Origin: a virus
Length of the DNA: 61,408 bases
Reading direction: 5' to 3' (one strand)
IMG/VR virus record: IMGVR_UViG_3300020392_000014
Span: 1 to 61,408 of that record
Shown here: positions 1-61,408 of the stretch, piece after piece
Layout: every line of letters begins with the position of its first letter
Position numbering within the stretch: position 1 is the first letter of the stretch
Translations under genes and position numbers: made by a program
Notes under the pieces: generated by a model
Databases searched by the model: none
What the model was told of the DNA's origin: nothing
Seen by the model: the letters and a program-made list of their open reading frames with translations, nothing else

Positions 1-60
1 AAAAAACCGAAGATGGCAATGAAGAAAAAACCGAAGATGGCAATGAAGAAAAAACCGATG
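1..60 (+). repeat. 24-bp tandem repeat in a lysine-rich gene
   Basis: The unit beginning atggcaatgaag lies at 13-36 and again at 37-60 with one mismatch, and bases 1-12 match the second half of a preceding copy. It encodes the octapeptide MAMKKKPK. Because the window opens inside it, more copies probably lie upstream; a repeat here may also be why the sequence was cut at this point. Confidence 0.85.
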
Positions 61-258
61 CTTTCAAAAAAAAAAAATAAAAAAGTAGAAAAAGCACATA
101 AAAAAATGGATCAAGCCTTGGCTGCTAGATTAGCTGGCAACGTAAAAAAAGGCGTGCGAAAAGGTAAAGCTGCACTTAGAAAAGGAGTAAAAGGAGGGGC
201 TATAAGTGTAGCAGACGCTAAAGTCATGAAGAAAGGTATTAAAAATGTTAAAGCATAA
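1..258 (+). CDS. Lysine-rich basic protein, 5'-partial
   Basis: The reading frame is open from base 1, so the true start may lie upstream; an ATG at 13 gives 81 residues. The N-terminus is an octapeptide repeat (MAMKKKPK), followed by a lysine/alanine-rich helical tail resembling histone H1-like tails (KKGVRKGKAALRKGVKGG). Such proteins could bind nucleic acid, but no family is recognised. It overlaps the next gene by one base (taATG) and heads a series of very small basic proteins. Function is inferred only from composition. Confidence 0.6.
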   Translation, partial: KKPKMAMKKKPKMAMKKKPMLSKKKNKKVEKAHKKMDQALAARLAGNVKKGVRKGKAALRKGVKGGAISVADAKVMKKGIKNVKA

Positions 259-374
259 TGGACGCAAAAAAATTAAGAAAAATCTCAAGCGAACTCAAAA
301 AAGCTTCTGCCCTTCACAAAGGTCAAGCAGCTAAAATAGATAGGATGCTTAAGTCTTTAAAAAAGAAAAAATAA
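258..374 (+). CDS. Small basic protein, 38 aa
   Basis: The ORF starts on the last base of the preceding stop codon and ends directly before the next ATG at 375, which argues for a real, translationally coupled gene. The product (MDAKKLRKISSELKKAS...) is lysine-rich and helical, ending KKKK. No family recognised. Confidence 0.6.
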   Translation: MDAKKLRKISSELKKASALHKGQAAKIDRMLKSLKKKK

Positions 375-716
375 ATGCCGTTCAAACTTAAAAATAAGTA
401 TGAAATGTTTGGGTATGATAAAAAATATAGCAACGGTGATAGGTTAGTTGTAGAAAAAAAATTACCCAAAGAAGTTTATGGTCAAATAAATCCAAATGGA
501 GTTATTGAAATAAACAAAGATTTATCACCAAAAAATAAAAAACGTGCTGTAGCACATGAGCAAGTACATCTTGATCAGATGAATAAAGGGTTGCTTAAGT
601 ATGATTCACAGAACTATTATTATAGAAAAAATATTTCTTCACCCATACAAGTAATACCAGCAAGTCAAATTAACACCCACGATAGAGACTTGCCGTGGGA
701 AAAACACAGTAAATAA
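375..716 (+). CDS. Small HExxH protein, putative metallopeptidase
   Basis: 113 residues. Residues 61-65 read HEQVH, the HExxH zinc-binding and catalytic motif of zincin metallopeptidases, in a predicted helix (AVAHEQVHLDQM). A third ligand is not obvious; aspartates and glutamates lie at 67 and in the C-terminal DRDLPWE. The protein is well below usual zincin length, so it may be a minimal peptidase or a non-catalytic metal-binding relative. It sits among the small basic late proteins. Peptidase activity is an inference from the single motif. Confidence 0.6.
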   Translation: MPFKLKNKYEMFGYDKKYSNGDRLVVEKKLPKEVYGQINPNGVIEINKDLSPKNKKRAVAHEQVHLDQMNKGLLKYDSQNYYYRKNISSPIQVIPASQINTHDRDLPWEKHSK

Positions 717-718
717 TT

Positions 719-943
719 ATGAGCGATTCTTGTAAAATGCAGATATTAGGCCCTGACGCTAATAACCCTAAAAGACCAGCTAGGATGCCAAGTGATCCAA
801 AAAAACAAATGGAAATAAAAACTAAGCTAGCAGCTTGTCGTAAACAAAAGAAAGAAGAGTTTAAACAAAAGTTTAAACAAAAGTCAGCAGAGATACTACA
901 AAAAGGTAAAAACGTTGTAGAAAAAAAGATTTTAAAAAAGTAA
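719..943 (+). CDS. Lysine/glutamine-rich small protein, 74 aa
   Basis: The start lies two bases after the previous stop, and the stop abuts the next ATG at 944. The sequence has two cysteines in the N-terminal half and then a highly charged helical stretch with a duplicated KQKFKQK element near residues 48-56. No family recognised. Confidence 0.6.
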   Translation: MSDSCKMQILGPDANNPKRPARMPSDPKKQMEIKTKLAACRKQKKEEFKQKFKQKSAEILQKGKNVVEKKILKK

Positions 944-1186
944 ATGGGTGAACTTAAAAAATGGAGAGAACAAAAATGGGTTCGTATCGGCACAGACGGT
1001 AAGATAAAAGGCCCTTGCGGAACATCCAAAGATAAAAAAAACCCCGATAGATGTTTGCCTTTAGCAAAAGCAAGACGACTTAATAAAAGACAATTAGCAA
1101 AAACAGCACGCAAGAAAAAAAGAGAAGGCAGAAGAGGCAAAACAGTAGTAAGTAATACACAAGCAGCAAAAGTTAGAAACACATAA
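944..1186 (+). CDS. Conserved small phage protein (DUF5872-like)
   Basis: 80 residues with the pattern W-x-x-Q-K-W-V-R-I-G-T-D-G-K-I-K-G-P-C-G followed by KKNPDRCLP and a basic tail of ARKKKRE type. I recognise this pattern from small proteins in many marine phages, often labelled DUF5872; the label is from memory and should be checked. Two conserved cysteines (CGTS and RCLP) could bind metal. It overlaps the next gene by one base. Function unknown. Confidence 0.7.
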   Translation: MGELKKWREQKWVRIGTDGKIKGPCGTSKDKKNPDRCLPLAKARRLNKRQLAKTARKKKREGRRGKTVVSNTQAAKVRNT

Positions 1187-1458
1187 TGGCAGTAGCAAGA
1201 ACAATAGGTAAAGGAGGAAACTATAGATCAACCAAATCTGGAGCAGGCATGACAGCAAAAGGTGTTGCGGCGTACAATAGAAAGACGGGCGGTAATTTAA
1301 AAACCGCTGTTACTGAAAAGAAACCTAGTAAGATGAGGGCTAAAAGAAGAAAGTCTTATTGCTCTAGATCCCTCGGACAAATGAAAATGCACAACATTAA
1401 CTGTTCCAAAACTCCAGAAAAAAGAATTTGTGCAGCCAGAAGACGCTGGAGATGTTAA
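1186..1458 (+). CDS. Conserved small basic protein (DUF6321-like)
   Basis: 90 residues with the conserved pattern GAGMTAKGVAAYNRKTGGNL, then TAVTEKKPSKMRAKRRKSYC and a C-terminal RRRWRC. This resembles a small protein family found beside DUF5872-like genes in phages, probably DUF6321 (from memory). Four cysteines and many arginines suggest nucleic-acid or metal binding. Function unknown; it probably forms a pair with its neighbour. Confidence 0.7.
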   Translation: MAVARTIGKGGNYRSTKSGAGMTAKGVAAYNRKTGGNLKTAVTEKKPSKMRAKRRKSYCSRSLGQMKMHNINCSKTPEKRICAARRRWRC

Positions 1459-1469
1459 AAAATTATTAT

Positions 1470-1477
1470 TATATTTG
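1470..1477 (+). promoter_or_regulatory. Bacteroidota -7 box (TATATTTG)
   Basis: TATATTTG fits TAnnTTTG and lies 19 bp before the ATG at 1497. No clear -33 TTTG at the expected spacing. Confidence 0.45.
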
Positions 1478-1496
1478 TTAGATAAAAATTAAAATT

Positions 1497-1691
1497 ATGG
1501 CACAAGGTTATAATTCTAGGCTTGACGAATCGTTAGGAGCTAGAAACGGCAAAAAAAAACAATCTTTTAAAGATCGTAGAGATGAATCAAAAGCAATGTC
1601 AAAAAAAATGTATGGACACGCTTATGGTGCTGACAAGGGAATGTCATACAGGCATTCATCTTCTTGGAAGACACATGATCATTTAAAATAA
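1497..1691 (+). CDS. Small conserved phage protein, 64 aa
   Basis: Begins MAQGYNSRLDESLGARNGKKK and continues with RRDESKAMSK. The NxRLDESLG...RRDES pattern recurs in small proteins of marine bacterial phages in my memory, with no known function. Rich in charged residues, Gly, Tyr and His; no domain recognised. A/T-rich leader and an upstream -7 box support the start. Confidence 0.65.
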   Translation: MAQGYNSRLDESLGARNGKKKQSFKDRRDESKAMSKKMYGHAYGADKGMSYRHSSSWKTHDHLK

Positions 1692-1712
1692 AAAAATTAT
1701 AAATCTAATTTA

Positions 1713-1835
1713 ATGGCAAAAAAGAAAAAAAGTCCTGTGACAACTAAAGTTGTCGATAAGCCAGATACAGTACAACATGTTAAAGTTGAGAAGAAGGAAA
1801 ATCCTTATGCTCACACAAAAATTAAAAAAGATTAA
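1713..1835 (+). CDS. Lysine-rich small protein, 40 aa
   Basis: ATG at 1713 behind an A/T-rich leader, stop at 1833-1835, one base before the next start. The product (MAKKKKSPVTTKVVDKPD...) is basic with a KKD C-terminus. Supported mainly by its tight fit between neighbours. No family recognised. Confidence 0.55.
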   Translation: MAKKKKSPVTTKVVDKPDTVQHVKVEKKENPYAHTKIKKD

Positions 1836-1836
1836 C

Positions 1837-1986
1837 ATGAAGTCAAGGGGTTTAGGCGATAGCATAGAAAAGTTTACAAAAGCCACAGGTATAAAACAAG
1901 TTGTAGAAAAGGTCACAAATGGTGATTGCGGCTGCAACAAACGTAGGGATACTCTCAATAGATTGTTTCCTTATGATAGAAATTAA
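1837..1986 (+). CDS. Small cysteine-containing phage protein, 49 aa
   Basis: The frame is open further upstream, but the ATG at 1837 is preferred because it directly follows the preceding stop. The C-terminal half reads GDCGCNKRRDTLNRLFPY; a C-G-C-x-K-R...L-N-x-L-F-P pattern is one I recall from short virion-associated proteins of marine and Bacteroidota phages. Function unknown; the CxC pair could bind metal. Confidence 0.65.
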   Translation: MKSRGLGDSIEKFTKATGIKQVVEKVTNGDCGCNKRRDTLNRLFPYDRN

Positions 1987-2015
1987 AGAGATTTTTAACC
2001 TCTAAACTTAAAATA

Positions 2016-2822
2016 ATGGCATACCCCAAAATAACGGTCAATACGACCCAAGTAATACATGTCACCCCTAGTGACTCAATCCCTATTCCAAATCCAAACT
2101 TTTTAGCCTGCGTAGGTGTAGGTAATTCAGTAGACAATGGTGCTAACACTTCTGTAGTAACAAATAAACTTGTTGATTCAGGAGCGACATTTACATCTAC
2201 AACCACTCCTTTCCCAGTGGTGATTGGAGACTTAGTTTTTAATACAACCACACCAGCAAACGCTGCAGTGACAGCTGTAGATTCTGGAACTGAATTATCG
2301 TTTGGAAGTAATATATTCGCAGCTTCACCAGAGAACTATGTAATTGTAAGACAAAACTCATTGGTAGATGATGAAGTAGACTTTGTTGCAAAAGGTGTAA
2401 AAGTAAATGATATTGTAGTCAATACTGACGCTCACACAATAGCTAGAGTAACTGCTGTTGTAAATTCAGATCAACTGACTTTGAGCGCAAACATATTTGG
2501 CTCTAGTACCACATTTAATGATAACTTTCGTGTTTATTCTCAACAAGAAGGAGCCGAATTTTATCCTGCATATAACGGACTAAACGGAGGTTCTTCAACC
2601 ACGTCTAATAATCCAGGTTGTTTAATTTATGTTGGCGATACTTCAACAATAAACACTGGAGCTGACGCAACCTCAAATCAATTTAAAAATGTTACCGTAA
2701 GGGTTGTAAGCGGTGAAATAGTAACTTTTAATAATTTTCCTGTAGGTCAATATTTACCAGTACAAGTGGTGCAGGTTATGGCTTCAGGCACAACTGCAAA
2801 CTCATTACTGGGAATATGGTAG
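2016..2822 (+). CDS. Beta-rich structural protein with two repeat modules
   Basis: 268 residues, low in charge and rich in Thr, Val, Ser and Asn, typical of decoration or fibre proteins. Two related modules are visible: residues about 48-110 (NKLVDSGATF ... GDLVFN ... AAVTAVDSGTELSF) and about 115-175 (VKVNDIVVNTDA ... RVTAVVNSDQLTLS). A related module lies in the connector-region protein at 27398-28408. The C-terminus adds a separate beta segment (GCLIYVGD...YLPVQVVQVMASG). Probably virion-exposed; the exact role is not determinable here. Confidence 0.7.
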   Translation: MAYPKITVNTTQVIHVTPSDSIPIPNPNFLACVGVGNSVDNGANTSVVTNKLVDSGATFTSTTTPFPVVIGDLVFNTTTPANAAVTAVDSGTELSFGSNIFAASPENYVIVRQNSLVDDEVDFVAKGVKVNDIVVNTDAHTIARVTAVVNSDQLTLSANIFGSSTTFNDNFRVYSQQEGAEFYPAYNGLNGGSSTTSNNPGCLIYVGDTSTINTGADATSNQFKNVTVRVVSGEIVTFNNFPVGQYLPVQVVQVMASGTTANSLLGIW

Positions 2823-2926
2823 ATAAAAATTATTATACGCAAGATAATTCATACTTGATGGATTTAAATGTCAATTATGAAATTGTAAGTAAAAACAAAA
2901 AAGAGACATGGATTTTACAGATATGA
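2816..2926 (+). CDS. Overlapping micro-ORF, 36 aa
   Basis: ATG at 2816 overlaps the end of the preceding gene, and the stop overlaps the next ATG (ATGA at 2923-2926). The product (MVDKNYYTQDNSYLMDLNVN...) is hydrophilic. Supported only by chained overlaps at both ends; no family recognised. Confidence 0.45.
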   Translation: MVDKNYYTQDNSYLMDLNVNYEIVSKNKKETWILQI

Positions 2927-3066
2927 AAATATATTCTATTAATCTACTAGCCTTAGTGATTACATCAACTGATATTGAAATAGCATTGAAGATTATATTA
3001 CTTGTTTGTACTATCGTTTATACAGTTATAAAAACAAAAAAATTATACGACAATAAAAATGGCTGA
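2923..3066 (+). CDS. Single-span membrane protein, 47 aa
   Basis: Contains one hydrophobic segment at about residues 18-37 (EIALKIILLVCTIVYTVIK) followed by a short basic tail. It overlaps its neighbours at both ends (ATGA at the start, 8 bases at the end) and opens the lysis cassette. It may be a holin, pinholin or regulator of lysis; inferred from topology and position only. Confidence 0.55.
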   Translation: MKIYSINLLALVITSTDIEIALKIILLVCTIVYTVIKTKKLYDNKNG

Positions 3067-3373
3067 AGTATCAGAAAACACGAAGCTCACTCTTGACCTC
3101 AAAACTATCGGAATCATCGTTGCCGGAGCTTTATCTTTAAGCTCAATGTGGTTCACTCTACAAGGTGATATTAATGATTTAAGAAATGAAATAGAAAGTC
3201 TGAGTGGTGATGAGTTTGTAAAAAAAATGGAATATCAATTAAAAGATGAGTTGATTAGAACCACAATATTACAAATCGAAAAAAGTACAGAGGGTTTGAG
3301 TGAAGATATAAAAGAAAATAAAGAAGCTATAAAGCAAAACTCAGAAAAATTATATGAAAATAAAAGAAGATGA
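3059..3373 (+). CDS. Membrane-anchored coiled-coil protein of the lysis cassette
   Basis: 104 residues. A hydrophobic span at about residues 15-33 (TIGIIVAGALSLSSMWFTL) is followed by a long charged heptad-like region (DINDLRNEIESL ... NKEAIKQNSEKLYENK). This anchor-plus-coiled-coil layout is seen in holin accessory proteins and inner-membrane spanins. It overlaps the exported thioredoxin-like gene by 4 bases. Inner-membrane placement is predicted; lysis function is inferred from the adjacent endolysin and holin. Confidence 0.6.
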   Translation: MAEVSENTKLTLDLKTIGIIVAGALSLSSMWFTLQGDINDLRNEIESLSGDEFVKKMEYQLKDELIRTTILQIEKSTEGLSEDIKENKEAIKQNSEKLYENKRR

Positions 3374-3717
3374 AAAATTTAATTATTGCCCTTTTTGCCC
3401 TGTTTGCATTTGCAAGTAGCGCACAGGACTACACTTTGTTGCATATAAATGCAAAGTGGAATCAATCTAATGATTATGATTTAAGAGGCATAAGGCATGC
3501 AAAAGTGCAAATGGCTTTTTTAGAAGATCAAAACGCAGAGCTTAAATCACAAATAAAATCAGTGCCCACTATCATCTTGTTTGACAAAAACGGTAAACCA
3601 CGTGGTCAATGGCAAGCAGACTTATCTTTTAAAATAACTGTGTCAAAACAAGAAATACAAAAAAGAATAAATTATTTAAAATTTGGTGAAGTTACAAGAA
3701 GAAATTCTACCGAATAG
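3370..3717 (+). CDS. Exported thioredoxin-like protein without cysteines
   Basis: 115 residues. Residues 1-18 form a signal peptide (basic MKN, hydrophobic core, probable cleavage at ASSA-QD). The mature part follows a thioredoxin outline: beta strand YTLLHINAKW, then NQSN where the CxxC would be, a helix, and the cis-proline loop SVPTIILFDKNGKPRGQW (Pro66). The whole protein has no cysteine, so thiol-disulphide chemistry is impossible. It lies between a membrane coiled-coil protein and an M15 endolysin, suggesting a periplasmic binding or folding role during lysis. Alternative: an unrelated small periplasmic protein with a similar strand pattern. Confidence 0.65.
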   Translation: MKNLIIALFALFAFASSAQDYTLLHINAKWNQSNDYDLRGIRHAKVQMAFLEDQNAELKSQIKSVPTIILFDKNGKPRGQWQADLSFKITVSKQEIQKRINYLKFGEVTRRNSTE

Positions 3718-3723
3718 TAAATT

Positions 3724-4188
3724 ATGATTAGTAAACACATATCAGAAAAAGAAGCTGTAAAATCAATTACCGCTTTACGTTTAGGCATCGATAATACTCC
3801 AGACGGGGATTCTTTAAACAACATGAAAATAATTGCAGAAAAAGTTTTTGAGCCACTAAGAGAGTGGGTTGGAGGCCCTATAAAAATTAATTCATTTTTC
3901 AGGTCAACTGCATTAAATCAAGCTATCGGTGGCAGCAGTCGCAGCCAACATTGCCAGGGACGTGCACTTGATATAGACGATGTTTATGGTCATAAAACTA
4001 ATAAAGAAATGTTTGAATGGATTAAAGATAATTTAGACTTTGACCAAATGATTTACGAATTTGGATCGGAAGACAACCCCGATTGGGTGCACGTATCTTA
4101 TGTCAGCGAAGATAAAAACAGAAACAGAATATTAAAAGCTGTCAGGGATGATGGTAAAACAAAATATATTGATATAACAAACGCATGA
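3724..4188 (+). CDS. M15-family peptidoglycan peptidase (endolysin)
   Basis: 154 residues matching the Peptidase_M15_3 / D-Ala-D-Ala carboxypeptidase-like fold. Visible ligands and catalytic residues: SFFRS (57-61), SQHCQGRALDID with His76 and Asp83, Glu112 in the YEFG segment, and WVHVSY with His123. These enzymes are zinc-dependent and cleave peptide cross-links of peptidoglycan. There is no signal peptide, so export would depend on the holin encoded immediately downstream, whose start overlaps this stop by 4 bases. Confidence 0.88.
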   Translation: MISKHISEKEAVKSITALRLGIDNTPDGDSLNNMKIIAEKVFEPLREWVGGPIKINSFFRSTALNQAIGGSSRSQHCQGRALDIDDVYGHKTNKEMFEWIKDNLDFDQMIYEFGSEDNPDWVHVSYVSEDKNRNRILKAVRDDGKTKYIDITNA

Positions 4189-4592
4189 AAAAAATACTTG
4201 GAAAATTATTTGGTGGAGCTGGAGCATCCATCGCAGAAAAAATAGGAGGAGTAGTTGATAAATTTGTAAGAACGAAAGATGAAAAAGCTGAATTTGAAAA
4301 ACAAATGACTGAGATATTTATGTCTCATGAAATAAGTTTAGAGAAAGAAATTACTTCTCGTCACGCAGCTGATATGCAATCAGACTCATGGCTCTCGAAG
4401 AATATACGTCCGCTACTCACAATATTTAGCTTAGTGTTATATACTTTATTTTCTATAACAGATGGCAATATACCAGGTTTTCAAATAGAAAACCAATACG
4501 TTGATTTACTTGGACAAATAGTTATTATGAGTTTAGGATTTTATTTTACTTCACGAGGTATAGAAAAGACTGCCAAGATTTGGAGAAAATAA
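4185..4592 (+). CDS. Holin (3TM gene-transfer-release type)
   Basis: 135 residues: an amphipathic N-terminus (LGKLFGGAGASIAEKIGGVV), a charged helical part, then SWLSKNIRPLLTIFSLVLYT and a second hydrophobic stretch GQIVIMSLGFYFTSRGIEK. This layout and the W-L-S-K-N-I-R-P motif match the three-transmembrane holins of phages and gene transfer agents. It follows the M15 endolysin with a 4-base overlap, forming the core lysis pair. Confidence 0.8.
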   Translation: MKKILGKLFGGAGASIAEKIGGVVDKFVRTKDEKAEFEKQMTEIFMSHEISLEKEITSRHAADMQSDSWLSKNIRPLLTIFSLVLYTLFSITDGNIPGFQIENQYVDLLGQIVIMSLGFYFTSRGIEKTAKIWRK

Positions 4593-4611
4593 AACAAAGA
4601 AAAAGATTTAT

Positions 4612-4619
4612 TACCTTTG
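4612..4619 (+). promoter_or_regulatory. Bacteroidota -7 box (TACCTTTG)
   Basis: TACCTTTG lies 15 bp before the ATG at 4635 in the gap after the holin gene. A TTTG at 4579-4582 is too far away (29-bp spacer) to be a standard -33 element. Confidence 0.5.
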
Positions 4620-4634
4620 TTAAAATAAAAAGAG

Positions 4635-5345
4635 ATGGCAAAAATAAGTACATATCCTTTAGATACTAATCTGGTTGGAACAGATAAATGGATTGGTTCA
4701 GACGCAGACAATAATTTTGCGACTAAAAACTTTACTATAGATTCTGTTTCTGAGTACATGAATAGAGTTGCTACCCAGCAACAAGCTTTAAGATATGTAT
4801 ACAATAACACGCTGCCAAATTTACAAGGCAGTATTATGTTTGACCCTGCGGGTGCAGGATCCGTCCCTTTTAATGGAATTACAACATTTTTACTTAACAA
4901 GTTTGAATTAACAAATCTAGGCACAGATATTTCTGGTTATTACAGTCAACCACTTGGTGGTTCTGATGTTTTGATTACTCAGTGTGACGATGTAGCTCAG
5001 TGGGGTGTTTTTAGATGGAACAGTGCGTCACAAGATTCGACGTTTACTGATTTTTATAATATAAGTGTGACCTATAAAGCTGGCAATGGAGGCTTGATTG
5101 CAGCAAAAGATTATTTCATATCTTTGCTGACATATGCAGGTGGCACAAATGATGCAAACTTTGTATTTACTTTGGATGGAAGCGCAAGTCAATATGTAAT
5201 TACACATAACTTGGCAAAGTTTCCAGCAGTATCAATAGTAGATTCAAACAATATAGAGGTTGTTGCAGCGATTACATATAATAGTATTAATCAATGTACC
5301 CTCACATTTTCAAGCGTGTTTACAGGTAAAGCGTTCTTTAATTAA
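4635..5345 (+). CDS. Tail-fibre-associated structural protein
   Basis: 236 residues. The N-terminus (MAKISTYPLDTNLVGTDKWI) resembles that of the protein at 16667-17191, suggesting a shared attachment segment. The C-terminal 60 residues (QYVITHNLAKFPAVSIVDS ... ITYNSINQCTLTFSSVFTG) match the pattern Y-V-x-x-H-N-L-x-x-x-P-x-V-x-I-x-D, which also ends the next gene. The middle is beta-rich with little charge. Probably a fibre, baseplate or adaptor component. Confidence 0.65.
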   Translation: MAKISTYPLDTNLVGTDKWIGSDADNNFATKNFTIDSVSEYMNRVATQQQALRYVYNNTLPNLQGSIMFDPAGAGSVPFNGITTFLLNKFELTNLGTDISGYYSQPLGGSDVLITQCDDVAQWGVFRWNSASQDSTFTDFYNISVTYKAGNGGLIAAKDYFISLLTYAGGTNDANFVFTLDGSASQYVITHNLAKFPAVSIVDSNNIEVVAAITYNSINQCTLTFSSVFTGKAFFN

Positions 5346-5357
5346 AAATTAAAAATT

Positions 5358-6824
5358 ATGGCAATAAATTATTTTTCAGGTATAGCTTTAAACAATAACG
5401 AATTAGAGACGTTTAAAGTAGACAATGTTAGCTCCGACCCAACCGTAACTGGTGTTGGACAAATGATATACAACACAACAACCAATCAATTAAAATATCA
5501 TAGAAACGATGGTTGGCAAGTTATAACTCCAGGAATGACAACGTGGGTATTGAGCGCTGATTCAGGCTCAAACCAAACTATAGTGGACGGAGGACTTGTG
5601 GATATTGCTGGGGGAACAGCACTCACATCAGTTGTATCTGCTACAAATACAGTTACTGTAAATCTTGATGACACTGCAGTAACACCAGGATCATATACTT
5701 ATGCTAGTTTAACTGTTGACCAACAAGGTAGATTAACTGCTGCTTCAAGCGGTATTCAACCAATAACAGGATTCACAATAAGTGATGGTTCAAATACACA
5801 GGCTATTGGAAACGGAGATACGATTACATTTGCACACAACACAGGATTAGAGATAGGAGTTTCCGCGACTGATACTGTAACTATTAATTTGCAATTACCA
5901 GATTTACCAGACATGACTCAATCATGGGACGGATCTTCTGATGAATTTATAGTATTAGACAATAGCGAAACCGGAAACGCAAAACAAAAAAGAAAACAAT
6001 CGGATGAAATATCCTTAAGTTCTTTTGCTGCGCCATCAGCCGATTTATCTATAGGTAGTAACAAATTAACAAATGTTAGTGATCCAACGGCGGCACAAGA
6101 TGCGGCAACAAAAGCATATGTAGACACGACAACTGCCGGTGGAGTTGTATTTCAAGGAGGATATAATGCAGCAACAAATACACCTGACTTAGATAGCAGT
6201 CCAAGTTCCGCTATCAAAAAAGGTTGGATGTATACTGTAACTGTTGCTGGTAATTTCTTCACAGAAGCAGTTGAGGTTGGTGACGTTTTAATATCAAAAG
6301 TAGATTCACCAACAACACTAGCAGACTGGACTACGGTTCAAAATAATATCGATGTTGCAACAGCGACTGTAAAAGGTATAGCTAATTTCCCTACAGCAGG
6401 CGGATTAACAGTTGCAGCGGGAGCGGTTTCTGTGGCTACTCAAAGTGGGTTAACAGCTGGCACATACGGTGACGCTGATACAGTAAGTCAGATAACAGTA
6501 GATGCAAAAGGAATTGTAACTGGAGCTGCAGATGTAGATATATCAATTACAGCAAGTAAAGTAAGTGATTTTTGTACAGCAGTTGAAGCGTGTATTGACA
6601 GCGGATTGACTGCGGTAGCAAACATTGGTAACAATTCAGCTACAAGTTATGTGGTAAACCATGGTTTAGGAACAAGAGATGTAATTGTTCAAATATATGA
6701 CAATACAACTTATGACACAATATATGCTGATACTGTAAGGACTGACGCTAATAATGTAACTATAACAACAACAAGCGTATTAGCTACTAATGCGGCAAGA
6801 GTTCTTATTACTGCCGTTTCTTAA
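5358..6824 (+). CDS. Tail fibre protein, 488 aa
   Basis: Beta-rich fibre-like protein. Repeated features include LTVDQQGRLTAASSG, later echoed as ITVDAKGIVTGAADV, and SDPTAAQDAATKAYVD, an element typical of tail fibres. The C-terminal domain (SYVVNHGLGTRDVIVQIYD) parallels that of the preceding protein and is a probable receptor-binding or capping domain. It lies 12 bp after its neighbour behind an A/T-rich leader. Confidence 0.75.
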   Translation: MAINYFSGIALNNNELETFKVDNVSSDPTVTGVGQMIYNTTTNQLKYHRNDGWQVITPGMTTWVLSADSGSNQTIVDGGLVDIAGGTALTSVVSATNTVTVNLDDTAVTPGSYTYASLTVDQQGRLTAASSGIQPITGFTISDGSNTQAIGNGDTITFAHNTGLEIGVSATDTVTINLQLPDLPDMTQSWDGSSDEFIVLDNSETGNAKQKRKQSDEISLSSFAAPSADLSIGSNKLTNVSDPTAAQDAATKAYVDTTTAGGVVFQGGYNAATNTPDLDSSPSSAIKKGWMYTVTVAGNFFTEAVEVGDVLISKVDSPTTLADWTTVQNNIDVATATVKGIANFPTAGGLTVAAGAVSVATQSGLTAGTYGDADTVSQITVDAKGIVTGAADVDISITASKVSDFCTAVEACIDSGLTAVANIGNNSATSYVVNHGLGTRDVIVQIYDNTTYDTIYADTVRTDANNVTITTTSVLATNAARVLITAVS

Positions 6825-6859
6825 TAGTATTGGCTAGATTAATTTATTAATTTAACCAA

Positions 6860-9800
6860 ATGGCTATAAGATTTCTTAGTAACCAAACAATAAACGGCAC
6901 TCTTGATTTAACCAATAGGGTTAAAGTATCTGGCAATAGCACTGATCAGTATTTTTATGAAGGGGAGAGAACAGGAGTAGGTGTTACTTTAAGACTTTAT
7001 GATAATTCCAATACTATTTATTTTGATGGATACACTGGTATTGTATTAAGAGCAAATCAAATTGGGGGTTCAGGGGGTTCAATAGTTTTTACTGGAGGAA
7101 ATGTCGGAGTAGGGACGGTACCCGCAGCAAGTGTAGCTTTTGATGTTAAAGAAGCAGACACTGCAAACGATTTAATAGTTGGATTAACTGCAGGCACGGG
7201 CGCAAGAGCACAGATACGTTCAGTAGTCCAATCTGCAAATACAGAATCAGCTATATCTTTTCACACAACTCTATCTAGTTCAACACAAGAGAAACTAAGA
7301 ATATTAGCAACAGGAGCTTTATCAGTAGGTAATTCAGGAACTAATTATGGCACATCTGGACAAGTATTAACATCTACAGGCAACGCAGTTCCACAATGGA
7401 CTACACCCACAACAGGAACAATTACTGGTAGCGGCACAGCTAATACAGTTACAAAATTTACAGGCGCTTCAGCTGTAGGCGATGGGCCTATTACATTCTC
7501 TTCTAATGATTCGACTTTTTCTGGTTTAATAACAGCTACTAAAACACAAGATGCCCAGTCATTGTTTAGATTTATCAATGCTAGTACTGGAACATCTGCA
7601 ACAAGTAGGGTAGTTGCTGAAGCGGATGCTGGTTCAGTGCAACTTATTGCGGCTGGTTCAAACTTTTCTGGTGTAAGTGGTGCATGGCAAGATGCTGGTG
7701 TTGTTTGCACATCTTCAATGTCAGGTGGTTTAATATTAGCATCAGATAATGGGGTTGCAATTAATGCTAATGGTGGCACAAGAGCTTTGACAATATCTTC
7801 ATCTAACCAAAGTGCAACTTTTACAGGGCAAATTAGTGGTATTGGCGGCAACGCAGCTACACCATCTTATATATTTGAGGGAAATACAGATACTGGGTTT
7901 TTTCATCCCGCAACTGATGCAATAGGTTTTTCAACAGCAGGACAAGAAGTAATGCGTATAGATGCAAATGGAAATGTAGCTATACAACCAGGGGGAGCAA
8001 CTTTAACAAACACTAGGCTAAATGTCGTATCTGCTGATAATTATGATCCTTCATTATTTGATGGAATGGGAGGTATAAGAATAGCTAGTGCTGGTAGTAG
8101 CTCACCAGGAGATGGTAATTACACTGGAGGTATAGGATTTGCTCTTACAAGCGGTACATCAGGAATTGCAGGTGTTCAAAAAGGTTCTGATGCAGATAAA
8201 CAAGGTTTAGCGTTTTTTACACATCCTTCAAATACAGGTGGTGATGCAGCTGAAGAAAAAATGAGACTTGATGCTGATGGAAATTTAGGAATTGGAACAA
8301 TTTCGCCTAATGCTAGGTTAGAATCAAATGCTAATGTTACTTTTAGTACAATTGACACATTTGGCCAAATAGTAGCTAAATCAACATCAGGTGCATTAGG
8401 TATGATGTTAAATATAGGTGTTGATGATGGTGGTGATTTTTGTTTTTTACAATCTGTAAACAGAGGTGTTGGTGCAACGCCATTGGTGTTACAAAGATAT
8501 GCTGCAAACGTAGGAATTGGAACTACATCGCCTGGGGCTAAATTAGAAATTTTTGGTACAGGTAATACATTAAGGTTAGACAGTGCAGCAAACCAATCAA
8601 AAACAATATTACTTAGAAATGTTGGCAGTGGTACTGCTGAAATAAAAACTGACGGTGATTTAAAATTAAATGCTGAAGATTCTGGTAAAACTATACAATT
8701 TTTTACTGAAGACACTGAAAGAATGCGTATAGAGGCAGATGGAGATGTTCTTCTTACTGAGGGTAATTTTACAATGTCTGGAGCAACACCATTTATTGTT
8801 CTTTCAAATACAGCAGAAACGGAATCAGGAATTACATTTGTAGATAGTGCAGATCCGGGTCAATCAGCAAAAATTACTTATGATGCAAGTGGCAATGATT
8901 TCAAATTCTATAACAACTCTACTAATGTAAGAATGGTTATTCAAAATGATGGTAAGGTAGGAATCGGAACAACCGCAGCTACCGCTAACTTAGAAGTTGG
9001 TGGTGCTAATTCAACACTCAGAGTTGGGCCAAGATACCCTAGTGGTGGTGATAGAGATTTTGTTGATTTGATTGCTCATGGAACTGATAGTAAAGTATTA
9101 TCAAACAATGAAAGATTTCATATAGAAAATAATTCTGGAGATATAATTATAAACCCTTTATCTAATGTCGGAATCGGAACAACTTCGCCTTTAGGTAAAT
9201 TAATGGTAAGAAAAGACCAAGCAGGTAGTCCAACAAGAATTATTGTAAGTAATAATGGAACAGTACAATCTGGTACAACAGCAAGATTATCTTTTTACGA
9301 AGGTACATCAGAAAAAAATTATATTGAAAGAAGGCGTGATGGAAGTGGTAAACTTGCGTTTGTGGCTCCTGCAAATGACAACCCTTTTGTATGGGAAAAT
9401 ACAAGTGGTGAGTTTATGAGGTTTGTAAATAGTAGAGTAGGAATCGCAACAACTAATCCTATTTTTGGATTAGATGTTAATAGCACAGGTGCATTTGGTG
9501 GAACTGGTAGTTTTAGAACATTTGTAAGTGGTAGTGCTAGTGGTAGTTTTATTGAGTTTGGAACTAATGCTGATAATGATTCTTTAGGTGCTTTAGGAAC
9601 TTTTGCTAGTGCATTTATTTTTACAACAAATCAAGGATTAGGGTTTAAATGGCAATATGCTGGTAATGATAGAATGCGATTAACAACTGGTGGTACATTA
9701 ACAGTTTCAGGTGATGTAGTTGCTTATGGATCACCGTCAGATGTAAGGTTAAAAGAAAATATAAAAACTATAGAGTCAGCTTTAGATAAAGTAAGTAAAT

Positions 9801-10021
9801 TACAAGGTGTAACATTTGATTGGAAAAAATCAGACAACATATTAGATATAAAAGAAGACATAGGGTTTATAGCACAAGATGTACAAAAGGTAGTACCAGA
9901 ACTTGTAAGAGAAAATGAAGATGGCATGTTGTCAATGAGGCATCAAGGCGTGGTGCCAATATTGCTTGAAGCAATAAAAGAGCTAGAAGCTAGAGTTAAA
10001 GAATTAGAAAAAAAACAATAA
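6860..10021 (+). CDS. Large tail fibre with S74 intramolecular chaperone
   Basis: 1053 residues. The N-terminus MAIRFLSNQTINGTLDLT is shared with the two following large fibres and is a probable attachment segment. The shaft carries several N-V-G-I-G-T-T-S-P-x-x-K-L-E-V repeats. The C-terminus is an S74 chaperone domain starting at Ser960 (SDVRLKENIKTI), with the Ser960/Lys965 pair that performs self-cleavage in this family, then FDWKK, GFIAQDVQ and a trimer-forming helix ending ELEKKQ. The domain assists trimerisation and is released after folding. A host-recognition role is inferred. Confidence 0.9.
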   Translation: MAIRFLSNQTINGTLDLTNRVKVSGNSTDQYFYEGERTGVGVTLRLYDNSNTIYFDGYTGIVLRANQIGGSGGSIVFTGGNVGVGTVPAASVAFDVKEADTANDLIVGLTAGTGARAQIRSVVQSANTESAISFHTTLSSSTQEKLRILATGALSVGNSGTNYGTSGQVLTSTGNAVPQWTTPTTGTITGSGTANTVTKFTGASAVGDGPITFSSNDSTFSGLITATKTQDAQSLFRFINASTGTSATSRVVAEADAGSVQLIAAGSNFSGVSGAWQDAGVVCTSSMSGGLILASDNGVAINANGGTRALTISSSNQSATFTGQISGIGGNAATPSYIFEGNTDTGFFHPATDAIGFSTAGQEVMRIDANGNVAIQPGGATLTNTRLNVVSADNYDPSLFDGMGGIRIASAGSSSPGDGNYTGGIGFALTSGTSGIAGVQKGSDADKQGLAFFTHPSNTGGDAAEEKMRLDADGNLGIGTISPNARLESNANVTFSTIDTFGQIVAKSTSGALGMMLNIGVDDGGDFCFLQSVNRGVGATPLVLQRYAANVGIGTTSPGAKLEIFGTGNTLRLDSAANQSKTILLRNVGSGTAEIKTDGDLKLNAEDSGKTIQFFTEDTERMRIEADGDVLLTEGNFTMSGATPFIVLSNTAETESGITFVDSADPGQSAKITYDASGNDFKFYNNSTNVRMVIQNDGKVGIGTTAATANLEVGGANSTLRVGPRYPSGGDRDFVDLIAHGTDSKVLSNNERFHIENNSGDIIINPLSNVGIGTTSPLGKLMVRKDQAGSPTRIIVSNNGTVQSGTTARLSFYEGTSEKNYIERRRDGSGKLAFVAPANDNPFVWENTSGEFMRFVNSRVGIATTNPIFGLDVNSTGAFGGTGSFRTFVSGSASGSFIEFGTNADNDSLGALGTFASAFIFTTNQGLGFKWQYAGNDRMRLTTGGTLTVSGDVVAYGSPSDVRLKENIKTIESALDKVSKLQGVTFDWKKSDNILDIKEDIGFIAQDVQKVVPELVRENEDGMLSMRHQGVVPILLEAIKELEARVKELEKKQ

Positions 10022-10031
10022 ATTTGTAAAT

Positions 10032-10508
10032 ATGGCATTACCAAGTTCAGGACAAATAAGCGCAAGTCAAATAAACGCAGAGGTTCCAGGAAGGTCTTCT
10101 ACAGCTGAAGCCCCATTGTCAGGAACTAGTTCAACACCTCAAACAGGTTCTTTAGTAAAATTATATGCCACAGCTTCACCACCCGTAAACCAGTCAGCAC
10201 CCCATGCTTATTCGGAGTTTTATGGAAGATCGTTTGTTACTTTAACCGCATTTTTAAGTGGAGCAGGAACAACTGGTGATGCTTGTACCACTTTAGGCTC
10301 ATCATTTACATACTATCATGATGGAAGCGGGACATATCCTGCAGTAGGTGATAAAGTATACACAAACTCAAGTGGAACTACTCCAGCAAGTGGTGGTAGT
10401 GGAACAAATTACGGGGCTTTTTCATCAGGCCCACCAGGCCCACCTGTTCAATCTTATCGTATAACGGGTAGTACAGGAACAGTTCAAGCTGCAAGTGTTT
10501 GTCCTTAA
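10032..10508 (+). CDS. Small tail protein with cysteine-bracketed module
   Basis: 158 residues. The N-terminus (ALPSSGQISASQINAEV) is a motif I recall from many tail or baseplate proteins. Residues about 84-158 form a module that begins near DACTTLGSSFTYYHDGSG, continues PAVGDKVYTNSSG and ends TVQAASVCP. The same pattern occurs twice in 34162-35394 and at the end of the 1607-residue protein. Probably an exposed binding or capping domain held by a disulphide; function unknown. Confidence 0.7.
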   Translation: MALPSSGQISASQINAEVPGRSSTAEAPLSGTSSTPQTGSLVKLYATASPPVNQSAPHAYSEFYGRSFVTLTAFLSGAGTTGDACTTLGSSFTYYHDGSGTYPAVGDKVYTNSSGTTPASGGSGTNYGAFSSGPPGPPVQSYRITGSTGTVQAASVCP

Positions 10509-10519
10509 TAGATTTTAAT

Positions 10520-10547
10520 TTTGTCAAAAACAAAATCCTTATCTTTG
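10520..10547 (+). promoter_or_regulatory. Bacteroidota promoter before the second large fibre
   Basis: TTTG at 10520-10523 and TATCTTTG at 10540-10547 are separated by 16 bp, close to the TTTG/TAnnTTTG consensus with a slightly short spacer. Transcription should start near 10554, just before the ATG at 10563. Confidence 0.65.
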
Positions 10548-10562
10548 TTTAAATCTTAATTT

Positions 10563-13238
10563 ATGGCTATCAGACTCCTAAGCAATGAAACTATTGATGG
10601 TAACTTAACATTTGGTGCAGTTAATCCATTTTCACAAAGCGCAAATGTTTTAGATGGTACAGGTACAGATGGTGCAAGAATTAGGTCAGCAGTTTCAGCA
10701 GCAGGTACACCGACATTTTCTAATTCTGATGATACTGATACTGGAATGTTTTTTCCAAGTGCAGACTCAGTTGCTTTCAGTACAGGCGGCACCACAGCAT
10801 TAACTATAAACTCATCTCAAAACGCAACTTTTGCAGGTGATATTAATATAGCAGCAGCAAAAAAATTAAAGTTTAATGCTAATTCTTTTATGACACCTGA
10901 AAACAATACAAGTGGTGCAGAAATCAGCACAGCAGGAACTTTTATTGTAAAAACTGGCTCTACTCCAACTTTAGGATTAACATTAGATGCATCACAAAAC
11001 GCAACTTTTGTTGGCACTATAAATACAGGTAAAGATAAATTCCTAAGATTTATTGCTGGTGCATCGGGTTCGGATGCTTCAATATTATTTGGTGACTCAG
11101 CAGGAACAGGTGGTAGTTTAACCTTTCAAAGAAATTCTGATGCAGCTTCTATATTAACTCTTAATGGAAATAAGGATGCAACTTTTGGGGGCAATATTGT
11201 AATGGGTGGTAACCAAATAAAATTTGCTGACAATGGTAAATTAATGATGGGTGATTCAAATGATTTACAAATATACCACAATGGCTCTAATTCTATTATA
11301 GACAATAATACAAATGATTTAATTATTAGATGTGATAGTGATGATATAAAAATACTATCAGAAGATGATATTGTATTAAGAGACAATGATGATAGTACAA
11401 ATTTTATACATTGTATCAATGGCGGTGCTGTAAAATTATACCATAATGGAAGCGAAAAGTTTGACACTACCAGTGGTGGGGCTAGAACAACAGGCACACA
11501 CATCATTTCAGATGCGGGCTCACCCATGCTTGAAATAGATGACACCACAGCTAATAAAGGGGAGTTATTAATATTTAGAGCTGAGGGTACTGCAGCAGAC
11601 ACAACGTTTTATCAATCAAAAGGTATTACCGGCCCTACAGGCAGTGAAACATACGGAGCTCATGTATTTCAAATATCAGATTCTGTTAACCCACTCACAT
11701 CTTTTACTTTAAAAGCAGATAGAAATGCTGCTTTTGAAGGCAACGTAGGTATAGGGCCTCAATCAGGCGGAGCTTTAACACAAAAATTACAAGTATCTTC
11801 TGTAACAAATGCTGATGGAATAATTATAACAGGAGATGGCACTACCATATCTAGCGGTGATTATAGAAGAATAGGTTTTAGATATGACGATACAGATGAA
11901 AGTTTTGAAAGTGAAATAAGATTTGTAGTTACAGATGAAAATGCTCACGGTGGTCAAATGCAGTTTGTTACTGACAACTCATCTGGAACAAAATCAATAG
12001 CAATGACTATTGACAAAAATCAGCGTGTAGGTATAGGAACAACGAACCCATTATCTCCATCTAAACTACAGATTGAAGGTGGTGATTTTTGGTTAAATAG
12101 AAATAATGCACCTACAAATATTTATTTAAGAATAAATAAAAGGGCTGGTCAAGATGGCGGTATTTTATTATATGGAAATAGTGCTTTAGATTGGCAAATA
12201 CTAAACGCTAGCGGTACAAGAGATTTAAATTTCTATTCTTATGGCGTTAGTAGCGTTGTTGCAATGATACAAAACTCTACAGGTAGAGTTGGAATAGGAA
12301 CAACTTCGCCTAGTGCTCAGTTACATCTTTTTAATTCTGCTGCAAGTGGTCAACCAATGCTTCAAGTAATGAGCCATGCAACTGCTGCTGGTAGTTTTAC
12401 TAATAATTACATGGCTGAGTTTTGCCATGCGTTTTCTGGCGTTAATCATGGTATGTTAGTCAAAAACAATGAAACCGATAATGCTAGAAGAACTTTAGAT
12501 ATAGCAGATGGTAATGGAATATTTGCAACTTTTACAAACGGGAAATTAGGAATCGGAACAACAAACCCAACAAAACAATTACATTTACTTCGTACAACAG
12601 GTGATGTGCGAGGTATTATGGTTGAAACAAGTGTTGCCACTAGTTATGCTGAAGTTCAAGTAAAAGCCGCAAGTGAGTTTAGAATAGGTACAGGTGGTAG
12701 TAGTACAACTCCAAATGGTCAGTTTTATGTATATGATGCTACAGCCGGCGCACATAGGTTTGATATTGATGCTAATGGAAACGTAGGTATTGGACAGATT
12801 AACCCTTCGTATAAATTAGAAGTAAACGGAACAGCGAATATTGTATCACACTTAACAGCTCACTGTTTGGGAGTTGGCACATCAGCCCCATTCGCAAATG
12901 GAGTAATAAGAGCAGCTGGAGATATTATCGCATATTATTCTTCTGATAAAAATTTAAAAGATAATATAACTAAAATAGAAAAACCTTTAGAAAAACTAGA
13001 AAAAATTAACGGATATGAGTTTGATTGGAATGATAAACAAGAATTGTATGAGGGTCATGATGTTGGTGTTGTTGCACAAGAAATAGAAGAAGTCTATCCA
13101 CAACTTGTTGAGACTCGTGAAGACGGATATAAAGCTGTCAAGTATGAGAAATTAGTACCTTTACTAATAGAAAGTATTAAGGAGCTAAAAAAAGAAATAG
13201 ATAATATTAAAACTAGATCATGGCAATCAGATTACTAA
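10563..13238 (+). CDS. Large tail fibre with S74 intramolecular chaperone
   Basis: 891 residues. The N-terminus MAIRLLSNETIDGNLTFG is paralogous to the flanking fibres. The shaft includes DLQIYHNGSNSIIDNN, typical of fibres, and V-G-I-G-T-T repeats. The C-terminal S74 domain begins at Ser794 (SDKNLKDNITKI) with Lys799 as the partner residue, followed by YEFDWND, GVVAQEIEEV and a charged C-terminal helix. The stop lies 19 bases inside the next fibre gene, suggesting coupled translation. It has its own promoter, so expression may differ from the first fibre. Confidence 0.9.
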   Translation: MAIRLLSNETIDGNLTFGAVNPFSQSANVLDGTGTDGARIRSAVSAAGTPTFSNSDDTDTGMFFPSADSVAFSTGGTTALTINSSQNATFAGDINIAAAKKLKFNANSFMTPENNTSGAEISTAGTFIVKTGSTPTLGLTLDASQNATFVGTINTGKDKFLRFIAGASGSDASILFGDSAGTGGSLTFQRNSDAASILTLNGNKDATFGGNIVMGGNQIKFADNGKLMMGDSNDLQIYHNGSNSIIDNNTNDLIIRCDSDDIKILSEDDIVLRDNDDSTNFIHCINGGAVKLYHNGSEKFDTTSGGARTTGTHIISDAGSPMLEIDDTTANKGELLIFRAEGTAADTTFYQSKGITGPTGSETYGAHVFQISDSVNPLTSFTLKADRNAAFEGNVGIGPQSGGALTQKLQVSSVTNADGIIITGDGTTISSGDYRRIGFRYDDTDESFESEIRFVVTDENAHGGQMQFVTDNSSGTKSIAMTIDKNQRVGIGTTNPLSPSKLQIEGGDFWLNRNNAPTNIYLRINKRAGQDGGILLYGNSALDWQILNASGTRDLNFYSYGVSSVVAMIQNSTGRVGIGTTSPSAQLHLFNSAASGQPMLQVMSHATAAGSFTNNYMAEFCHAFSGVNHGMLVKNNETDNARRTLDIADGNGIFATFTNGKLGIGTTNPTKQLHLLRTTGDVRGIMVETSVATSYAEVQVKAASEFRIGTGGSSTTPNGQFYVYDATAGAHRFDIDANGNVGIGQINPSYKLEVNGTANIVSHLTAHCLGVGTSAPFANGVIRAAGDIIAYYSSDKNLKDNITKIEKPLEKLEKINGYEFDWNDKQELYEGHDVGVVAQEIEEVYPQLVETREDGYKAVKYEKLVPLLIESIKELKKEIDNIKTRSWQSDY

Positions 13239-15985
13239 GCGCTGAAACTATTGATGGAAATGCAACTTTTACAGGTGATGTTGCTTTTCAGGGAACTACA
13301 AATACTTATTCAGGTGTTGTAGGTCAACATCCTAAATTTACACAATACGCTGGATTATGGAACACTAAAGGTCAAGCCAATAACGCTGATCGTTATATGA
13401 TTTTAAATGCTGCCGAAGCTGATGGTTATAAAACATATATAACTGGAGATGAAGTATTAATAAGACCAGGACAAAACAATACAACAGGACAACTAATAAT
13501 TAGAACAACAGGTGCTACATTTGCAGGTATTGTAACAACAGATAAAATACTAGTTACTAAAGGACAAAATGTAAGCCACGGAGCAAGTCAATTAAGAATA
13601 AGTCAAGAAGATACAGCAACTTCAGAACTAAGATTTTATGGTGCAAACACAAGTACAGCAGGTACTTTGCGTTTTTTAGGTTCATCATCTGATGGTTCTG
13701 TTGGTGGTGAAAGAATGCGTATTGATAGTTCAGGCAATTTTAAAATTTTTGCAGGCGATTTAACACTTGAGGGTGGTCGTGTTATAGTAAGAGAAAGTGA
13801 TGATGGAAATGATGCAGCTAAATTAACAAGAGATGCAGATGAGGGTTATTTGCAATTATTTTCATCAGGTACACAAACCATAGAAATTAGAGGTAATGGT
13901 AATAGCTATTTTAATGGTGGAAATGTAGGAATCGGAACCAATTCACCTGTTGTAGAATTAGCAATAAACGACCCAACTGGGAATAGTGCTATTAGATTAG
14001 GCGGTGGTGCAGCAAATAATGAAACATATCAGATACAACAAGGTATAGATGGCGTGTCTAATGGTGGTTTTGCTATTAGAAATATTACAAACGGTTCTAA
14101 TCCATTTGTAATTCAACATAGTACAGAAAATGTAGGAATTGGGACGGATTCTCCCAATCAAAAACTTGAAGTAGCTGGTAGAATTAGAGTTACTACTGAC
14201 CCAACACTTGAGGTATATGAAGCATCTAATAAAAGAGGTGGTTTTCAATGGGATTCTACTAATGATTATGTAAATATATTTTCTACAGGTGGTGATATGA
14301 GATTTGATCTTGGTGGTGAAAGAATGCGTATTACAAGTGCAGGAAACGTAGGAATCGGAACTACTTCGCCTGATGGTAAACTTGAGGTTGCTGGTGGCAC
14401 AACTTTAGGATTAAGAATAAGTAATGCTGGTGATAGTTCCGCTTATGATCAAGTTAGGTTTACATATGGCGGATTTAATTCTGGATCACCTACAGTAACA
14501 TTTATGCCGCTAACAACACCCGGCAGTGGTAATGTAGATACCACTTTCCACTTTTCGAATACCAACGGGATTAATTCTAATAACAATCGAGCAAACGTAA
14601 ATATTGACGGTATACTAAATGTAGGATCCGCACGACAATCTGGTGAAACTACACTCATAATGCGAAATTATGATACATCGTTAGCAAACACTAACCAAAT
14701 ACAAAACTCAATTAGAATGAGTGGTCTATACTGGAGTGGTTCAACAAGTAGTCAATTAGTAGAAACAAGAATAAATTCTGTACATCAAGAAAGCGACGGT
14801 AATGGCGGTTCTGCATTAACATTTATGACTCAAACAGGTGGTTCTGCTGTGGTTGAACAAATGAGAATAGATAAGATTGGTAACGTAGGCATAGGGACTA
14901 ATAATCCTTCCCAAGCATTAGACGTCAATGGATACATTAAAGCTACAAATACTGGGGCTAACTACATGCAGGGGGTTTTTGTTGCGCATAGTAGTACATC
15001 AGATACTCCTTCATACAGAGGACAAGGTTATTTTACATATAATGAAGGCCATGATGTTAGTTGGTTTATGGGAACTCCCTACACTAATGGAGATTTTTTC
15101 TGTATAAATAGACAACATTCAACAACTGCTTTTGACACAGCTGCTGGGTATATAGGCAACACTAATACTGATAACTTTCTATCGATTACTAATGCTGGCA
15201 ATGTAGGAATCGGAACGATTTCGCCTGCATCTAAATTAAGCATAAATGCAGGAGTTGCTGCAATAACAGCTGGACCTACCGTTAGAATAAGTAAAGGTGC
15301 TTCGCCTGTTGGCTCTATTGAGTATGACACATTAGTTATAGAAGCAAATGATGTTCCTACAATAAGGTTTGGGGAAAGTGATGGTACAGTATCTACTATT
15401 ATGTCGGGAGATTCTAATTTAAGAATTAATTCAACAAGTCCTATAAAATTTTATACAGCAGGCACAACTACGGGGCCAGGCCACAGTGGTCAAAGTGGTA
15501 CTTTTGCTATGATTATAAACAATTCTCAAAACGTAGGAATTGCAAATTCAAATCCTACCACTAAATTAACTGTGCAAGGGGTAATAACAGCTGGTGATTC
15601 TAGTACTAATGGTTTTATAAGACGACAACACCAAAGTTTTTCAACAATGAAACCAGGCCCTCCGTCAGGCAGTAGCACAGATATGATTTTTGTAGACCAC
15701 ACACACTCCCTAGATATAACTGTAATGGCTTATATTAACACGTCTACTGTAGCGGTAGCTAGAGGTAATAGTGTTATTGCTTATGGAGCAGGTAGTGCAG
15801 GATTTACACAAACAAGTTTTTCACCAAACGGTACAATAAGTGCTATAAGTTTAACTTATGTAAACAGTGGAGGTTCAGAAGCTTATATTTTAAGAGTAAC
15901 TGTAACATATACTGGTAGTACAGCTCCTGTTATATCAATGACAGCAACAGGTCAATCAACAAGTAAACTAAGAGCTGCAACATAA
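13220..15985 (+). CDS. Large tail fibre paralogue without S74 domain
   Basis: 921 residues. The N-terminus MAIRLLSAETIDGNATFTGD and six or more N-V-G-I-G repeats show it is a paralogue of the two preceding fibres. It lacks an S74 domain and instead ends in a beta-rich segment (HSLDITVMAYINTSTVAVA ... VISMTATGQSTSK). The different tip suggests another receptor or trimerisation without self-cleavage. The start at 13220 overlaps the end of the upstream gene. Confidence 0.85.
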   Translation: MAIRLLSAETIDGNATFTGDVAFQGTTNTYSGVVGQHPKFTQYAGLWNTKGQANNADRYMILNAAEADGYKTYITGDEVLIRPGQNNTTGQLIIRTTGATFAGIVTTDKILVTKGQNVSHGASQLRISQEDTATSELRFYGANTSTAGTLRFLGSSSDGSVGGERMRIDSSGNFKIFAGDLTLEGGRVIVRESDDGNDAAKLTRDADEGYLQLFSSGTQTIEIRGNGNSYFNGGNVGIGTNSPVVELAINDPTGNSAIRLGGGAANNETYQIQQGIDGVSNGGFAIRNITNGSNPFVIQHSTENVGIGTDSPNQKLEVAGRIRVTTDPTLEVYEASNKRGGFQWDSTNDYVNIFSTGGDMRFDLGGERMRITSAGNVGIGTTSPDGKLEVAGGTTLGLRISNAGDSSAYDQVRFTYGGFNSGSPTVTFMPLTTPGSGNVDTTFHFSNTNGINSNNNRANVNIDGILNVGSARQSGETTLIMRNYDTSLANTNQIQNSIRMSGLYWSGSTSSQLVETRINSVHQESDGNGGSALTFMTQTGGSAVVEQMRIDKIGNVGIGTNNPSQALDVNGYIKATNTGANYMQGVFVAHSSTSDTPSYRGQGYFTYNEGHDVSWFMGTPYTNGDFFCINRQHSTTAFDTAAGYIGNTNTDNFLSITNAGNVGIGTISPASKLSINAGVAAITAGPTVRISKGASPVGSIEYDTLVIEANDVPTIRFGESDGTVSTIMSGDSNLRINSTSPIKFYTAGTTTGPGHSGQSGTFAMIINNSQNVGIANSNPTTKLTVQGVITAGDSSTNGFIRRQHQSFSTMKPGPPSGSSTDMIFVDHTHSLDITVMAYINTSTVAVARGNSVIAYGAGSAGFTQTSFSPNGTISAISLTYVNSGGSEAYILRVTVTYTGSTAPVISMTATGQSTSKLRAAT

Positions 15986-15992
15986 AATTTAT

Positions 15993-16000
15993 TATATTTG
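15993..16000 (+). promoter_or_regulatory. Bacteroidota -7 box (TATATTTG)
   Basis: TATATTTG lies 12 bp before the ATG at 16013, in the gap after the third fibre gene. No clear -33 element. Confidence 0.5.
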
Positions 16001-16012
16001 TAAAAAAAAGTT

Positions 16013-16372
16013 ATGGCACTAGCATATAAATGGACAGTAAATCAATTAAACGCAAAAATTCACGCAGAAGGACATGATAATGTTGTGTACAATATACACT
16101 ACAGTTACACTGGTTCTGAAGGAAAATATTCATACACACTGATTGGCACGATGTATTTAGAATACGACCCAAATACTCCTTTCATACCATGGGCAGATGA
16201 TCAGGATTTTGAAAACGTTGTTATTGGTTGGCTAGAAAAAGGCCTTGATGTGGTTGAGATGCAAAAACAAATACAATCACAGGTAGATTTAGAAAAAAAT
16301 CCCGTGGATGAAGATTTATATTTTACATTTAATAATCCACCAGCTCCGCCAGTTGAGGAAAATGAAGAGTAA
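16013..16372 (+). CDS. Conserved phage protein (DUF7936-like), 119 aa
   Basis: Begins with the pattern Y-K-W-T-V-N-Q-L-N followed by NVVYNIHYSYTGSEGKYSYT. I recall this arrangement from small proteins near tail genes in marine phages (DUF7936, from memory). An acidic, proline-containing tail (PPAPPVEENEE) closes the protein. Probably virion- or fibre-associated; function unknown. Confidence 0.6.
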   Translation: MALAYKWTVNQLNAKIHAEGHDNVVYNIHYSYTGSEGKYSYTLIGTMYLEYDPNTPFIPWADDQDFENVVIGWLEKGLDVVEMQKQIQSQVDLEKNPVDEDLYFTFNNPPAPPVEENEE

Positions 16373-16383
16373 AATATAATTAG

Positions 16384-16391
16384 TATATTTG
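16384..16391 (+). promoter_or_regulatory. Bacteroidota -7 box (TATATTTG)
   Basis: TATATTTG in the 44-bp gap before the ATG at 16417; no clear -33 element. Confidence 0.5.
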
Positions 16392-16416
16392 AAATTAATA
16401 ATTAAATTAAATTAAA

Positions 16417-16665
16417 ATGAGTAAAAATAAATTAACAGAAGAAGAACTAAAAAGAATACAAGGTTTAAATCAAGATTTTACAAAAACAAAAATTGAAATA
16501 GCAGATAATGTTTTAAGAATCTTATCCCTTGTTGAAAATATATCCGACTTACGTAAAGCTTTTTCATTAGATGAAAAAACATTGGCTCAAAAGTATGGAG
16601 AAAACGCTCAAATAGATATAGCTACAGGTGTGGTAACCCAGCCTGAAGAAGAAGATAAAAAATAA
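16417..16665 (+). CDS. Small helical protein, 82 aa
   Basis: Charged and predicted helical (LTEEELKRIQGLNQDFTKTK), ending in an acidic QPEEEDKK tail. No family recognised. It has its own -7 box and stops two bases before the next start, so it probably shares a transcript with the following structural gene. Confidence 0.6.
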   Translation: MSKNKLTEEELKRIQGLNQDFTKTKIEIADNVLRILSLVENISDLRKAFSLDEKTLAQKYGENAQIDIATGVVTQPEEEDKK

Positions 16666-16666
16666 T

Positions 16667-17191
16667 ATGGCTAAAATTAGTAACACTGTTGCATACCCAA
16701 ATGTACAACCTACATTAGATGATTACTTTGTTTTGAGTGACCAAACAGATAGTTTGCTTACTAAAACTTCAAAATTATCAGATGTAAAAAACTTATTTGG
16801 TATACAAACTGTTACAGCTCATGTTACTGTTCAAGATGTAGAGTTAATAAATTTAGGAACTACTGATGTTACTTTAATTGCAGCTCCAGGAAGCAACAAA
16901 GTTTTGGATATTATATCGTTTGATGTATTTATGGATGTAGGTAATACACCATTTAATTTTATTAATGATTCAATAGTAAAACTTGATGGTGTAAACATAA
17001 CAACAATCTCCTCTTCAACAATTAACTCTGTGACAGATAAGGTTGTAAAACAGCCACTAGTTTTAACAAATATTTTGCTCGGCGTAAACAAGCCACTATT
17101 GTTAACTAACGTAGGTAATGCCACACAGGGCAATGGAGTTTTACGAATAAATATTTTATACAGAGAGCTTACTACTAATAATACATTTTAA
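16667..17191 (+). CDS. Structural protein with fibre-adaptor N-terminus
   Basis: 174 residues. The N-terminus (MAKISNTVAYPNVQPTLDDY ... SDQTDSLLTKTSKLSDV) resembles the start of the protein at 4635-5345, so the two probably dock at related sites. The rest is a beta-rich jelly-roll-like stretch with few charges. Probably a minor tail protein. Confidence 0.6.
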   Translation: MAKISNTVAYPNVQPTLDDYFVLSDQTDSLLTKTSKLSDVKNLFGIQTVTAHVTVQDVELINLGTTDVTLIAAPGSNKVLDIISFDVFMDVGNTPFNFINDSIVKLDGVNITTISSSTINSVTDKVVKQPLVLTNILLGVNKPLLLTNVGNATQGNGVLRINILYRELTTNNTF

Positions 17192-17194
17192 ATA

Positions 17195-17419
17195 ATGGAT
17201 ATTAGGAAAATTTCTATAGGAGCAGACTATAAATCTGGTGCTATGCACTACATAGTAGGTCAAGAAGTTTTAGGAGGCACATATGTTATACACCTTATAC
17301 AGCAAGACGAAGATCAGCAATCTTACAAAATTTGGATAGAAAAAAGCAAAGAGCTTTTACTGTGGAAAGAGTTTAAAATGACCTTACCCATATCACTTGA
17401 ATATAATATCAATTTTTAA
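17195..17419 (+). CDS. Small protein of unknown function, 74 aa
   Basis: Begins MDIRKISIGADYKSGAMHYI; mixed alpha/beta with a central beta strand TYVIHLIQQDEDQQSYKIWI. It overlaps the next gene by one base and looks like part of the same operon as the GroES-like gene. I recall similar short proteins upstream of terminase genes in Bacteroidota phages but know no function. Confidence 0.6.
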   Translation: MDIRKISIGADYKSGAMHYIVGQEVLGGTYVIHLIQQDEDQQSYKIWIEKSKELLLWKEFKMTLPISLEYNINF

Positions 17420-17988
17420 TGCGTTCACCCTTTTGTTTTATTGTACGTCCTGTTTCTGGTAGGAGATACAGTAATATAAAAAAAATTTCAGGTTTAGATT
17501 TTATAACAAGCGTTTCATTAGAAGACCATAAATCATCTAATAGATTTGCGGAAGTAATTTCCACACCGATAGATTATACAGGTGAAATAAAACCTAAAGA
17601 TATTTTATTGGTTCATCACAACGTTTTTAAGTTTTATTACGACATGAAAGGTGTAGAAAAAAGCGGAAGAAGTTTTTTTCGTGATGACTTATTTTTCATA
17701 GACTTTGATCAATTCTTCCTATATCACAACCATAAAGAGTGGAGATGTCACTCCAAATATTGTTTCGTGAAGCCTGTACAGGCAAAAAAATCTTATCTTA
17801 GTAAAACAGGAAAGGAAGAACCATTGATTGGCACTATTAAATATATTAATAAAGAACTTGAAGATATGGGTGTCAAGGTTGGGGATGAAATATCTTTTAC
17901 ACCTGAAAGTGAATATGAATTTTATGTAGAAGGTGAAAAGTTATATAGGATGTTTACAAATAATATAACAATGGTTTTAAATGACTAG
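17419..17988 (+). CDS. GroES-like co-chaperonin candidate
   Basis: 189 residues with two GroES-reminiscent halves: residues about 44-100 (EVISTP ... IKPKDILLVHHN ... FFRDDLFFIDFDQFFLY) and about 136-188 (IGTIKYINKELEDMGVKVGDEISFTP ... EGEKLYRMFTNNITMVLN). The V-K-x-G-D-x-I-x-F and G-E-x-L-Y-R-x-x-x-x-x-I patterns parallel the strands of the GroES beta barrel. The mobile loop is not obvious. The same phage encodes GroEL at 60202, which supports a chaperonin partner, though sequence similarity to GroES is weak. Alternative: an uncharacterised pre-terminase protein. Confidence 0.5.
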   Translation: MRSPFCFIVRPVSGRRYSNIKKISGLDFITSVSLEDHKSSNRFAEVISTPIDYTGEIKPKDILLVHHNVFKFYYDMKGVEKSGRSFFRDDLFFIDFDQFFLYHNHKEWRCHSKYCFVKPVQAKKSYLSKTGKEEPLIGTIKYINKELEDMGVKVGDEISFTPESEYEFYVEGEKLYRMFTNNITMVLND

Positions 17989-18256
17989 CAAAGAAATAAA
18001 AGAAAAAATTATAAAGGCTGGGGAGCAAGCTGTAATACAGCTTATAAAGGTTGCAAAAGAAGATATTATAAAGTATGATAAAGATGATGAGTTAGCAGCA
18101 GACAGATTAAAAAATGCAGCTGCAACAAAAAAACTTGCAATATTTGATGCTTTTGAAATATTGAAAAGAATAGAAGATGAAAAGGATTTGTTAGAAGGGA
18201 ACGAATTAAAAACAAAAAATATACCAAAAGGGTTTGCAGAATCAAGATCAAAATAA
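17981..18256 (+). CDS. Putative small terminase subunit
   Basis: 91 residues, predicted all-helical and highly charged (EIKEKIIKAGEQAVIQLIKV ... DDELAADRLKNAAATKKLAI). It overlaps the large terminase gene by 23 bases and sits where a DNA-recognition subunit is usually found. There is no recognisable helix-turn-helix, so the assignment comes from position and size. Confidence 0.5.
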   Translation: MTSKEIKEKIIKAGEQAVIQLIKVAKEDIIKYDKDDELAADRLKNAAATKKLAIFDAFEILKRIEDEKDLLEGNELKTKNIPKGFAESRSK

Positions 18257-20483
18257 ACTATTTACTACACTTCATGACGTGGTGCCTAAAAATGTTTTGT
18301 CAAGTAAAAACAAAGCAAAAACATGGCAATATGGATATAATGAAAAATATGATATTGTTGTTATTACAAAGTCAGGACAAATAAACGACATTATAAATAT
18401 AAATGGATTGAGAATTGCTTTACCTAAACAACCTAAAGATGTGTACAAAAGGTGTGACAAATCTGTAAATCAGTATTGGGAACCAAAAGTTTTACCGAAA
18501 GAATTAAAACGTATACAATCTATATTTCAATGGCATGAAACACCAGCAGCTTTTAAAAACAAATGGGTGGATTACATAGAGCAAGAGTTTGATAGAAGAG
18601 AAGATGGTTTTTGGTTTATGAATAATGGATTGCCTACTTACATTACAGGAACTCATTATATGTATTTACAGTGGACAAAAATAGATGTAGGACATCCTGA
18701 TTTTAGAGAAGCAAACAGAATATTTTATATTTACTGGGAAGCATGCAAAGCAGACAAAAGGTCTTTTGGTATGTGTTACTTAAAAATAAGACGTTCAGGC
18801 TTTTCTTTTATGAGTTCTTGCGAAGGAGTTAATACTGCAACCATAACAAAAGATGCAAGGGTTGGCATACTTTCAAAAACAGGTGCTGATGCAAAAAAAA
18901 TGTTTACTGATAAAATAGTACCTATAAGCAATAACTATCCATTCTTTTTTAAACCAATACAAGATGGTATGGATAAGCCAAAAACAGAATTAGCATATAG
19001 AGTTCCAGCATCAAAGATTACAAAAAAAAATATGTATGTGGTGGCAGAGAGTGAGCTTGAAGGCTTGGACACAACTATAGACTGGAAGAACACATCTGAC
19101 AATAGTTATGATGGTGAAAAACTACAGCTACTTATACATGATGAGAGTGGAAAATGGGAGCGACCAGAAAATATTTTAAACAACTGGCGTGTTACAAAAA
19201 CCTGTTTACGTTTGGGTAGTAAAGTTATAGGTAAATGTTTGATGGGTTCCACCTCTAACGCATTAGATAAAGGTGGTAAAAACTTTAAAGATTTATATGA
19301 ATCATCTTGGTGTATAAATAGAAATTCAAATGGACAAACTAAAAGTGGTTTGTATAATTTATTTATACCTATGGAATGGAACATGGAAGGATTTATAGAT
19401 AAGTATGGTATGCCAGTGTTCAAAACCCCTAGTAAATCTGTAGAAGGTATTGATGGAGAAGATATTTATCAAGGAGCTATTGATTATTGGGAAAACGAAG
19501 TAGAGTCACTAGCATCTGATCCTGATGCTTTAAACGAATTTTATAGACAGTTTCCAAGAAGTGAGTCACACGCATTTAGAGATGAAAGTAAACAATCTAT
19601 ATTTAATTTGACAAAAATATATCAACAAATAGATTACAATGATTCAATAAATATTGCACACCATGTAACCCAAGGAGGCTTTCATTGGAAAGATGGTATA
19701 AAAGATTCTAAGGTTATATGGAGCCCAAATAAAAGAGGAAGATTTTTTGTATCTTACATTCCTAAACCGACTCTACAAAATAATGTAATTTTGAAGAACG
19801 GTAAAAAATATCCAGGTAACGAGCATATAGGTTCATTTGGTTGTGACTCTTATGACATATCTGGGGTTGTAGTAGGTAGAGGATCAAATGGTGCGCTTCA
19901 TGGATTAACTAAGTTTAATATGGATGAAGCACCTAGTAATGAATTTTTTTTAGAATACATTGCTAGACCTCAAACTGCAGAAATATTTTTTGAAGAAGTG
20001 TTGATGGCTTGTGTGTTTTACGGCATGCCAATTTTGTGCGAGAACAACAAACCAAGATTGTTGTACCATTTTAAAAACAGAGGGTACAGAGGTTTTTGTT
20101 TGAATAGGCCAGATAAGACATATAACAAACTATCAAAAACAGAAAAGGAGTTGGGTGGTATACCTAACACCTCAGAAGATGTAAAACAATCTCACGCTTC
20201 GGCGATTGAGTCTTATATAGAAAAGCACGTAGGCTTTGACTTTGAGGGCACACACCGAAGTAAAGATGAAATAGGTAGAATGTATTTTCAGAAAACACTT
20301 GAAGATTGGGCAAAGTTTGATATATCCAACCGAACTAAGTTTGACGCTTCAATAAGCTCTGGATTAGCAATTATGGCAAATCAAAAACACTTGTATACTC
20401 CAATTCAAAAACAATCAAAAATAAGCATTAACTTTGCAAGATATAACAATACTAGCTCAGTGAGTCAATTAGTTAATAGATGA
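18234..20483 (+). CDS. terL: Large terminase subunit
   Basis: 749 residues. The ATPase half has a P-loop position reading KIRRSGFSFM (184-193), followed by ILSKTGADAKKMF, a Walker B-like LLIHDE (299-304) with catalytic Glu304, and the coupling motif GSTSN. The nuclease half includes GSFGCDSYD near residue 545, matching the first acidic cluster of RNase H-fold terminase nucleases. It packages DNA through the portal encoded next (4-base overlap). The P-loop lacks the usual G-K-S/T, which is a variant rather than damage because the frame and other motifs are intact. Confidence 0.85.
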   Translation: MQNQDQNKLFTTLHDVVPKNVLSSKNKAKTWQYGYNEKYDIVVITKSGQINDIININGLRIALPKQPKDVYKRCDKSVNQYWEPKVLPKELKRIQSIFQWHETPAAFKNKWVDYIEQEFDRREDGFWFMNNGLPTYITGTHYMYLQWTKIDVGHPDFREANRIFYIYWEACKADKRSFGMCYLKIRRSGFSFMSSCEGVNTATITKDARVGILSKTGADAKKMFTDKIVPISNNYPFFFKPIQDGMDKPKTELAYRVPASKITKKNMYVVAESELEGLDTTIDWKNTSDNSYDGEKLQLLIHDESGKWERPENILNNWRVTKTCLRLGSKVIGKCLMGSTSNALDKGGKNFKDLYESSWCINRNSNGQTKSGLYNLFIPMEWNMEGFIDKYGMPVFKTPSKSVEGIDGEDIYQGAIDYWENEVESLASDPDALNEFYRQFPRSESHAFRDESKQSIFNLTKIYQQIDYNDSINIAHHVTQGGFHWKDGIKDSKVIWSPNKRGRFFVSYIPKPTLQNNVILKNGKKYPGNEHIGSFGCDSYDISGVVVGRGSNGALHGLTKFNMDEAPSNEFFLEYIARPQTAEIFFEEVLMACVFYGMPILCENNKPRLLYHFKNRGYRGFCLNRPDKTYNKLSKTEKELGGIPNTSEDVKQSHASAIESYIEKHVGFDFEGTHRSKDEIGRMYFQKTLEDWAKFDISNRTKFDASISSGLAIMANQKHLYTPIQKQSKISINFARYNNTSSVSQLVNR

Positions 20484-22915
20484 AAGAAGTAGAAATAAAC
20501 ATTCAAGCTGCTGCCTTCCCTGATCAGTTTGCTTCCGACGCTGTAAAAGATACTGTAGAATATGGATTACAAATAGGGCAAGCTATACAATATGAATGGT
20601 TCAGAAGAGATAATGGCTCTTGTAGATTCTACAATCAATCAGCTGAGTTCATGCGCCTACGTCTGTACGCACGTGGGGAACAATCCATAGCAAAATATAA
20701 AAATGAATTAGCCATCGATGGAGATTTATCTTATTTAAATTTAGATTGGAACCCAGTGCCTATTATACCTAAGTTTGTTGACATAGTAGTTAACGGCATG
20801 TCTGACAGGTTATTTAAAGTAAATGCCTACGCTCAAGACGCTATGTCAGCAGAAAAAAGAAGTGAATTTCAAAAAGCTGTAGAGGGTGATATGATAGCAA
20901 AACCTTTATTCAATCAAATTGAATCTGATTTTGGTTTAAATGTTTTTACTACGCCTGAAGAGGATTTACCAGAAACAGATGAAGAAATGGAATTGTATAT
21001 GCAAATGAAATACAAACCAGCTATAGAAATTGCGGAAGAAGAAGCTATAAATACTTTGTTTGATGAAAATCACTATAACGACATCAGAAGTAGAGTGGAT
21101 TATGATATAACCACATTAGGTATCGGAATAACAAAACATCAGTTTTTGGCTGGACAAGGGGTAGTGATAGATTATGTAGACCCTGCGAATGTAGTGTACA
21201 GTTACACAGAAGACCCGTATTTCAAAGATTGTTTTTATTGGGGTGAAATTAAAACAGTCCCTATGACTGAGCTCATTAAAATTGACCCCACACTTACAAA
21301 TGAAGATTTAGACCAAATATCCAAATACAGTCAATCATGGTATAATTATTACAACAATCAGCAGTTTTTTGAGAACAGTATGTTTTATAGAGACACAGCT
21401 ACAATATTATATTTTAATTATAAAACCACACATTCTTTTGTTTATAAAAGAAAAAAATTAGCTGATGGTTCATACAAGACAGTAGAAAAAGACGATCAAT
21501 TTAATCCACCTGCCGAAATGATGGAAGAAGGAAACTTTGAAAGGGTTGAGAAAAAAATTGATGTATGGTATGATGGTATTATGGTTATGGGAACAAATAT
21601 AATGTTGAAGTGGGAACTTTCAGAAAATATGGTTAGACCAAAGTCGGCAAATCAGTTTGCTATGCCTAACTACATAGCATGTGCACCCAGAATGTATAAA
21701 GGTGTTTTTGAAAGTTTAGTAAAAAGAATGATTCCTTTTGCGGACTTAATACAAATGACACATTTAAAAATTCAACAAGTTGTAGCACGAGTTGTACCAG
21801 ATGGTGTATTTATAGATGCTGATGGATTGAACGAGGTAGATTTAGGTACTGGTAATGCTTACAATCCTGAAGACGCACTAAGATTATATTTTCAAACAGG
21901 TAGTGTTGTAGGAAGAAGCTATACACAAGATGGCGAGTTTAATAATGCAAGAGTGCCTATTCAACAGCTTACGGCTAATAGTGGAGCAGGAAAAATGCAA
22001 ATGTTGATTCAAAACTATAATCATTATTTAGATATGATAAGAGCAGTTACAGGATTAAATGAAGCTCGTGATGGTTCTACACCAGATCCAAACTCTTTAG
22101 TTGGTGTACAAAAGTTAGCAGCACTAAATAGTAACACAGCCACTAGACATATATTAGAAGGCAGCTTGTACATTACTCGTACATTAGCAGAATGCCTATC
22201 AATTAGAACTGCTGATATATTAGAGTTTGCAGATTTTAAAGATGAATTTGCTATGCAGATAGGTAAATATAATTTAAAAATATTAGAAGATATAAAAGAA
22301 TTGTATATATACGATTTCGGAATATTTATTGAGCTTTCACCGGATGAAGAAGAAAAAGCTTTACTAGAACAAAATATACAAATGGCTTTATCTAAACAAG
22401 ATATAAGTTTAGAGGATGCAATAGATATAAGAGAAATGCACAATTTGAAAATGGCTAATCAGTTGTTAAAACTTAAACGTAAACAAAAACAGGAAAGAGA
22501 GCAGCAAGCCAAAATGCAAGAACAACAAATGGCTGCTCAAATGCAAATGCAAGCAGAACAAGCAAAAGCACAGGGAGAAGCTCAAAAAATACAAATGGAG
22601 TCTCAAGCCAAGATACAATATAGACAGGCAGATGTAGCTTTTGAAATAGAAAAGCTGAAAGCAGAAGCTGAATTAAAAAGAAATTTAATGGCAACTGAAT
22701 TTCAGTTTCAAATGCAAATTAAAGGTGTAGAGCAAGCTGGGATAAGTCAAAGAGATAAAAATAAAGAAAAAGCAAAAGACGATAGAATAAGTCAACAATC
22801 TACACAACAATCAAAATTGATAGAACAAAGAAAGAATAATCTACCATCGATAAACTTTGAATCGAATGAAGACAGTTTGGATGGTTTTGATTTGGCTGAA
22901 TTTGAACCTAGGTAA
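20480..22915 (+). CDS. Portal protein
   Basis: 811 residues, directly after the terminase. The N-terminal and central parts (FVDIVVNGMSDRLFKVNAYA, ILYFNYKTTHSFVYKRKKLA, DMIRAVTGLNEARDGSTPDP) follow the layout of large portal proteins of podoviruses. The C-terminal 150 residues are a Q/M/A/K-rich coiled coil (MQEQQMAAQMQMQAEQAKAQ) probably forming the inner portal barrel. It forms the ring at the packaging vertex. One-base overlap with the PAP2-like gene. Confidence 0.85.
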   Translation: MKEVEINIQAAAFPDQFASDAVKDTVEYGLQIGQAIQYEWFRRDNGSCRFYNQSAEFMRLRLYARGEQSIAKYKNELAIDGDLSYLNLDWNPVPIIPKFVDIVVNGMSDRLFKVNAYAQDAMSAEKRSEFQKAVEGDMIAKPLFNQIESDFGLNVFTTPEEDLPETDEEMELYMQMKYKPAIEIAEEEAINTLFDENHYNDIRSRVDYDITTLGIGITKHQFLAGQGVVIDYVDPANVVYSYTEDPYFKDCFYWGEIKTVPMTELIKIDPTLTNEDLDQISKYSQSWYNYYNNQQFFENSMFYRDTATILYFNYKTTHSFVYKRKKLADGSYKTVEKDDQFNPPAEMMEEGNFERVEKKIDVWYDGIMVMGTNIMLKWELSENMVRPKSANQFAMPNYIACAPRMYKGVFESLVKRMIPFADLIQMTHLKIQQVVARVVPDGVFIDADGLNEVDLGTGNAYNPEDALRLYFQTGSVVGRSYTQDGEFNNARVPIQQLTANSGAGKMQMLIQNYNHYLDMIRAVTGLNEARDGSTPDPNSLVGVQKLAALNSNTATRHILEGSLYITRTLAECLSIRTADILEFADFKDEFAMQIGKYNLKILEDIKELYIYDFGIFIELSPDEEEKALLEQNIQMALSKQDISLEDAIDIREMHNLKMANQLLKLKRKQKQEREQQAKMQEQQMAAQMQMQAEQAKAQGEAQKIQMESQAKIQYRQADVAFEIEKLKAEAELKRNLMATEFQFQMQIKGVEQAGISQRDKNKEKAKDDRISQQSTQQSKLIEQRKNNLPSINFESNEDSLDGFDLAEFEPR

Positions 22916-23451
22916 TGTTTGATAATTTCAACTGGCATAAATACAAAACTGTAAAATACCCACCTGATAATTCTTTAAAGACACTTGGAGAAATAAAATC
23001 TCTTTTGTCAAAACCTATGGACAAAAGTTTTGCTAACAAGTTTGATGATATATTTAAAGTTTTTAAAAACTTATTTTCAAATAGAACAAGAAAGTTTCCT
23101 GATAAATTAGTGCAAGAAATAATTGTGGAAAGTAGAAAGCCGATTATGAAAATAAAAAATTATCACAATAGAAAAAGACCAAATGTGGTTGCAAAACAAT
23201 TTTCTATTAATTTACCATTTGTAAAAATGGCATCAGCACAAACTCCTGCTTTTCCTTCAGGACATTCAGCACAAGCTTTTTTATTAAAAGAAGTCTTAAG
23301 TGATATGTTTCCAGAAATGACACCGGAGTTTGAAAAGGCAGCTAAAAATATATCTAAAAGCAGAATAATGGCAAATGTTCATTACGAATCAGATAAAAGC
23401 ACTGGTGAAAAGCTGGGGATGGATTTGTATAACCACTACAAAACCATCTAA
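22915..23451 (+). CDS. PAP2-superfamily phosphatase, soluble
   Basis: 178 residues carrying the complete three-part PAP2 / acid-phosphatase signature: K-x6-R-P at Lys81-Arg88-Pro89, PSGH at 114-117, and S-R-x5-H-x3-D at Ser149-Arg150-His156-Asp160. These residues bind and hydrolyse phosphate esters in lipid phosphatases, class A acid phosphatases and vanadium haloperoxidases. No signal peptide or membrane helix is evident, unlike membrane PAP2 enzymes. It is translationally coupled to the portal gene and followed by the scaffold gene, so it may be packaged or act on nucleotides or lipids during infection. The substrate is unknown. Confidence 0.82.
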   Translation: MFDNFNWHKYKTVKYPPDNSLKTLGEIKSLLSKPMDKSFANKFDDIFKVFKNLFSNRTRKFPDKLVQEIIVESRKPIMKIKNYHNRKRPNVVAKQFSINLPFVKMASAQTPAFPSGHSAQAFLLKEVLSDMFPEMTPEFEKAAKNISKSRIMANVHYESDKSTGEKLGMDLYNHYKTI

Positions 23452-23471
23452 AATAAATATAAATAATTGTA

Positions 23472-23479
23472 TAACTTTG
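23472..23479 (+). promoter_or_regulatory. Bacteroidota -7 box before scaffold
   Basis: TAACTTTG lies 16 bp before the scaffold ATG at 23496, in the first real gap after the terminase-portal-PAP2 run. No clear -33. Confidence 0.5.
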
Positions 23480-23495
23480 TAAAAAATTAAATCTA

Positions 23496-24632
23496 ATGGA
23501 AATAAAAGTAAAAGACATAGGCTTGTCTGAAGAAAAGTCTAAAGCAGAAATTGAACAAGAACTTCTTGAAAAGCATGAAGAGAAGTTTGAAGACTCTCAA
23601 GCAGAACCTGAAAAGGTTGAGGCAACAGAAGTGAAAGAAGAAAAGAAAGAGGAACCTGTAGCCGAAGAAGTGAATGAAGAAAAAGCTCCCTCGTCAGAGT
23701 TAAGTGACGAAGACGTTCTTACATATATTAAAAATAGGTATGACAAGGAGATAACTTCAGTAGATGATTTGTTAGCTGAAAAAGAATCAGCTCCCGAATT
23801 ACCTGAAGACGTTTCAATGTATTTGAAATACAAACAAGAAACGGGCCGTGGTATTGAAGATTTCTATAAAACACAAAGAGATTTTGACACCATGGATGAT
23901 GATTCTTTGATAGCTGAATATATAGCATATAACGAAGAAGGGTTAGATGCAATAGATATTCAAGATATTATGGACGATAAATTTGGTTTTGATGAAGAAC
24001 TAGATGAGCCCAAAGATATTAAAAGAAAAAAACTATCAAAGAAACGTGAGCTTGCAAAAGCAAGAAAATTTTTGAACGAACAAAAGGATAAGTATAAAGT
24101 TCCGCTTGAGTCAAGTGGGGATGGATTATCTGCAGATCAACAAGAAAATTTAGATGCTTACAAGAAATATATCGACGAATCTAATACTATTAAGGAAGCA
24201 GCAGAAAAGCGCTATGATTATTTTCTAACGAAAACTAAAGAAGTTTTTAATAGTGATTTCAAAGGTTTTGATTTTACTTTAGGAGAAAATAAATATACCT
24301 ATAAGCCTGGCACTTTTGAAGAGCTATCTAATACTCAGTCCGACATAAATAATTTTGTCAAAAAATACACTGATGAAAATGGCTTAATGAAAGATGCAGC
24401 TGGTTATCATAAAGCTTTATCTGTAGCGATGAACCCTGAAAAGTTTGCGCAATACTTTTTTGACCAAGGTGTTTCCTCAGCCGTAGATAATGTTACAAAA
24501 AAATCAAAAAACATTAATATGGAAATGAGACAATCACCGCAAGTTACAATAAAAGATGGGCGTAAAATCAGAAGCATTGGCAACCAAAGTAGCGGAAGAG
24601 GACTCAAAATTAGAAGTATTAAAAAAAGTTAA
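23496..24632 (+). CDS. Head scaffolding protein
   Basis: 378 residues, very acidic in the N-terminal third (EEKKEEPVAEEVNEEKA), predicted helical throughout, with a basic C-terminal tail (GRGLKIRSIKKS). Placement directly upstream of the major capsid gene and this charge pattern (acidic body, basic capsid-binding tail) are typical of phage scaffolds. It should be absent from mature virions. The family assignment is contextual. Confidence 0.75.
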   Translation: MEIKVKDIGLSEEKSKAEIEQELLEKHEEKFEDSQAEPEKVEATEVKEEKKEEPVAEEVNEEKAPSSELSDEDVLTYIKNRYDKEITSVDDLLAEKESAPELPEDVSMYLKYKQETGRGIEDFYKTQRDFDTMDDDSLIAEYIAYNEEGLDAIDIQDIMDDKFGFDEELDEPKDIKRKKLSKKRELAKARKFLNEQKDKYKVPLESSGDGLSADQQENLDAYKKYIDESNTIKEAAEKRYDYFLTKTKEVFNSDFKGFDFTLGENKYTYKPGTFEELSNTQSDINNFVKKYTDENGLMKDAAGYHKALSVAMNPEKFAQYFFDQGVSSAVDNVTKKSKNINMEMRQSPQVTIKDGRKIRSIGNQSSGRGLKIRSIKKS

Positions 24633-24653
24633 ACATTTAAAATAATTAAAATT

Positions 24654-26114
24654 ATGGCAGTAAATGCAGTCCCAGGATTTGACTTACAACCATCTGCACA
24701 GCAGGTGCCACTAAGTACAAATTATATTACCAATTTTGATTTCTTGAATCAGTATCTACCAGATACATATGAAAAAGAATTTGAAAGATATGGTAACAGA
24801 ACAGTAGCATCATTCTTAAGAATGGTAGGCGCTGAAATGCCTTCAAACTCTGACCTTATCAAATGGGCAGAGCAAGGTAGATTACACGTAAAATACCAAG
24901 ATTGTACATCAGGTTCAGCAGCAGGTGCTGGTACAAGAAGTGCACAATGGACTATTCCAAACAATACATCAAACTTTAACCCAGCTCTAGCAGGTGGTGC
25001 AAAAGCAGTATTAAGAGTAGGACAAACAGTAATGATTTCTGATAAAACAGCAGGATCGAACCTACACAACAAAGGTATTGTTACAGTAGCTCCAACAGCG
25101 GGTAACCCTAATGTGGTAACTATTGCTTATTATGAAGCAACAGGACAAGCTATGGGTGCAGGTGTAGCGTGTGATATTTGGATTTATGGTTCTGAGTTCA
25201 ATAAAGGAACAAACGGAATGATAGGTTCAAACGAATCAGATGATTTAATTTTCGATAACAAACCAATTATTATCAAAGATAAGTACCAAGTATCAGGTTC
25301 TGATATGGCACAGATTGGTTGGATTGAAATTTCAGGCGAAGACGGAGTAAATGGATACTTATGGTATCTTAAGTCTGAGCACGACACAAGATTAAGATTT
25401 GAAGATTACTTAGAAACAGCTATGCTCGAAGCAGTACCAGCAGGTGCAGGTTCAGGTGCAGGTGACTTCTTACAAGGAACAGGAGCTGGTTTATCAGCAG
25501 CAAACCTTAATGGTTCTGACGGTGTATTCTTTGTTGTTGAAGACAGAGGTAATGTATTTGGAGGTGGAAACCCACAAAACTTAGCTCAATTCGACAGCAT
25601 TATCCAAAGACTAGATAAGCAAGGTTCTATTGAAGAAAATGTAATTTTCGTAGACAGACAGTTTTCATTTGACATTGACGATATGTTAGCAACTCAAAAC
25701 TCTTACGGAGCTGGCGGTTCTTCATACGGTTTATTCGACAATGATAAAGACATGGCTTTAAATCTTGGCTTTACAGGATTTAGAAGAGGTTATGATTTTT
25801 ACAAGTCTGACTGGAAATATCTAAACGATCCTACAATGAGAGGTGACTTAGGTGGTGGAGTTATCAATGGGTTATTAGTACCTGCTGGTTCTACTACAGT
25901 TTATGACCAAATTCTTGGTAAAAACGCTAAGAGACCATTCTTACACGTGAGATATAGAGCTTCAGAAACTGAGGACAGAAGATACAAAACTTGGATTACT
26001 GGTTCAGCTGGCGGTGCAAGAACTTCTGACCTTGATGCAATGGAGGTCAATTTCTTATCTGAAAGAGCTGTTTGTACTTTAGGTGCTAACAACTTCTTCT
26101 TATTTAAGGATTAA
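24654..26114 (+). CDS. Major capsid protein
   Basis: 486 residues (MAVNAVPGFDLQPSAQQVPL...). It follows the scaffold gene with a 21-bp A/T leader and is followed by a strong terminator. Motifs such as NFDFLNQYLPDTYEKEF, a central WIEISGEDGVNGYLWYLKS and the C-terminal CTLGANNFFLF fit an HK97-fold capsid protein of Bacteroidota podoviruses. Codon choice differs from neighbours, with many C-ending codons (ttc, aac, gac, tac), as expected for the most highly expressed gene. Confidence 0.85.
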   Translation: MAVNAVPGFDLQPSAQQVPLSTNYITNFDFLNQYLPDTYEKEFERYGNRTVASFLRMVGAEMPSNSDLIKWAEQGRLHVKYQDCTSGSAAGAGTRSAQWTIPNNTSNFNPALAGGAKAVLRVGQTVMISDKTAGSNLHNKGIVTVAPTAGNPNVVTIAYYEATGQAMGAGVACDIWIYGSEFNKGTNGMIGSNESDDLIFDNKPIIIKDKYQVSGSDMAQIGWIEISGEDGVNGYLWYLKSEHDTRLRFEDYLETAMLEAVPAGAGSGAGDFLQGTGAGLSAANLNGSDGVFFVVEDRGNVFGGGNPQNLAQFDSIIQRLDKQGSIEENVIFVDRQFSFDIDDMLATQNSYGAGGSSYGLFDNDKDMALNLGFTGFRRGYDFYKSDWKYLNDPTMRGDLGGGVINGLLVPAGSTTVYDQILGKNAKRPFLHVRYRASETEDRRYKTWITGSAGGARTSDLDAMEVNFLSERAVCTLGANNFFLFKD

Positions 26115-26130
26115 TATTTACATAAGTTTT

Positions 26131-26150
26131 ACCCCTACTTCGGTAGGGGT
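26131..26150 (+). terminator. Strong hairpin after the major capsid gene
   Basis: acccctac-ttcg-gtaggggt forms a perfect 8-bp stem with a C(TTCG)G tetraloop, followed by an AT-rich, T-containing tract (agaatttattttt). It lies 16 bp after the capsid stop and probably sets capsid mRNA level or stability. Confidence 0.85.
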
Positions 26151-26185
26151 AGAATTTATTTTTAACGCAAATTAAATTTAATAAA

Positions 26186-26941
26186 ATGAAAAAAAACAAA
26201 GTACACAAAGCCAAAGCCTATAGATTAAAAGGCGGTAAATCCCCACTAGCATACATGTTGAGTTCACGTCATTCTTCACGTTCTCCATTATTATATTTTG
26301 ATGAAGAACAAGGAATTAATAGACCACTTAGATATGCAAGAAACCAAAAAAGCCCATTTGAAGATGAGCAAGATGGTAATGCTATTTTAGAACCTGTAGT
26401 TTTTGAAGACGGTATGTTATTCGTACCTAGAGAAAATCAAGTATTACAGCAGTTTTTACATTATCATCCATCGAATGGTATGGTATTCGAAGAAATAGAT
26501 GAAAGCAAAGATGCACAAGAAGAACTAGAAATGGTAGAGCTTGAGGTCGATGCTTTAGTTATAGCAAAGTCCATGGAGGTAGATCAACTGGTATCGGTTT
26601 GCAGAGTCTTAATGGGTGCACAGGTGGAAAAATTAACAATACCTCAACTTAGAAGAGATATATTAATTTATGCTAAACAAAACCCTATTGATTTTATTGA
26701 CACAATAAATGACCCTATGTTACAATTACAGGATGAAGTCAAACAATTTTTTATGAATGGGTATTTAGTATACAAAAACAACAATAAAGATGTATACTTT
26801 AACTTACCTAACAATAAAAAGAAGTTATTGACTGTTCCTTTTGGAGACGAAGGAGACTATGCGGTTGCAAGCTATATGCAAAGTGACGCAGGTTTGGAGA
26901 TATATAAACACTTGCAGAAACGTCTAAAAAAAGATAAATAG
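26186..26941 (+). CDS. Head/connector-region protein, 251 aa
   Basis: Basic N-terminus (MKKNKVHKAKAYRLKGGKSP) followed by a mixed domain with LQQFLHYHPSNGMVFEEIDE and a helical C-terminal half ending LKKDK. I recall the F-L-x-x-H-P-x-x-G-x-x-F-E-E pattern in post-capsid proteins of Bacteroidota phages, where the function is unassigned. A head-decoration, internal or connector role is inferred from position. Confidence 0.6.
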   Translation: MKKNKVHKAKAYRLKGGKSPLAYMLSSRHSSRSPLLYFDEEQGINRPLRYARNQKSPFEDEQDGNAILEPVVFEDGMLFVPRENQVLQQFLHYHPSNGMVFEEIDESKDAQEELEMVELEVDALVIAKSMEVDQLVSVCRVLMGAQVEKLTIPQLRRDILIYAKQNPIDFIDTINDPMLQLQDEVKQFFMNGYLVYKNNNKDVYFNLPNNKKKLLTVPFGDEGDYAVASYMQSDAGLEIYKHLQKRLKKDK

Positions 26942-26947
26942 AAAGCG

Positions 26948-26955
26948 TATCTTTG
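26948..26955 (+). promoter_or_regulatory. Bacteroidota -7 box (TATCTTTG)
   Basis: TATCTTTG placed so that transcription would begin near 26962. This supports the ATG at 26988, not an upstream in-frame ATG at 26961, as the start of the next gene. Confidence 0.6.
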
Positions 26956-26987
26956 CTGTATTGTTTAACCCATTAAATTTTTTAACT

Positions 26988-27314
26988 ATGGTAAAATATC
27001 TAAAAATCAGTTTAAGTGATGCTCATTATTTAATTCCTATTCACAATATTGTAACTGTTGAGGTTGGCGCTAATACACAAGTTGATATTCTTTTCAACTT
27101 GGTAGGCCATACAGCATCAGGTGCAGCAGAGGCGTTAGGTGTTAGATTAACAGCTTCTACAGCTTCTGACGCAGCAAAAACTAAAGAGCAAGTTAATAGT
27201 ATCGTAGATGCTATTGAAGAAGCTTTAGGAACAAGCTGGACGAAGCCTTTCTATGTGCTTGAGCCTAAATACCCTATAACGGCTATCGCTCAATTACAAG
27301 AAGCTTGGGCATAA
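26988..27314 (+). CDS. Small structural protein, 108 aa
   Basis: Start chosen at 26988 (MVKYLKISLSDAHYLIPIHN) because the upstream ATG at 26961 would leave almost no leader behind the promoter box. Alpha/beta protein with the A-rich stretch ASTASDAAKTKEQVNSIVDA and a hydrophobic C-terminus. It has its own promoter and terminator, so it is a monocistronic late gene, perhaps an abundant decoration or minor capsid protein. No family recognised. Confidence 0.6.
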   Translation: MVKYLKISLSDAHYLIPIHNIVTVEVGANTQVDILFNLVGHTASGAAEALGVRLTASTASDAAKTKEQVNSIVDAIEEALGTSWTKPFYVLEPKYPITAIAQLQEAWA

Positions 27315-27335
27315 TTACACTTAACAGAGAGTTAG

Positions 27336-27368
27336 AAGGGGCTTAAACAATTAGGCTCCTTTTTTTTT
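27336..27368 (+). terminator. Intrinsic terminator
   Basis: Stem aggggct / ggctcct (with G-T wobbles) around an A/T-rich loop, followed by a run of eight to nine T. It ends the monocistronic unit of the 108-residue protein. Confidence 0.75.
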
Positions 27369-27371
27369 ACT

Positions 27372-27379
27372 TATATTTG
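27372..27379 (+). promoter_or_regulatory. Bacteroidota -7 box (TATATTTG)
   Basis: TATATTTG immediately after the terminator, 18 bp before the ATG at 27398. It starts the connector/tail operon. Confidence 0.6.
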
Positions 27380-27397
27380 TATAAACAAATTTTAGTT

Positions 27398-28408
27398 ATG
27401 GGTGTAATGATAAACAGTGTCCGAAACACAGTATTAGCAATAGCTAATAAAAACAATTACGGATATGTTTCTCCACAAGATTTTAACTTGTATGCACAGC
27501 AAGCCCAAATGGACTTGTTTGAAAATTATTTTTATCAATACAATAATTGGATTACAAAAGAAAATCAACGTGTTTCAGGAACAGGATATGCAGATATAGT
27601 TAAAAGTTTAGTTGAGGTTATTGATAGTTTTTCAGTAACCAAATCTTTAAAACAACAAGCAAGTAACTTTTATAATCTACCTGATGATTATTACTTTATA
27701 AATAAAGTAAATTATTATCCTAACTATATTTCTGGTGCAGTCACAACTGGATCAGCAACAAATAAACTTATAGACGCAAACGCAACTTTTGTAACAACTG
27801 GCACTGTGAAAGCAGGTCAATATGTAGTAAATACTTCTACAGGTAGTTATGGAGGTACAAGCGCATACGTTGTTAGTGTAGATAGTAATACCCAGTTAAC
27901 TTTATCAGCTAATCCATTTGGTGCAGCAGCAACAGTAGGAAATTCTTATGCAATATTCACAACAGCTGGTATAGTTGAGGTAGAAAGAGTTAATCAAAAT
28001 AAAATATTTTATTTGAATAATTCTCCACTTACTGCACCTTCATTAGGGTATCCAGCTTACGTATTAGGTGGAGCTACGACAAAAATTACAGGAGATGGCG
28101 ATACAGGACAGCTAGGTAATACGATTACTGTTTATCCTGAAACAATTACACAAAACGGTTCAGTTAGTGCGGAGTACATACGATATCCATCACCGCCTAA
28201 ATGGACATATTTAAATGTTGGAGGAACCACAGGTAGTCCAGAGTTTGATAGCAGTCAATCCGATTATCAAGACTTTGAATTACCTTTGTCGGACGAACCA
28301 AATATAGTCGCTAAAATATGTCAATACATAGGTATTGAGATTAGAGAAGCAGATGTTTATCAGTTTGGTAAACAAGAAGAAATGTTAGATAATCAAACAC
28401 AAGGATAA
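27398..28408 (+). CDS. Connector-region structural protein with beta module
   Basis: 336 residues from the ATG at 27398 (a TTG further upstream lies inside the promoter box). The N-terminus (SVRNTVLAIANKNNYGYVSP) is helical and the C-terminus (FELPLSDEPNIVAKICQYIG) resembles helical connector or adaptor proteins. A beta module inserted at about residues 115-185 (TNKLIDANATF ... QYVVNTSTG ... VSVDSNTQLTLS) resembles the repeats of the protein at 2016-2822. Probably a head-to-tail adaptor with an exposed inserted domain. Confidence 0.65.
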   Translation: MGVMINSVRNTVLAIANKNNYGYVSPQDFNLYAQQAQMDLFENYFYQYNNWITKENQRVSGTGYADIVKSLVEVIDSFSVTKSLKQQASNFYNLPDDYYFINKVNYYPNYISGAVTTGSATNKLIDANATFVTTGTVKAGQYVVNTSTGSYGGTSAYVVSVDSNTQLTLSANPFGAAATVGNSYAIFTTAGIVEVERVNQNKIFYLNNSPLTAPSLGYPAYVLGGATTKITGDGDTGQLGNTITVYPETITQNGSVSAEYIRYPSPPKWTYLNVGGTTGSPEFDSSQSDYQDFELPLSDEPNIVAKICQYIGIEIREADVYQFGKQEEMLDNQTQG

Positions 28409-28411
28409 TAT

Positions 28412-29332
28412 ATGGCATACATAAATGATTTTGCATATTATAATAATTCAGGAGGAACACCTGTAGACAAAAACTGGGGTACGTACCAGTTTGTATCATT
28501 AGATGAAATTGTAAATAATTTTATGTTAATGTATCAGGGCAACAATTCTCTTGTAAATAACATAGAAAGATACCAAATACTTTTTCACGCAAAACGTGGT
28601 ATACAGGAGTTGAATTATGATGCTATGAAAGAAATAAAAGTTTTGCAACTTGACTTAAATGAAGAATTAAGATTTATTCTTCCGCATGATTATGTAAATT
28701 GGGTTAGAATATCTTATTACAAGGATGGCCTACTATTACCATTAACAGAAAATATACAAACTGGTTGGGCTACTGCCTATTTACAGGATAATGATTCAAA
28801 AATACTTTTTGATCAAGATGGTAATGTACTTAAACCGCAGGATTCTGAACTAGACATATCTTTTCATAGCGGAGCAAAATCTATTTATTTAAATCAAAAT
28901 AGCCCTTTTCATGGATGCGAGGGTGTTTGTATAGATGGTTGTTGGTATTTTGATAGAGCAGTTGGGTCTAGGTTTGGACTAAACACAGAAACAGCTAATA
29001 TGAATCCAACGTTTTCTATTGACAAACAAAGCGGTGTAATTAATTTTAGTTCCATAGCTAATAACGCATCTATAGTTTTGGAATATGTTTCAGATGGAAT
29101 GGAGAATGGAACAGACTCGAACATCAGTATAAACAAACTTTTTGAAGAATACATTTATGCGTATATTAAATATGCTATTTTGAATGGTAGATTAGGAGTA
29201 CAAGAATATATAGTCAATAGAGCAAGAAAAGATAAATCATCTTTGCTTCGTAATGCAAAAATTAGATTAAGTAATATACACCCTGGTCGACTCTTAATGA
29301 ATTTAAGAGGCCAGGCTAAATGGATAAAGTAG
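28412..29332 (+). CDS. Head-tail connector / tail tube-like protein, 306 aa
   Basis: Follows its neighbour by 3 bp. The order connector, this protein, then a large stabilisation protein matches short-tailed phages. Recognisable patterns are RYQILFHAKRGIQELNYDAM near the N-terminus and YAYIKYAILNGRLGVQEY near the C-terminus, seen in tail-tubular-like proteins of Bacteroidota podoviruses in my memory. Probably part of the ring complex below the portal. Confidence 0.65.
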   Translation: MAYINDFAYYNNSGGTPVDKNWGTYQFVSLDEIVNNFMLMYQGNNSLVNNIERYQILFHAKRGIQELNYDAMKEIKVLQLDLNEELRFILPHDYVNWVRISYYKDGLLLPLTENIQTGWATAYLQDNDSKILFDQDGNVLKPQDSELDISFHSGAKSIYLNQNSPFHGCEGVCIDGCWYFDRAVGSRFGLNTETANMNPTFSIDKQSGVINFSSIANNASIVLEYVSDGMENGTDSNISINKLFEEYIYAYIKYAILNGRLGVQEYIVNRARKDKSSLLRNAKIRLSNIHPGRLLMNLRGQAKWIK

Positions 29333-29333
29333 T

Positions 29334-32300
29334 ATGCCTATAAGAACAACAAACTTTGTAGCGGGTAGAATGAATAAAAGCGTGGATGAAAGGATTCTTC
29401 CACCGGGAGAATACGTCGATGCTATAAATGTTAGACTTGGTTCTACAGAGACAACAGAAATAGGTGCAGTAGAAAACTCAAAAGGCAACACACAACTAAC
29501 AACATTAAAGCACAATAACACACCTTTAACAGACGGTGTTTGTATAGGGGCGTTTCAAGACGGAGAAAAAGAAACTATTTATTGGTTTATAGCTTCTCCT
29601 ACTGCTGATATGATTGTTTCTTTTAATACAAATTCTGAGCTACTAAGATACCATGTAGTTTCGTCTAGTGTTTTAAATTTTAATGCACAATATCTAATTA
29701 CAGGTATAAATAAAATTGGTGATTTATTATTTTTCACTGACGACTTAAATCCGCCAAGAAAAATAAACGTAACCAAAGATTACACTAATGTTACAGCTGA
29801 AGAATTAAAAGTTATAGTAAAGCCCCCTGCAGAGGCTCCTGGCATAACTATGTTAAGTCAAGCGACAGAGGCAAACTTTTTAGAATCAAGGATGGTAACA
29901 TTTGCGTATAGATATAAATACGAAGATGACGAATATAGCGCTTTATCACAATTTACAGATATTGCATTTGTACCTGGCGTATTTTCTTTGGATGCTTCTA
30001 CTAATTTAAATGCAGGTATGAAAAACATATTTAATGCAGTAGAGGTTAGTTTCAACACAGGCTCTAGTTTAGTAAAAGGCATAGACTTATGTTTTAAGTT
30101 TGCTGACTCAAATCTAATCAACGTGATAGAAAAGTTTGACAAGGATGATTTTGGTTGGCCTGATAATTCTATACAGACACAAACATTCACGAACAGCAAA
30201 GTATATACTACATTACCTGATTCAGAGCTATTGAGATTATATGATAATGTACCATTAGTTGCTAAAGGGCAAACTATAATGGGTAACAGATTGATATATG
30301 GAAATTATGAAGACGGTAATGATTTGATAGATTCAAATGGTTCAACTTGTCAAATAAATTTTGAAAGTGAATTAACCACACAAAACATAGATTTAACTGA
30401 AATATCTACAAGTTTTGCAAATGGTGTAAACTATACTATTGACACAACTGAAACCATAGCTCAATCAGCAATAGTTATGGATTTATCGACTGTAAAAACA
30501 AAATTAAAAGCTGGTGCTTTTCTATCATTAGATTTACAATTCAGTCATAATAAATACACTGGAAACAATGGGACTGTGACAGGTCAGCAAGGTTCTACAG
30601 AAATAACAAATGTATTCACACTGCCTCAAGACTTCAATACTGTTTTTGAAATGGCATCAAGCGATGCTTTTCAAGCAGCAATAGGAACGCAAATACAGCA
30701 TTTTCAAACTGTAGCAAACTGTGCAAGTGGAACATCTTATACAGATACATTTAATTGTAGTATAACAAATCCTGCTGACTCTGATAATAATGTCACATGG
30801 CAAAAAAACGCAAGCGGTATTACAGGATTAGATCAAGGGTTTTTAATAACCACTAGTCCAGGTAGTGATAATATTACTATACAAATACCTGCAATGAAAT
30901 TTGTAGACATAGAAGCTGGTGGAGGCACAGCTGCAGCGTTATTCGAGTATTTTAATTTTACAAGAGCAGACGTACAATTTTTAAGAAATAACAGTATAAA
31001 AAGCTTGCATAGTAATAGAAATTACGAAGTAGGTATAGTCTATATGGACGAATACGCCAGAAGCACTACAGCTTTGGTGTCTCCAGATAATACCGTGTTT
31101 GTTCCAGCTAGTAATTCTATAATACAAAATAAAATAAAAGTTACTATACCTACAACACAAAAACCCCCAAGCTGGGCTACTAAATACAAGTTCGTAGTCA
31201 AACGTGCAGAGGGGCCGTATGACACAATATATAGTAATTTTTATTATTCAAACACTACAGATAACTCTGTTTTTTTTAAGTTAGAGGGTCAAAATCAAAC
31301 AAAGGTAAAAGTTGGAGACATACTCAGGGTAAAAGCAGATAGCCAAGGCGCAAGATCGGTATTAGCTGAATGTGAAGTTTTAGAAGTAGAAGCAAAGCCA
31401 CAAAACTTTTTAACACCTTCTGCAAGTATAGAGACCGGAGGACAACCTCCATTTATATCAGAGCTAGCTGGTTTATATATGCAGATAAAACCTACAAGTT
31501 TTACTGTTGATACTTCTGATAGTAGTTCTTTTTTTGACTCACAAACAGAAATAGCTAGAACAGTAAAAAGAAACAATCAACCAGCTATACTTATACCATG
31601 TTTCGAAACCTCACCAACCGGTGTAAAAACAAATTTAGAAATACCTGCTTCTAGTTTGGTAACATTTGATTTAAGATTTACTAGAGTGGGCACAGGTTCA
31701 GGTGGATGTGGTTCTAAAATATATGATTACAATAGAACATTTCAAGCAAGTACAGATTATAGTAACTTGTTTGATTTTGTTAATGGAGAAAATATAGATT
31801 TTAAAGGTGGTGTAGATACTAGTCAGGACGATTCAGGAGCAAATACAAATGTTTATATAAATACATTGAACCCGTCAAATAGCGCTGTACCGACAAAAGT
31901 CATTAACGAAAATAGATATCAATTTACCACAAGTGACTCCGCAGCGCCATCCAATAGTAATCAATTATTTCTTGGCATAAGCTCAGGTACACCGGGTTGT
32001 GGTAGTCTAAGGGGAAAATATTCTGTTGTAGAAGGAAGAATTATTGTACAAATAGCTGATTCTTTGATGGTATTTGAAACCACACCTATTGATGTCGATA
32101 ATGATATATACTATGAGGATGATACAAATTATAATATTACAAATAATTTTCACATGTCCGGAACAGAAACAGGAGACCAAAACCAAACTGCTTCAGTACC
32201 AGCTTTAGTTAACTTAGGGTTTTTTGATTGTTTCGCTTTTGGAAATGGGGTAGAAAGTTTTAAAGTAGAAGATTCATTAGTAGGCCAATCATTCAATTTA

Positions 32301-34157
32301 GGTCAGCGTGTAACCTCAGTATCACAGCAAGATTATAAAAAAGCAGACAGGTTTGCTAGTTTAACATATAGCGGTATATATGTAGAAGAAACAAACATAA
32401 ATAGATTAAATGAATTTAATTTAGGCTTAGCAAACTTTAAAGACTTAGAGGTTTCGTATGGGCCGATACAGATACTGCATCCTAGACAAACAGATATACT
32501 TGTTTTACAAGAAGATAAAATTAGTTATGTATTAGCTAATAAAGATTTACTAACAACTACTAGTGGAGACAGTGCAGTTACAGCAAGTAATTTAGTTTTA
32601 GGAAATCAAGTGGCTAGAGTAGAAGAGTACGGTATTAGTTCCAACGCAGAAAGCTTCACGGCTTATGGAGCGTATAAATTTTTTACAGATGCAAAAAGGT
32701 CAGCTGTAATTATGCTAAATGGAGCATCTCAACAAGAACAATTAAACGTTATATCTGATATTGGTATGAGGTCGTTTTTTAGAGATATGTTCATTAATAA
32801 TTTTAATAAATTTAAATTAGGTGGATATGATCCATATATGGATGAGTATGTGTTAGCATCTAGTGATTCGAGCATGCCTGTTGTTATACCTAACACTAAT
32901 TGTGGTGTTAATATAGCTAAACAAAATATTACTACTGTCACTACTGTTACAGTAGACTTTACTTCGGCTCAAGGAGTTGTAACATTTAATTACAATGTTA
33001 GCACAGGCACAGTAAATTTAACTGTAAACTGGAATGGTTCAAATGTAATTAGCCAATCTATCACTGGTAATGGTACATTAAATTTTGATAAAAATTTAGC
33101 TAATCCTAATACAGCCACAGTTACTATAACTCCATCAGGTACAGCATCATTTGATATAACACCATCTTGCCCTGCAACAAACTTAATTACTGTAGTACAG
33201 ATGGCTCTCACTAGCCCAGCCGATAATGGTAAATTTGTACACAATCAGTATTTGTGGGAAAAAAATTCTTTAAATAGCCCTACTGCTAGCGAGCTTATAA
33301 CGTTTAACAGTTCGGGCACTTCACCAGTTAGTAGTTTTATATCTACTGATGGCCAGTCTTCTATAGGTTTATTTCCTGTTAGTGGTTCTACTTTGACAGA
33401 ACAATCAAATAAAAAAGACTTTGATGATTTTGTTTTTGATATTGGAGTGAATAAATTTAAATATTTAGTTTCAAACACAGAATACAACGCAACACAATGG
33501 GCTACTATAGACGCTGCAGCAGCAGTTGCAACACCTATATCAAACCCTTCAAGTGGTTTATTTCAAGCATCATTCACTTATAGTAACCCTTCGAATCATA
33601 GGTATTTATATTTAATATGGGATTACAGAGAACCTACAACAGCTAGTTTAAGATTTGGAGCGACTGCTAGTATCGCATGTTGTTCAGGTAGTGTTTCTAC
33701 TTTTCATTTAGACACAGCTAGTTTCGCAACAGCTCATGCTGTTTACACAGATTCAACTTTACAAGTAAAAGCTGCAGATCAGTTTTATCAAACAGGAAAT
33801 TTCGTTAGACAGCAATCAGGAGGTATTTTACTTCCAGGACAAACTTGTGCTGCTTGCGGGAATGCTGTTGGTTTATGTTATAGCACAACAAGCGCTGATG
33901 ATGTTTGTTGCACAGGATGTACGTACACTAGCTATAGTTCATCACTTGTTAGCACTACTAGAGCTGGAGCTTGTGGTCTTTCACAAACAGCTACCTATTT
34001 CCATAATGGTACAGGAGCAACACCTGTTGTAAATAACTTTGTATATGCAAACAGTGACGCTACTACAAAACTTGGAGCAGGATATTACTCATTAAGCGCA
34101 ACATCAGTTATATTTGTTAATTCAAATGGTATGGTAGAAAATTTATTAACTTGTTAA
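29334..34157 (+). CDS. Large tail stabilisation/hub protein
   Basis: 1607 residues. The N-terminus contains DERILPPGEYVDAINVRLG followed by GAVENSKGN, the hallmark of the large stabilisation protein of podoviruses (P22 gp10 / T7 gp12-like role). The central part is beta-rich, with a region near SVSQQDYKKADRFASLTYSG typical of the ring body. The last 75 residues form a cysteine-bracketed module (ACGLSQTATYFHNGTG ... GAGYYSL ... LLTC) shared with two other proteins here, preceded by a cysteine-rich stretch (CSTTSADDVCCTGCTYTS). The extended C-terminus probably mediates attachment of an accessory protein or receptor contact. Confidence 0.75.
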   Translation: MPIRTTNFVAGRMNKSVDERILPPGEYVDAINVRLGSTETTEIGAVENSKGNTQLTTLKHNNTPLTDGVCIGAFQDGEKETIYWFIASPTADMIVSFNTNSELLRYHVVSSSVLNFNAQYLITGINKIGDLLFFTDDLNPPRKINVTKDYTNVTAEELKVIVKPPAEAPGITMLSQATEANFLESRMVTFAYRYKYEDDEYSALSQFTDIAFVPGVFSLDASTNLNAGMKNIFNAVEVSFNTGSSLVKGIDLCFKFADSNLINVIEKFDKDDFGWPDNSIQTQTFTNSKVYTTLPDSELLRLYDNVPLVAKGQTIMGNRLIYGNYEDGNDLIDSNGSTCQINFESELTTQNIDLTEISTSFANGVNYTIDTTETIAQSAIVMDLSTVKTKLKAGAFLSLDLQFSHNKYTGNNGTVTGQQGSTEITNVFTLPQDFNTVFEMASSDAFQAAIGTQIQHFQTVANCASGTSYTDTFNCSITNPADSDNNVTWQKNASGITGLDQGFLITTSPGSDNITIQIPAMKFVDIEAGGGTAAALFEYFNFTRADVQFLRNNSIKSLHSNRNYEVGIVYMDEYARSTTALVSPDNTVFVPASNSIIQNKIKVTIPTTQKPPSWATKYKFVVKRAEGPYDTIYSNFYYSNTTDNSVFFKLEGQNQTKVKVGDILRVKADSQGARSVLAECEVLEVEAKPQNFLTPSASIETGGQPPFISELAGLYMQIKPTSFTVDTSDSSSFFDSQTEIARTVKRNNQPAILIPCFETSPTGVKTNLEIPASSLVTFDLRFTRVGTGSGGCGSKIYDYNRTFQASTDYSNLFDFVNGENIDFKGGVDTSQDDSGANTNVYINTLNPSNSAVPTKVINENRYQFTTSDSAAPSNSNQLFLGISSGTPGCGSLRGKYSVVEGRIIVQIADSLMVFETTPIDVDNDIYYEDDTNYNITNNFHMSGTETGDQNQTASVPALVNLGFFDCFAFGNGVESFKVEDSLVGQSFNLGQRVTSVSQQDYKKADRFASLTYSGIYVEETNINRLNEFNLGLANFKDLEVSYGPIQILHPRQTDILVLQEDKISYVLANKDLLTTTSGDSAVTASNLVLGNQVARVEEYGISSNAESFTAYGAYKFFTDAKRSAVIMLNGASQQEQLNVISDIGMRSFFRDMFINNFNKFKLGGYDPYMDEYVLASSDSSMPVVIPNTNCGVNIAKQNITTVTTVTVDFTSAQGVVTFNYNVSTGTVNLTVNWNGSNVISQSITGNGTLNFDKNLANPNTATVTITPSGTASFDITPSCPATNLITVVQMALTSPADNGKFVHNQYLWEKNSLNSPTASELITFNSSGTSPVSSFISTDGQSSIGLFPVSGSTLTEQSNKKDFDDFVFDIGVNKFKYLVSNTEYNATQWATIDAAAAVATPISNPSSGLFQASFTYSNPSNHRYLYLIWDYREPTTASLRFGATASIACCSGSVSTFHLDTASFATAHAVYTDSTLQVKAADQFYQTGNFVRQQSGGILLPGQTCAACGNAVGLCYSTTSADDVCCTGCTYTSYSSSLVSTTRAGACGLSQTATYFHNGTGATPVVNNFVYANSDATTKLGAGYYSLSATSVIFVNSNGMVENLLTC

Positions 34158-34161
34158 GATT

Positions 34162-35394
34162 ATGCCACAGGATAGTACATATTATATAGACACCAATTTA
34201 TTTTCAACAGCTACTGCTGTTTGGATAGATTCATCACTTACGAATAAAGCTCCAGACGGATGGTATCAAGACCCTAGCGAAACAACTTCAACATATAGAC
34301 AACAAACAGGTGGCACTTTAGGCGCTGCCGCTAATTGTCAATGCTCAGTACCTTGTGGAAGCGATGTATCAGCTAGTGGAAATGTAGGTGAGTATACAAT
34401 CGATATTGACACAGGAACAGATGTAGGAGCTATAGTTGTATATTTTCAACCATTCAATATACCAGATGGTATTATAGCAACGTATGATTCAGCTACATTT
34501 AACACACTTACAACAAATGCTCATGGAGTTGAAACTGCAACTGCTGGAAAATTAAATTTTGTTGGAAAAACAGGTGAAACGAATTGTGAAGCAACTGATT
34601 TAGAGGGTAGTTCAACTATTGTTTCACAGTTTGTGTATAGTGGTAGTGCGTTTGTAGATACAGGTTCTGATACTCATATAGTTATTCCGTCATCAGGTAC
34701 AGTTAATTTAAATTCTACAGGGGATATATATTATACTCTTGTTGTTCCCAAACCTAATGCTTCACCTGCTAATGTGCAGTTGAAAATAGCAGGCGTATGT
34801 ACAGGAACCGCATTTAGATTTAAAGCTTTTTGCCCAACAGCGTTATCATCATTTTCGAGTAGCACTGTGGAATCTACATCAGGAGCTGCTTGTAGCGCAA
34901 CACAAAATCAAACCTTTTTCTTTGCTAAAAACTCATCTACTACAGGTAATGTCGCACCAGTAGTTGACACTAACACTATACCTCAAGTAGGTAATTTTGT
35001 TTTTTCGAACAATACAGGGGCAACACCTTTATCAGATGGTTTTGTAAAGATTACAGCTGGGTCTGTGGCTCAAATAGCAACAGGAGTTGTCACAGCTATA
35101 ACTAGTTGTGGAGCTTCATTGACATCTTATTCGTCATCATCAGCTGGAGTATTTAATAATGTTTGTGCTGTAGATGGTAGTGTATTCCCAATAAATCAAA
35201 CCTTCCATCATGATGGGTCAGGAAGTAATCCAGCGGCAGGTGATCATTGTTACTCAGATGCAGGAGGAACTTCACCTTTACCAGCAGGTTATTATCAATT
35301 ACAACCATCTAGTACAGGTGCAGGCAACAGAACTTATTTACAAATAACCGGGTTATTAGGTCAGGTAGCTGCCTCGTTCCCACAAACTTGTTAA
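34162..35394 (+). CDS. Tail protein with two cysteine-bracketed modules
   Basis: 410 residues, directly after the hub gene. The N-terminal half is a beta-rich domain. The C-terminal half holds two copies of the module also seen at 10032-10508: one beginning near GAACSATQNQTFFFAKN and ending ITSCG, and one beginning near NNVCAVDGSVFPINQTFHHD and ending FPQTC. It probably forms an adhesin or cap attached to the hub protein, whose C-terminus ends in the same module. Function inferred from architecture. Confidence 0.65.
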   Translation: MPQDSTYYIDTNLFSTATAVWIDSSLTNKAPDGWYQDPSETTSTYRQQTGGTLGAAANCQCSVPCGSDVSASGNVGEYTIDIDTGTDVGAIVVYFQPFNIPDGIIATYDSATFNTLTTNAHGVETATAGKLNFVGKTGETNCEATDLEGSSTIVSQFVYSGSAFVDTGSDTHIVIPSSGTVNLNSTGDIYYTLVVPKPNASPANVQLKIAGVCTGTAFRFKAFCPTALSSFSSSTVESTSGAACSATQNQTFFFAKNSSTTGNVAPVVDTNTIPQVGNFVFSNNTGATPLSDGFVKITAGSVAQIATGVVTAITSCGASLTSYSSSSAGVFNNVCAVDGSVFPINQTFHHDGSGSNPAAGDHCYSDAGGTSPLPAGYYQLQPSSTGAGNRTYLQITGLLGQVAASFPQTC

Positions 35395-35396
35395 TT

Positions 35397-36167
35397 ATGG
35401 CTATAACAGTTTCATTTAATCCAGAAGGAAAAACACCAGGGTGGCCGTCTTTCTATACCTTTTTTCCAGAAAAGATGATAGGTATGAATGGGTATTTTTA
35501 TTCTTTTAAAAACGGTAATCTATATAGGCATAACACCAATTCGTTGCGTAACAACTATTATGGTGTTCAAGGCATATCCAGTATAACTAGCGTGTTTAAT
35601 CCTTTACCTACAAAAGATATAAAGCTTTTTAAAACCATGTCGTTTGAGAGTAATGCTAGTTGGGCTGTAACAAATCTTGAAACAGATTTAAACAGTGGCT
35701 CCATGTTAGAGACTTATTTTGAACAAAAAGAAGGCGAGTGGTTTTCATATATTAGAAACAATGCTGGTGCAGTAGATTGGAAATTACGTTCAGCTAGTGG
35801 ATTAGGTATAGCTGCTACAGCTACAGGGCCTGCTAACGCAACAGTTGTTACATTTAGTGAGCCTATAGGTAATGTAATAAGTATAAACGATATAATATAC
35901 ATAGCCACTGTTACAGGAATCAATACAGATACACCTGTATTATCAGGGCCAGTTACAGCCATTACAAGTAATTCTATTACTGTTGATGCCTCGGGGGCTG
36001 GAGCAACAGCGCCAACAGCAGGTAAAATGATTTTATATTATAAAAACAGTGTTGCTGAATCAAGTGGAGCTAGAGGATACTACATGGAATTTACTATGAC
36101 TAATGATGATACAACGCCAGTAGAGCTGTTTTCCGTAGGAAGCAGCATTATGAAAAGTTATCCTTAG
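35397..36167 (+). CDS. Tail protein, 256 aa
   Basis: Start chosen at 35397 (MAITVSFNPEGKTPGWPSFY) behind an A/T leader. The pattern W-P-S-F-Y-x-F-F-P-E-x-M-x-G-M-N with FYSFKNGNLYRHN is one I recall from tail proteins of crAss-like and Cellulophaga podoviruses. A beta module at about 140-205 (NVISINDIIYI ... SGPVTAITSNSITVDASG) loosely resembles those in other structural proteins here. Probably a tail needle or ring component. Confidence 0.65.
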   Translation: MAITVSFNPEGKTPGWPSFYTFFPEKMIGMNGYFYSFKNGNLYRHNTNSLRNNYYGVQGISSITSVFNPLPTKDIKLFKTMSFESNASWAVTNLETDLNSGSMLETYFEQKEGEWFSYIRNNAGAVDWKLRSASGLGIAATATGPANATVVTFSEPIGNVISINDIIYIATVTGINTDTPVLSGPVTAITSNSITVDASGAGATAPTAGKMILYYKNSVAESSGARGYYMEFTMTNDDTTPVELFSVGSSIMKSYP

Positions 36168-36174
36168 AATTTAC

Positions 36175-36182
36175 TATCTTTG
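36175..36182 (+). promoter_or_regulatory. Bacteroidota -7 box before ejection genes
   Basis: TATCTTTG lies 23 bp before the ATG at 36206, in the 38-bp gap that separates tail genes from the ejection-protein genes. Confidence 0.55.
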
Positions 36183-36205
36183 CTAAATAGCAAAAATATA
36201 TAATT

Positions 36206-37111
36206 ATGGCATTATCAGCAATTTTAGGAGCAGCAGCAGCTGCAACAAGTTTGACAGGCTCTGGCTTGTCTTTCTCTCAAGCTGCAAAACAAAAAAAAGC
36301 ACAAGAAAAAGCAGAAAGGGAATCACAAGCGTTAATGCAGCAAGCACGAGACAGAATGCAAACAAGATTTTTTGAACAGTTGAGGCTTCCTACAGAAGCA
36401 TACGATAGACAGTTTAGAGAAAACACAGCGCAGCAAAAACAAGCTTTACAAGCTTTAAGTGAATCAGACCCAAGAAGTTTAGCAGCAGGCGTGGGTAAAG
36501 TAGCGGCAGCTGGCGTAGCCGGGAATCAAGCATTACAAGAGCAAATGAGTAAAGAATTATTTGAACTGCAAAAACTAAAAGCAGCGGAACAACAAGCTAT
36601 AAATCAAGAACTTGTCGGTATGGATGTTGGCGAGGCTGCTAGTCAAAACTTAATGGCTAGAGACGCATCTTATGGGGTTACTCAAGGAATACAAGGTGGA
36701 ATAGCCGGTATAGGTGGAGCTGTTCAAGCCGCAGATAGTTTAGTGCCTTTATTTAGCATGAGCGGTGATGACAGAAGGGCTACAAGAATATTTAATAATT
36801 TAACAGATGCACAAAAAAATAACTTCCAACTTGCTGATGGTACGAGAATGAGTGATACTAGAATCATAGAAGAATTAAAAAGGCTAACGCCAGATCAACA
36901 AAAAGCTTTAAGAAAGAATCCAGGTAGCTTTGACTTTAATGTATTCAAGGTGACTGGAGACGGAACATTAGGTAATGCGGCATCGAAAATATTTCAAACA
37001 GCTAACACTTTAGATTTAGCTGAAGGTATTGGTAAAACCATTCCTATAGATCCACAGTTTTTAAGTTTGTCACCTAATGTTCAGCCTAGTTTTAATTTTC
37101 AATTTAAATAA
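36206..37111 (+). CDS. Putative internal (ejection) virion protein, 301 aa
   Basis: A small, alanine-rich N-terminus (ILGAAAAATSLTGSGLSFSQ) is followed by a Q/K/E-rich helix (KKAQEKAERESQALMQQARD) and a glycine-rich hydrophobic patch (GVTQGIQGGIAGIGGAVQAA). This layout is typical of podovirus internal core proteins that form a channel on DNA ejection. It is the first of three consecutive genes of rising size, like the T7 gp14-15-16 series. Function inferred from order and composition. Confidence 0.65.
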   Translation: MALSAILGAAAAATSLTGSGLSFSQAAKQKKAQEKAERESQALMQQARDRMQTRFFEQLRLPTEAYDRQFRENTAQQKQALQALSESDPRSLAAGVGKVAAAGVAGNQALQEQMSKELFELQKLKAAEQQAINQELVGMDVGEAASQNLMARDASYGVTQGIQGGIAGIGGAVQAADSLVPLFSMSGDDRRATRIFNNLTDAQKNNFQLADGTRMSDTRIIEELKRLTPDQQKALRKNPGSFDFNVFKVTGDGTLGNAASKIFQTANTLDLAEGIGKTIPIDPQFLSLSPNVQPSFNFQFK

Positions 37112-37114
37112 TAT

Positions 37115-38968
37115 ATGGCAGTTGATCCAAGTAAATATCAAATATATGCCGAGAAAGATTTAAACAGAGCTCAAATAGATTGGGGCACAGTAGGTAAAAC
37201 GTTATCTGATGGTTTAATAAGTATAGCAAAAGACAGAGAGGCAAGAAAACAACAGATTGCGGATGACACTGTTGATGCTATGAATAAATTAAGTGAAGTT
37301 CCTGATGTTAATAATCAGACTTTATCTAAAATGATTATTGATGGTAGCGACCAATCTAAACAAGAGCTTCAAGCAAGAATGGATTTAGTTAGGCGTGGTA
37401 TTATAAAGCCAAAAGATTACAAGCTTTTTATGAACGCTCAACAAAATGGATACAAAAGCCTTAGCACTGTAGTTCAAAATTACGATAAGTATTACACTGC
37501 AAAAATGGAGGCTATTGAAGCAGATACACAATCTAAACTAGATGCAGCCGTAGCAAAAAGTGTTGAACAGTTTGGTAATATAAATAACAAAGTATTATGG
37601 ACAAATCCTGTAAATGGTCAATTACAACTTGTCACAATGGAACAAGACGAAGATGGTAATTACACCAAAATGCCAGATCCAAACAAGAATCCCGAAAAGT
37701 TTCAAAATCCAAACACCATAAACACAATAATGCGTTTCAATGAAAAAAAGAAAGTATTACAGGATGAAGCAAAAAAGGTAACAGATACTATTGCATCATA
37801 TATAAGATCATCTGTTAATAACGGTGTTGTGAAAAAGACAAAAGATTTTAGGGATCAATTAATTGGAGGTAAGACGTATGATGAATGGATGAAAAGCCAA
37901 ATAGGTTTTTTGACCGCAACAGATAATGATGTAGCTCAGATATTGTCTAATTCAGGCGAGTATACATTTACATTTTCTAAAGAAGAGGCAGATAAAGACC
38001 CTAGTAAAATATTTGTTGACAATTCTTCTGGTAAACCTGTTTTAAGTATTTCTGACAAAGCAAAAGAAAGAGCTGAACAGTTAGCTAGAGAAGCTATTGA
38101 CTCTCAAATAGACAGCGAGATAACTAAAACTCCTGGATTTGACCCGCAAAGAAGTTCAGCCGCAGATGATAGGGATAAGAAAGATAGAGGAAAAAGAATC
38201 ATGGCCACCCTTAATAATTTAAGAGGTGCACAAACACCTGAACAAATGAGGCTTGCTGTTCAAGAGCTACAAGGTATTACAGGTTTAAGATTTAAAGATA
38301 TAGAAGAGATAAGAGAAGAGGTAACAATAAATGGTCAAAACAAAACAATAACTACTGGTGTAAACTTAAATCTTGACGGAACAGTTATACCTATGAGGTT
38401 TGGAGAAATTGATCCAGACACAGGAGAGTTTAAACCGACCACCGGAGCGGAATTTGCACAAGCTAATTATGAATATTTAGCTGACGATAAAGCTAGCACA
38501 GCTGATATTGCTTTAAAAGAATTTGGTGGCTCAGATAAATTCTTTAAAGATGTATCATTCGATCTTGAAAAAGGAACTAGAAATTTGAGTTATGGAACTA
38601 AAGGTAGTGTAGAATTTAATAAACCCTATAACTCAGGAGGTAAATCAACTAGTTTAAAAGATCAAATAATTAAAGCTTATACGGATGCAGACGATGCTTC
38701 TTTTGATATCAACCCTCTTGCGCCAGGAGTTGACATGACTGTATTAAAAAATAGTACCGAATCGGCGATTAGATCGGCATTTGAAGGACAAGGATTTAGT
38801 GTACCTAAAGGCTTTAAAGTTACTGATGATGGTAGAGATTTAGTAATTGAGGGTGTAGATAAATTAGGTGTTCCAGTAAAAATAAAAGCAAAAGATATAG
38901 GAAGCGTATCTACCGGCGTATCAGCACTAGAAGCTGCTGTTCAACAATTTATATCTAAATTTAATTAA
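37115..38968 (+). CDS. Putative internal (ejection) virion protein, 617 aa
   Basis: Hydrophilic, mostly helical protein starting MAVDPSKYQIYAEKDLNRAQ, with a long charged middle (KERAEQLAREAIDSQIDSEI) and a C-terminal alpha/beta part. It lies between a 301-residue and a 2262-residue protein and overlaps the latter by one base. By position it corresponds to the middle core protein of podoviruses (T7 gp15-like). No conserved domain recognised. Confidence 0.6.
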   Translation: MAVDPSKYQIYAEKDLNRAQIDWGTVGKTLSDGLISIAKDREARKQQIADDTVDAMNKLSEVPDVNNQTLSKMIIDGSDQSKQELQARMDLVRRGIIKPKDYKLFMNAQQNGYKSLSTVVQNYDKYYTAKMEAIEADTQSKLDAAVAKSVEQFGNINNKVLWTNPVNGQLQLVTMEQDEDGNYTKMPDPNKNPEKFQNPNTINTIMRFNEKKKVLQDEAKKVTDTIASYIRSSVNNGVVKKTKDFRDQLIGGKTYDEWMKSQIGFLTATDNDVAQILSNSGEYTFTFSKEEADKDPSKIFVDNSSGKPVLSISDKAKERAEQLAREAIDSQIDSEITKTPGFDPQRSSAADDRDKKDRGKRIMATLNNLRGAQTPEQMRLAVQELQGITGLRFKDIEEIREEVTINGQNKTITTGVNLNLDGTVIPMRFGEIDPDTGEFKPTTGAEFAQANYEYLADDKASTADIALKEFGGSDKFFKDVSFDLEKGTRNLSYGTKGSVEFNKPYNSGGKSTSLKDQIIKAYTDADDASFDINPLAPGVDMTVLKNSTESAIRSAFEGQGFSVPKGFKVTDDGRDLVIEGVDKLGVPVKIKAKDIGSVSTGVSALEAAVQQFISKFN

Positions 38969-41900
38969 TGAATAAATATAAAACACCATCAGGAGATGTT
39001 CTTACAGAAGAAGAATTAAGGTCAAGATACGGCGACCAATTTGATTCTTTGGTCGCAGACGGTGTATTGACTTTGGTAGAAGGAGAAGAGGCTGAAAAAA
39101 AAAATCCAGTCGTTACCTCAGGTTCAGATTCGGAGCAGGAAAATACGGTTTCCACTACAAATCTAAACAATACTCCTGGGTTTTCGGATTCTTCCGATCC
39201 CATAGAAATAAATGAAGATGTAAACTTTGATATAAGTCTTCCAAAAAATCAACAAACTCTAGTTGAAAATAAAAGTAATTTAGATATATTAAACTCCATT
39301 GGATTTTTTGACGATAACAAACCTGAGATGGTTGTTTTGGATGAAAAAAATCAAACCAAAGAAAAATCATATCAAATTAAAGACCCAATTACAGGAGAAT
39401 TTAATTTAAAAAAAGAGTCGGAAATACCTGAGCCTGTATTGAAAGCTATAAAACTGCATGAAAAAGCTAATCCAAAAGTTGTAGATACTGAAGAGGTTAT
39501 AATTACCGAAGAAGATTACACTAATCCTGATAAAGTTGACTCAAAAATTTTATCTCAAAATAATATAGATGAAGAAGATTATTTAAAGTGGGAGAAAAAA
39601 AATATTAGACCTGAAGGTTCTGTTTATAAATTTTTAAAAACTCTTTTACCTAGTGATGAAGGTAATCAATATGAAATGGAAAAAAGGCAGTATGAAAAAT
39701 TACAGTCTTATAATGCTTCAAAACTAAATAATATTACTAGTGCACTTTCCGCAAATGAAGCAGCACAAAAATTAACAACTAATCCAAATGATATTAGAAG
39801 ATTAAGATTAGAGGCGGTAAATTTAAAAAAAGAATTTATGGAAACTTACTCCACAATGGAGTCAGCGATAAATTTATTTCCGGTTTATAAAGAAGAAGAA
39901 ATAGATTCTGATTTGAGAAAAAGAAAAGAACTTTATCAAGCAGTTAAATCAGGAGGATTAAGGGAGTTTACGGGGGGAGGTTTAGAATTATTGAAAACAG
40001 GAGCTACAGCTTTGACTTCTTTTGCTGGTAATTTTATAGGCGGGATACCTGGAGCTGTCGATCAAAGACTAACAAAATTTGGATACAATAAAAAAGGTCT
40101 ACTTGCCGGTTTAAGTGATATGTTTGTAGACTCTAGTGAAGCTATTGAAACAGAAATAGGTGAAACACAAAGACCAGCTTTTTTAGAAGGCAAACCTGTA
40201 ACTTATAATTCACAAGAATTTATAGTTGATGCAAACGGGACAGTGTACGATGCAAAATCCAATATTCGAATGGATGGAATATTACCTGACAGTGAGATAA
40301 AAACAATAATAAACAGATCAAAAGATGTCCCCAATAGCACTATTAATTGGACAGGAGGTTCAGTATTGACAGGCGGTGTAAATACTTTGATGAATTTATT
40401 TGCTCTTATACGAACTGGAGGTAAGGTTAATAAATCAACTGGCCTTGAAAAGATTTTTAAACCTGGTACTGCAGGAAAAGTTGGAATGGGAGTAGCATCT
40501 TTTACAAGCGGGGTAGTGAGTAATGTTGAAGACATACGAAGTCAGTTGGTAGCAACTGGTATGGGTGAGAATGAAGCAATGGAAATAGCTGTTGATGCTG
40601 GCCAAGCTATAGCAACTTTAGATGGTATATTTTCTGGTATAGCTGGTAGTAACGAACAGTTATTAATTGGTTTCCAAGGTATTAAAGATCAAGTAAAAAA
40701 TTTAGCAATTAAAGAAGGAAAAAAGTTTACAAAAAAACAACTAGTGGACAAAGGAATTGCTTTAGGTAAAGAAAACTTTAAAGAATTATTTGTTGAAGAA
40801 TTGCCTGTTTATTTTACAGAAAAAGCAATTAATAATTTAGTTAATCAAAAGGTTGGGAATACAGTATTAGACCAGAAAATTACAGCAGCTGGTGTTTTAG
40901 AAACTGCAGTAATGACTATAGGGGCTACATCTACACTAGGTTCTAAAAATTTATTAACAGGTAACAAAAGAAAAGACTTAGTAAGAACACTAGCTTCTGA
41001 TGTTCAAGATTTGCAAAAAACATTAAATGTTTTAGTAACAGAAGGTTCTTTAAACAAAGAACAAGCTGCGAATGCTTATACAGAGATTTATAACATGAAA
41101 GCAGCTGAACTAAAAACTAAAGGGACTGTTAAAATGTCTAAAAATGTTGAAGAAGCCTCGGACTTGTTAACGCAAAGGCAAAATCTTATAGAACAAAGAG
41201 AAGGTTTAGAAGGGCCATTAAAAGAAGAGTTAGATAAAAGAATTGAGGATGTAGATGCTCAAATAAAAAAATTACAACAAAGAGATATTACAGAAGCACA
41301 GTCTATTATAGATAAACAAAAAGATAGTAAAGATAAAGTCGAAGTTACAAGAGAGGAAGCTGTTCAGGCTTTCAAGGCTGAAAATGAATTTAGGGTAAAA
41401 GCTGGATTACCTGTTCTTATAGAATCAGAACAAAATATTACAAAAAAACAAAATGAATTAATTAAAGATAAACAAGATGCCATTCAAAAGTCAAGCACAG
41501 AGAAAGTGGATGTACAAGAACAATCCACAGATGGCCAAACGGTGGGAGAAAGAGACACCGAAGGGGCCGTTACCCAACAGGGTAAAAAAGAAACCGAAGA
41601 TGTCCTTGTTGAAAGCAAGGAGGCGGAAGTAACACCAGTTAGGGAAAAAATTGATCAACCTTTTCAGGTACCCAATTCAAGAATTGATGTAACATTAAAT
41701 CAAGATGGTACGGCAAAAGTGTACAAAAGGGGTACAAATCAAACTGTTAAATATGTTCCACAAAAAGCTAGTAAATATATTTTAACAGATGTAATTGATG
41801 TAAACGAAGGTAATCTAGCTACTATACCTGAAGGCACACCGGAAGGAGATGTTTTTATAGAAATTGCTGACACATCAAATAATGTTTATGAAGTTGTGCA

Positions 41901-44900
41901 AGCTATAAAACAAGTAGAGGATAGTATGGTAGATGCGGAAATGGAAACTGCTGAAGGGGGTATATTTAATATATTACAATTAAAGTTCACTCCTGAAAGC
42001 TGGAAGCGTATAACTGGTGTATCGCCAAAAGAATCTGGCGTTTCTAATTTTTGGATAAGTAAAAAGGATGGAGTAAGTATAGAGGACGGATGGGTTGATG
42101 TGGCTCCTGAATTAAGTATAGATATGGTTATTGATTTTATCGAATCTAATCCTACTTTAGCGGATGTAAAAAATTTACAAAAAGGAGGCCTTAGTCAAGA
42201 TTTAGTGGCTTTAAAACAAAGATTTAAGGAGTTAACAGGTTTAAGTGCAACAAAGTTTAATCTAAATACAGTTTTATCTATCGACCCAAATAGAGAGCCG
42301 TTGAGAGTAACAGAAACAAGAAATGTAGAGCAATTAACTAGAGAGTCTCTTGACCCTAATGTAGATGACTTTGGGAAAAAGAAAGGGCCATCAGCAGAAA
42401 AAATTACAGGTAAAAAAATAAAGAAAGTCAAAGTAGATGAACAGTCTGCATTGAAAGACCAGATAAGATTAGAAGCTAAAGCAGCAAGAGATGCAAAAAA
42501 AGATCAAACCAAAAGACGAAGAGGTTTAGTAAAATCTATAAAAGGTTTGTTGAAAGAAGGTAATATTACAAACAAAAAAGCTTTATCATTGATAAAAAAA
42601 GTTTCTAATGTAAACTTAAATAACGCAAAAAAAGTGCAAGACGTTATTGATTTTATAGAGAAATCTTTAAACGATTCTTCTTATTCTGCAAAACTTTCAA
42701 AAGCTAATGCTTTGATTAAGTCTATCAAAAAAAATTTAAAAGGTAAAGAAGCTGCAATGTCTGATTCAGCAAAACAGTTTGTGTTAATAGACCCTAATAC
42801 AGTAGAGAATATAGACACATATCTAAATTTTGCAGAAAACATTAAAAATGGTTTAATGAAAACCAAAAGGACAGGTAAGGGGGTAAAAATATCAAAACCT
42901 TTTGATGTCAAAAAAGTTGACGCATATAGTAAAAAACAAATTGACTTACAAAACAAAAGAAATTATGAGTTGGCTAAAGAATCGTTTGAGTTACTTACGG
43001 GATTAGAAGCTGGAGAGTTAACGTTAGACGAAATGAAAGAAGCTTTGTATGATATAGAAGGTGAAGCTAATGATCCTGGCAAAAAATCAGAGCTGTTAGC
43101 AAAAAACAAAGAAGCGGTTATAGATAAGGCTATTAAAAATGCATTTCAAAATACTAAAATAAATATTAAGGGTAGTATAGAAGCTGGAGATGTAGAGTTA
43201 AATAAAGAAAAAAAAGAATTAATTCGTGATTTTTTAAACATGGACTTAAAATTACTCAGCACGGCTCAAAAGATGGCTGCCTTAGACTCCATAATTAATT
43301 TTGAAATAAATGAATCGACAGGCGGCATGGAGTCTATACTTAGGCAATATGTTGGGAATAAAAACATGATTAAGATGAATAATGAAAACATCAAATCATC
43401 TTTAAAAAGCACATGGCTAGGAAGGATGTGGAATAAACATTTATCGACATTGCCAAATGTTTTTGAATTAATGTTTGCTTCACAGGAAAAAGCAAGAAAG
43501 ATAACTAAAGCACTTGGTCTTGATGGGGTAATAGATGGTTATGCTAAAGCAGAGAAAGAAGCAAATGATGTAGAGCAAGATTATGCTAATGTTTTTGCAA
43601 AAAAGAAAATGAAAAACGGTATTTACTTCGATGAGATGAATGACCTAGAAAGAGGGGTGTTGGCAGAGGTTAGAAGATTTACACCAGGTACGGAAGTAGA
43701 ACAGCAAAACGAGTTTGATGTAAGTAAAAAATTAATAGATCAAACAATAAAAAGACTAGAAGCTTCTAAAGATTCTAACGATAAAGCAAAAGCTGAAAAG
43801 CTAAGGGCAGTATATGATAATATATTAAAAGATTCAAACAATATAAGTGAAGTAGAATCTAAAGTTGACCCTGTAAATTTAGAAGGAGTAGAATATGTTA
43901 CTCAAATTTGGGCAAACAAATATCAAGATTTAGCTGACACTTCTTTAAATGTCTATAATAGAAATTTAGGAAAAGACATTAACTATACTCCTAGAAGCGT
44001 ACAAACATTAACTCAAGAGGACAAAACACCTGACATCACTGAACCTGTATTTAATCCAGAAAATCTTTCTAAAAGCCCTTATGATAAGGAGACTGGAGTT
44101 TTGAAGGTAGCCACAAAGCCACCTACTTTACCAGAGGGCAAAGTTTTAAATTTAGGCTTTGATAGACAAAATTTAAGCAATTATAAAGCAGCTTTAACAG
44201 ATATATATACCGCTCCTTCTATACAGCAAATTAAAGGTGCGCAACAATCAGAATATTTTAAAGAAGTATTTCCTAATGAAAACGCAAGAGATATAGTAAA
44301 TCTGAGAATAAAAAATTATGTAGACTCAAAAAGGGGAAAAAGGTTTTTTAACGCAAAAGATAAAATAGCTCTTGACGCTATGAACAAATTAGCCACTATG
44401 GGTGTAGTAAAAGCTTTAGGTGGTGTAACTCAACCGTTTAAACAAATTGTACCTATATTCAACACTAGTATTAACGCTGGCCCCATCAATACAATTAAAG
44501 GTGTGGAACTATATCTTTTTAATCCTGATGCTAGAAAAGCAATAGATAATTCTGGGTTAGCCATAGCTAATAGAGGTATAAAAGCTCAATCTGATTTGGA
44601 GTCTGTTGATAGCAGAATAGATAATACTACTCGAACTAAAGGTGGTAAATTATTAAAAGCGTATGATAACTTAAATAAAACAATTTTGCAAAAAACTTTA
44701 GTTGATCCTGATGTAGGCACTGCTAAAGCATCATTTTTAGCATACTATATTCAAGCGATGGACAAAAAGGGTGTGAGTTTAAATGAAATAGACTGGACGC
44801 AACCCTTAGAGAAAGACGAATCTCGTTTTGCTCAACAACAGGTTGATAGACAACAGAACACTTCTGACCAAGATTTGCAAGGAGATTTGTTTACCAGTCA

Positions 44901-45756
44901 GGCATTAACAAAACAAACTATAAGAAAAGTATTATTTCCTTTTGCAAATTTTTTATTGAATCAAAAAACTAGAATGTATTCTGATATTAACACATTGTTT
45001 AGAAACCCCACTGCTTTACCTGGGGACAAGACCGCCGCACTTAAATCTTTAGCTGGTTTAGGTGTAGAAAATGCTACATTCAATGCTATAGGTTTAGGTA
45101 TATCTGCCATGCTAGCTAACACAGTATCATCTTTGATTGGTATGGATGAAGAGGAAGAGGGAACCTTTTCTGAAAAAATAGAAAAAATAAGAGAAGCAGA
45201 AAGGAAAAGACTACAAAATCAAATAATTGGTAGAGGCGGCAATCTTATAGCTGATATAGTTTCACCGCTTCCTTTTTTAAACGATGAGGTTTTATCAGTA
45301 ACAAATTCCTTAGTCGGTTTATTTCAAGATGGAGGTAAAGATGATTTTAAGTTTTTTGTAAATACCAACAGAGGGTTGAGTGAACAGTTAGGGGTATTAG
45401 GAATAGGTGGAGAAAAATTACAAAGACTAACAGAGATGATTAGAATAGCTCAGACGGGTGAGGTAACAACTGAGTATGGCGGTAAAAAAAGTACCAAAAA
45501 ACTGACAAAAGATGCTCAAAATAAAATTCAAAATGTAGCAGTGGTTTATGCTTTATTTATAGCAGGTGGAATACCATTCTCTGAAGTGGGGTATATGTCT
45601 GAAAAAGCACTTAGAGACTTGAAAAAAAGAAAACAACCAGGGCCTAAAAAATTTAAAGAGGAGAAAAAAACTTCATTGTCTTTAAAAGGAAAAGGAAAAT
45701 TAGAAAGCGGTGCTTTAAATAAAAAAAATAATAAATTACAAAAAGGTAGATTGTGA
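38968..45756 (+). CDS. Giant internal virion protein, 2262 aa
   Basis: The largest gene of the window. The N-terminal 300 residues are acidic and probably disordered. Hydrophobic, glycine-rich segments follow at about 345-365 and 465-490. A charged linker near 850-890 (EQSTDGQTVGERDTEGAVTQ) has higher GC codons than its surroundings. Long basic helical regions occupy about 1150-1500. The last 500 residues contain RKVLFPFANFLLNQKTRMYS and a hydrophobic NATFNAIGLGISAMLANTVS. This resembles the very large ejection or 'large polyvalent' proteins that enter the cell with the DNA. No transglycosylase motif was identified with confidence. Confidence 0.6.
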   Translation: MNKYKTPSGDVLTEEELRSRYGDQFDSLVADGVLTLVEGEEAEKKNPVVTSGSDSEQENTVSTTNLNNTPGFSDSSDPIEINEDVNFDISLPKNQQTLVENKSNLDILNSIGFFDDNKPEMVVLDEKNQTKEKSYQIKDPITGEFNLKKESEIPEPVLKAIKLHEKANPKVVDTEEVIITEEDYTNPDKVDSKILSQNNIDEEDYLKWEKKNIRPEGSVYKFLKTLLPSDEGNQYEMEKRQYEKLQSYNASKLNNITSALSANEAAQKLTTNPNDIRRLRLEAVNLKKEFMETYSTMESAINLFPVYKEEEIDSDLRKRKELYQAVKSGGLREFTGGGLELLKTGATALTSFAGNFIGGIPGAVDQRLTKFGYNKKGLLAGLSDMFVDSSEAIETEIGETQRPAFLEGKPVTYNSQEFIVDANGTVYDAKSNIRMDGILPDSEIKTIINRSKDVPNSTINWTGGSVLTGGVNTLMNLFALIRTGGKVNKSTGLEKIFKPGTAGKVGMGVASFTSGVVSNVEDIRSQLVATGMGENEAMEIAVDAGQAIATLDGIFSGIAGSNEQLLIGFQGIKDQVKNLAIKEGKKFTKKQLVDKGIALGKENFKELFVEELPVYFTEKAINNLVNQKVGNTVLDQKITAAGVLETAVMTIGATSTLGSKNLLTGNKRKDLVRTLASDVQDLQKTLNVLVTEGSLNKEQAANAYTEIYNMKAAELKTKGTVKMSKNVEEASDLLTQRQNLIEQREGLEGPLKEELDKRIEDVDAQIKKLQQRDITEAQSIIDKQKDSKDKVEVTREEAVQAFKAENEFRVKAGLPVLIESEQNITKKQNELIKDKQDAIQKSSTEKVDVQEQSTDGQTVGERDTEGAVTQQGKKETEDVLVESKEAEVTPVREKIDQPFQVPNSRIDVTLNQDGTAKVYKRGTNQTVKYVPQKASKYILTDVIDVNEGNLATIPEGTPEGDVFIEIADTSNNVYEVVQAIKQVEDSMVDAEMETAEGGIFNILQLKFTPESWKRITGVSPKESGVSNFWISKKDGVSIEDGWVDVAPELSIDMVIDFIESNPTLADVKNLQKGGLSQDLVALKQRFKELTGLSATKFNLNTVLSIDPNREPLRVTETRNVEQLTRESLDPNVDDFGKKKGPSAEKITGKKIKKVKVDEQSALKDQIRLEAKAARDAKKDQTKRRRGLVKSIKGLLKEGNITNKKALSLIKKVSNVNLNNAKKVQDVIDFIEKSLNDSSYSAKLSKANALIKSIKKNLKGKEAAMSDSAKQFVLIDPNTVENIDTYLNFAENIKNGLMKTKRTGKGVKISKPFDVKKVDAYSKKQIDLQNKRNYELAKESFELLTGLEAGELTLDEMKEALYDIEGEANDPGKKSELLAKNKEAVIDKAIKNAFQNTKINIKGSIEAGDVELNKEKKELIRDFLNMDLKLLSTAQKMAALDSIINFEINESTGGMESILRQYVGNKNMIKMNNENIKSSLKSTWLGRMWNKHLSTLPNVFELMFASQEKARKITKALGLDGVIDGYAKAEKEANDVEQDYANVFAKKKMKNGIYFDEMNDLERGVLAEVRRFTPGTEVEQQNEFDVSKKLIDQTIKRLEASKDSNDKAKAEKLRAVYDNILKDSNNISEVESKVDPVNLEGVEYVTQIWANKYQDLADTSLNVYNRNLGKDINYTPRSVQTLTQEDKTPDITEPVFNPENLSKSPYDKETGVLKVATKPPTLPEGKVLNLGFDRQNLSNYKAALTDIYTAPSIQQIKGAQQSEYFKEVFPNENARDIVNLRIKNYVDSKRGKRFFNAKDKIALDAMNKLATMGVVKALGGVTQPFKQIVPIFNTSINAGPINTIKGVELYLFNPDARKAIDNSGLAIANRGIKAQSDLESVDSRIDNTTRTKGGKLLKAYDNLNKTILQKTLVDPDVGTAKASFLAYYIQAMDKKGVSLNEIDWTQPLEKDESRFAQQQVDRQQNTSDQDLQGDLFTSQALTKQTIRKVLFPFANFLLNQKTRMYSDINTLFRNPTALPGDKTAALKSLAGLGVENATFNAIGLGISAMLANTVSSLIGMDEEEEGTFSEKIEKIREAERKRLQNQIIGRGGNLIADIVSPLPFLNDEVLSVTNSLVGLFQDGGKDDFKFFVNTNRGLSEQLGVLGIGGEKLQRLTEMIRIAQTGEVTTEYGGKKSTKKLTKDAQNKIQNVAVVYALFIAGGIPFSEVGYMSEKALRDLKKRKQPGPKKFKEEKKTSLSLKGKGKLESGALNKKNNKLQKGRL

Positions 45757-46016
45757 TGAAGTTTTTTGATGAACATACCTGTATGCTCCATAGTTACTAT
45801 GTTTTAACCAACAAAGTTCCTTACGAAACATTACTAGAAAAAGGTAGTAGTGTGGCTTTGATATTTAATCCTACTAAACCTGTAATAGCTATGGATGATG
45901 ATGTTTATGATGTGCTGATTGAATATTTTGAACAAGAAGAAGATTATGAAAAATGTCAAGAGCTACTTGATTGCAAAAAAATTAACATGCACTTTAAAAA
46001 AAGTGAGTTAGTCTAG
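45756..46016 (+). CDS. Small protein at the end of the late operon, 86 aa
   Basis: ATG at 45756 overlaps the stop of the giant gene; an in-frame GTG lies three bases earlier. Acidic product with several cysteines and histidines (FDEHTCMLHSYYVL ... EDYEKCQELLDCKKINMHF). The 3' end overlaps the last gene of the minus-strand arm by 23 bases. No family recognised. Confidence 0.6.
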   Translation: MKFFDEHTCMLHSYYVLTNKVPYETLLEKGSSVALIFNPTKPVIAMDDDVYDVLIEYFEQEEDYEKCQELLDCKKINMHFKKSELV

Positions 46017-47100
46017 CTACCTGTCCTAATTCTTTATGATGTATAAAACCTTCACAAGCTCTTGGAGCTCCAGTATAACCTTTTCTCGCATGCCAACTAT
46101 CGGATGATGATGGCGATCTCATGTATTCAACTGTAACCCCTATATAATCTTTAGCATCTCTCCATTTGTATTTTATTTTATGGTGCAGATGATGTAAATA
46201 CCAGTACCTGGTCTTTGTAGATGCCCACAGTTCAGGTCTTTCTTGAGCCATAAGTAGGGGTAGATTATCAAGCCTAGCACCATCACCATGTTCCAACCCT
46301 ATTAAAGACGTGCCGTATTTATAATACTTTCTGTGAGCAACCGATATATCGAATGAAACATCATGAGCATTTCTAAACCATGATTGAAGGGTGTGCGCCA
46401 AATGAAAACCTGATTGATAGTCATGATTACTCATGCTATGCACTACGTCGACTTTAGCAACTTTTCTTAATATTTCAACACATTTTACATAAAGCTGTAA
46501 AGCCTTTTCATAATGTTCCCACCATTTTCCGTCAGTATCTTGACGTGTGCCCTTTGTGGTTGTGTTATAAACATTGTCTACATGTAGTACATCATTACCA
46601 ATGCAAAATAGTATTTGTTCTATTTTAAAGCCTTTAGCTTTATGTATTAATCCATTTACACCTTCCAAGACCCTATCTATAGCAATTTTTGTATTGTACT
46701 TATCTCCAGCTTCTTTTTCATTTGCATACTTTCCAATATGTATATCAGCTGGATTTATAACCAATAAATGGGGGTCTTTGTTATTGTCATTGCGTTTTAC
46801 GGGTTTGTATTCTGGGGCATGATGTGCTAAAAATTTAGAAACTTTATTGAATATTTCTTTTTCTTTTATACCTAAATTTTCTCTTGTTACAACAGAAAAC
46901 CTATACTCGCCACTGGCACTTTGCCAGTGCTTAACACTGACTACATCTTCAGGGTCAATGCCCCGCTCTTTTAAATGTGTTGTGAGCGCTGTATTATCAT
47001 TTACATTTTCAACGTGGGTGGCACGGTGTTGATATATTAATTCTTCTTCTGCTTTGGATAAACGTAAACGTTTTCCATAGCTTTTGCGTTTAGATTTCAT
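45994..47100 (-). CDS. Calcineurin-like metallophosphoesterase
   Basis: 368 residues from the ATG at 47100, chosen because an upstream in-frame ATG at 47124 overlaps the preceding gene further. The metal-binding series is visible: D-x-H at 119-121 (PADIHIGK), GND at 168-170, NHD at 225-227 and HGD at 271-273. A basic N-terminus (MKSKRKSYGKRLRLSK) precedes the domain. Members hydrolyse phosphodiesters or phosphomonoesters with two metal ions; phage versions are often near replication genes. The substrate, probably nucleic acid or nucleotide, is inferred. It is the last gene of the early arm. Confidence 0.85.
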   Translation of the reverse strand: MKSKRKSYGKRLRLSKAEEELIYQHRATHVENVNDNTALTTHLKERGIDPEDVVSVKHWQSASGEYRFSVVTRENLGIKEKEIFNKVSKFLAHHAPEYKPVKRNDNNKDPHLLVINPADIHIGKYANEKEAGDKYNTKIAIDRVLEGVNGLIHKAKGFKIEQILFCIGNDVLHVDNVYNTTTKGTRQDTDGKWWEHYEKALQLYVKCVEILRKVAKVDVVHSMSNHDYQSGFHLAHTLQSWFRNAHDVSFDISVAHRKYYKYGTSLIGLEHGDGARLDNLPLLMAQERPELWASTKTRYWYLHHLHHKIKYKWRDAKDYIGVTVEYMRSPSSSDSWHARKGYTGAPRACEGFIHHKELGQVARLTHFF

Positions 47101-47281
47101 CGGATAAAGATTGAACGAGTTCACTCATCAGCTTCGCTATATTCTGAGCTTTTAATTTTGCTTGATGGTGGTCTCGCTCCATGAGGTCTTCATATAAATC
47201 ATCAACGAGGTCGTGTGATGTATGCGTCACATAATTAATGTGAGATATTGCATTAACGTCGTCTAATGATATTTTACTCAT
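47090..47281 (-). CDS. Small helical protein, 63 aa
   Basis: Begins MSKISLDDVNAISHINYVTH and is predicted helical with an acidic C-terminus. It overlaps the phosphoesterase gene by 11 bases. Many His and Asp residues; no family recognised. Confidence 0.5.
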   Translation of the reverse strand: MSKISLDDVNAISHINYVTHTSHDLVDDLYEDLMERDHHQAKLKAQNIAKLMSELVQSLSDEI

Positions 47282-47327
47282 TTTTATTCCATGGAGTGTA
47301 ATAAGTGGTTTTAGATTTAGTTATAAT

Positions 47328-47513
47328 TTAATTTTGTCTATACACCATTCGTATAAAGATAGTAAAATTTTTAAAAAGTTTTAATTTTAGTTTTTGCCAA
47401 GGGGTTTTTCGTAGAATTGTTTTATCTATTTCTACTTTGTCTAACTTACTTTTAACCTGGGTAAATCCTTTTTCTTTAAAATAGTTTTGGTTTAAATACT
47501 CTAGATAGTTCAT
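47328..47513 (-). CDS. Small basic protein, 61 aa
   Basis: Begins MNYLEYLNQNYFKEKGFTQV and has a basic, hydrophobic C-terminus (KLKLKLFKNFTIFIRMVYRQ). It overlaps the upstream gene by 38 bases, more than usual here, so the annotation is less certain. No family recognised. Confidence 0.4.
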   Translation of the reverse strand: MNYLEYLNQNYFKEKGFTQVKSKLDKVEIDKTILRKTPWQKLKLKLFKNFTIFIRMVYRQN

Positions 47514-47850
47514 CTTTGTAATTAGTAATTTGATTTGATTTTATGTAACAGTTGATAAGCATTAAATCTAAATATTCATCCATGGAAATTAAAGTAATGT
47601 CAGTGAAAGTTAAATGCCTATGTTTTACTTTTAAAATTTCAACCGCAAATGTTACGACCTCATCTTTAACATTAACTAAACCTCCGTATACATAAGTTGT
47701 TAACTCGTTTGGATTCAAGTCTCTTACATTATCTTCAAGAAATAAAGCAATGGCCAAAGCCGTATCATGGTCAAAAGATTTGAGCTCATCCATAAACTCA
47801 TCTTCAACATCATAACCTTTATCCCTTATATATCTCTGTTTTAAACCCAT
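47476..47850 (-). CDS. Protein of unknown function, 124 aa
   Basis: Acidic alpha/beta protein starting MGLKQRYIRDKGYDVEDEFM. It overlaps the VRR-NUC gene by 32 bases and probably belongs to the same replication/recombination operon. No domain recognised. Confidence 0.55.
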   Translation of the reverse strand: MGLKQRYIRDKGYDVEDEFMDELKSFDHDTALAIALFLEDNVRDLNPNELTTYVYGGLVNVKDEVVTFAVEILKVKHRHLTFTDITLISMDEYLDLMLINCYIKSNQITNYKDELSRVFKPKLF

Positions 47851-48058
47851 AATTTTTCAACTCCTCCAATCTAAATTCTTGCAGAGGAGTGAGCTTTCCA
47901 TTTGTTTTTTTTATTTCTGAAAACAGTACATCTGCATTTTTTGGGATTGCTATTAAGTCAGGTATGCCATTCTTATTTGTTTTTATAAGCTTCAAAACAT
48001 AATATCCTTCATTCTCTAACTGATCTATTCTTTTTTTCTGTATCTGTTGCTCAGTCAT
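47819..48058 (-). CDS. VRR-NUC domain nuclease
   Basis: 79 residues, the size of a minimal stand-alone VRR-NUC protein. PD-(D/E)XK-type residues: GIPDLIAIP (Asp34) and FSEIKK (Glu48-x-Lys50), followed by NGKLTPLQEFRLEELKNYGF with Gln60. Such phage nucleases cut structured DNA such as flaps or Holliday junctions and are commonly encoded beside SNF2-like helicases, as here. Probable role in replication intermediates or recombination. Confidence 0.88.
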   Translation of the reverse strand: MTEQQIQKKRIDQLENEGYYVLKLIKTNKNGIPDLIAIPKNADVLFSEIKKTNGKLTPLQEFRLEELKNYGFKTEIYKG

Positions 48059-48059
48059 A

Positions 48060-49289
48060 TTACAAACTTAATAAATCCTTTTTGAAATGATTTAGAGTAT
48101 AATCTTTCTTTTTAATAACAGTCTTATATATGTCATGCTCAATTCCTTTTTCCGAAAATATCCAATATAGTTTATTATATTTTCTATCTTTAGTAGTCAT
48201 CCTATCTCTTGATTGCCAATAGCTTGTAGCACTAAAATCTATATTGTAATAAACAAGTGCAGAAGCTAGTTTTAAACTTATACCCTCTCTTCCAGAAACT
48301 ATTTGTAAAGCAATAGATTTAGTAGTTGTGTTAAATTCTTGTATTTCTGTACATATTTCATCCTTATAAATACTTTTTATAGCATTTAATTCCTCTTTAA
48401 ATTTATAAAAAATAGCTATTTTTTTATTTCGAAAAGTAAAATAAATAAACTCAGCCTTTTTATAATCTAATACCATAGAACCCCCCTCCTCAAATTTTAC
48501 AGTACCAGAATAAAGTTGATGAAGTTTTGACATAAGTTTGACAGATGTATCAGCTAGTATAGTATTGTCGTTGCCTTGAACAACTAAATTCTTTTTTAAT
48601 TTTTCTATTATCATATATGTTATCTTATTCATCTTAACAGTTAAAACTTCCTCGTCGGTTGTAACTTTAAATCCCGCTTCTTTTTGTGTCCATGAAATAG
48701 TATATGGCTTCATCAAGTCTAGTATGGATTGTAGACCATGGCTGTAATCTTTTATCGGCATAGAACTAATGTATTTTAATTTTATGTTTGCGTGTACTTT
48801 AGCAAACGCATAAAAATTTCTAAACGAATGAAATGGATTATTGGGTATACCATAAACTTGGTGATACATTTGCACATAAGACTCTGGTGTAGGAGTACCA
48901 GATAAAAGTATCACAAAAGGATTGTTAAGCTTGATTAATTCTTTAACCTGTTTAGCTCTGCGACTAGGTTTAGGGTATGCACCCATACTATGAGCCTCAT
49001 CACAAATAATCATATCATAATTGTTTTTCTCGATCTTGTGTAAAGACTCGTAATTAATAATAGTGATGGAAAAAGAGGGGTTTAATTTATTATAATCGTC
49101 TTGTATACTATATATAGCCTTTTTTTTTGTAATGAACAAGAGGTTTTGAACAGGCAGAAGGCCACTCATACTCAAACTCGTTAACGTCTTGCCTGTCCTA
49201 ACCTCCATGGCAAGATACAAAAACTTGTATTTTTTAAGTATAGGTATGGCTGTGTTAACTATCTCCTGCTGATAATCTCTTAAGTTCAT
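48060..49289 (-). CDS. SNF2-like superfamily 2 helicase
   Basis: 409 residues. Motif I EVRTGKT at 29-35, motif II CDEAHS at 96-101, motif III LLSGTPTP, and in the second RecA-like domain IALQIVSGREGISL (motif V) and SYWQSRDRMTTKDR (motif VI). It is shorter than cellular SNF2 proteins, as usual for phage versions. It lies between a VRR-NUC nuclease and the primase-helicase gene, overlapping the latter by one base. A likely role is remodelling replication forks or recombination structures. Confidence 0.85.
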   Translation of the reverse strand: MNLRDYQQEIVNTAIPILKKYKFLYLAMEVRTGKTLTSLSMSGLLPVQNLLFITKKKAIYSIQDDYNKLNPSFSITIINYESLHKIEKNNYDMIICDEAHSMGAYPKPSRRAKQVKELIKLNNPFVILLSGTPTPESYVQMYHQVYGIPNNPFHSFRNFYAFAKVHANIKLKYISSMPIKDYSHGLQSILDLMKPYTISWTQKEAGFKVTTDEEVLTVKMNKITYMIIEKLKKNLVVQGNDNTILADTSVKLMSKLHQLYSGTVKFEEGGSMVLDYKKAEFIYFTFRNKKIAIFYKFKEELNAIKSIYKDEICTEIQEFNTTTKSIALQIVSGREGISLKLASALVYYNIDFSATSYWQSRDRMTTKDRKYNKLYWIFSEKGIEHDIYKTVIKKKDYTLNHFKKDLLSL

Positions 49290-51694
49290 TAAAAATCTAT
49301 TTCTTGTATTTTTTCGTAGTGATGTTTATTTCTAAATATAATCCATCTAGCAGTATCTCTACCCTCCTCTGGCTCGCAGTCATGTTTATATAAATTATAA
49401 GCATGTAGCCATTTGTAAAATCTAATTCTTGATACAGTCATTTTTGCTTTAGGTGCAAAGTCTGGGTTATCATCAATAAAATCCATATACAAATCATGCT
49501 TGTATATTTTTTTATTTACTTTAAGTTTTTCGTTTTCATTTAAACCATCTACAAGACCGCACCACTCAATAAATTCATGGCATGTTTCTGCCGCTAGTTG
49601 TCTAATCTTAAGGTTTACAAATTCACTTTTTATTAAACCTTTATCAAGATAAAGCTGTAAACACTCTATCATAAAGTTGTCAAATTGACACCATTCCTCA
49701 TCATTCCATTCCCCGAACATAAGTTTACCAAACTCTCTTAGTGGTGTTCTGTCTCTCGTATAATATCTTGATAATTCTAATTCCCATTTTCGCCTTTCAA
49801 AAGATGATCCTTTGCCTTTGATAGCATAGTTAGTGGTAATACTAACCTTTGGGGATTTACTAAATGGTATTTTAATTGCATCTTTATTTTTTTTCTCAAG
49901 TGTCAAACCCTCTGTTACAACAGAAAACAACCTTTCAAAATCGAAATACTTTTTTACATCATCAAAGCAAAGTATCTGTGTATCAGCAGATACAAGTTGA
50001 TATGCAAATGATTTTTCAAAATTAAAACTTTTACCATCTATTACGACAAGTTTTTTCATTTGAGCCATTCCATTCATAAATAACCCTTTACCTGTACCTC
50101 CCTCTGGGTTATCAGAAATTACTTCATCATTTAAAATTACTGCGGGCGAATAAGATAAATTTTTCCAACCATGCAAAAGATATCCAATAGTTGATTGCAT
50201 AGATAATATTCTGCTTTCATTTTTACCGCAAATATTTTCTATAAACTTTCTAAAATCACACTGTGTGTTTTCACATTTTATAAAAGCTCTATCAATTACA
50301 TGGTCGCTCCAGACATATCCGCCTAAATCGAGATAATCTATTGAAACAAGTTCATCTTTAGTCACTTTAACTGCACAATTTTTGTAGTATAAGTATGCTG
50401 TATTTTTGTTGTCCTCAATAAAGTAAACATCTATTGATGAAAGAAGTGTTAAAAATTCCTCTCTAAAGTATCTAGTATTTTCTGCAAAGTAATTGTATAC
50501 ACTTACATCATTAATGTCTAACAGATAGTTAAGTATAAAATCTTTAATTTCTTTTTCACTCGTATGGTCAATTAGGTTGTTTGTAACACGAACGAAGACA
50601 TAGTTCTTGCTACCCTGCGGGTTAAATTTATAAAAGCCGTGTTCCTCTAAAAAACTTTTAAAAAAAAAATGTACGATTTTGACTACACCCTTATCGCTTT
50701 TTGTCCAGAACTTGTGATGCGATTGCTCCTCCTCAATTCTGTTTATAACATTATCAATAATAACAGGGTCAACATCATCCTCTAACTCCTCTTTGACTTG
50801 TTTTTTTGTGCCCCCTTGCTTCAACCTAAATCTAATTTGGTTTACTTTATCCTCATCCTCATAATACTTGGTACCAAAGTTTTGTTTTTGTGCATAAGCT
50901 GATTGAATTGTTCGCTTGATTTCTAATTGTTTAAAATCTTTTGTAGCATAATTATTCAATACAAATTCCGCTAAAGTTTGATTAATACCAAAGTCATTAA
51001 AGGCTGAAGCTAGGATAAACACATTTTGATTTCTCTGTCCCTCTATCATAGGGTACTTTTTTTTCCACCATTTAGTTAAAATATCTACAATCTTATTCTC
51101 ATCAGTAATAGGTATTGTAGGTAAATCAACATTTTTATTTATTTCATTAAATTCCTCCTCCTCTATACGATCCCACACACTTGAAGTTTTGTTTATGTAT
51201 ATGAGAGGGTCATACGACTCATAACATACCCGACTTAAGTTCTTAGATGTCTTGTCGAAGTAATCTGAATTAAAAAATGATTGCAAACTTAAAAAGTATG
51301 ACTTGTGGTTTTCTGGTTCCGATGGTATTTTTACCAGAGCTTTCAAACCTTTACCACTTGGAGATATAAAGACAGAGAAAATGTATTTATTTTTTGATAA
51401 TCTTTCTTTTTCTTGAAGCAAATCTCTGTTACTCTTGTAGCCGTCAAAGTCTAAACATATTAGTCCAGAGTGTTCCTCAAGAGAATTGTCGCTTCTTTTT
51501 GTAAACTTACCGCTAAAACACACCGCAGGTAAACCTTGTTTGTAGGTGTTTCGCTGAGTTTTATCTTTTTCTGCTCTTATTTTTTTTACTAAATCTTTAC
51601 TAGATCCTTCTCTGATTCTGTTCAATATAACATGAACATCCCTATAAAAAGGCTGACTTGTAGTCTTAATATCTTTGAATATAGTAATTATCAC
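49289..51694 (-). CDS. Primase-helicase fusion (BT4734-type primase, SF3-like helicase)
   Basis: 801 residues. The N-terminal domain (about 1-170) matches the VirE-N/BT4734 primase-like family: LICLDFDG (79-85), FISPSGKGLKALVK (109-122) and LSRVCYESYDP (153-163). A middle helical region (about 205-275) resembles a PriCT connector. The C-terminal ATPase has Walker A GGTGKG near residue 528, Walker B ILCFDDV, and the sensor region ITTNYAIKGKGSSFERRKWE. It should unwind DNA and make primers. With no polymerase gene in view it may be the main phage-specific replisome component. Confidence 0.85.
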   Translation of the reverse strand: MIITIFKDIKTTSQPFYRDVHVILNRIREGSSKDLVKKIRAEKDKTQRNTYKQGLPAVCFSGKFTKRSDNSLEEHSGLICLDFDGYKSNRDLLQEKERLSKNKYIFSVFISPSGKGLKALVKIPSEPENHKSYFLSLQSFFNSDYFDKTSKNLSRVCYESYDPLIYINKTSSVWDRIEEEEFNEINKNVDLPTIPITDENKIVDILTKWWKKKYPMIEGQRNQNVFILASAFNDFGINQTLAEFVLNNYATKDFKQLEIKRTIQSAYAQKQNFGTKYYEDEDKVNQIRFRLKQGGTKKQVKEELEDDVDPVIIDNVINRIEEEQSHHKFWTKSDKGVVKIVHFFFKSFLEEHGFYKFNPQGSKNYVFVRVTNNLIDHTSEKEIKDFILNYLLDINDVSVYNYFAENTRYFREEFLTLLSSIDVYFIEDNKNTAYLYYKNCAVKVTKDELVSIDYLDLGGYVWSDHVIDRAFIKCENTQCDFRKFIENICGKNESRILSMQSTIGYLLHGWKNLSYSPAVILNDEVISDNPEGGTGKGLFMNGMAQMKKLVVIDGKSFNFEKSFAYQLVSADTQILCFDDVKKYFDFERLFSVVTEGLTLEKKNKDAIKIPFSKSPKVSITTNYAIKGKGSSFERRKWELELSRYYTRDRTPLREFGKLMFGEWNDEEWCQFDNFMIECLQLYLDKGLIKSEFVNLKIRQLAAETCHEFIEWCGLVDGLNENEKLKVNKKIYKHDLYMDFIDDNPDFAPKAKMTVSRIRFYKWLHAYNLYKHDCEPEEGRDTARWIIFRNKHHYEKIQEIDF

Positions 51695-51709
51695 TTAGTT
51701 AAATGCTTG

Positions 51710-51794
51710 GCACCTACAAAAGAATCGAACTTTTGTTACTCGTCAGTAAATCTCGCCTCCGTACTTAAACGTGTGGCTTTACCAAATTAGGTGC
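51710..51794 (-). tRNA. tRNA-like gene, long-variable-arm type, anticodon unresolved
   Basis: Read on the minus strand, a 7-bp acceptor-like stem (51788-51794 with 51710-51716) is continuous with a 6-bp stem closing the canonical T-loop TTCGATT (51717-51735). A hairpin TTACT-GACG-AGTAA (51736-51749) occupies the variable-arm position, and a D-loop-like TTTGGTAAAGCC follows the 5' acceptor. Length of about 85 nt suggests a class II tRNA. No standard 5-bp anticodon stem can be formed; the loop candidate TTTAAGT would give TAA (Leu). It fills the gap between two early genes. It may be an aberrant, decaying or decoy tRNA. Confidence 0.5.
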
Positions 51795-51800
51795 TTGTAA

Positions 51801-52055
51801 TTAAAACGGGTCTATTTCTGTTTCTGTTTCAACAGGTTTTGTTTCAACTTTTTCTGGAGCGACATAAGGTATTTTGACATCTCCTGATTTATAATTATTA
51901 CCCGCTTGGGATACATTATTCCATATGCTCACTTCAAATTCCTCGCCTTTGAACATACCCCAACCTGTAAAATCAGGTTGTTTACCTTCTTTGTCTGTGT
52001 TTGGAAATAATATTATTTTACCTTCTTTATATTCCCTCGGTTTTTTTTCTGCCAT
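51801..52055 (-). CDS. Small SSB-like protein with acidic C-terminal tip
   Basis: 84 residues. A beta-rich core (GKIILFPNTDKEGKQPDFTG followed by WGMFKGEEFEVSIWNN) is followed by a flexible acidic tail ending ETEIDPF. A terminal D-x-P-F-like tip is the signature by which SSB recruits partner proteins. It sits with exonuclease, annealing protein and primase-helicase genes. An ssDNA-binding role is inferred; the core resembles short DUF736-type proteins, and an OB fold is not proven by eye. Confidence 0.55.
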   Translation of the reverse strand: MAEKKPREYKEGKIILFPNTDKEGKQPDFTGWGMFKGEEFEVSIWNNVSQAGNNYKSGDVKIPYVAPEKVETKPVETETEIDPF

Positions 52056-52212
52056 TTTTTTTAACTTTTATATTTTGTTCCAAAACTTCTATTGTTTGAT
52101 AAATTATTAATTCTTTATCCTCTCGTGTTTCACAAATATTTGGAACTTCTATCTGTAAAACATTTTCTTTTGTATCAATACCTAATGTTTTATAAAACCA
52201 TTTCTGTAACAT
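52027..52212 (-). CDS. Small protein of unknown function, 61 aa
   Basis: Start chosen at the ATG at 52212 (MLQKWFYKTLGIDTKENVLQ), which limits overlap with the exonuclease gene to 23 bases; longer in-frame starts lie inside that gene. Basic C-terminus (KVKKNGRKKTEGI). It overlaps the SSB-like gene by 29 bases. No family recognised. Confidence 0.5.
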   Translation of the reverse strand: MLQKWFYKTLGIDTKENVLQIEVPNICETREDKELIIYQTIEVLEQNIKVKKNGRKKTEGI

Positions 52213-52927
52213 GCTGAGATATGTCATGTGTTTTGTTTTTGCTGAAATATTTATTATAAACTTGTGTTGCATTAAAAACATTTTGTTTACCATATGCAAG
52301 AAACTCATCAGAGCATGGAGCTTTTAAAACTTGTAAAGTATTTTTATCTATCACTACAAACAACATGGGTTTTTTGAATTGCAATTCATATACATATGCT
52401 TGTGAATTATAACAAAATGCTCTTGCACTTGATCTAAAATTTTTTGAATTACCTGTGGTTTTTAAATCAACGACAAAATCCTCGTGCAAAATATCACATT
52501 TGGATTTCCACATATTACCCTCTATTTCCATGATAGCGGGTACTTCGTATTTGTTATTAGTATCTTGTATAATTTCTGAAATTTCCAACACACTTAATAA
52601 TTTATCTTTACACCTCAGCATAGTATCTCTTTCATGTAGTAACATAACATCATCTTTGTCTAAATTATTTTCTATCAAATAATCCTTAAATTTCTTTGTG
52701 CTTCTTGTCGAGCTGTCAAAGATAGGTATTTTAATAGGTTTGTCTGGCTCTAAAATAATTTGATGAAAATATCTACCCATTAATATTTCTGGACTTTTCT
52801 TTTCTTGTTTAAATTTTTCAGGTTGATAAAGAAGTGTCGAAACATCTGATGCTGATAAATATTCTTTACCAAAATCACCATAATACTTAGTATCATCTTT
52901 TAATTTTTCTAATAAATCAACTTGCAT
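52190..52927 (-). CDS. PD-(D/E)XK exonuclease, RecB/RecE-like
   Basis: 245 residues. Motifs in order: LSASDVSTLL near 25, GRYFHQIILEP (51-61), the core KSKCDILHEDFVVDLKTTGN with Asp145 and Asp154-x-Lys156, and the late QAYVYELQF (176-184). This is the layout of phage RecB-like 5'-3' exonucleases (PDDEXK_1 / RecE C-terminal type). It is adjacent to an annealing protein, forming a two-component recombination system. The exonuclease makes ssDNA tails for annealing. Confidence 0.85.
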   Translation of the reverse strand: MQVDLLEKLKDDTKYYGDFGKEYLSASDVSTLLYQPEKFKQEKKSPEILMGRYFHQIILEPDKPIKIPIFDSSTRSTKKFKDYLIENNLDKDDVMLLHERDTMLRCKDKLLSVLEISEIIQDTNNKYEVPAIMEIEGNMWKSKCDILHEDFVVDLKTTGNSKNFRSSARAFCYNSQAYVYELQFKKPMLFVVIDKNTLQVLKAPCSDEFLAYGKQNVFNATQVYNKYFSKNKTHDISQHVTEMVL

Positions 52928-53441
52928 GTGTTTTTAATTGAGATTCAACTTCTTTTGTTATGGTATATTTAGTTTCTAATTGTTGAATTATCCATGACAT
53001 ACCTTTTTGCTTATTGTTTACTACAAAATTTAAAACTTTGTCCCAATTATCATCTCCAATTTTTAAAGTGTATGCACCTTTTGGTTTACTATTTTGATTA
53101 GCAATGGCATTTTGTACTTCCTCTGCAGAAGCTACTGAAGTGTCAAGACCTATGCCCATATTTGCAAGAGCTCTCCCCCATGCAGAAGTTTCGCAGTTCT
53201 CTACATAACTTGTTTTATTAATAAAAGTTGATCCTTTCACTTCCTCTGCTATACCTGTGGCAATTTCTCTATCTTGCTCATCTCGTATCGTAGCTTTAAT
53301 TAGAATTGTATCAGGGGTTTTGTCTACAACCTCTGTGGTCAATGAATATTTTGGGTAATTGCTTCGAAAGTATTTTAATCTTTCGTTTACTTCAACATAA
53401 TCTTTACCCTTTATGTTGATAGTTTTTAACTTTTTGTTCAT
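52917..53441 (-). CDS. Erf-like single-strand annealing protein
   Basis: 174 residues starting MNKKLKTINIKGKDYVEVNE. The segment ENCETSAWGRALANMGIGLD (81-100) is the signature of Erf/Rad52-like phage annealing proteins, followed by SVASAEEVQNAIANQ. The protein forms rings that anneal complementary ssDNA exposed by the adjacent exonuclease, whose gene it overlaps by 11 bases. The C-terminal 60 residues are a small helical domain. Confidence 0.8.
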   Translation of the reverse strand: MNKKLKTINIKGKDYVEVNERLKYFRSNYPKYSLTTEVVDKTPDTILIKATIRDEQDREIATGIAEEVKGSTFINKTSYVENCETSAWGRALANMGIGLDTSVASAEEVQNAIANQNSKPKGAYTLKIGDDNWDKVLNFVVNNKQKGMSWIIQQLETKYTITKEVESQLKTHAS

Positions 53442-53847
53442 ACTCGTTTAGATTTAATTTAATATTTAATTTATTTTTTCTTGCTGTATATTTTTGTAAA
53501 ATTCTTTCTCTCCTATTTTTTAAATTTTGGATATGCTTATCGTTTTTTCTGGTGTTGATTTCTGTTTTTATTCTGTTTTTAATTAAGTTTAATTTAAACT
53601 CATAATTATTTAGCAGAACAAATTCAGTACCCGCACTCCAGCCATACTTGTAAAAATAATCATACTCTTCCTTTGTGCATTCCATAAAATAATCTCCACC
53701 TTTTCCCATATTAAGTATTTCAATTTTTTCTGGAAACTTCAAAATCTTTGCCCCATTGTGCATAACTGATTCCATTTTTTGTGTCTGTGTGTAAATAGAA
53801 TTTGGCACTCTTTTAGCTTGGTCAAAAAGATGAAAAAGATTATACAT
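53404..53847 (-). CDS. Protein of unknown function, 147 aa
   Basis: Alpha/beta N-terminal part (KILKFPEKIEILNMGKGGDY) followed by an aromatic patch and a basic helical C-terminus (KNRRERILQKYTARKNKLNI). It overlaps the annealing-protein gene by 38 bases and the DnaA-like gene by 8. The basic helix suggests nucleic-acid contact; no family recognised. Confidence 0.55.
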   Translation of the reverse strand: MYNLFHLFDQAKRVPNSIYTQTQKMESVMHNGAKILKFPEKIEILNMGKGGDYFMECTKEEYDYFYKYGWSAGTEFVLLNNYEFKLNLIKNRIKTEINTRKNDKHIQNLKNRRERILQKYTARKNKLNIKLNLNEYEQKVKNYQHKG

Positions 53848-54133
53848 TTTGAACTTCCTCTATCATTTTTTTATAGTCAGGATCTGTATCTATTAGATTT
53901 TTGGCTTGTTTGTAACCATGAATAATGGTTGAATGTTGAACATCATAGCCATATTCCTTTAAAAATTTTCTTATATACGAAAGCCGAATAGGTCTTTCCA
54001 TACAAGCATAGTAAAGCATTTGTCTTGCATCTACTACATCTCGTTTCTTTGAGTTTTCAAACATCTCGTTCAAACTAAGATGAAATTGTTTTGCGATTGC
54101 ATTTGTGTATTTGTCGAATATTTCTTTTTTCAT
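53840..54133 (-). CDS. Stand-alone DnaA domain IV-like protein
   Basis: 97 residues. The core matches the DNA-binding domain IV of DnaA: VVDARQMLYYACME (33-46, the A-R-x-x helix), IRKFLKEYGYDVQHSTIIHG (54-73, equivalent to the G-x-R-D-H-S-T-V-x-H signature) and a following lysine helix. No AAA+ or domain I is present. It should recognise DnaA-box-like DNA. In a genome without its own polymerase it may mark the phage origin or divert host initiation factors. It overlaps a small membrane protein gene (TGATG). Confidence 0.8.
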   Translation of the reverse strand: MKKEIFDKYTNAIAKQFHLSLNEMFENSKKRDVVDARQMLYYACMERPIRLSYIRKFLKEYGYDVQHSTIIHGYKQAKNLIDTDPDYKKMIEEVQNV

Positions 54134-54270
54134 TGGATTAAAGTATAAATGTAATAAGCTAATATAATAATTGTAGCAAGAAAACCCACCAATCTAAGCA
54201 GTTTAAATGTTTCATGCTCACTTTCAGGTGTTCTGCCCTGTCTACTTCTATATTGTCTATATCTTTTCAT
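54130..54270 (-). CDS. Single-span membrane protein, 46 aa
   Basis: Basic N-terminus (MKRYRQYRSRQGRTPESEHE) followed by one hydrophobic span at about residues 25-44 (LLRLVGFLATIIILAYYIYT). Its stop overlaps the DnaA-like start, suggesting coupled translation. Function unknown. Confidence 0.5.
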   Translation of the reverse strand: MKRYRQYRSRQGRTPESEHETFKLLRLVGFLATIIILAYYIYTLIQ

Positions 54271-54280
54271 AATATTTTAA

Positions 54281-54398
54281 AAGTGAGGTGGACAGGACTG
54301 GAATGTTAGAGATGCACATTGGACTTACACTCTTTTATCTGTTTATCCTGTCTTTCTGGTCTTACCAATTTAGTGCCTTCCAAACTTAGACCTCACTT
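54281..54398. other. Noncoding element bounded by inverted repeat AAGTGAGGT
   Basis: Perfect 9-bp inverted repeats aagtgaggt (54281-54289) and acctcactt (54390-54398) enclose an inner pair gacagga/tcctgtc. On the minus strand it also holds a near-direct repeat of D-loop-like sequence (ctaagtttggaaggca and ctaaattggtaagacca). No T-loop is present, so it is not called a tRNA. It may be a structured RNA or a tRNA remnant. Confidence 0.45.
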
Positions 54399-54406
54399 AT
54401 TTTAAA

Positions 54407-54495
54407 AGGTGGCTGATTATCCTTGCGAATCTCACTTATAGTGTGTTTCTTTTATTATCATTTAGGGCATGTTTATAGGACTAACCCCACCACCT
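54407..54495. other. Second inverted-repeat-bounded noncoding element
   Basis: AGGTGG at 54407-54412 and CCACCT at 54490-54495 can close an 89-nt structure (7 bp with a G-T pair on the minus strand), directly beside the previous element. Internal gggg/cccc segments could pair. Tandem placement of two tRNA-sized hairpin-bounded units is notable. The flank at 54500-54562 holds C- and G-runs and no gene. Confidence 0.35.
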
Positions 54496-54562
54496 GTTTG
54501 CCAAACCCCCCAGACCAAAAACAAAATGAAGAGAGGGGGGGTGTGGACTTGAAAACAACTAA

Positions 54563-54643
54563 CTAAATAAACATGTGGACATTATCCTCATAGTAAAAAT
54601 CCTCATGTTCGGGATCTGAATAACATATAATCACTTTATTCAT
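54563..54643 (-). CDS. Possible leaderless micro-ORF, 26 aa
   Basis: Encodes MNKVIICYSDPEHEDFYYED and a short tail. A -7 box ends five bases upstream of the ATG, so the transcript would begin at or just before the start codon. Small size makes it uncertain. Confidence 0.3.
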   Translation of the reverse strand: MNKVIICYSDPEHEDFYYEDNVHMFI

Positions 54644-54647
54644 ATTG

Positions 54648-54655
54648 CAAATTTA
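54648..54655 (-). promoter_or_regulatory. Bacteroidota -7 box on minus strand (TAAATTTG)
   Basis: TAAATTTG on the minus strand within the stretch attgcaaattta, which recurs at 56591-56602. It could drive transcription of the element and gene block downstream. No -33 TTTG seen. Confidence 0.4.
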
Positions 54656-54678
54656 GTATAAAAAACCGAAAAAAAAAA

Positions 54679-54834
54679 TTATTTCTTTTTCTTTTTTCTT
54701 TCAATACTATTTTTTAATATTTTTTTATTGTTATCCATAATAAAATCAAAATGCTTATCGCATTCCTCTTCTCCATACAGAAGAATGTCGCCTAACATTG
54801 CTTTCATTAGTTTTTTAAATTCTTGTTCTTTCAT
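54679..54834 (-). CDS. Small charged protein, 51 aa
   Basis: Begins MKEQEFKKLMKAMLGDILLY and ends in a lysine run. The start lies two bases before the upstream gene's stop. No family recognised; supported by the chain of closely packed starts in this block. Confidence 0.5.
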   Translation of the reverse strand: MKEQEFKKLMKAMLGDILLYGEEECDKHFDFIMDNNKKILKNSIERKKKKK

Positions 54835-54835
54835 A

Positions 54836-55006
54836 TTAATTTAAATTAATTTCTTTAATTATTCTATGAGGCTCACCCTCATTAAATTCTTTTAACGATT
54901 TATAATTAGTTTCTAAACATTCATTATGGTCTTGTAAAAACTCATAAATATCAGTGAAGAAATACATAATATCATCATCAGTTTCTTCATAAATAAAATA
55001 TTTCAT
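54836..55006 (-). CDS. Small acidic protein, 56 aa
   Basis: Begins MKYFIYEETDDDIMYFFTDI. Overlaps the upstream stop by ATGA. Such short acidic proteins are typical of early phage modules; function unknown. Confidence 0.55.
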   Translation of the reverse strand: MKYFIYEETDDDIMYFFTDIYEFLQDHNECLETNYKSLKEFNEGEPHRIIKEINLN

Positions 55007-55137
55007 ATTTTAAATTGATTATTATCGGCATATTCACATGCCTCGTTATACTTATTACTATCTACCTCATAGATGTAGTCTACGAATAAATTGTACCACT
55101 CCACTTTTGCATGAAGTTCTGCTTCTTGTTCAGTCAT
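55003..55137 (-). CDS. Small acidic protein, 44 aa
   Basis: Begins MTEQEAELHAKVEWYNLFVD. The stop and start codons both overlap neighbouring genes by four bases (ATGA), strong evidence for coupled translation. No family recognised. Confidence 0.5.
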   Translation of the reverse strand: MTEQEAELHAKVEWYNLFVDYIYEVDSNKYNEACEYADNNQFKI

Positions 55138-55268
55138 AGGTTTTCTTGTATTAAATCTATTATCTCATCAAACTTTTCGCACCCACAGGTAGTTTGTGAA
55201 TCCTCTATACAGGGTGTATCATCTCTCAAATCTTTGAGTTTACCAATTATATAATCTTTATTTTTCAT
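55134..55268 (-). CDS. Small cysteine-containing protein, 44 aa
   Basis: Begins MKNKDYIIGKLKDLRDDTPC and contains three cysteines, two as CGC, which might bind metal. ATGA overlap with the downstream gene. Function unknown. Confidence 0.5.
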   Translation of the reverse strand: MKNKDYIIGKLKDLRDDTPCIEDSQTTCGCEKFDEIIDLIQENL

Positions 55269-55485
55269 AATTATTTTTTTTGTTATACTCTGCTTTTAAT
55301 TTATTAAGATGATTAAATGCCTGTCCACATATATACTCGCAGATATCTTGCTTTATGTTCAACTCATAAATTCTCTTTGTGTCTTTTAATATCTGCTCAT
55401 GATCTGACTGACCTAAATATTTCATGCCCTCTCTATCGCATACATTCTTGACATCATCTGTTGTAATTGTAAAATTTACTTTCAT
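55258..55485 (-). CDS. Small protein, 75 aa
   Basis: The ATG at 55485 (MKVNFTITTDDVKNVCDREG) is preferred to an earlier in-frame start that would overlap the upstream gene. Helical, with a C-terminal ICGQAFNHLNKLKAEY. An N-terminal M-K-V-x-F-T-I-T-x-x-D-V pattern occurs in small early phage proteins in my memory. Function unknown. Confidence 0.55.
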   Translation of the reverse strand: MKVNFTITTDDVKNVCDREGMKYLGQSDHEQILKDTKRIYELNIKQDICEYICGQAFNHLNKLKAEYNKKNNYEK

Positions 55486-55489
55486 TATA

Positions 55490-55726
55490 TTAATTTGATT
55501 TTTCATATTTATTTTCTTTTGCATATACAAACACATCATTGTACAAATCATCTGTAACATACTCCCAGAAAAAATCTGTTATATCGTTATTATTAATAAT
55601 AACTTTCAATATAGTTAAGTCCTCCTCTGGTGGTTGTTCGTGTGTTCCATTGTCCCAATAATACTCGTACTCTACAAGCACATAATAAGTGTCGTAATTT
55701 ATACTATAAGTTCCTCTTGTTTTCAT
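55490..55726 (-). CDS. Small conserved phage protein, 78 aa
   Basis: Tyrosine-rich acidic protein (YYVLVEYEYYWDNGTHEQPP) with a beta-hairpin-like N-terminus and a helical C-terminus. It lies one base after the upstream gene. Resembles small early proteins of unknown function in other phages. Confidence 0.55.
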   Translation of the reverse strand: MKTRGTYSINYDTYYVLVEYEYYWDNGTHEQPPEEDLTILKVIINNNDITDFFWEYVTDDLYNDVFVYAKENKYEKSN

Positions 55727-55727
55727 A

Positions 55728-56060
55728 TTATTCGTGTATTACTATGTCTGTATATATATTACAATAGTTGTAATATTCCCCTATTACTGAGTGAATATGA
55801 CCGTCCTCGCCTACACCTATCAAAAATGTTTTGTCTGGATAATCTTTCAATGTCTCGTTAAGAAAATTTTCTATCACTTGAACATCTTTATATTCATCAT
55901 ACCACTTTAAATATTCGCCCCTGAAAACTACTACATCATCAGCTTCGCAGTTAGCAATTTCAAACAAATCCTCAATCGTGTCGCCTCCTAAATCAAGATC
56001 CTTTAATTGTTTTTCTTTTTCTTTTGGTACTCCTAGTACCATTGTGCTTCTATATCCCAT
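55728..56060 (-). CDS. Conserved MGYRS-type phage protein, 110 aa
   Basis: Starts MGYRSTMVLGV and contains KWYDEYKDVQVIENFL followed by FLIGVGEDGHIHSVIGEY. The M-G-Y-R-S start with a central W/Y-K-W-Y and a later G-E-x-x pattern is a widespread family of small phage proteins of unknown function. Likely cytoplasmic and early. Confidence 0.65.
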   Translation of the reverse strand: MGYRSTMVLGVPKEKEKQLKDLDLGGDTIEDLFEIANCEADDVVVFRGEYLKWYDEYKDVQVIENFLNETLKDYPDKTFLIGVGEDGHIHSVIGEYYNYCNIYTDIVIHE

Positions 56061-56072
56061 AATATTTAATGT

Positions 56073-56363
56073 TTAAAGTACAGGTGCACATGGGTACTCC
56101 TTAATTGTAGTGAATAAAGCCCCACCATCATTGCCCTCATCATCAGCACTTGGATATACCCAGAACATAGTCCCATCTTTTCTTTTTAATAGCATACAAA
56201 GTGGAGACCTGTGCCACATCATATCATCTATCTCCTCTTGTGGCATGTACTCAACCTTTACTATGGTTGCACCTACTAAATTTAATCTCGCTTGGTCAGT
56301 CCAATAATTTTTGTATGACCCCGCTTTTTTTACTTTTTGTTCAAATGTTTCTTTTTGTTTCAT
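56073..56363 (-). CDS. Conserved phage protein, 96 aa
   Basis: Begins MKQKETFEQKVKKAGSYKNY. Contains LVGATIVKVEYMPQEEIDDM and a beta-rich end with FWVYPSADDEGNDGGALFTT. I recall similar proteins in other phages, with no assigned function. Two bases separate it from the upstream small gene. Confidence 0.55.
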   Translation of the reverse strand: MKQKETFEQKVKKAGSYKNYWTDQARLNLVGATIVKVEYMPQEEIDDMMWHRSPLCMLLKRKDGTMFWVYPSADDEGNDGGALFTTIKEYPCAPVL

Positions 56364-56365
56364 AA

Positions 56366-56536
56366 TTAATAATTGTTGTTAATAAAGTTAGTTACTTCGC
56401 TTGGGGTTAGATTTTCATAACCCTGTTTTCTCATGTCCTCTCTCACTTGTCGTGGGCTGACACAATTTGACTGACAGATAAAGTTAAAAACTAATCTGTT
56501 CTGTTTTTTTTGATTTACTCCATGATATATATTCAT
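56366..56536 (-). CDS. Small protein, 56 aa
   Basis: Encodes MNIYHGVNQKKQNRLVFNFI, then SPRQVREDMRKQGYENLTPS. The second half looks like a small helical DNA-binding-type unit (a short helix, turn, then helix ending FINNNY), but this is only a suggestion. A -7-like box lies 58 bp upstream. Confidence 0.5.
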   Translation of the reverse strand: MNIYHGVNQKKQNRLVFNFICQSNCVSPRQVREDMRKQGYENLTPSEVTNFINNNY

Positions 56537-56594
56537 AATTTAATTTAATTTAAGTTATTATAATTTTAAATGTACTAAAGTTAAACAAGAATTG

Positions 56595-56602
56595 CAAATT
56601 TA
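56595..56602 (-). promoter_or_regulatory. Possible -7 box on minus strand (TAAATTTG)
   Basis: Same ATTGCAAATTTA context as at 54644-54655. It lies in the 75-bp gap upstream of the gene starting at 56536. No -33 at standard spacing. Confidence 0.35.
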
Positions 56603-56611
56603 TTTAACAAT

Positions 56612-56836
56612 TTAATATAGTCTTATCCTTTCACAAAGAAGCCATAAGTCCCTTTCTTGTTCAGTTTCAAACCATTCTACATTGACAATTTCATTGTTAT
56701 AGACATTATCAGTCCCTAAATCTTTTACAGGAACATCATAATAGTATATCCCATACAACAAGCCATTATTATTATCATCTTTAGATATTCTTTCTTGCTC
56801 GTAGTGAACAGGCAGTAATACAATCATATTGCTCAT
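56612..56836 (-). CDS. Small protein, 74 aa
   Basis: Begins MSNMIVLLPVHYEQERISKD and ends WFETEQERDLWLLCERIRLY. The start overlaps the upstream stop by four bases (ATGA). Mixed alpha/beta; no family recognised. Confidence 0.55.
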   Translation of the reverse strand: MSNMIVLLPVHYEQERISKDDNNNGLLYGIYYYDVPVKDLGTDNVYNNEIVNVEWFETEQERDLWLLCERIRLY

Positions 56837-57075
56837 TGTTTTCTTTCTTTAATTTGTTTCTTTATTTGTTCTGTTATTATGTCCAACATCTGACCATCTG
56901 TCAAATATTCTGGTGCTGAATCATCTGCTGAATGCACAGGATTTTCAACAAAATCAACCATTCGTTGAAGTATGTGAAGCAAATCTCCCATGTCTTTTTT
57001 TAATGAATGGATCTGATTTACTTTTTCTTGCATAAGTTGTCGTGCAGTTTCTCTGCTAAAATTTGTATTTACCAT
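56833..57075 (-). CDS. Small helical protein, 80 aa
   Basis: Helical (SRETARQLMQEKVNQIHSLK ... DIITEQIKKQIKERKQ), probably coiled-coil. Overlaps the upstream gene by seven bases. No family recognised. Confidence 0.5.
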   Translation of the reverse strand: MVNTNFSRETARQLMQEKVNQIHSLKKDMGDLLHILQRMVDFVENPVHSADDSAPEYLTDGQMLDIITEQIKKQIKERKQ

Positions 57076-57530
57076 AATTTTAATTGTATTGGATTATTAT
57101 TTTTAATTGTTTCTTGTAAATTGTGAGTCAAGGGTATAAGCATACAATCTGACATATAAGTACCACCGCCCATGTTGTACATTTCTGTTTTTGTTGGTCT
57201 GGTCGTTCCATGTGTATCTAAAAATAATTTTTCGTTGATTGGTATATAAAACGAAACATCTTTTTTTGGTGCGGGAAAGCATTTATAATATTGCCTATTT
57301 TTAATTGGCTGTCCCCTTTTTTTGCCATCTGTATACACTTCGTTATATATTTGTGCACCTGTCAAATCTATTTCAAGATTTTCCATTGTTTCATGACTAA
57401 ATTTTGTCCCCGCACAGGCAGTAAATGTATTGCCAGAGAATCCTAATTTTTTATATTCATCATCTGTTTTTGCAAATTGCACAGCCCTTTGAAGTGTCCT
57501 AAATTCTTGTGATGAGTTTACTCTTACCAT
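57069..57530 (-). CDS. Protein of unknown function, 153 aa
   Basis: Begins MVRVNSSQEFRTLQRAVQFA. Beta-rich middle (GAQIYNEVYTDGKKRGQPIK, YYKCFPAPKKDVSFYIPINE) and C-terminus LTHNLQETIKNNNPIQLKLW. No domain recognised. The 204-bp gap upstream holds a tRNA-like hairpin and a 43-codon membrane-protein ORF. Confidence 0.55.
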   Translation of the reverse strand: MVRVNSSQEFRTLQRAVQFAKTDDEYKKLGFSGNTFTACAGTKFSHETMENLEIDLTGAQIYNEVYTDGKKRGQPIKNRQYYKCFPAPKKDVSFYIPINEKLFLDTHGTTRPTKTEMYNMGGGTYMSDCMLIPLTHNLQETIKNNNPIQLKLW

Positions 57531-57554
57531 AGTTTATTTAATTTAATTAGTTAG

Positions 57555-57597
57555 AGAGCGAGGGGGGAATCGAGCCCCCCTTCAACCATTTCGCCCT
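57555..57597 (-). ncRNA. tRNA acceptor/T-arm minihelix-like element
   Basis: On the minus strand, 7-bp stem AGGGCGA/TCGCTCT (57591-57597 with 57555-57561) stacks directly on 6-bp GGGGGG/CCCCCC closing loop CTCGATT, close to the T-loop consensus. Only 10 nt occupy the place of D and anticodon arms. This is the top half of a tRNA. It could be a deletion remnant or a tRNA-mimic RNA. It has the same 13-bp continuous helix as the element at 51710-51794. Confidence 0.5.
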
Positions 57598-57600
57598 TAG

Positions 57601-57732
57601 TTACACACCAATAAATACAAGTATGTAAAGCATGTACATAATGCCTGTTAATGACATTGTAGTGAGCCCAGAAATTATACTTGCTAAAATTGGGTGTTCT
57701 GTTGTCCAAAGTAATTTAAAAAAGTATTTCAT
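57601..57732 (-). CDS. Small hydrophobic membrane protein, 43 aa
   Basis: Begins MKYFFKLLWTTEHPILASII and is largely hydrophobic through to VFIGV, enough for one or two membrane spans. It starts three bases after the methyltransferase stop. Function unknown. Confidence 0.5.
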   Translation of the reverse strand: MKYFFKLLWTTEHPILASIISGLTTMSLTGIMYMLYILVFIGV

Positions 57733-57735
57733 ATT

Positions 57736-58668
57736 TTAAAATGTTAATGTTAATTGAATTGATTTATTTATTTTATTTATCATTTGTTTTATGCCTCGTA
57801 TCATTTTAGAGTGAATAGCACAAACCTCCCTCTTAATAATCTCAGTTTGTTGCTCATCTATTTCATATGTTAGCACACTTCTCTGTGTGGTCGCACATGC
57901 TTTGGCAGTCGAGCCAGACCCTGCGAACATATCCAAAACGATTTCAAAGGGCTTAGTTGATGCTTTCACAAGCTCAATGAGTAGCTCGGTCGGTTTGGCT
58001 GTTTGGTACTTAGAATCGGCTTTAAATTGGTACAGGGGCTGAAGTTCAAAATCTAAATCAGCCCTTTTGTTACCACTTTTAGAAAATGCAAAGATATGCT
58101 CTTGTAATTGATGACCACAAAAAGCATAAGGTTTGCCATTTTTGTAAAGTTTTTGAAATTTAATCGACTGATGACATTCTTTTAACCCAGACAAAGTGAA
58201 TGCCTTTTTATATTCTGCAAGTGCTTTAATATTTGTTTTACTTGCTGAAAACATAAAGAAAATAGGGGTGTCATTTGTCTTTGTTAATTTAACAACATCT
58301 CGCATAAAAATTGTAAATTCTTGACTGCTCATTAATTGATATTTTGTAAGGTTTCTATTACCCCCCTTTGCCCCTGGGATTATGTAAGGGGGGTCAAGAA
58401 AAATCATATCAAATTTTGCTTGTTCTTGCACAAGTTTTTTAATCTCGTGCTTTGCATTACCTGACTGAATTATTGAGGCAGTCTCGCCCTGTTTAGTTTT
58501 AAGAGTGTAAACCCCTTTGGCTATTCTTTCGAGTTCTCCAGACTTAGCACCCTGTCCCAATATTCGCCGAATAGTGGGATTGGGTAGCTTAGTAATGGCT
58601 TCAATTTCGCTAATACTCGCCTGAATACGACCCTTTAAAACTTCGTTTACTATGTCCTTTTGTTTCAT
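57736..58668 (-). CDS. DNA adenine/cytosine-N4 methyltransferase with N-terminal wHTH
   Basis: 310 residues from the ATG at 58668, chosen to avoid overlap with the upstream gene (an ATG 10 codons earlier exists). Residues 1-58 resemble a winged helix (ITKLPNPTIRRILGQGAKSG ... GVYTL). The catalytic motif IV DPPY is at 92-95 and the S-adenosylmethionine motif I FAGSGST at 248-254, in the IV-before-I order of beta-type amino-methyltransferases. No restriction partner is adjacent, so it is probably an orphan enzyme protecting phage DNA or regulating early genes. Confidence 0.87.
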   Translation of the reverse strand: MKQKDIVNEVLKGRIQASISEIEAITKLPNPTIRRILGQGAKSGELERIAKGVYTLKTKQGETASIIQSGNAKHEIKKLVQEQAKFDMIFLDPPYIIPGAKGGNRNLTKYQLMSSQEFTIFMRDVVKLTKTNDTPIFFMFSASKTNIKALAEYKKAFTLSGLKECHQSIKFQKLYKNGKPYAFCGHQLQEHIFAFSKSGNKRADLDFELQPLYQFKADSKYQTAKPTELLIELVKASTKPFEIVLDMFAGSGSTAKACATTQRSVLTYEIDEQQTEIIKREVCAIHSKMIRGIKQMINKINKSIQLTLTF

Positions 58669-58672
58669 AGTT

Positions 58673-58987
58673 TTATTTTTTATAGTTATAGTTATCAATG
58701 TCCCAGACCTTGCCAGAATTTACAAGCTCATCATAGATGCCCATGTAACAAACTTGAGCGAGGTTTTGGGGGTTGTCTAAGTGTGAAAAATCGTACAAAT
58801 GCAAATCCTTAATGACCTTTATTTGGTCGCTGTAATACATTAAAGCATGGTCAATTTCTTGGTTTAGATAATCGTTAATACAATCATCAAACACCAATTC
58901 AAAATGCTCTCTGTCTAGCGATTCAGTTTCTAATTGGTCATTAATCATATCAATAAAATCTGTTTCAAAGTCGTTAATATATCCCAT
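58673..58987 (-). CDS. Acidic protein of unknown function, 104 aa
   Basis: Begins MGYINDFETDFIDMINDQLE. Very acidic, helical, with YYSDQIKVIKDLHLYDF in the middle. It overlaps the next gene upstream by one base. Low pI and early position are compatible with a DNA-mimic anti-host protein, but this is speculation. Confidence 0.55.
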   Translation of the reverse strand: MGYINDFETDFIDMINDQLETESLDREHFELVFDDCINDYLNQEIDHALMYYSDQIKVIKDLHLYDFSHLDNPQNLAQVCYMGIYDELVNSGKVWDIDNYNYKK

Positions 58988-59190
58988 TATTGTACAATTT
59001 TTAAGTTCAACTCTCTTGCAACATAATTAATATGCTTTGATGTCGTAGGGCTTGAAGTTCTGCCCCCTACATTCCAAGCAACTTTTTTCAATGTGTCGCC
59101 TTTTATTTCTGCCACTAATGTGTTGTAAGAAAAAACTTTATCGCCTATAACATTTAGATTTTGTTTGTATCGTTTTAATTGTGTAATCAT
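58987..59190 (-). CDS. Small early protein with TSKHINYVA motif, 67 aa
   Basis: First gene of the early arm, 22 bp downstream of the predicted transcription start. The C-terminal part reads TTSKHINYVARELNLKIVQ; the T-S-K-H-I-N-Y-V-A motif recurs in small early proteins of diverse phages in my memory. Beta strands precede it (VFSYNTLVAEIKGDTLKKVA). Function unknown. Confidence 0.65.
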   Translation of the reverse strand: MITQLKRYKQNLNVIGDKVFSYNTLVAEIKGDTLKKVAWNVGGRTSSPTTSKHINYVARELNLKIVQ

Positions 59191-59218
59191 GTTTATTAAA
59201 TTTTAATTGTTTATGAAA

Positions 59219-59250
59219 CAAACATAAATAATATTTAATTATAAAACAAA
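59219..59250 (-). promoter_or_regulatory. Consensus Bacteroidota promoter for the early arm
   Basis: On the minus strand, TTTG (59247-59250), a 20-bp spacer and TATGTTTG (59219-59226) match TTTG/N19-21/TAnnTTTG exactly. Transcription would start near 59212, 22 bp before the first early gene. Confidence 0.8.
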
Positions 59251-59400
59251 TTTGTATTAAAAAAACTTTAATTAACAGGAAGAAAAAAAATTATTTTGGT
59301 GGGTGTACTTGTTGCAATTATTCTCTTTTGTTTTCGGTCTGGTTGTCAGTTGTTTAAGTTTTCTTTTGTCAATGTGTTTTGTTTGTGTTTTTGTTTTATC

Positions 59401-59520
59401 GTGGGTTGATAAAGGGGAAGGTCTCAAAGCGTGAGACATTTGGAACGCTAAACGAGAAACGAGAGAAGGGAAGGCACCCCCAGAGGGGCGACAGGGGGCG
59501 AGGCAGTCCAGACCCACAGC
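59401..59520. other. GC-rich structured island in intergenic region
   Basis: Part of a stretch (59251-59660) with no convincing gene. Contains hairpin GTCTCA-AAGCG-TGAGAC (59421-59437), an overlapping alternative agcgt/acgct pairing, and ACCCCC (59476-59481) able to pair with GGGG at 59485-59488 or GGGGG at 59494-59498. Its base composition contrasts sharply with the AT-rich surroundings. Candidate small RNA, origin or packaging/termination element; an 81-codon minus-strand frame across it looks spurious. Confidence 0.5.
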
Positions 59521-59663
59521 AAAAAGCCAAAAAATCTAAAAAAAACGACAGGATTTAGGATTTTGTGCAAAAAAAAAATCAGTTTCTGTGCAGGGGTGTG
59601 CTTGCGTAAAACATAGTATTACCCTAAACTTCTATATATCTGAATCTCAAAAAAATTTTTCAC

Positions 59664-59671
59664 TATCTTTA
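59664..59671 (+). promoter_or_regulatory. Bacteroidota-like -7 box (TATCTTTA)
   Basis: TATCTTTA, one mismatch from TAnnTTTG, lies 16 bp before the ATG at 59688. Together with the minus-strand promoter it makes 59191-59687 a divergent control region. Confidence 0.5.
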
Positions 59672-59687
59672 CTAAAATTTAAAAGTC

Positions 59688-59888
59688 ATGATGAATACAA
59701 ACGATTACGTAAACGGACTATTGATCAAAAATGGTAGATTAATAAACGACAGGCCTAATGGTATTACAGGTATACAACAAATTGCTAACATGAAGCGTGC
59801 AGTTGACAACGATAGAAAGATAAATACAATATCTGAAGCAATAGGTGTAGCTGAAAATAAAAAGAATTTAAGACAACTAGAGTTTTAA
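59688..59888 (+). CDS. Small protein, 66 aa
   Basis: Begins MMNTNDYVNGLLIKNGRLIN; a second ATG follows directly. Helical C-terminal half (QQIANMKRAVDNDRKINTIS). It is monocistronic, with its own promoter box and a downstream terminator. It is divergent from the early arm, a position where regulators are often found, but no DNA-binding motif is clear. Confidence 0.6.
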   Translation: MMNTNDYVNGLLIKNGRLINDRPNGITGIQQIANMKRAVDNDRKINTISEAIGVAENKKNLRQLEF

Positions 59889-59919
59889 AAATATTTTGTT
59901 CTGTTTTTGATTAATTGTA

Positions 59920-59950
59920 AGGAGGGTTCTTAGTTGAATCCTCTTTTTTT
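59920..59950 (+). terminator. Intrinsic terminator
   Basis: Stem gagggttc/gaatcctc (one G-T pair) with a 6-nt loop followed by seven T. It lies 32 bp after the 66-residue gene and separates it from the groEL unit. Confidence 0.8.
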
Positions 59951-59960
59951 ATACAAATAC

Positions 59961-60150
59961 GTCAATAGTCGTCGTAAGTTTGTCAACTAAAAACTAAACT
60001 CGTCGTATCATAACTAACTGATTATCAATATTATATATAATTTACGTCGATTTCGTCGACTTTTCTCGTGTATATAGAGGAGAAAGTAAAATATACATAT
60101 AAATATATTTGCAAGTATACAAGCCTTAAACTCGACGAGTCGTCGTATAG
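59961..60150 (+). promoter_or_regulatory. CGTCG-rich leader upstream of groEL
   Basis: Six CGTCG pentamers (59970, 60001, 60045, 60054, 60141, and inverted as CGACG at 60133) occur within 180 bp of otherwise AT-rich DNA. Three are in the longer form TCGTCGTA. An inverted repeat ACTCG-A-CGAGT spans 60130-60140. Two copies sit back to back as cgtcgatttcgtcgac (60045-60060). Probable binding sites for a regulator or replication protein; not a CIRCE element. Confidence 0.55.
60104..60111 (+). promoter_or_regulatory. Bacteroidota -7 box for groEL (TATATTTG)
   Basis: TATATTTG predicts transcription near 60118 and a leader of about 85 nt containing the CGACG/CGTCG inverted motif. A second weaker box, TATATTTA, lies at 60170-60177, closer to the ATG at 60202. 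Confidence 0.5.
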
Positions 60151-60201
60151 CTTATTGTTCAAAAAATTGTATATTTACTCAAATTAAATTTAATTAATTA
60201 C

Positions 60202-61408
60202 ATGAACAACAAAGGTTATATACCCAAAGACCTCACATTTGACCAGGAGGGTCGAGATAAACTTATATCCGGCATATCGTCCATATCCAAAGCTGTGAAG
60301 AGCACACTTGGCCCGAGAGGTCGCACTGTATTAATAGAATCATCAGACCATCTTCAGGGAATTACTGTAACAAAAGACGGAGTAACCGTAGCAAACTCTA
60401 TATATCTTGACGATCCAATAGAAAACCTAGCAATACAAATGATGAAGGATGCAGCTTCACGGACTGCAGCTTCGGCTGGTGATGGCACGACTACTGCAAT
60501 AGTATTAACTGAAGCGATTGTCAAATGCGGTCTCAAAGAATTAGAGTTTGAAGATGATTGTAACATAACAGAAATAATAAAACACATAAATAAAGAAATA
60601 CAAGTTATATTAGAAGTGTTGCATAAAAAATCAAAACCAGTAAATGATAACACATTGAACCATGTAGCTACGATATCAGCAAACAATGACAAAGAGATTG
60701 GTGATATAATTACAGAAGCCTACAATAAGGTTGGTAAAGATGGTGTGGTTACGGTTGAGAAAAGTATGAATCATGAAACGTATGCAGAAGTGACTAACGG
60801 TATTAAAATAGATAGAGGCTATACGTCTAATTTATTTTTAAACAACCAACGTAAGGATGAGTGCGTGCTTGAAGATGTTTCTGTTCTAGTTTGTGATCAG
60901 GAGATAAATAATATTTTGCAAATAGAAAATGTTCTCAAACCAATCATTCAACAAAACAAAAAACTTTTACTTATAGCTCCGTGTTCGCAAAACGTTATAA
61001 ACACACTAGCAGCAAATGTTGTGAGAAATGGTTTGAAGCTTTGCAATATAGTACCGCCATCGTTTGGTTACAAGACACACGAGCTTATGTCAGACATAGC
61101 GGTTGCTATAGGTGCAAAATTTTATTCAGAAAAAACTGGAGACGATTTAAGTCTGCTAAACATTACAGACCTTGGACATGTGGATAAAATAATTGTTGGA
61201 AAAGAAAGTTCAGTGCTAATTAAAAACGACCAGGTGAATGAAGATGTAACAAAAAGAATCGAAGAGCTGAAAGAACAAGCTGAAAACACAGTAAAAAAAC
61301 CAGACAAGGATTTTATAAACGAAAGGATAGCTAGCCTAGCCGGAGCTATTGGGTGTATATATGTAGGTGGTAATAGTGATGTTGAGCAAAAAGAAAAATA
61401 CGATAGAG
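60202..61408 (+). CDS. groEL: Phage GroEL chaperonin, 3'-partial
   Basis: 402 complete codons to the window edge out of about 540 expected. Conserved chaperonin motifs: TLGPRGRTVLI (35-45), TKDGVTVAN (57-65) and AGDGTTTAIVL (92-102), which hold the ATP site including the catalytic Asp of the GDGTTT loop. Apical-domain text such as FGYKTHELMSDIAVAIGAKF is also recognisable. Sequence is clearly divergent from host GroEL as I know it (for example SASRTAASAGDG-type wording and a shortened N-terminus). It should fold phage proteins such as capsid or fibre subunits. No groES lies directly upstream; a GroES-like gene is at 17419. Confidence 0.95.
   Translation, partial: MNNKGYIPKDLTFDQEGRDKLISGISSISKAVKSTLGPRGRTVLIESSDHLQGITVTKDGVTVANSIYLDDPIENLAIQMMKDAASRTAASAGDGTTTAIVLTEAIVKCGLKELEFEDDCNITEIIKHINKEIQVILEVLHKKSKPVNDNTLNHVATISANNDKEIGDIITEAYNKVGKDGVVTVEKSMNHETYAEVTNGIKIDRGYTSNLFLNNQRKDECVLEDVSVLVCDQEINNILQIENVLKPIIQQNKKLLLIAPCSQNVINTLAANVVRNGLKLCNIVPPSFGYKTHELMSDIAVAIGAKFYSEKTGDDLSLLNITDLGHVDKIIVGKESSVLIKNDQVNEDVTKRIEELKEQAENTVKKPDKDFINERIASLAGAIGCIYVGGNSDVEQKEKYDR

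Follow-up and report, generated by a model that had tools for sequence, protein, structure and literature searches.

The PAP2 superfamily is recognised by a three-part sequence motif with set limits on the spacing between its parts. Class A non-specific acid phosphatases are secreted with a signal peptide and contain the signature G-S-Y-P-S-G-H-T around the second motif, and acid phosphatases that scavenge phosphate are exported; the active sites of PgpB-type enzymes face the periplasm. Viral PAP2 proteins are already known, as annotations. Passages of PMC3012670 describe the internal proteins of bacteriophage T4 as varied defence proteins with a common capsid-targeting sequence, and an excerpt of PMC9026906 states that packaging requires no more than the first ten residues of IPIII. 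According to passages of PMC10172136, PhicrAss001 stores cargo proteins in its capsid, namely gp45, gp46 and RNA polymerase-related proteins. The likeness to the present case is that of a short-tailed Bacteroidota phage with phage proteins inside the capsid; the difference is that the word phosphatase is absent from the available part of that text.

The DNA analysed here, termed the window, is a virus record of 61,408 bases whose terminase, portal and capsid proteins match PHROGs head families. The plus strand encodes the terminase large subunit (18234-20483; phrog_6681, E 1.6e-177; start codon as given by the ORF tool), the portal protein (20480-22915; phrog_6547, E 3.1e-147), the PAP2 protein (22915-23451), a scaffold-like protein (23496-24632; phrog_16786, E 5.2e-11) and the probable major capsid protein (24654-26114; phrog_13704, virion structural protein). 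The window portal is 72% identical to that of a Manatee Spring genome, 49% to that of Maribacter phage Panino, 48% to those of Flavobacterium elemo phages and 33% to that of Cellulophaga phage phi38:1. The same order of terminase, portal, scaffold and capsid genes is found in Cellulophaga phages phi38:1 and phi40:1 and in the Flavobacterium elemo phages but, unlike in the window, their portal-scaffold junction is devoid of a PAP2 gene. In T4, too, small core genes separate the portal from the scaffold. The initial annotation placed a scaffold after the PAP2 gene. An ORF does begin 44 bases beyond the end of that gene; the scaffold label itself we infer from its position between the PAP2 and capsid genes and from its phi40:1 counterpart, the PHROGs family being one with no named function. 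The product of the phi40:1 gene at this position was detected in virions by MS/MS, and the portal and capsid proteins of that phage are likewise recorded as structural by MS/MS.

The portal and PAP2 genes meet in a TAATG overlap (22913-22917), in which the portal stop codon TAA (22913-22915) and the PAP2 start codon ATG (22915-22917) have one base in common, as first described. The PAP2 ORF encodes 178 residues with a pI of 9.8, in which three motifs occur in order: K-x6-R-P (23155-23181; residues 81-89, with K81, R88 and P89), PSGH (23254-23265; residues 114-117, with P114, S115, G116 and H117) and S-R-x5-H-x3-D (23359-23394; residues 149-160, with S149, R150, H156 and D160). The spacers between them are 24 and 31 residues, within the limits usual for the superfamily. 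By analogy with the PAP2 family, H156 would be the nucleophile that becomes phosphorylated and H117 would serve as general acid, while K81, R88 and R150 would hold the phosphate. A chance origin of the full motif was rejected, since it occurred in only one of the 180 stop-to-stop frames of at least 60 residues in the window and in none of 200,000 shuffled versions of the protein. The Pfam PAP2 profile (PF01569) matched the window protein at E 2.2e-6 with 27.9 bits, barely exceeding the cut-off of 27.2, and matched all 11 homologues of a diverse alignment at E ≤ 0.01. No hydrophobic segment was found in the window protein (top 19-residue Kyte-Doolittle mean, 0.65), and hydropathy revealed no transmembrane helices of the PgpB or UppP type, no hydrophobic N-terminus and no export signal. 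Thus, the earlier description of three intact PAP2 signatures in a soluble protein is borne out. No PHROGs family matched the window protein at E ≤ 0.01; the sole match at E ≤ 1, to a tape-measure family (E 0.041), and a Pfam match to Pox_A22 (E 0.057) were both regarded as noise.

Structure prediction and comparison with class A acid phosphatases gave an all-helical, PAP2-like fold. The best AlphaFold2 model, obtained with an 11-sequence alignment, had a pLDDT of 94.1 and a pTM of 0.90, the remaining four of the five models scoring only 68-77. Foldseek identified acid phosphatase 7f17 as the top PDB match to this model (E 5.3e-6). In a second structural comparison, PhoN (2a96) aligned across model residues 1-178 with a Z score of 17.9 and an rmsd of 2.6 over 171 residues, and the first 13 rows were all acid phosphatases. 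A profile search retrieved PhoN at E 6e-9, and a viral structure library contained one unnamed 176-residue protein with a TM score of 0.94 and 39% identity. Vanadium haloperoxidases were set aside, as they rank lower by fold (Z 11.6-13.6) and have far longer chains; the fold is not decisive alone. The likeness to class A enzymes (PhoN and PhoC; 2a96, 1d2t and 7f17) covers the whole-length fold and all catalytic motifs. By contrast, the window protein has no signal peptide, is shorter (178 residues versus 211-237 resolved residues), is only 15-21% identical and is encoded in a phage head block. Its second-motif loop reads PAFPSGHS and so departs from the class A signature, and the NCBIfam PhoC model at E ≤ 0.01 detected seven of the 11 alignment members, the window protein not being among them. 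On the predicted structure, the assignment of a class A acid phosphatase shape minus the export signal is well supported. Catalytic activity of the modelled protein is very probable, and its substrate is likely to be small and soluble.

The same comparison bears on the earlier suggestion that the protein could act on undecaprenyl pyrophosphate. An undecaprenyl pyrophosphate or phospholipid phosphatase acting to perturb the envelope at a late stage of infection would be in keeping with membership of the PAP2 superfamily and with matches of the model to membrane lipid phosphatases (5jki, Z 14.6; 6ebu, Z 14.3). However, every lipid enzyme ranks below the soluble acid phosphatases (Z ≤ 14.6), with PgpB at 6.6-9.0, and the window protein has neither membrane anchor nor export signal, so that a periplasm-facing site of action would be out of reach for this cytosolic protein. 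The suggestion is accordingly weak, and a lipid substrate is very improbable.

The composition of the portal-scaffold junction was surveyed from two directions. Among contigs chosen by portal similarity alone (the best 80 of at least 597), 72 had a readable junction, of which nine contained PAP2, nine contained another small gene or genes and 54 were empty, with ≤87 bases between portal and scaffold. Searching with the PAP2 family yielded 126 viral loci; the best-matching 80 were retained, among them 76 newly fetched. Each of these 76 had a portal gene 0-332 bases upstream of PAP2, and wherever the contig extended further (74 loci) a scaffold homologue came next; the four remaining retained loci had the identical portal-PAP2-scaffold order. 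A basic gene of 95-108 residues lay between portal and PAP2 in seven of the 76. No PAP2 gene occupied this site in MW202828 (an assembled genome), Panino, one elemo phage, phi38:1 or phi40:1, and no record in a phage collection matched more than 80% of the window protein, seven giving weak partial matches (25-42% identity, 29-62% covered). In all 80 retained PAP2-selected loci (best 80 of 126), the portal is the immediate or nearly immediate upstream neighbour of PAP2; of the 72 readable portal-selected junctions, nine contain PAP2. The initial placement of the gene inside the head operon stands for the close homologues, but as an accessory insert that is absent from most portal-selected relatives and belongs to a family also located elsewhere in phage genomes.

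Mapped onto a portal tree, the presence of PAP2 at the junction corresponded to five changes, or six when the PAP2 loci were added (of 97 rows, two were without a usable portal and eight with unreadable junctions were dropped). Contigs L112, with PAP2, and L027, with an empty junction, are sisters on short branches of this tree and have closely similar flanks, so that change at the slot is recent. PAP2 is an accessory gene whose gains or losses map to a single precise position in the head operon. A single genome scan yielded 15 relatives, 22-38% identical, of which 12 carried the labels Emticicia, Cytophaga, Cytophagaceae or Cytophagales; at this level of identity recent capture from a host was rejected, no donor being identified.

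The gene is under purifying selection: among 12 sequences, dN/dS ranged from 0.02 to 0.32 across the 52 pairs (of 66) whose dS was under 2.5. All 61 distinct sequences of the window protein's type (≥46% identity) preserve the 11 signature residues, including those of PSGH and S-R-x5-H-x3-D, with a mean column conservation of 0.71. Among stand-alone copies of lower identity (<46%; 28 distinct), these residues were invariant except for S149 (27/28). This conservation is partly by construction, because the search patterns overlapped the motifs (PSGH; the region of K81, R88 and P114; the region of K81 and H156); the six copies recovered via the portal alone (L025, L037, L040, L047, L049 and L055) also kept all 11 residues. 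The PAP2 proteins were basic in 61 of 61 sequences (pI 8.8-10.0), opposite in charge to the portal, scaffold-like and capsid proteins (pI 4.8). This difference, together with the unvarying place of PAP2 at the portal-scaffold junction of close homologues, would suit a morphogenetic or minor structural head protein with a PAP2 fold, or one acting on phosphorylated head components during assembly. Such a role is improbable, as 54 of the 72 readable relatives manage without any gene at this position, and retention of the catalytic residues in 61 of 61 sequences goes beyond the needs of a purely structural protein.

The distribution of the family beyond the slot was assessed with a DNA pattern for TP[AS][FY]PSGH[SA][AT]Q, which gave at least 80 loci; of the 80 listed, 79 were parsed and the other, L142, was read in the slot survey. 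The head-slot type accounted for 17 of the 79. Many others, with identities of about 39-45%, come from sister podophages of the window. A TerL resembling that of the window was found in 28 of 45 records searched, one of slot type and 27 not; in these 27, TerL identity was mostly 64-69% and PAP2 lay about 3 to 36 kb from TerL. In the sister podophages PAP2 is outside the head block. On a midpoint-rooted PAP2 tree, the slot type formed one clade (support 100; 11 deduplicated rows from 23 slot sequences) placed among the sister-podophage copies, the branches around it having moderate support. This topology suggests that PAP2 moved once into the head block, with gains and losses thereafter.

Small basic, lysine-rich proteins are frequent neighbours of PAP2 in the sister podophages. 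In eight sister-podophage loci, 41 of 63 neighbours (<300 residues, within 3 kb of PAP2) had a pI above 9.5, and in L222, L238 and L246 PAP2 itself has a basic C-terminal extension. One such kind, phrog_23735, is related to Pfam DUF5872 and occurs in proteins with DUF6321. The window encodes a phrog_23735 protein of pI 11.5 (944-1186, plus strand), the kind that adjoins PAP2 in sister phages, and a small basic DUF6321 protein (1186-1458, plus strand; PF19846, E 6e-16). Across the 79 parsed loci, the phrog_23735-type domain lay ≤510 bases from PAP2 in 21 of the 24 loci that hold it, against 4.5 expected from other ORFs; the threshold was set after inspection, so that P values are descriptive only, and basic composition may add weak matches. 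These 24 loci include L241 and L243 (14 bases away) and L265, in which a gp23-like capsid gene is present. In L099, a gene similar to the phrog_23735 kind occupies the portal-scaffold slot. An ORF located 245 bases after PAP2 in L210 shares 46% identity over 69 residues with phi38:1 gp80, whose phi40:1 counterpart is identical over the aligned part and is recorded as structural by experimental MS/MS. The gp80 match is between short lysine-rich proteins.

PAP2 genes also occur near terminase genes in T4-like relatives. In L197 the gene lies between the small terminase (phrog_445, E 7.3e-44) and the large terminase, in L245 and L260 it adjoins the large terminase and in L243 and L214 it is ∼1 kb upstream of the large terminase. 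In a fusion-type set, PAP2 forms the N-terminal part of proteins of 667-797 residues (seven complete). These genes lie downstream of the UvsX and gp41 genes, that is, among replication rather than head genes, and a gene for the 5'-deoxyribonucleotidase NT5C is directly upstream in 10 of 14 fusion-type loci. In L209 a cytidylyltransferase domain is fused to PAP2, and parts of this fusion have relatives in Pelagibacter phage HTVC008M. These associations with NT5C and a cytidylyltransferase, together with the acid phosphatase fold, favour nucleotides as the putative substrate class.

The N-termini of the fusion-type PAP2 proteins resemble the starts of T4 IPII and IPIII. A strict capsid-targeting-like pattern was present in 11 of 20 PAP2 proteins from loci treated as T4-like (8 of 15 non-redundant) versus one of 132 other ORFs in the same loci, and a loose pattern in 15 of 20 versus six of 132; both were framed after the sequences had been inspected, and P values are descriptive only. 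The 20 include L224, L249 and L241, in whose loci no T4 homologue was seen; when L224 and L249 are excluded, the counts become 11 of 18 and 13 of 18. The strict pattern occurred in none of 913 ORFs in podophage loci. The 11 strict matches form one clade on the PAP2 tree, at one locus. Of the T4 internal proteins (IPI-IPIII and Alt), IPII and IPIII are those whose N-termini this T4-like PAP2 clade resembles. The window protein, which begins MFDNFNWHKY, has neither a T4-type capsid-targeting sequence nor homology to IP proteins, and its cargo role is putative.

A different reading of these associations is that PAP2 is an accessory late enzyme active only in the producing cell, for example in phosphate or nucleotide recycling in phosphate-poor sea water. 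The protein would then be unpackaged, and the slot would serve late expression. Its patchy occurrence as an accessory insert (five to six changes on the portal tree), a soluble protein with the fold of phosphate-scavenging enzymes, and the proximity of the T4-like relatives to replication genes and NT5C are all consistent with such a role. Yet it leaves unexplained the repeated placement in the head or terminase block and the T4-like N-termini of one clade, and the window protein lacks the export signal of scavenging acid phosphatases. Activity restricted to the producing cell is possible but somewhat doubtful.

We prefer, tentatively, a soluble acid-phosphatase-type phosphomonoesterase that is made with the head, packaged as cargo and delivered. 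Here, PAP2 would be produced alongside the portal and capsid proteins and enclosed in the head as the procapsid assembles. It would leave the head together with the DNA and enter the next cell, where, as a phospho-histidine hydrolase, it would strip phosphate from small phosphomonoesters, nucleotides being favoured. The earlier suggestion of packaging and delivery gains indirect support from relatives: the placement in head or terminase blocks, the charge of PAP2 opposite to that of the portal, scaffold-like and capsid proteins, the gp80-like neighbour in L210 and the T4-like N-termini. Against it stand the missing targeting sequence in the window protein and the location of PAP2 outside the head block in sister podophages. 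For packaging and delivery taken by themselves, the comparisons above leave the balance even. Confidence in the whole chain, which is plausible but falls short of that, is lowered because all strict capsid-targeting matches belong to one clade.

Literature on phage PAP2 or acid phosphatases at the portal-scaffold junction, auxiliary metabolic genes, cyanophage, marine phage genomes, the two DUFs and internal head proteins or virion proteomes contained, among the matches listed, no such phosphatase that we recognised. Among the papers listed for cyanophage and PAP2 are ones dealing with a gene of Klebsiella and with a mimivirus-like contig, and the terms PAP2 and phosphatase are absent from the available part of the text of PMC5512222.

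A broader proposal, speculative and rather unlikely as it stands, is that signal-less phage acid phosphatases are a widespread, recurrent head cargo in unrelated marine phage lineages, loaded via portal-scaffold or terminase junctions or via capsid-targeting N-termini. Injected with the genome, often with DUF5872/DUF6321-like basic proteins, they would remove phosphate groups from nucleotides of the host, or from defence signals of nucleotide type, as infection begins. With the family, positions and partner domains now named, packaging and substrate are directly testable. Even if the protein is unpackaged, the locus presents a clear case of accessory gain or loss at one precise site within a compact head operon. 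If the cargo reading is true, the portal-scaffold junction would be a plug-in site for head cargo in these marine phages, and a class of enzymes familiar from the scavenging of phosphate in the periplasm would have been turned into an injected phage tool.

The window opens with a run of seven small ORFs on the plus strand (positions 13-1986), which encode proteins of 64-113 residues with pI values of 9.6-11.5 and include a phrog_23735 protein and a DUF6321 protein. In the sister phages, podophages with a similar TerL in which PAP2 lies away from the head block, PAP2 is surrounded by genes related to these small basic ORFs. A peptidase M15 family protein (3724-4188, plus strand; PF08291, E = 1.3e-15) is a candidate endolysin. 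On the same strand, 6860-10021 and 10563-13238 each encode a large tail-fibre-like protein; the two resemble each other at the C-terminus, and the second has a domain of the intramolecular chaperone type (Peptidase_S74, E = 2.6e-15). A DNA methyltransferase is encoded on the minus strand (57736-58698; PF01555, E = 3.3e-18).

Shortly upstream of the terminase gene, a GroES-like co-chaperonin family protein was identified (17419-17988, plus strand; phrog_13932, E = 5.4e-23). A GroES-like gene occupies the same position in phi38:1, Panino and the elemo phages.

PAP2 domains were also observed within larger proteins. These include a 2007-residue protein in L266 (540-6563; 194-kb contig), a 538-residue protein in L213 (60-kb contig), a 478-residue protein in L261 (232-kb contig) and a 999-residue ORF in L209 (2917-5916), in which PAP2 is joined to a cytidylyltransferase-like domain (PF01467). 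Fused nucleotide-handling enzymes such as the latter could hint at the PAP2 substrate.

Small genes other than PAP2 were found between portal and scaffold in L031, L034, L038, L039, L042, L050, L053, L054 and L099, the last of which has two. Three of these nine loci carry 44-residue ORFs there, and five carry lysine-rich proteins of 102-118 residues, some with a glycine-rich, amphipathic-looking C-terminus. Within the head operon, the portal-scaffold junction appears to serve as a slot for accessory genes.

Follow-up and report, generated by a model that had tools for sequence, protein, structure and literature searches.

Phage P4 combines a primase-helicase, the alpha protein, with an origin of short repeats, and iteron recognition is carried by the alpha protein itself. 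The phage studied here resembles P4 in having a primase-helicase and a candidate short-repeat origin. In E. coli DnaA, the bases of the DnaA box are contacted by R399, P423, D433, H434, T435 and H439 (PMC7561715). A DNA-binding unit of the domain IV type also occurs outside DnaA in GafA, which activates the Rhodobacter gene transfer agent and needs its DnaA-like N-terminal domain for promoter activation (PMC9638019). Stand-alone domain-IV-like proteins of phages include phrog_16091 (function unknown), the 'dnaA' product of MW202828 and the 'DnaA protein' of Cellulophaga phage phi19:3. Our literature search found no paper directly on stand-alone domain IV in phages, and none of the papers searched analyzed such phage proteins with regard to operon position, a second copy or an origin.

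The DNA analyzed (the window) is a virus record 61,408 bases long; it lacks terminal repeats and is a fragment whose end falls inside groEL. One of its genes codes for a DnaA domain IV that stands alone, a protein that we call IVa. IVa is 25-40% identical to the three phage proteins mentioned above and heads a replication operon with the following genes:

53840 to 54133, minus strand: IVa, stand-alone DnaA domain IV protein of 97 amino acids, gene 1 of the operon (PF08299, AlphaFold and PDB fold matches)
53404 to 53847, minus strand: p147, partner gene of 147 amino acids, its first 8 bases shared with the end of IVa
52917 to 53441, minus strand: conserved operon gene, probable single-strand annealing (ERF/Sak-like) protein (phrog_11717, function not annotated)
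52190 to 52927, minus strand: exonuclease VIII-like protein (PDDEXK, DUF3799; profile matches)
51801 to 52055, minus strand: possible single-strand DNA-binding protein, a weak match (phrog_18154, E 1.6e-4)
49289 to 51694, minus strand: primase-helicase of 801 amino acids (BT4734-like N domain, PriCT-1, DUF5906; profile matches)
48060 to 49289, minus strand: SNF2/ResIII-type helicase of 409 amino acids (profile matches)
47819 to 48058, minus strand: VRR-Nuc nuclease (profile match)

These genes follow IVa on the same strand in the order given, with an exonuclease after VRR-Nuc. Elsewhere, the window encodes an N6/N4 DNA methyltransferase (57736-58698, minus strand), the extra N-terminal part of which weakly matches an AbiEi-type regulator, and a 2262-residue protein (38968-45756, plus strand), probably an internal virion protein and of unusual length for a 61-kb phage.

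The IVa reading frame starts with ATG, and residues 11-76 of its product matched PF08299 (Bac_DnaA_C) with an E-value of 3.9e-9 and 36.9 bits, against a curated cut-off of 31.5. The same family was matched by 72 of the 72 IVa relatives scanned (E up to 0.01), and a profile built from these relatives retrieved DnaA structures from the PDB (E 1.5e-5). The AlphaFold2 model consists of six helices (pLDDT 94.1, pTM 0.86). When this model was compared with the PDB by Foldseek, the top nine matches were DnaA domain IV structures and nothing else of weight was found; the comparison with 1j1v gave TM 0.77/0.79 and an rmsd of 1.9 Å. All 97 residues belong to domain IV, and both the AAA+ domain III and the helicase-contacting domain I are absent. 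IVa is a member of the DnaA domain IV family and not a DnaA initiator. Without these two domains it is unable to open DNA or to load the host helicase in the manner of DnaA. The preliminary description of this DNA had proposed a stand-alone domain IV with an A-R-x and HST-type core and without AAA+ domain, and these proposals were borne out: the core is present as A36 R37 Q38 and H67 S68 T69, and the model has the domain IV fold with its helix-turn-helix.

The place of IVa at the head of the operon is strongly conserved. The gene was retained in 194 of 196 loci whose sequence extends 3.5 kb or more upstream of the primase, a count that was not de-duplicated and in which several loci share one contig. 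Operon order matched in the first relatives examined, 269 loci have p147 and IVa together on one strand, and the primase-helicase is 66-77% identical in relatives. For p147, AlphaFold predicted a helix, four strands and a long helical hairpin (pLDDT 94.5), and searches of Pfam, PHROG and the PDB, fold search included, gave no convincing match. The ERF-like reading of the annealing protein is presumed from its SAWGRALANMGIG motif. The neighborhood described earlier, with primase-helicase, SNF2/ResIII helicase, VRR-Nuc and an exonuclease VIII-like gene, was recovered, and its apparent lack of a polymerase also held. DNA polymerases of families A, B and C (DNA_pol_A, DNA_pol_B, DNA_pol3_alpha) were not found above the cut-off in the window or in ten relatives of 59-89 kb, which include the circular record MW202828; one sub-threshold match (G010) lies inside a very long frame and is probably noise.

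The large virus group carrying IVa probably consists of Bacteroidota viruses. Relatives of the primase in genome assemblies fall mostly into Bacteroidota bins, with some bins named otherwise, and the promoters are of Bacteroidota style; together, these data suggest, without proving, a Bacteroidota host.

IVa is the first gene behind a non-coding stretch (54134-54678) that precedes the operon. Stable branched hairpins, several with a U run, were observed in this stretch (54276-54402 of the window, minus strand) and at matching places in relatives (L012:9420-9545, L014:2540-2650, L016:4375-4470, L018:9910-9990), with stability z-scores of -2.5 to -3.6; the value for L013 was not significant. An Rfam search of the stretch gave no match of value, and the hairpins may represent a leader, a terminator or a small RNA.

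When IVa is compared with DnaA domain IV (1j1v, 3pvp, 8btg), the two share the fold (TM about 0.77), the helix-turn-helix, R407, usually H434 and a basic residue at the R399 place, with residues numbered on the E. coli domain IV sequence. In contrast to DnaA, IVa lacks domains I-III, and its recognition helix is preceded by roughly three additional residues. Among the 56 sequences compared, R407 is invariant, the R399 place is R or K in 56, H434 is kept in 50 and the T435 place is Ser in 47. R399, H434, T435 and H439 are kept or conservatively replaced in most IVa sequences, whereas P423 and D433 are lost. The D433 equivalent, Q in the IVa of the window, is hypervariable among relatives, with only one residue of the protein varying more (entropy 3.22 vs. 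a core mean of 1.17). Bacteroidota DnaA, by contrast, keeps the recognition residues K/R-[DN]-H-A-T-V. Variability at this place is expected if the target varies among phages while the fold stays constant.

The hypervariable D433 place, together with the overlap of the p147 gene with the end of IVa, would also suit a structural subunit without DNA specificity, which might serve with p147 as contact or DNA-bending part of a primase-helicase complex. However, retention of R407 and of a basic R399 place in every sequence is unexpected under such a role, and we consider it very improbable. A second alternative is that IVa blocks the host, either by occupying the DnaA boxes of oriC or by titrating DnaA partners, so that resources would be directed to the phage. 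IVa has the same fold as domain IV, a passive competitor is what one expects of a protein without AAA+ domain, and a phage without recognized polymerase should need host replication proteins. However, the changed base contacts (D433, P423, T435) reduce the likelihood that IVa simply competes with host DnaA for oriC, and the second domain-IV protein described below suits the part of a competitor better. Of the two functions suggested in the preliminary description, origin marking is the better candidate, and a block of the host by IVa appears improbable.

This second protein, IVb, is encoded by 9 of the 10 relatives of 59-89 kb, and 9 of 11 records searched have two domain-IV proteins, which suggests that such DNA recognition matters to these phages. 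IVb comprises 126-221 amino acids, with domain IV near the start followed by a helical-looking tail. Its gene lies between VRR-Nuc and a 63-residue gene in 111 of the 153 loci spanning that place, as in these examples:

L012, 16904 to 17344: IVb
L043, 12986 to 13498: IVb
MW202828, 60107 to 60676: IVb (P0002)

The recognition helix of IVb is mostly N/D-H-A-T, like that of Bacteroidota DnaA, and in a tree IVa was split cleanly from IVb plus bacterial DnaA (support 0.996, with two bacterial sequences only). IVb also matches weakly phrog_30669, a 'replication initiation protein'. IVb is absent downstream of VRR-Nuc in the window and from the rest of its covered part. In L018, its gene is located about 18 kb beyond groEL, so that a window copy, if there is one, may lie past the window end.

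The DnaA boxes predicted earlier did not materialize. We found TTATNCACA 3 times in the window against 5.28 expected and, with one mismatch, 93 times against 110.9 expected; there was neither enrichment nor a cluster. The GC-skew check proposed at that time was carried out and the sign flips near 57-58 kb, but gene direction switches there too, so that the flip is confounded and was discarded as origin evidence. A different kind of candidate origin was located before groEL:

59960 to 60160, no strand assigned: candidate iteron-type origin, TCGTCG at 59969, 60000, 60053, 60133 (minus) and 60140
60011 to 60033, plus strand: conserved element TAACTAACTGATTATCAATATTA, near the IHF consensus, within the iteron cluster
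60202 to 61408, plus strand: phage groEL, truncated at the window end (Pfam Cpn60_TCP1, E 2.3e-30), marking the candidate origin

Five of the seven TCGTCG copies of the whole window lie within 177 bases before groEL, and this stretch ranks first of 1012 window stretches for a repeated 6-mer. The region is AT-rich (27% GC vs. 34%) and is located 5.9 kb from IVa, where the early genes and groEL diverge. Among 52 genomes, the median rank of the corresponding pre-groEL stretch for repeated 6-mers was in the top 2%; 32 genomes had it within the top 5% of their own stretches and 14 within the top 1%. Most of the 52 carry the consensus TAACTWAYTGATT near position -200 relative to groEL. In many genomes this element fits the IHF consensus; in the window, TAACTNNNTGATT occurs exactly once, inside the conserved element. 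The plan found in relatives consists of left iterons, the TAACTWAYTGATT element, one or two tandem iterons, AT-rich DNA, inverted iterons and the groEL promoter, with paired tandem iterons 8-9 bases apart. This architecture is common to about 50 relatives, among which the repeat sequence varies (ATGTTAAA, GTGTTGAT, ATGTCGAT, ATGACGAC, ATGACAAG, TATTCCAA and others). Clustered direct and inverted repeats, an AT-rich part and a conserved place, as in iteron origins, thus coincide at 59.96-60.16 kb, and we infer from these sequence features that this is a candidate origin, at which replication may start. The earlier suggestion that IVa marks the phage origin gains a candidate site at 59.97-60.15 kb, but the repeats are not DnaA boxes, and tests for their co-variation with IVa failed to establish any. 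The region is also a promoter region and could therefore be an operator.

Two further observations concern these surroundings. The groEL gene adjoins the candidate origin in the relatives seen, and MW202828 has a 10-kDa chaperonin gene beside groEL. At 59440-59660 the AT-rich genome has a GC-rich, G-run-rich stretch, found at the same place in L002, L011, L012, L018 and L019 and followed by a conserved AATAACCCTCAACC...TATCT block, mostly before a 66-residue gene.

The evidence on direct reading of the iterons by IVa points both ways and on balance speaks against a simple yes. In leave-one-out prediction of iteron type, IVa was correct for 25 of 44 genomes as compared with 28, 29 and 28 for GroEL, p147 and the exonuclease, and the recognition helix alone, with 17 of 44, was the poorest IVa segment. 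L049 and L051 have nearly identical IVa recognition segments and different iterons. L350 and L351 lack IVa near the operon, yet they keep the iterons and the conserved element; both carry IVb. In favor of direct reading, the D433 equivalent is hypervariable, and the T435 place is Asn or Thr in TATTCCA-type genomes of two lineages and Ser in most others. Because iteron types were labeled by eye and the genomes share ancestry, such co-variation tests are weak in both directions. Two candidate readers were rejected. A column of p147 was conspicuous in the first 32 genomes and failed in new ones (Tyr in 6 of 11 TCG-type genomes). Residue 26 of IVa was the top co-variant in 47 genomes, but it is not a listed base contact and leave-one-out prediction gave IVa no advantage. 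Separately, the origin region of L350 and L351 mixes iteron types in one origin (ATGTCG, ATTCCAG, ATGACAG).

A rather unlikely scenario is a split initiator, in which IVa, often joined by IVb with its host-like residues, would act in trans with the primase-helicase on an iteron origin. The repeats would be rewritten between close relatives, perhaps barring co-infecting phages from sharing initiators.

The main rival is a transcription factor that would act, perhaps jointly with p147, as a switch for early or late genes of the phage. GafA offers a direct precedent, since its DnaA-like domain activates promoters and has Ser at the T435 place; the small stand-alone DnaA-like gene of Hyphomicrobiales, which lies before gafA, parallels IVa as a separate gene before a partner gene (PMC9638019). 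IVa heads its operon behind a long non-coding stretch, and the iteron region doubles as the groEL promoter region. However, the conserved linkage of IVa is with replication and recombination genes and not with structural genes, and p147 matches no known transcription family. Among the families listed for IVa and p147, DUF6456, the GafA-type partner domain, was not matched. We regard regulation as the next most probable explanation, though less likely than not.

We tentatively favor the view that IVa is an accessory initiator which marks the origin for the phage primase-helicase, although we give this reading somewhat less than an even chance. It is backed by a protein that is domain IV fold alone, by the operon-head place in nearly all relatives and by the lack of a recognizable polymerase. 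The retained DNA-binding residues and a candidate origin nearby count in favor of origin marking, and the lack of canonical DnaA boxes counts against it. Direct iteron reading is disfavored by the failure of IVa to outperform other proteins as a predictor of iteron type and by the iterons of L350 and L351. In the favored scheme, IVa would be made early together with p147 and would bind somewhere within the origin of the phage itself. The most likely place is the region before groEL, where its target could be either the iterons or the TAACTWAYTGATT element. By bending or marking this site, it would allow the SF3-type phage primase-helicase to assemble there, and the host polymerase would perform DNA synthesis. 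IVa would thus supply the DNA-recognition half of DnaA, and the motor would come from another protein.

If this is true, a large phage group has captured that half of the universal bacterial initiator which reads DNA and has uncoupled it from its motor. The set of about 50 genomes in which origins are paired with proteins would then form a natural data set for the co-change of initiator and origin. If IVa is a regulator instead, it would show domain IV as a reusable DNA-binding module, as in GafA. Under either reading, the annotation 'DnaA' on small phage proteins should not imply an initiator.
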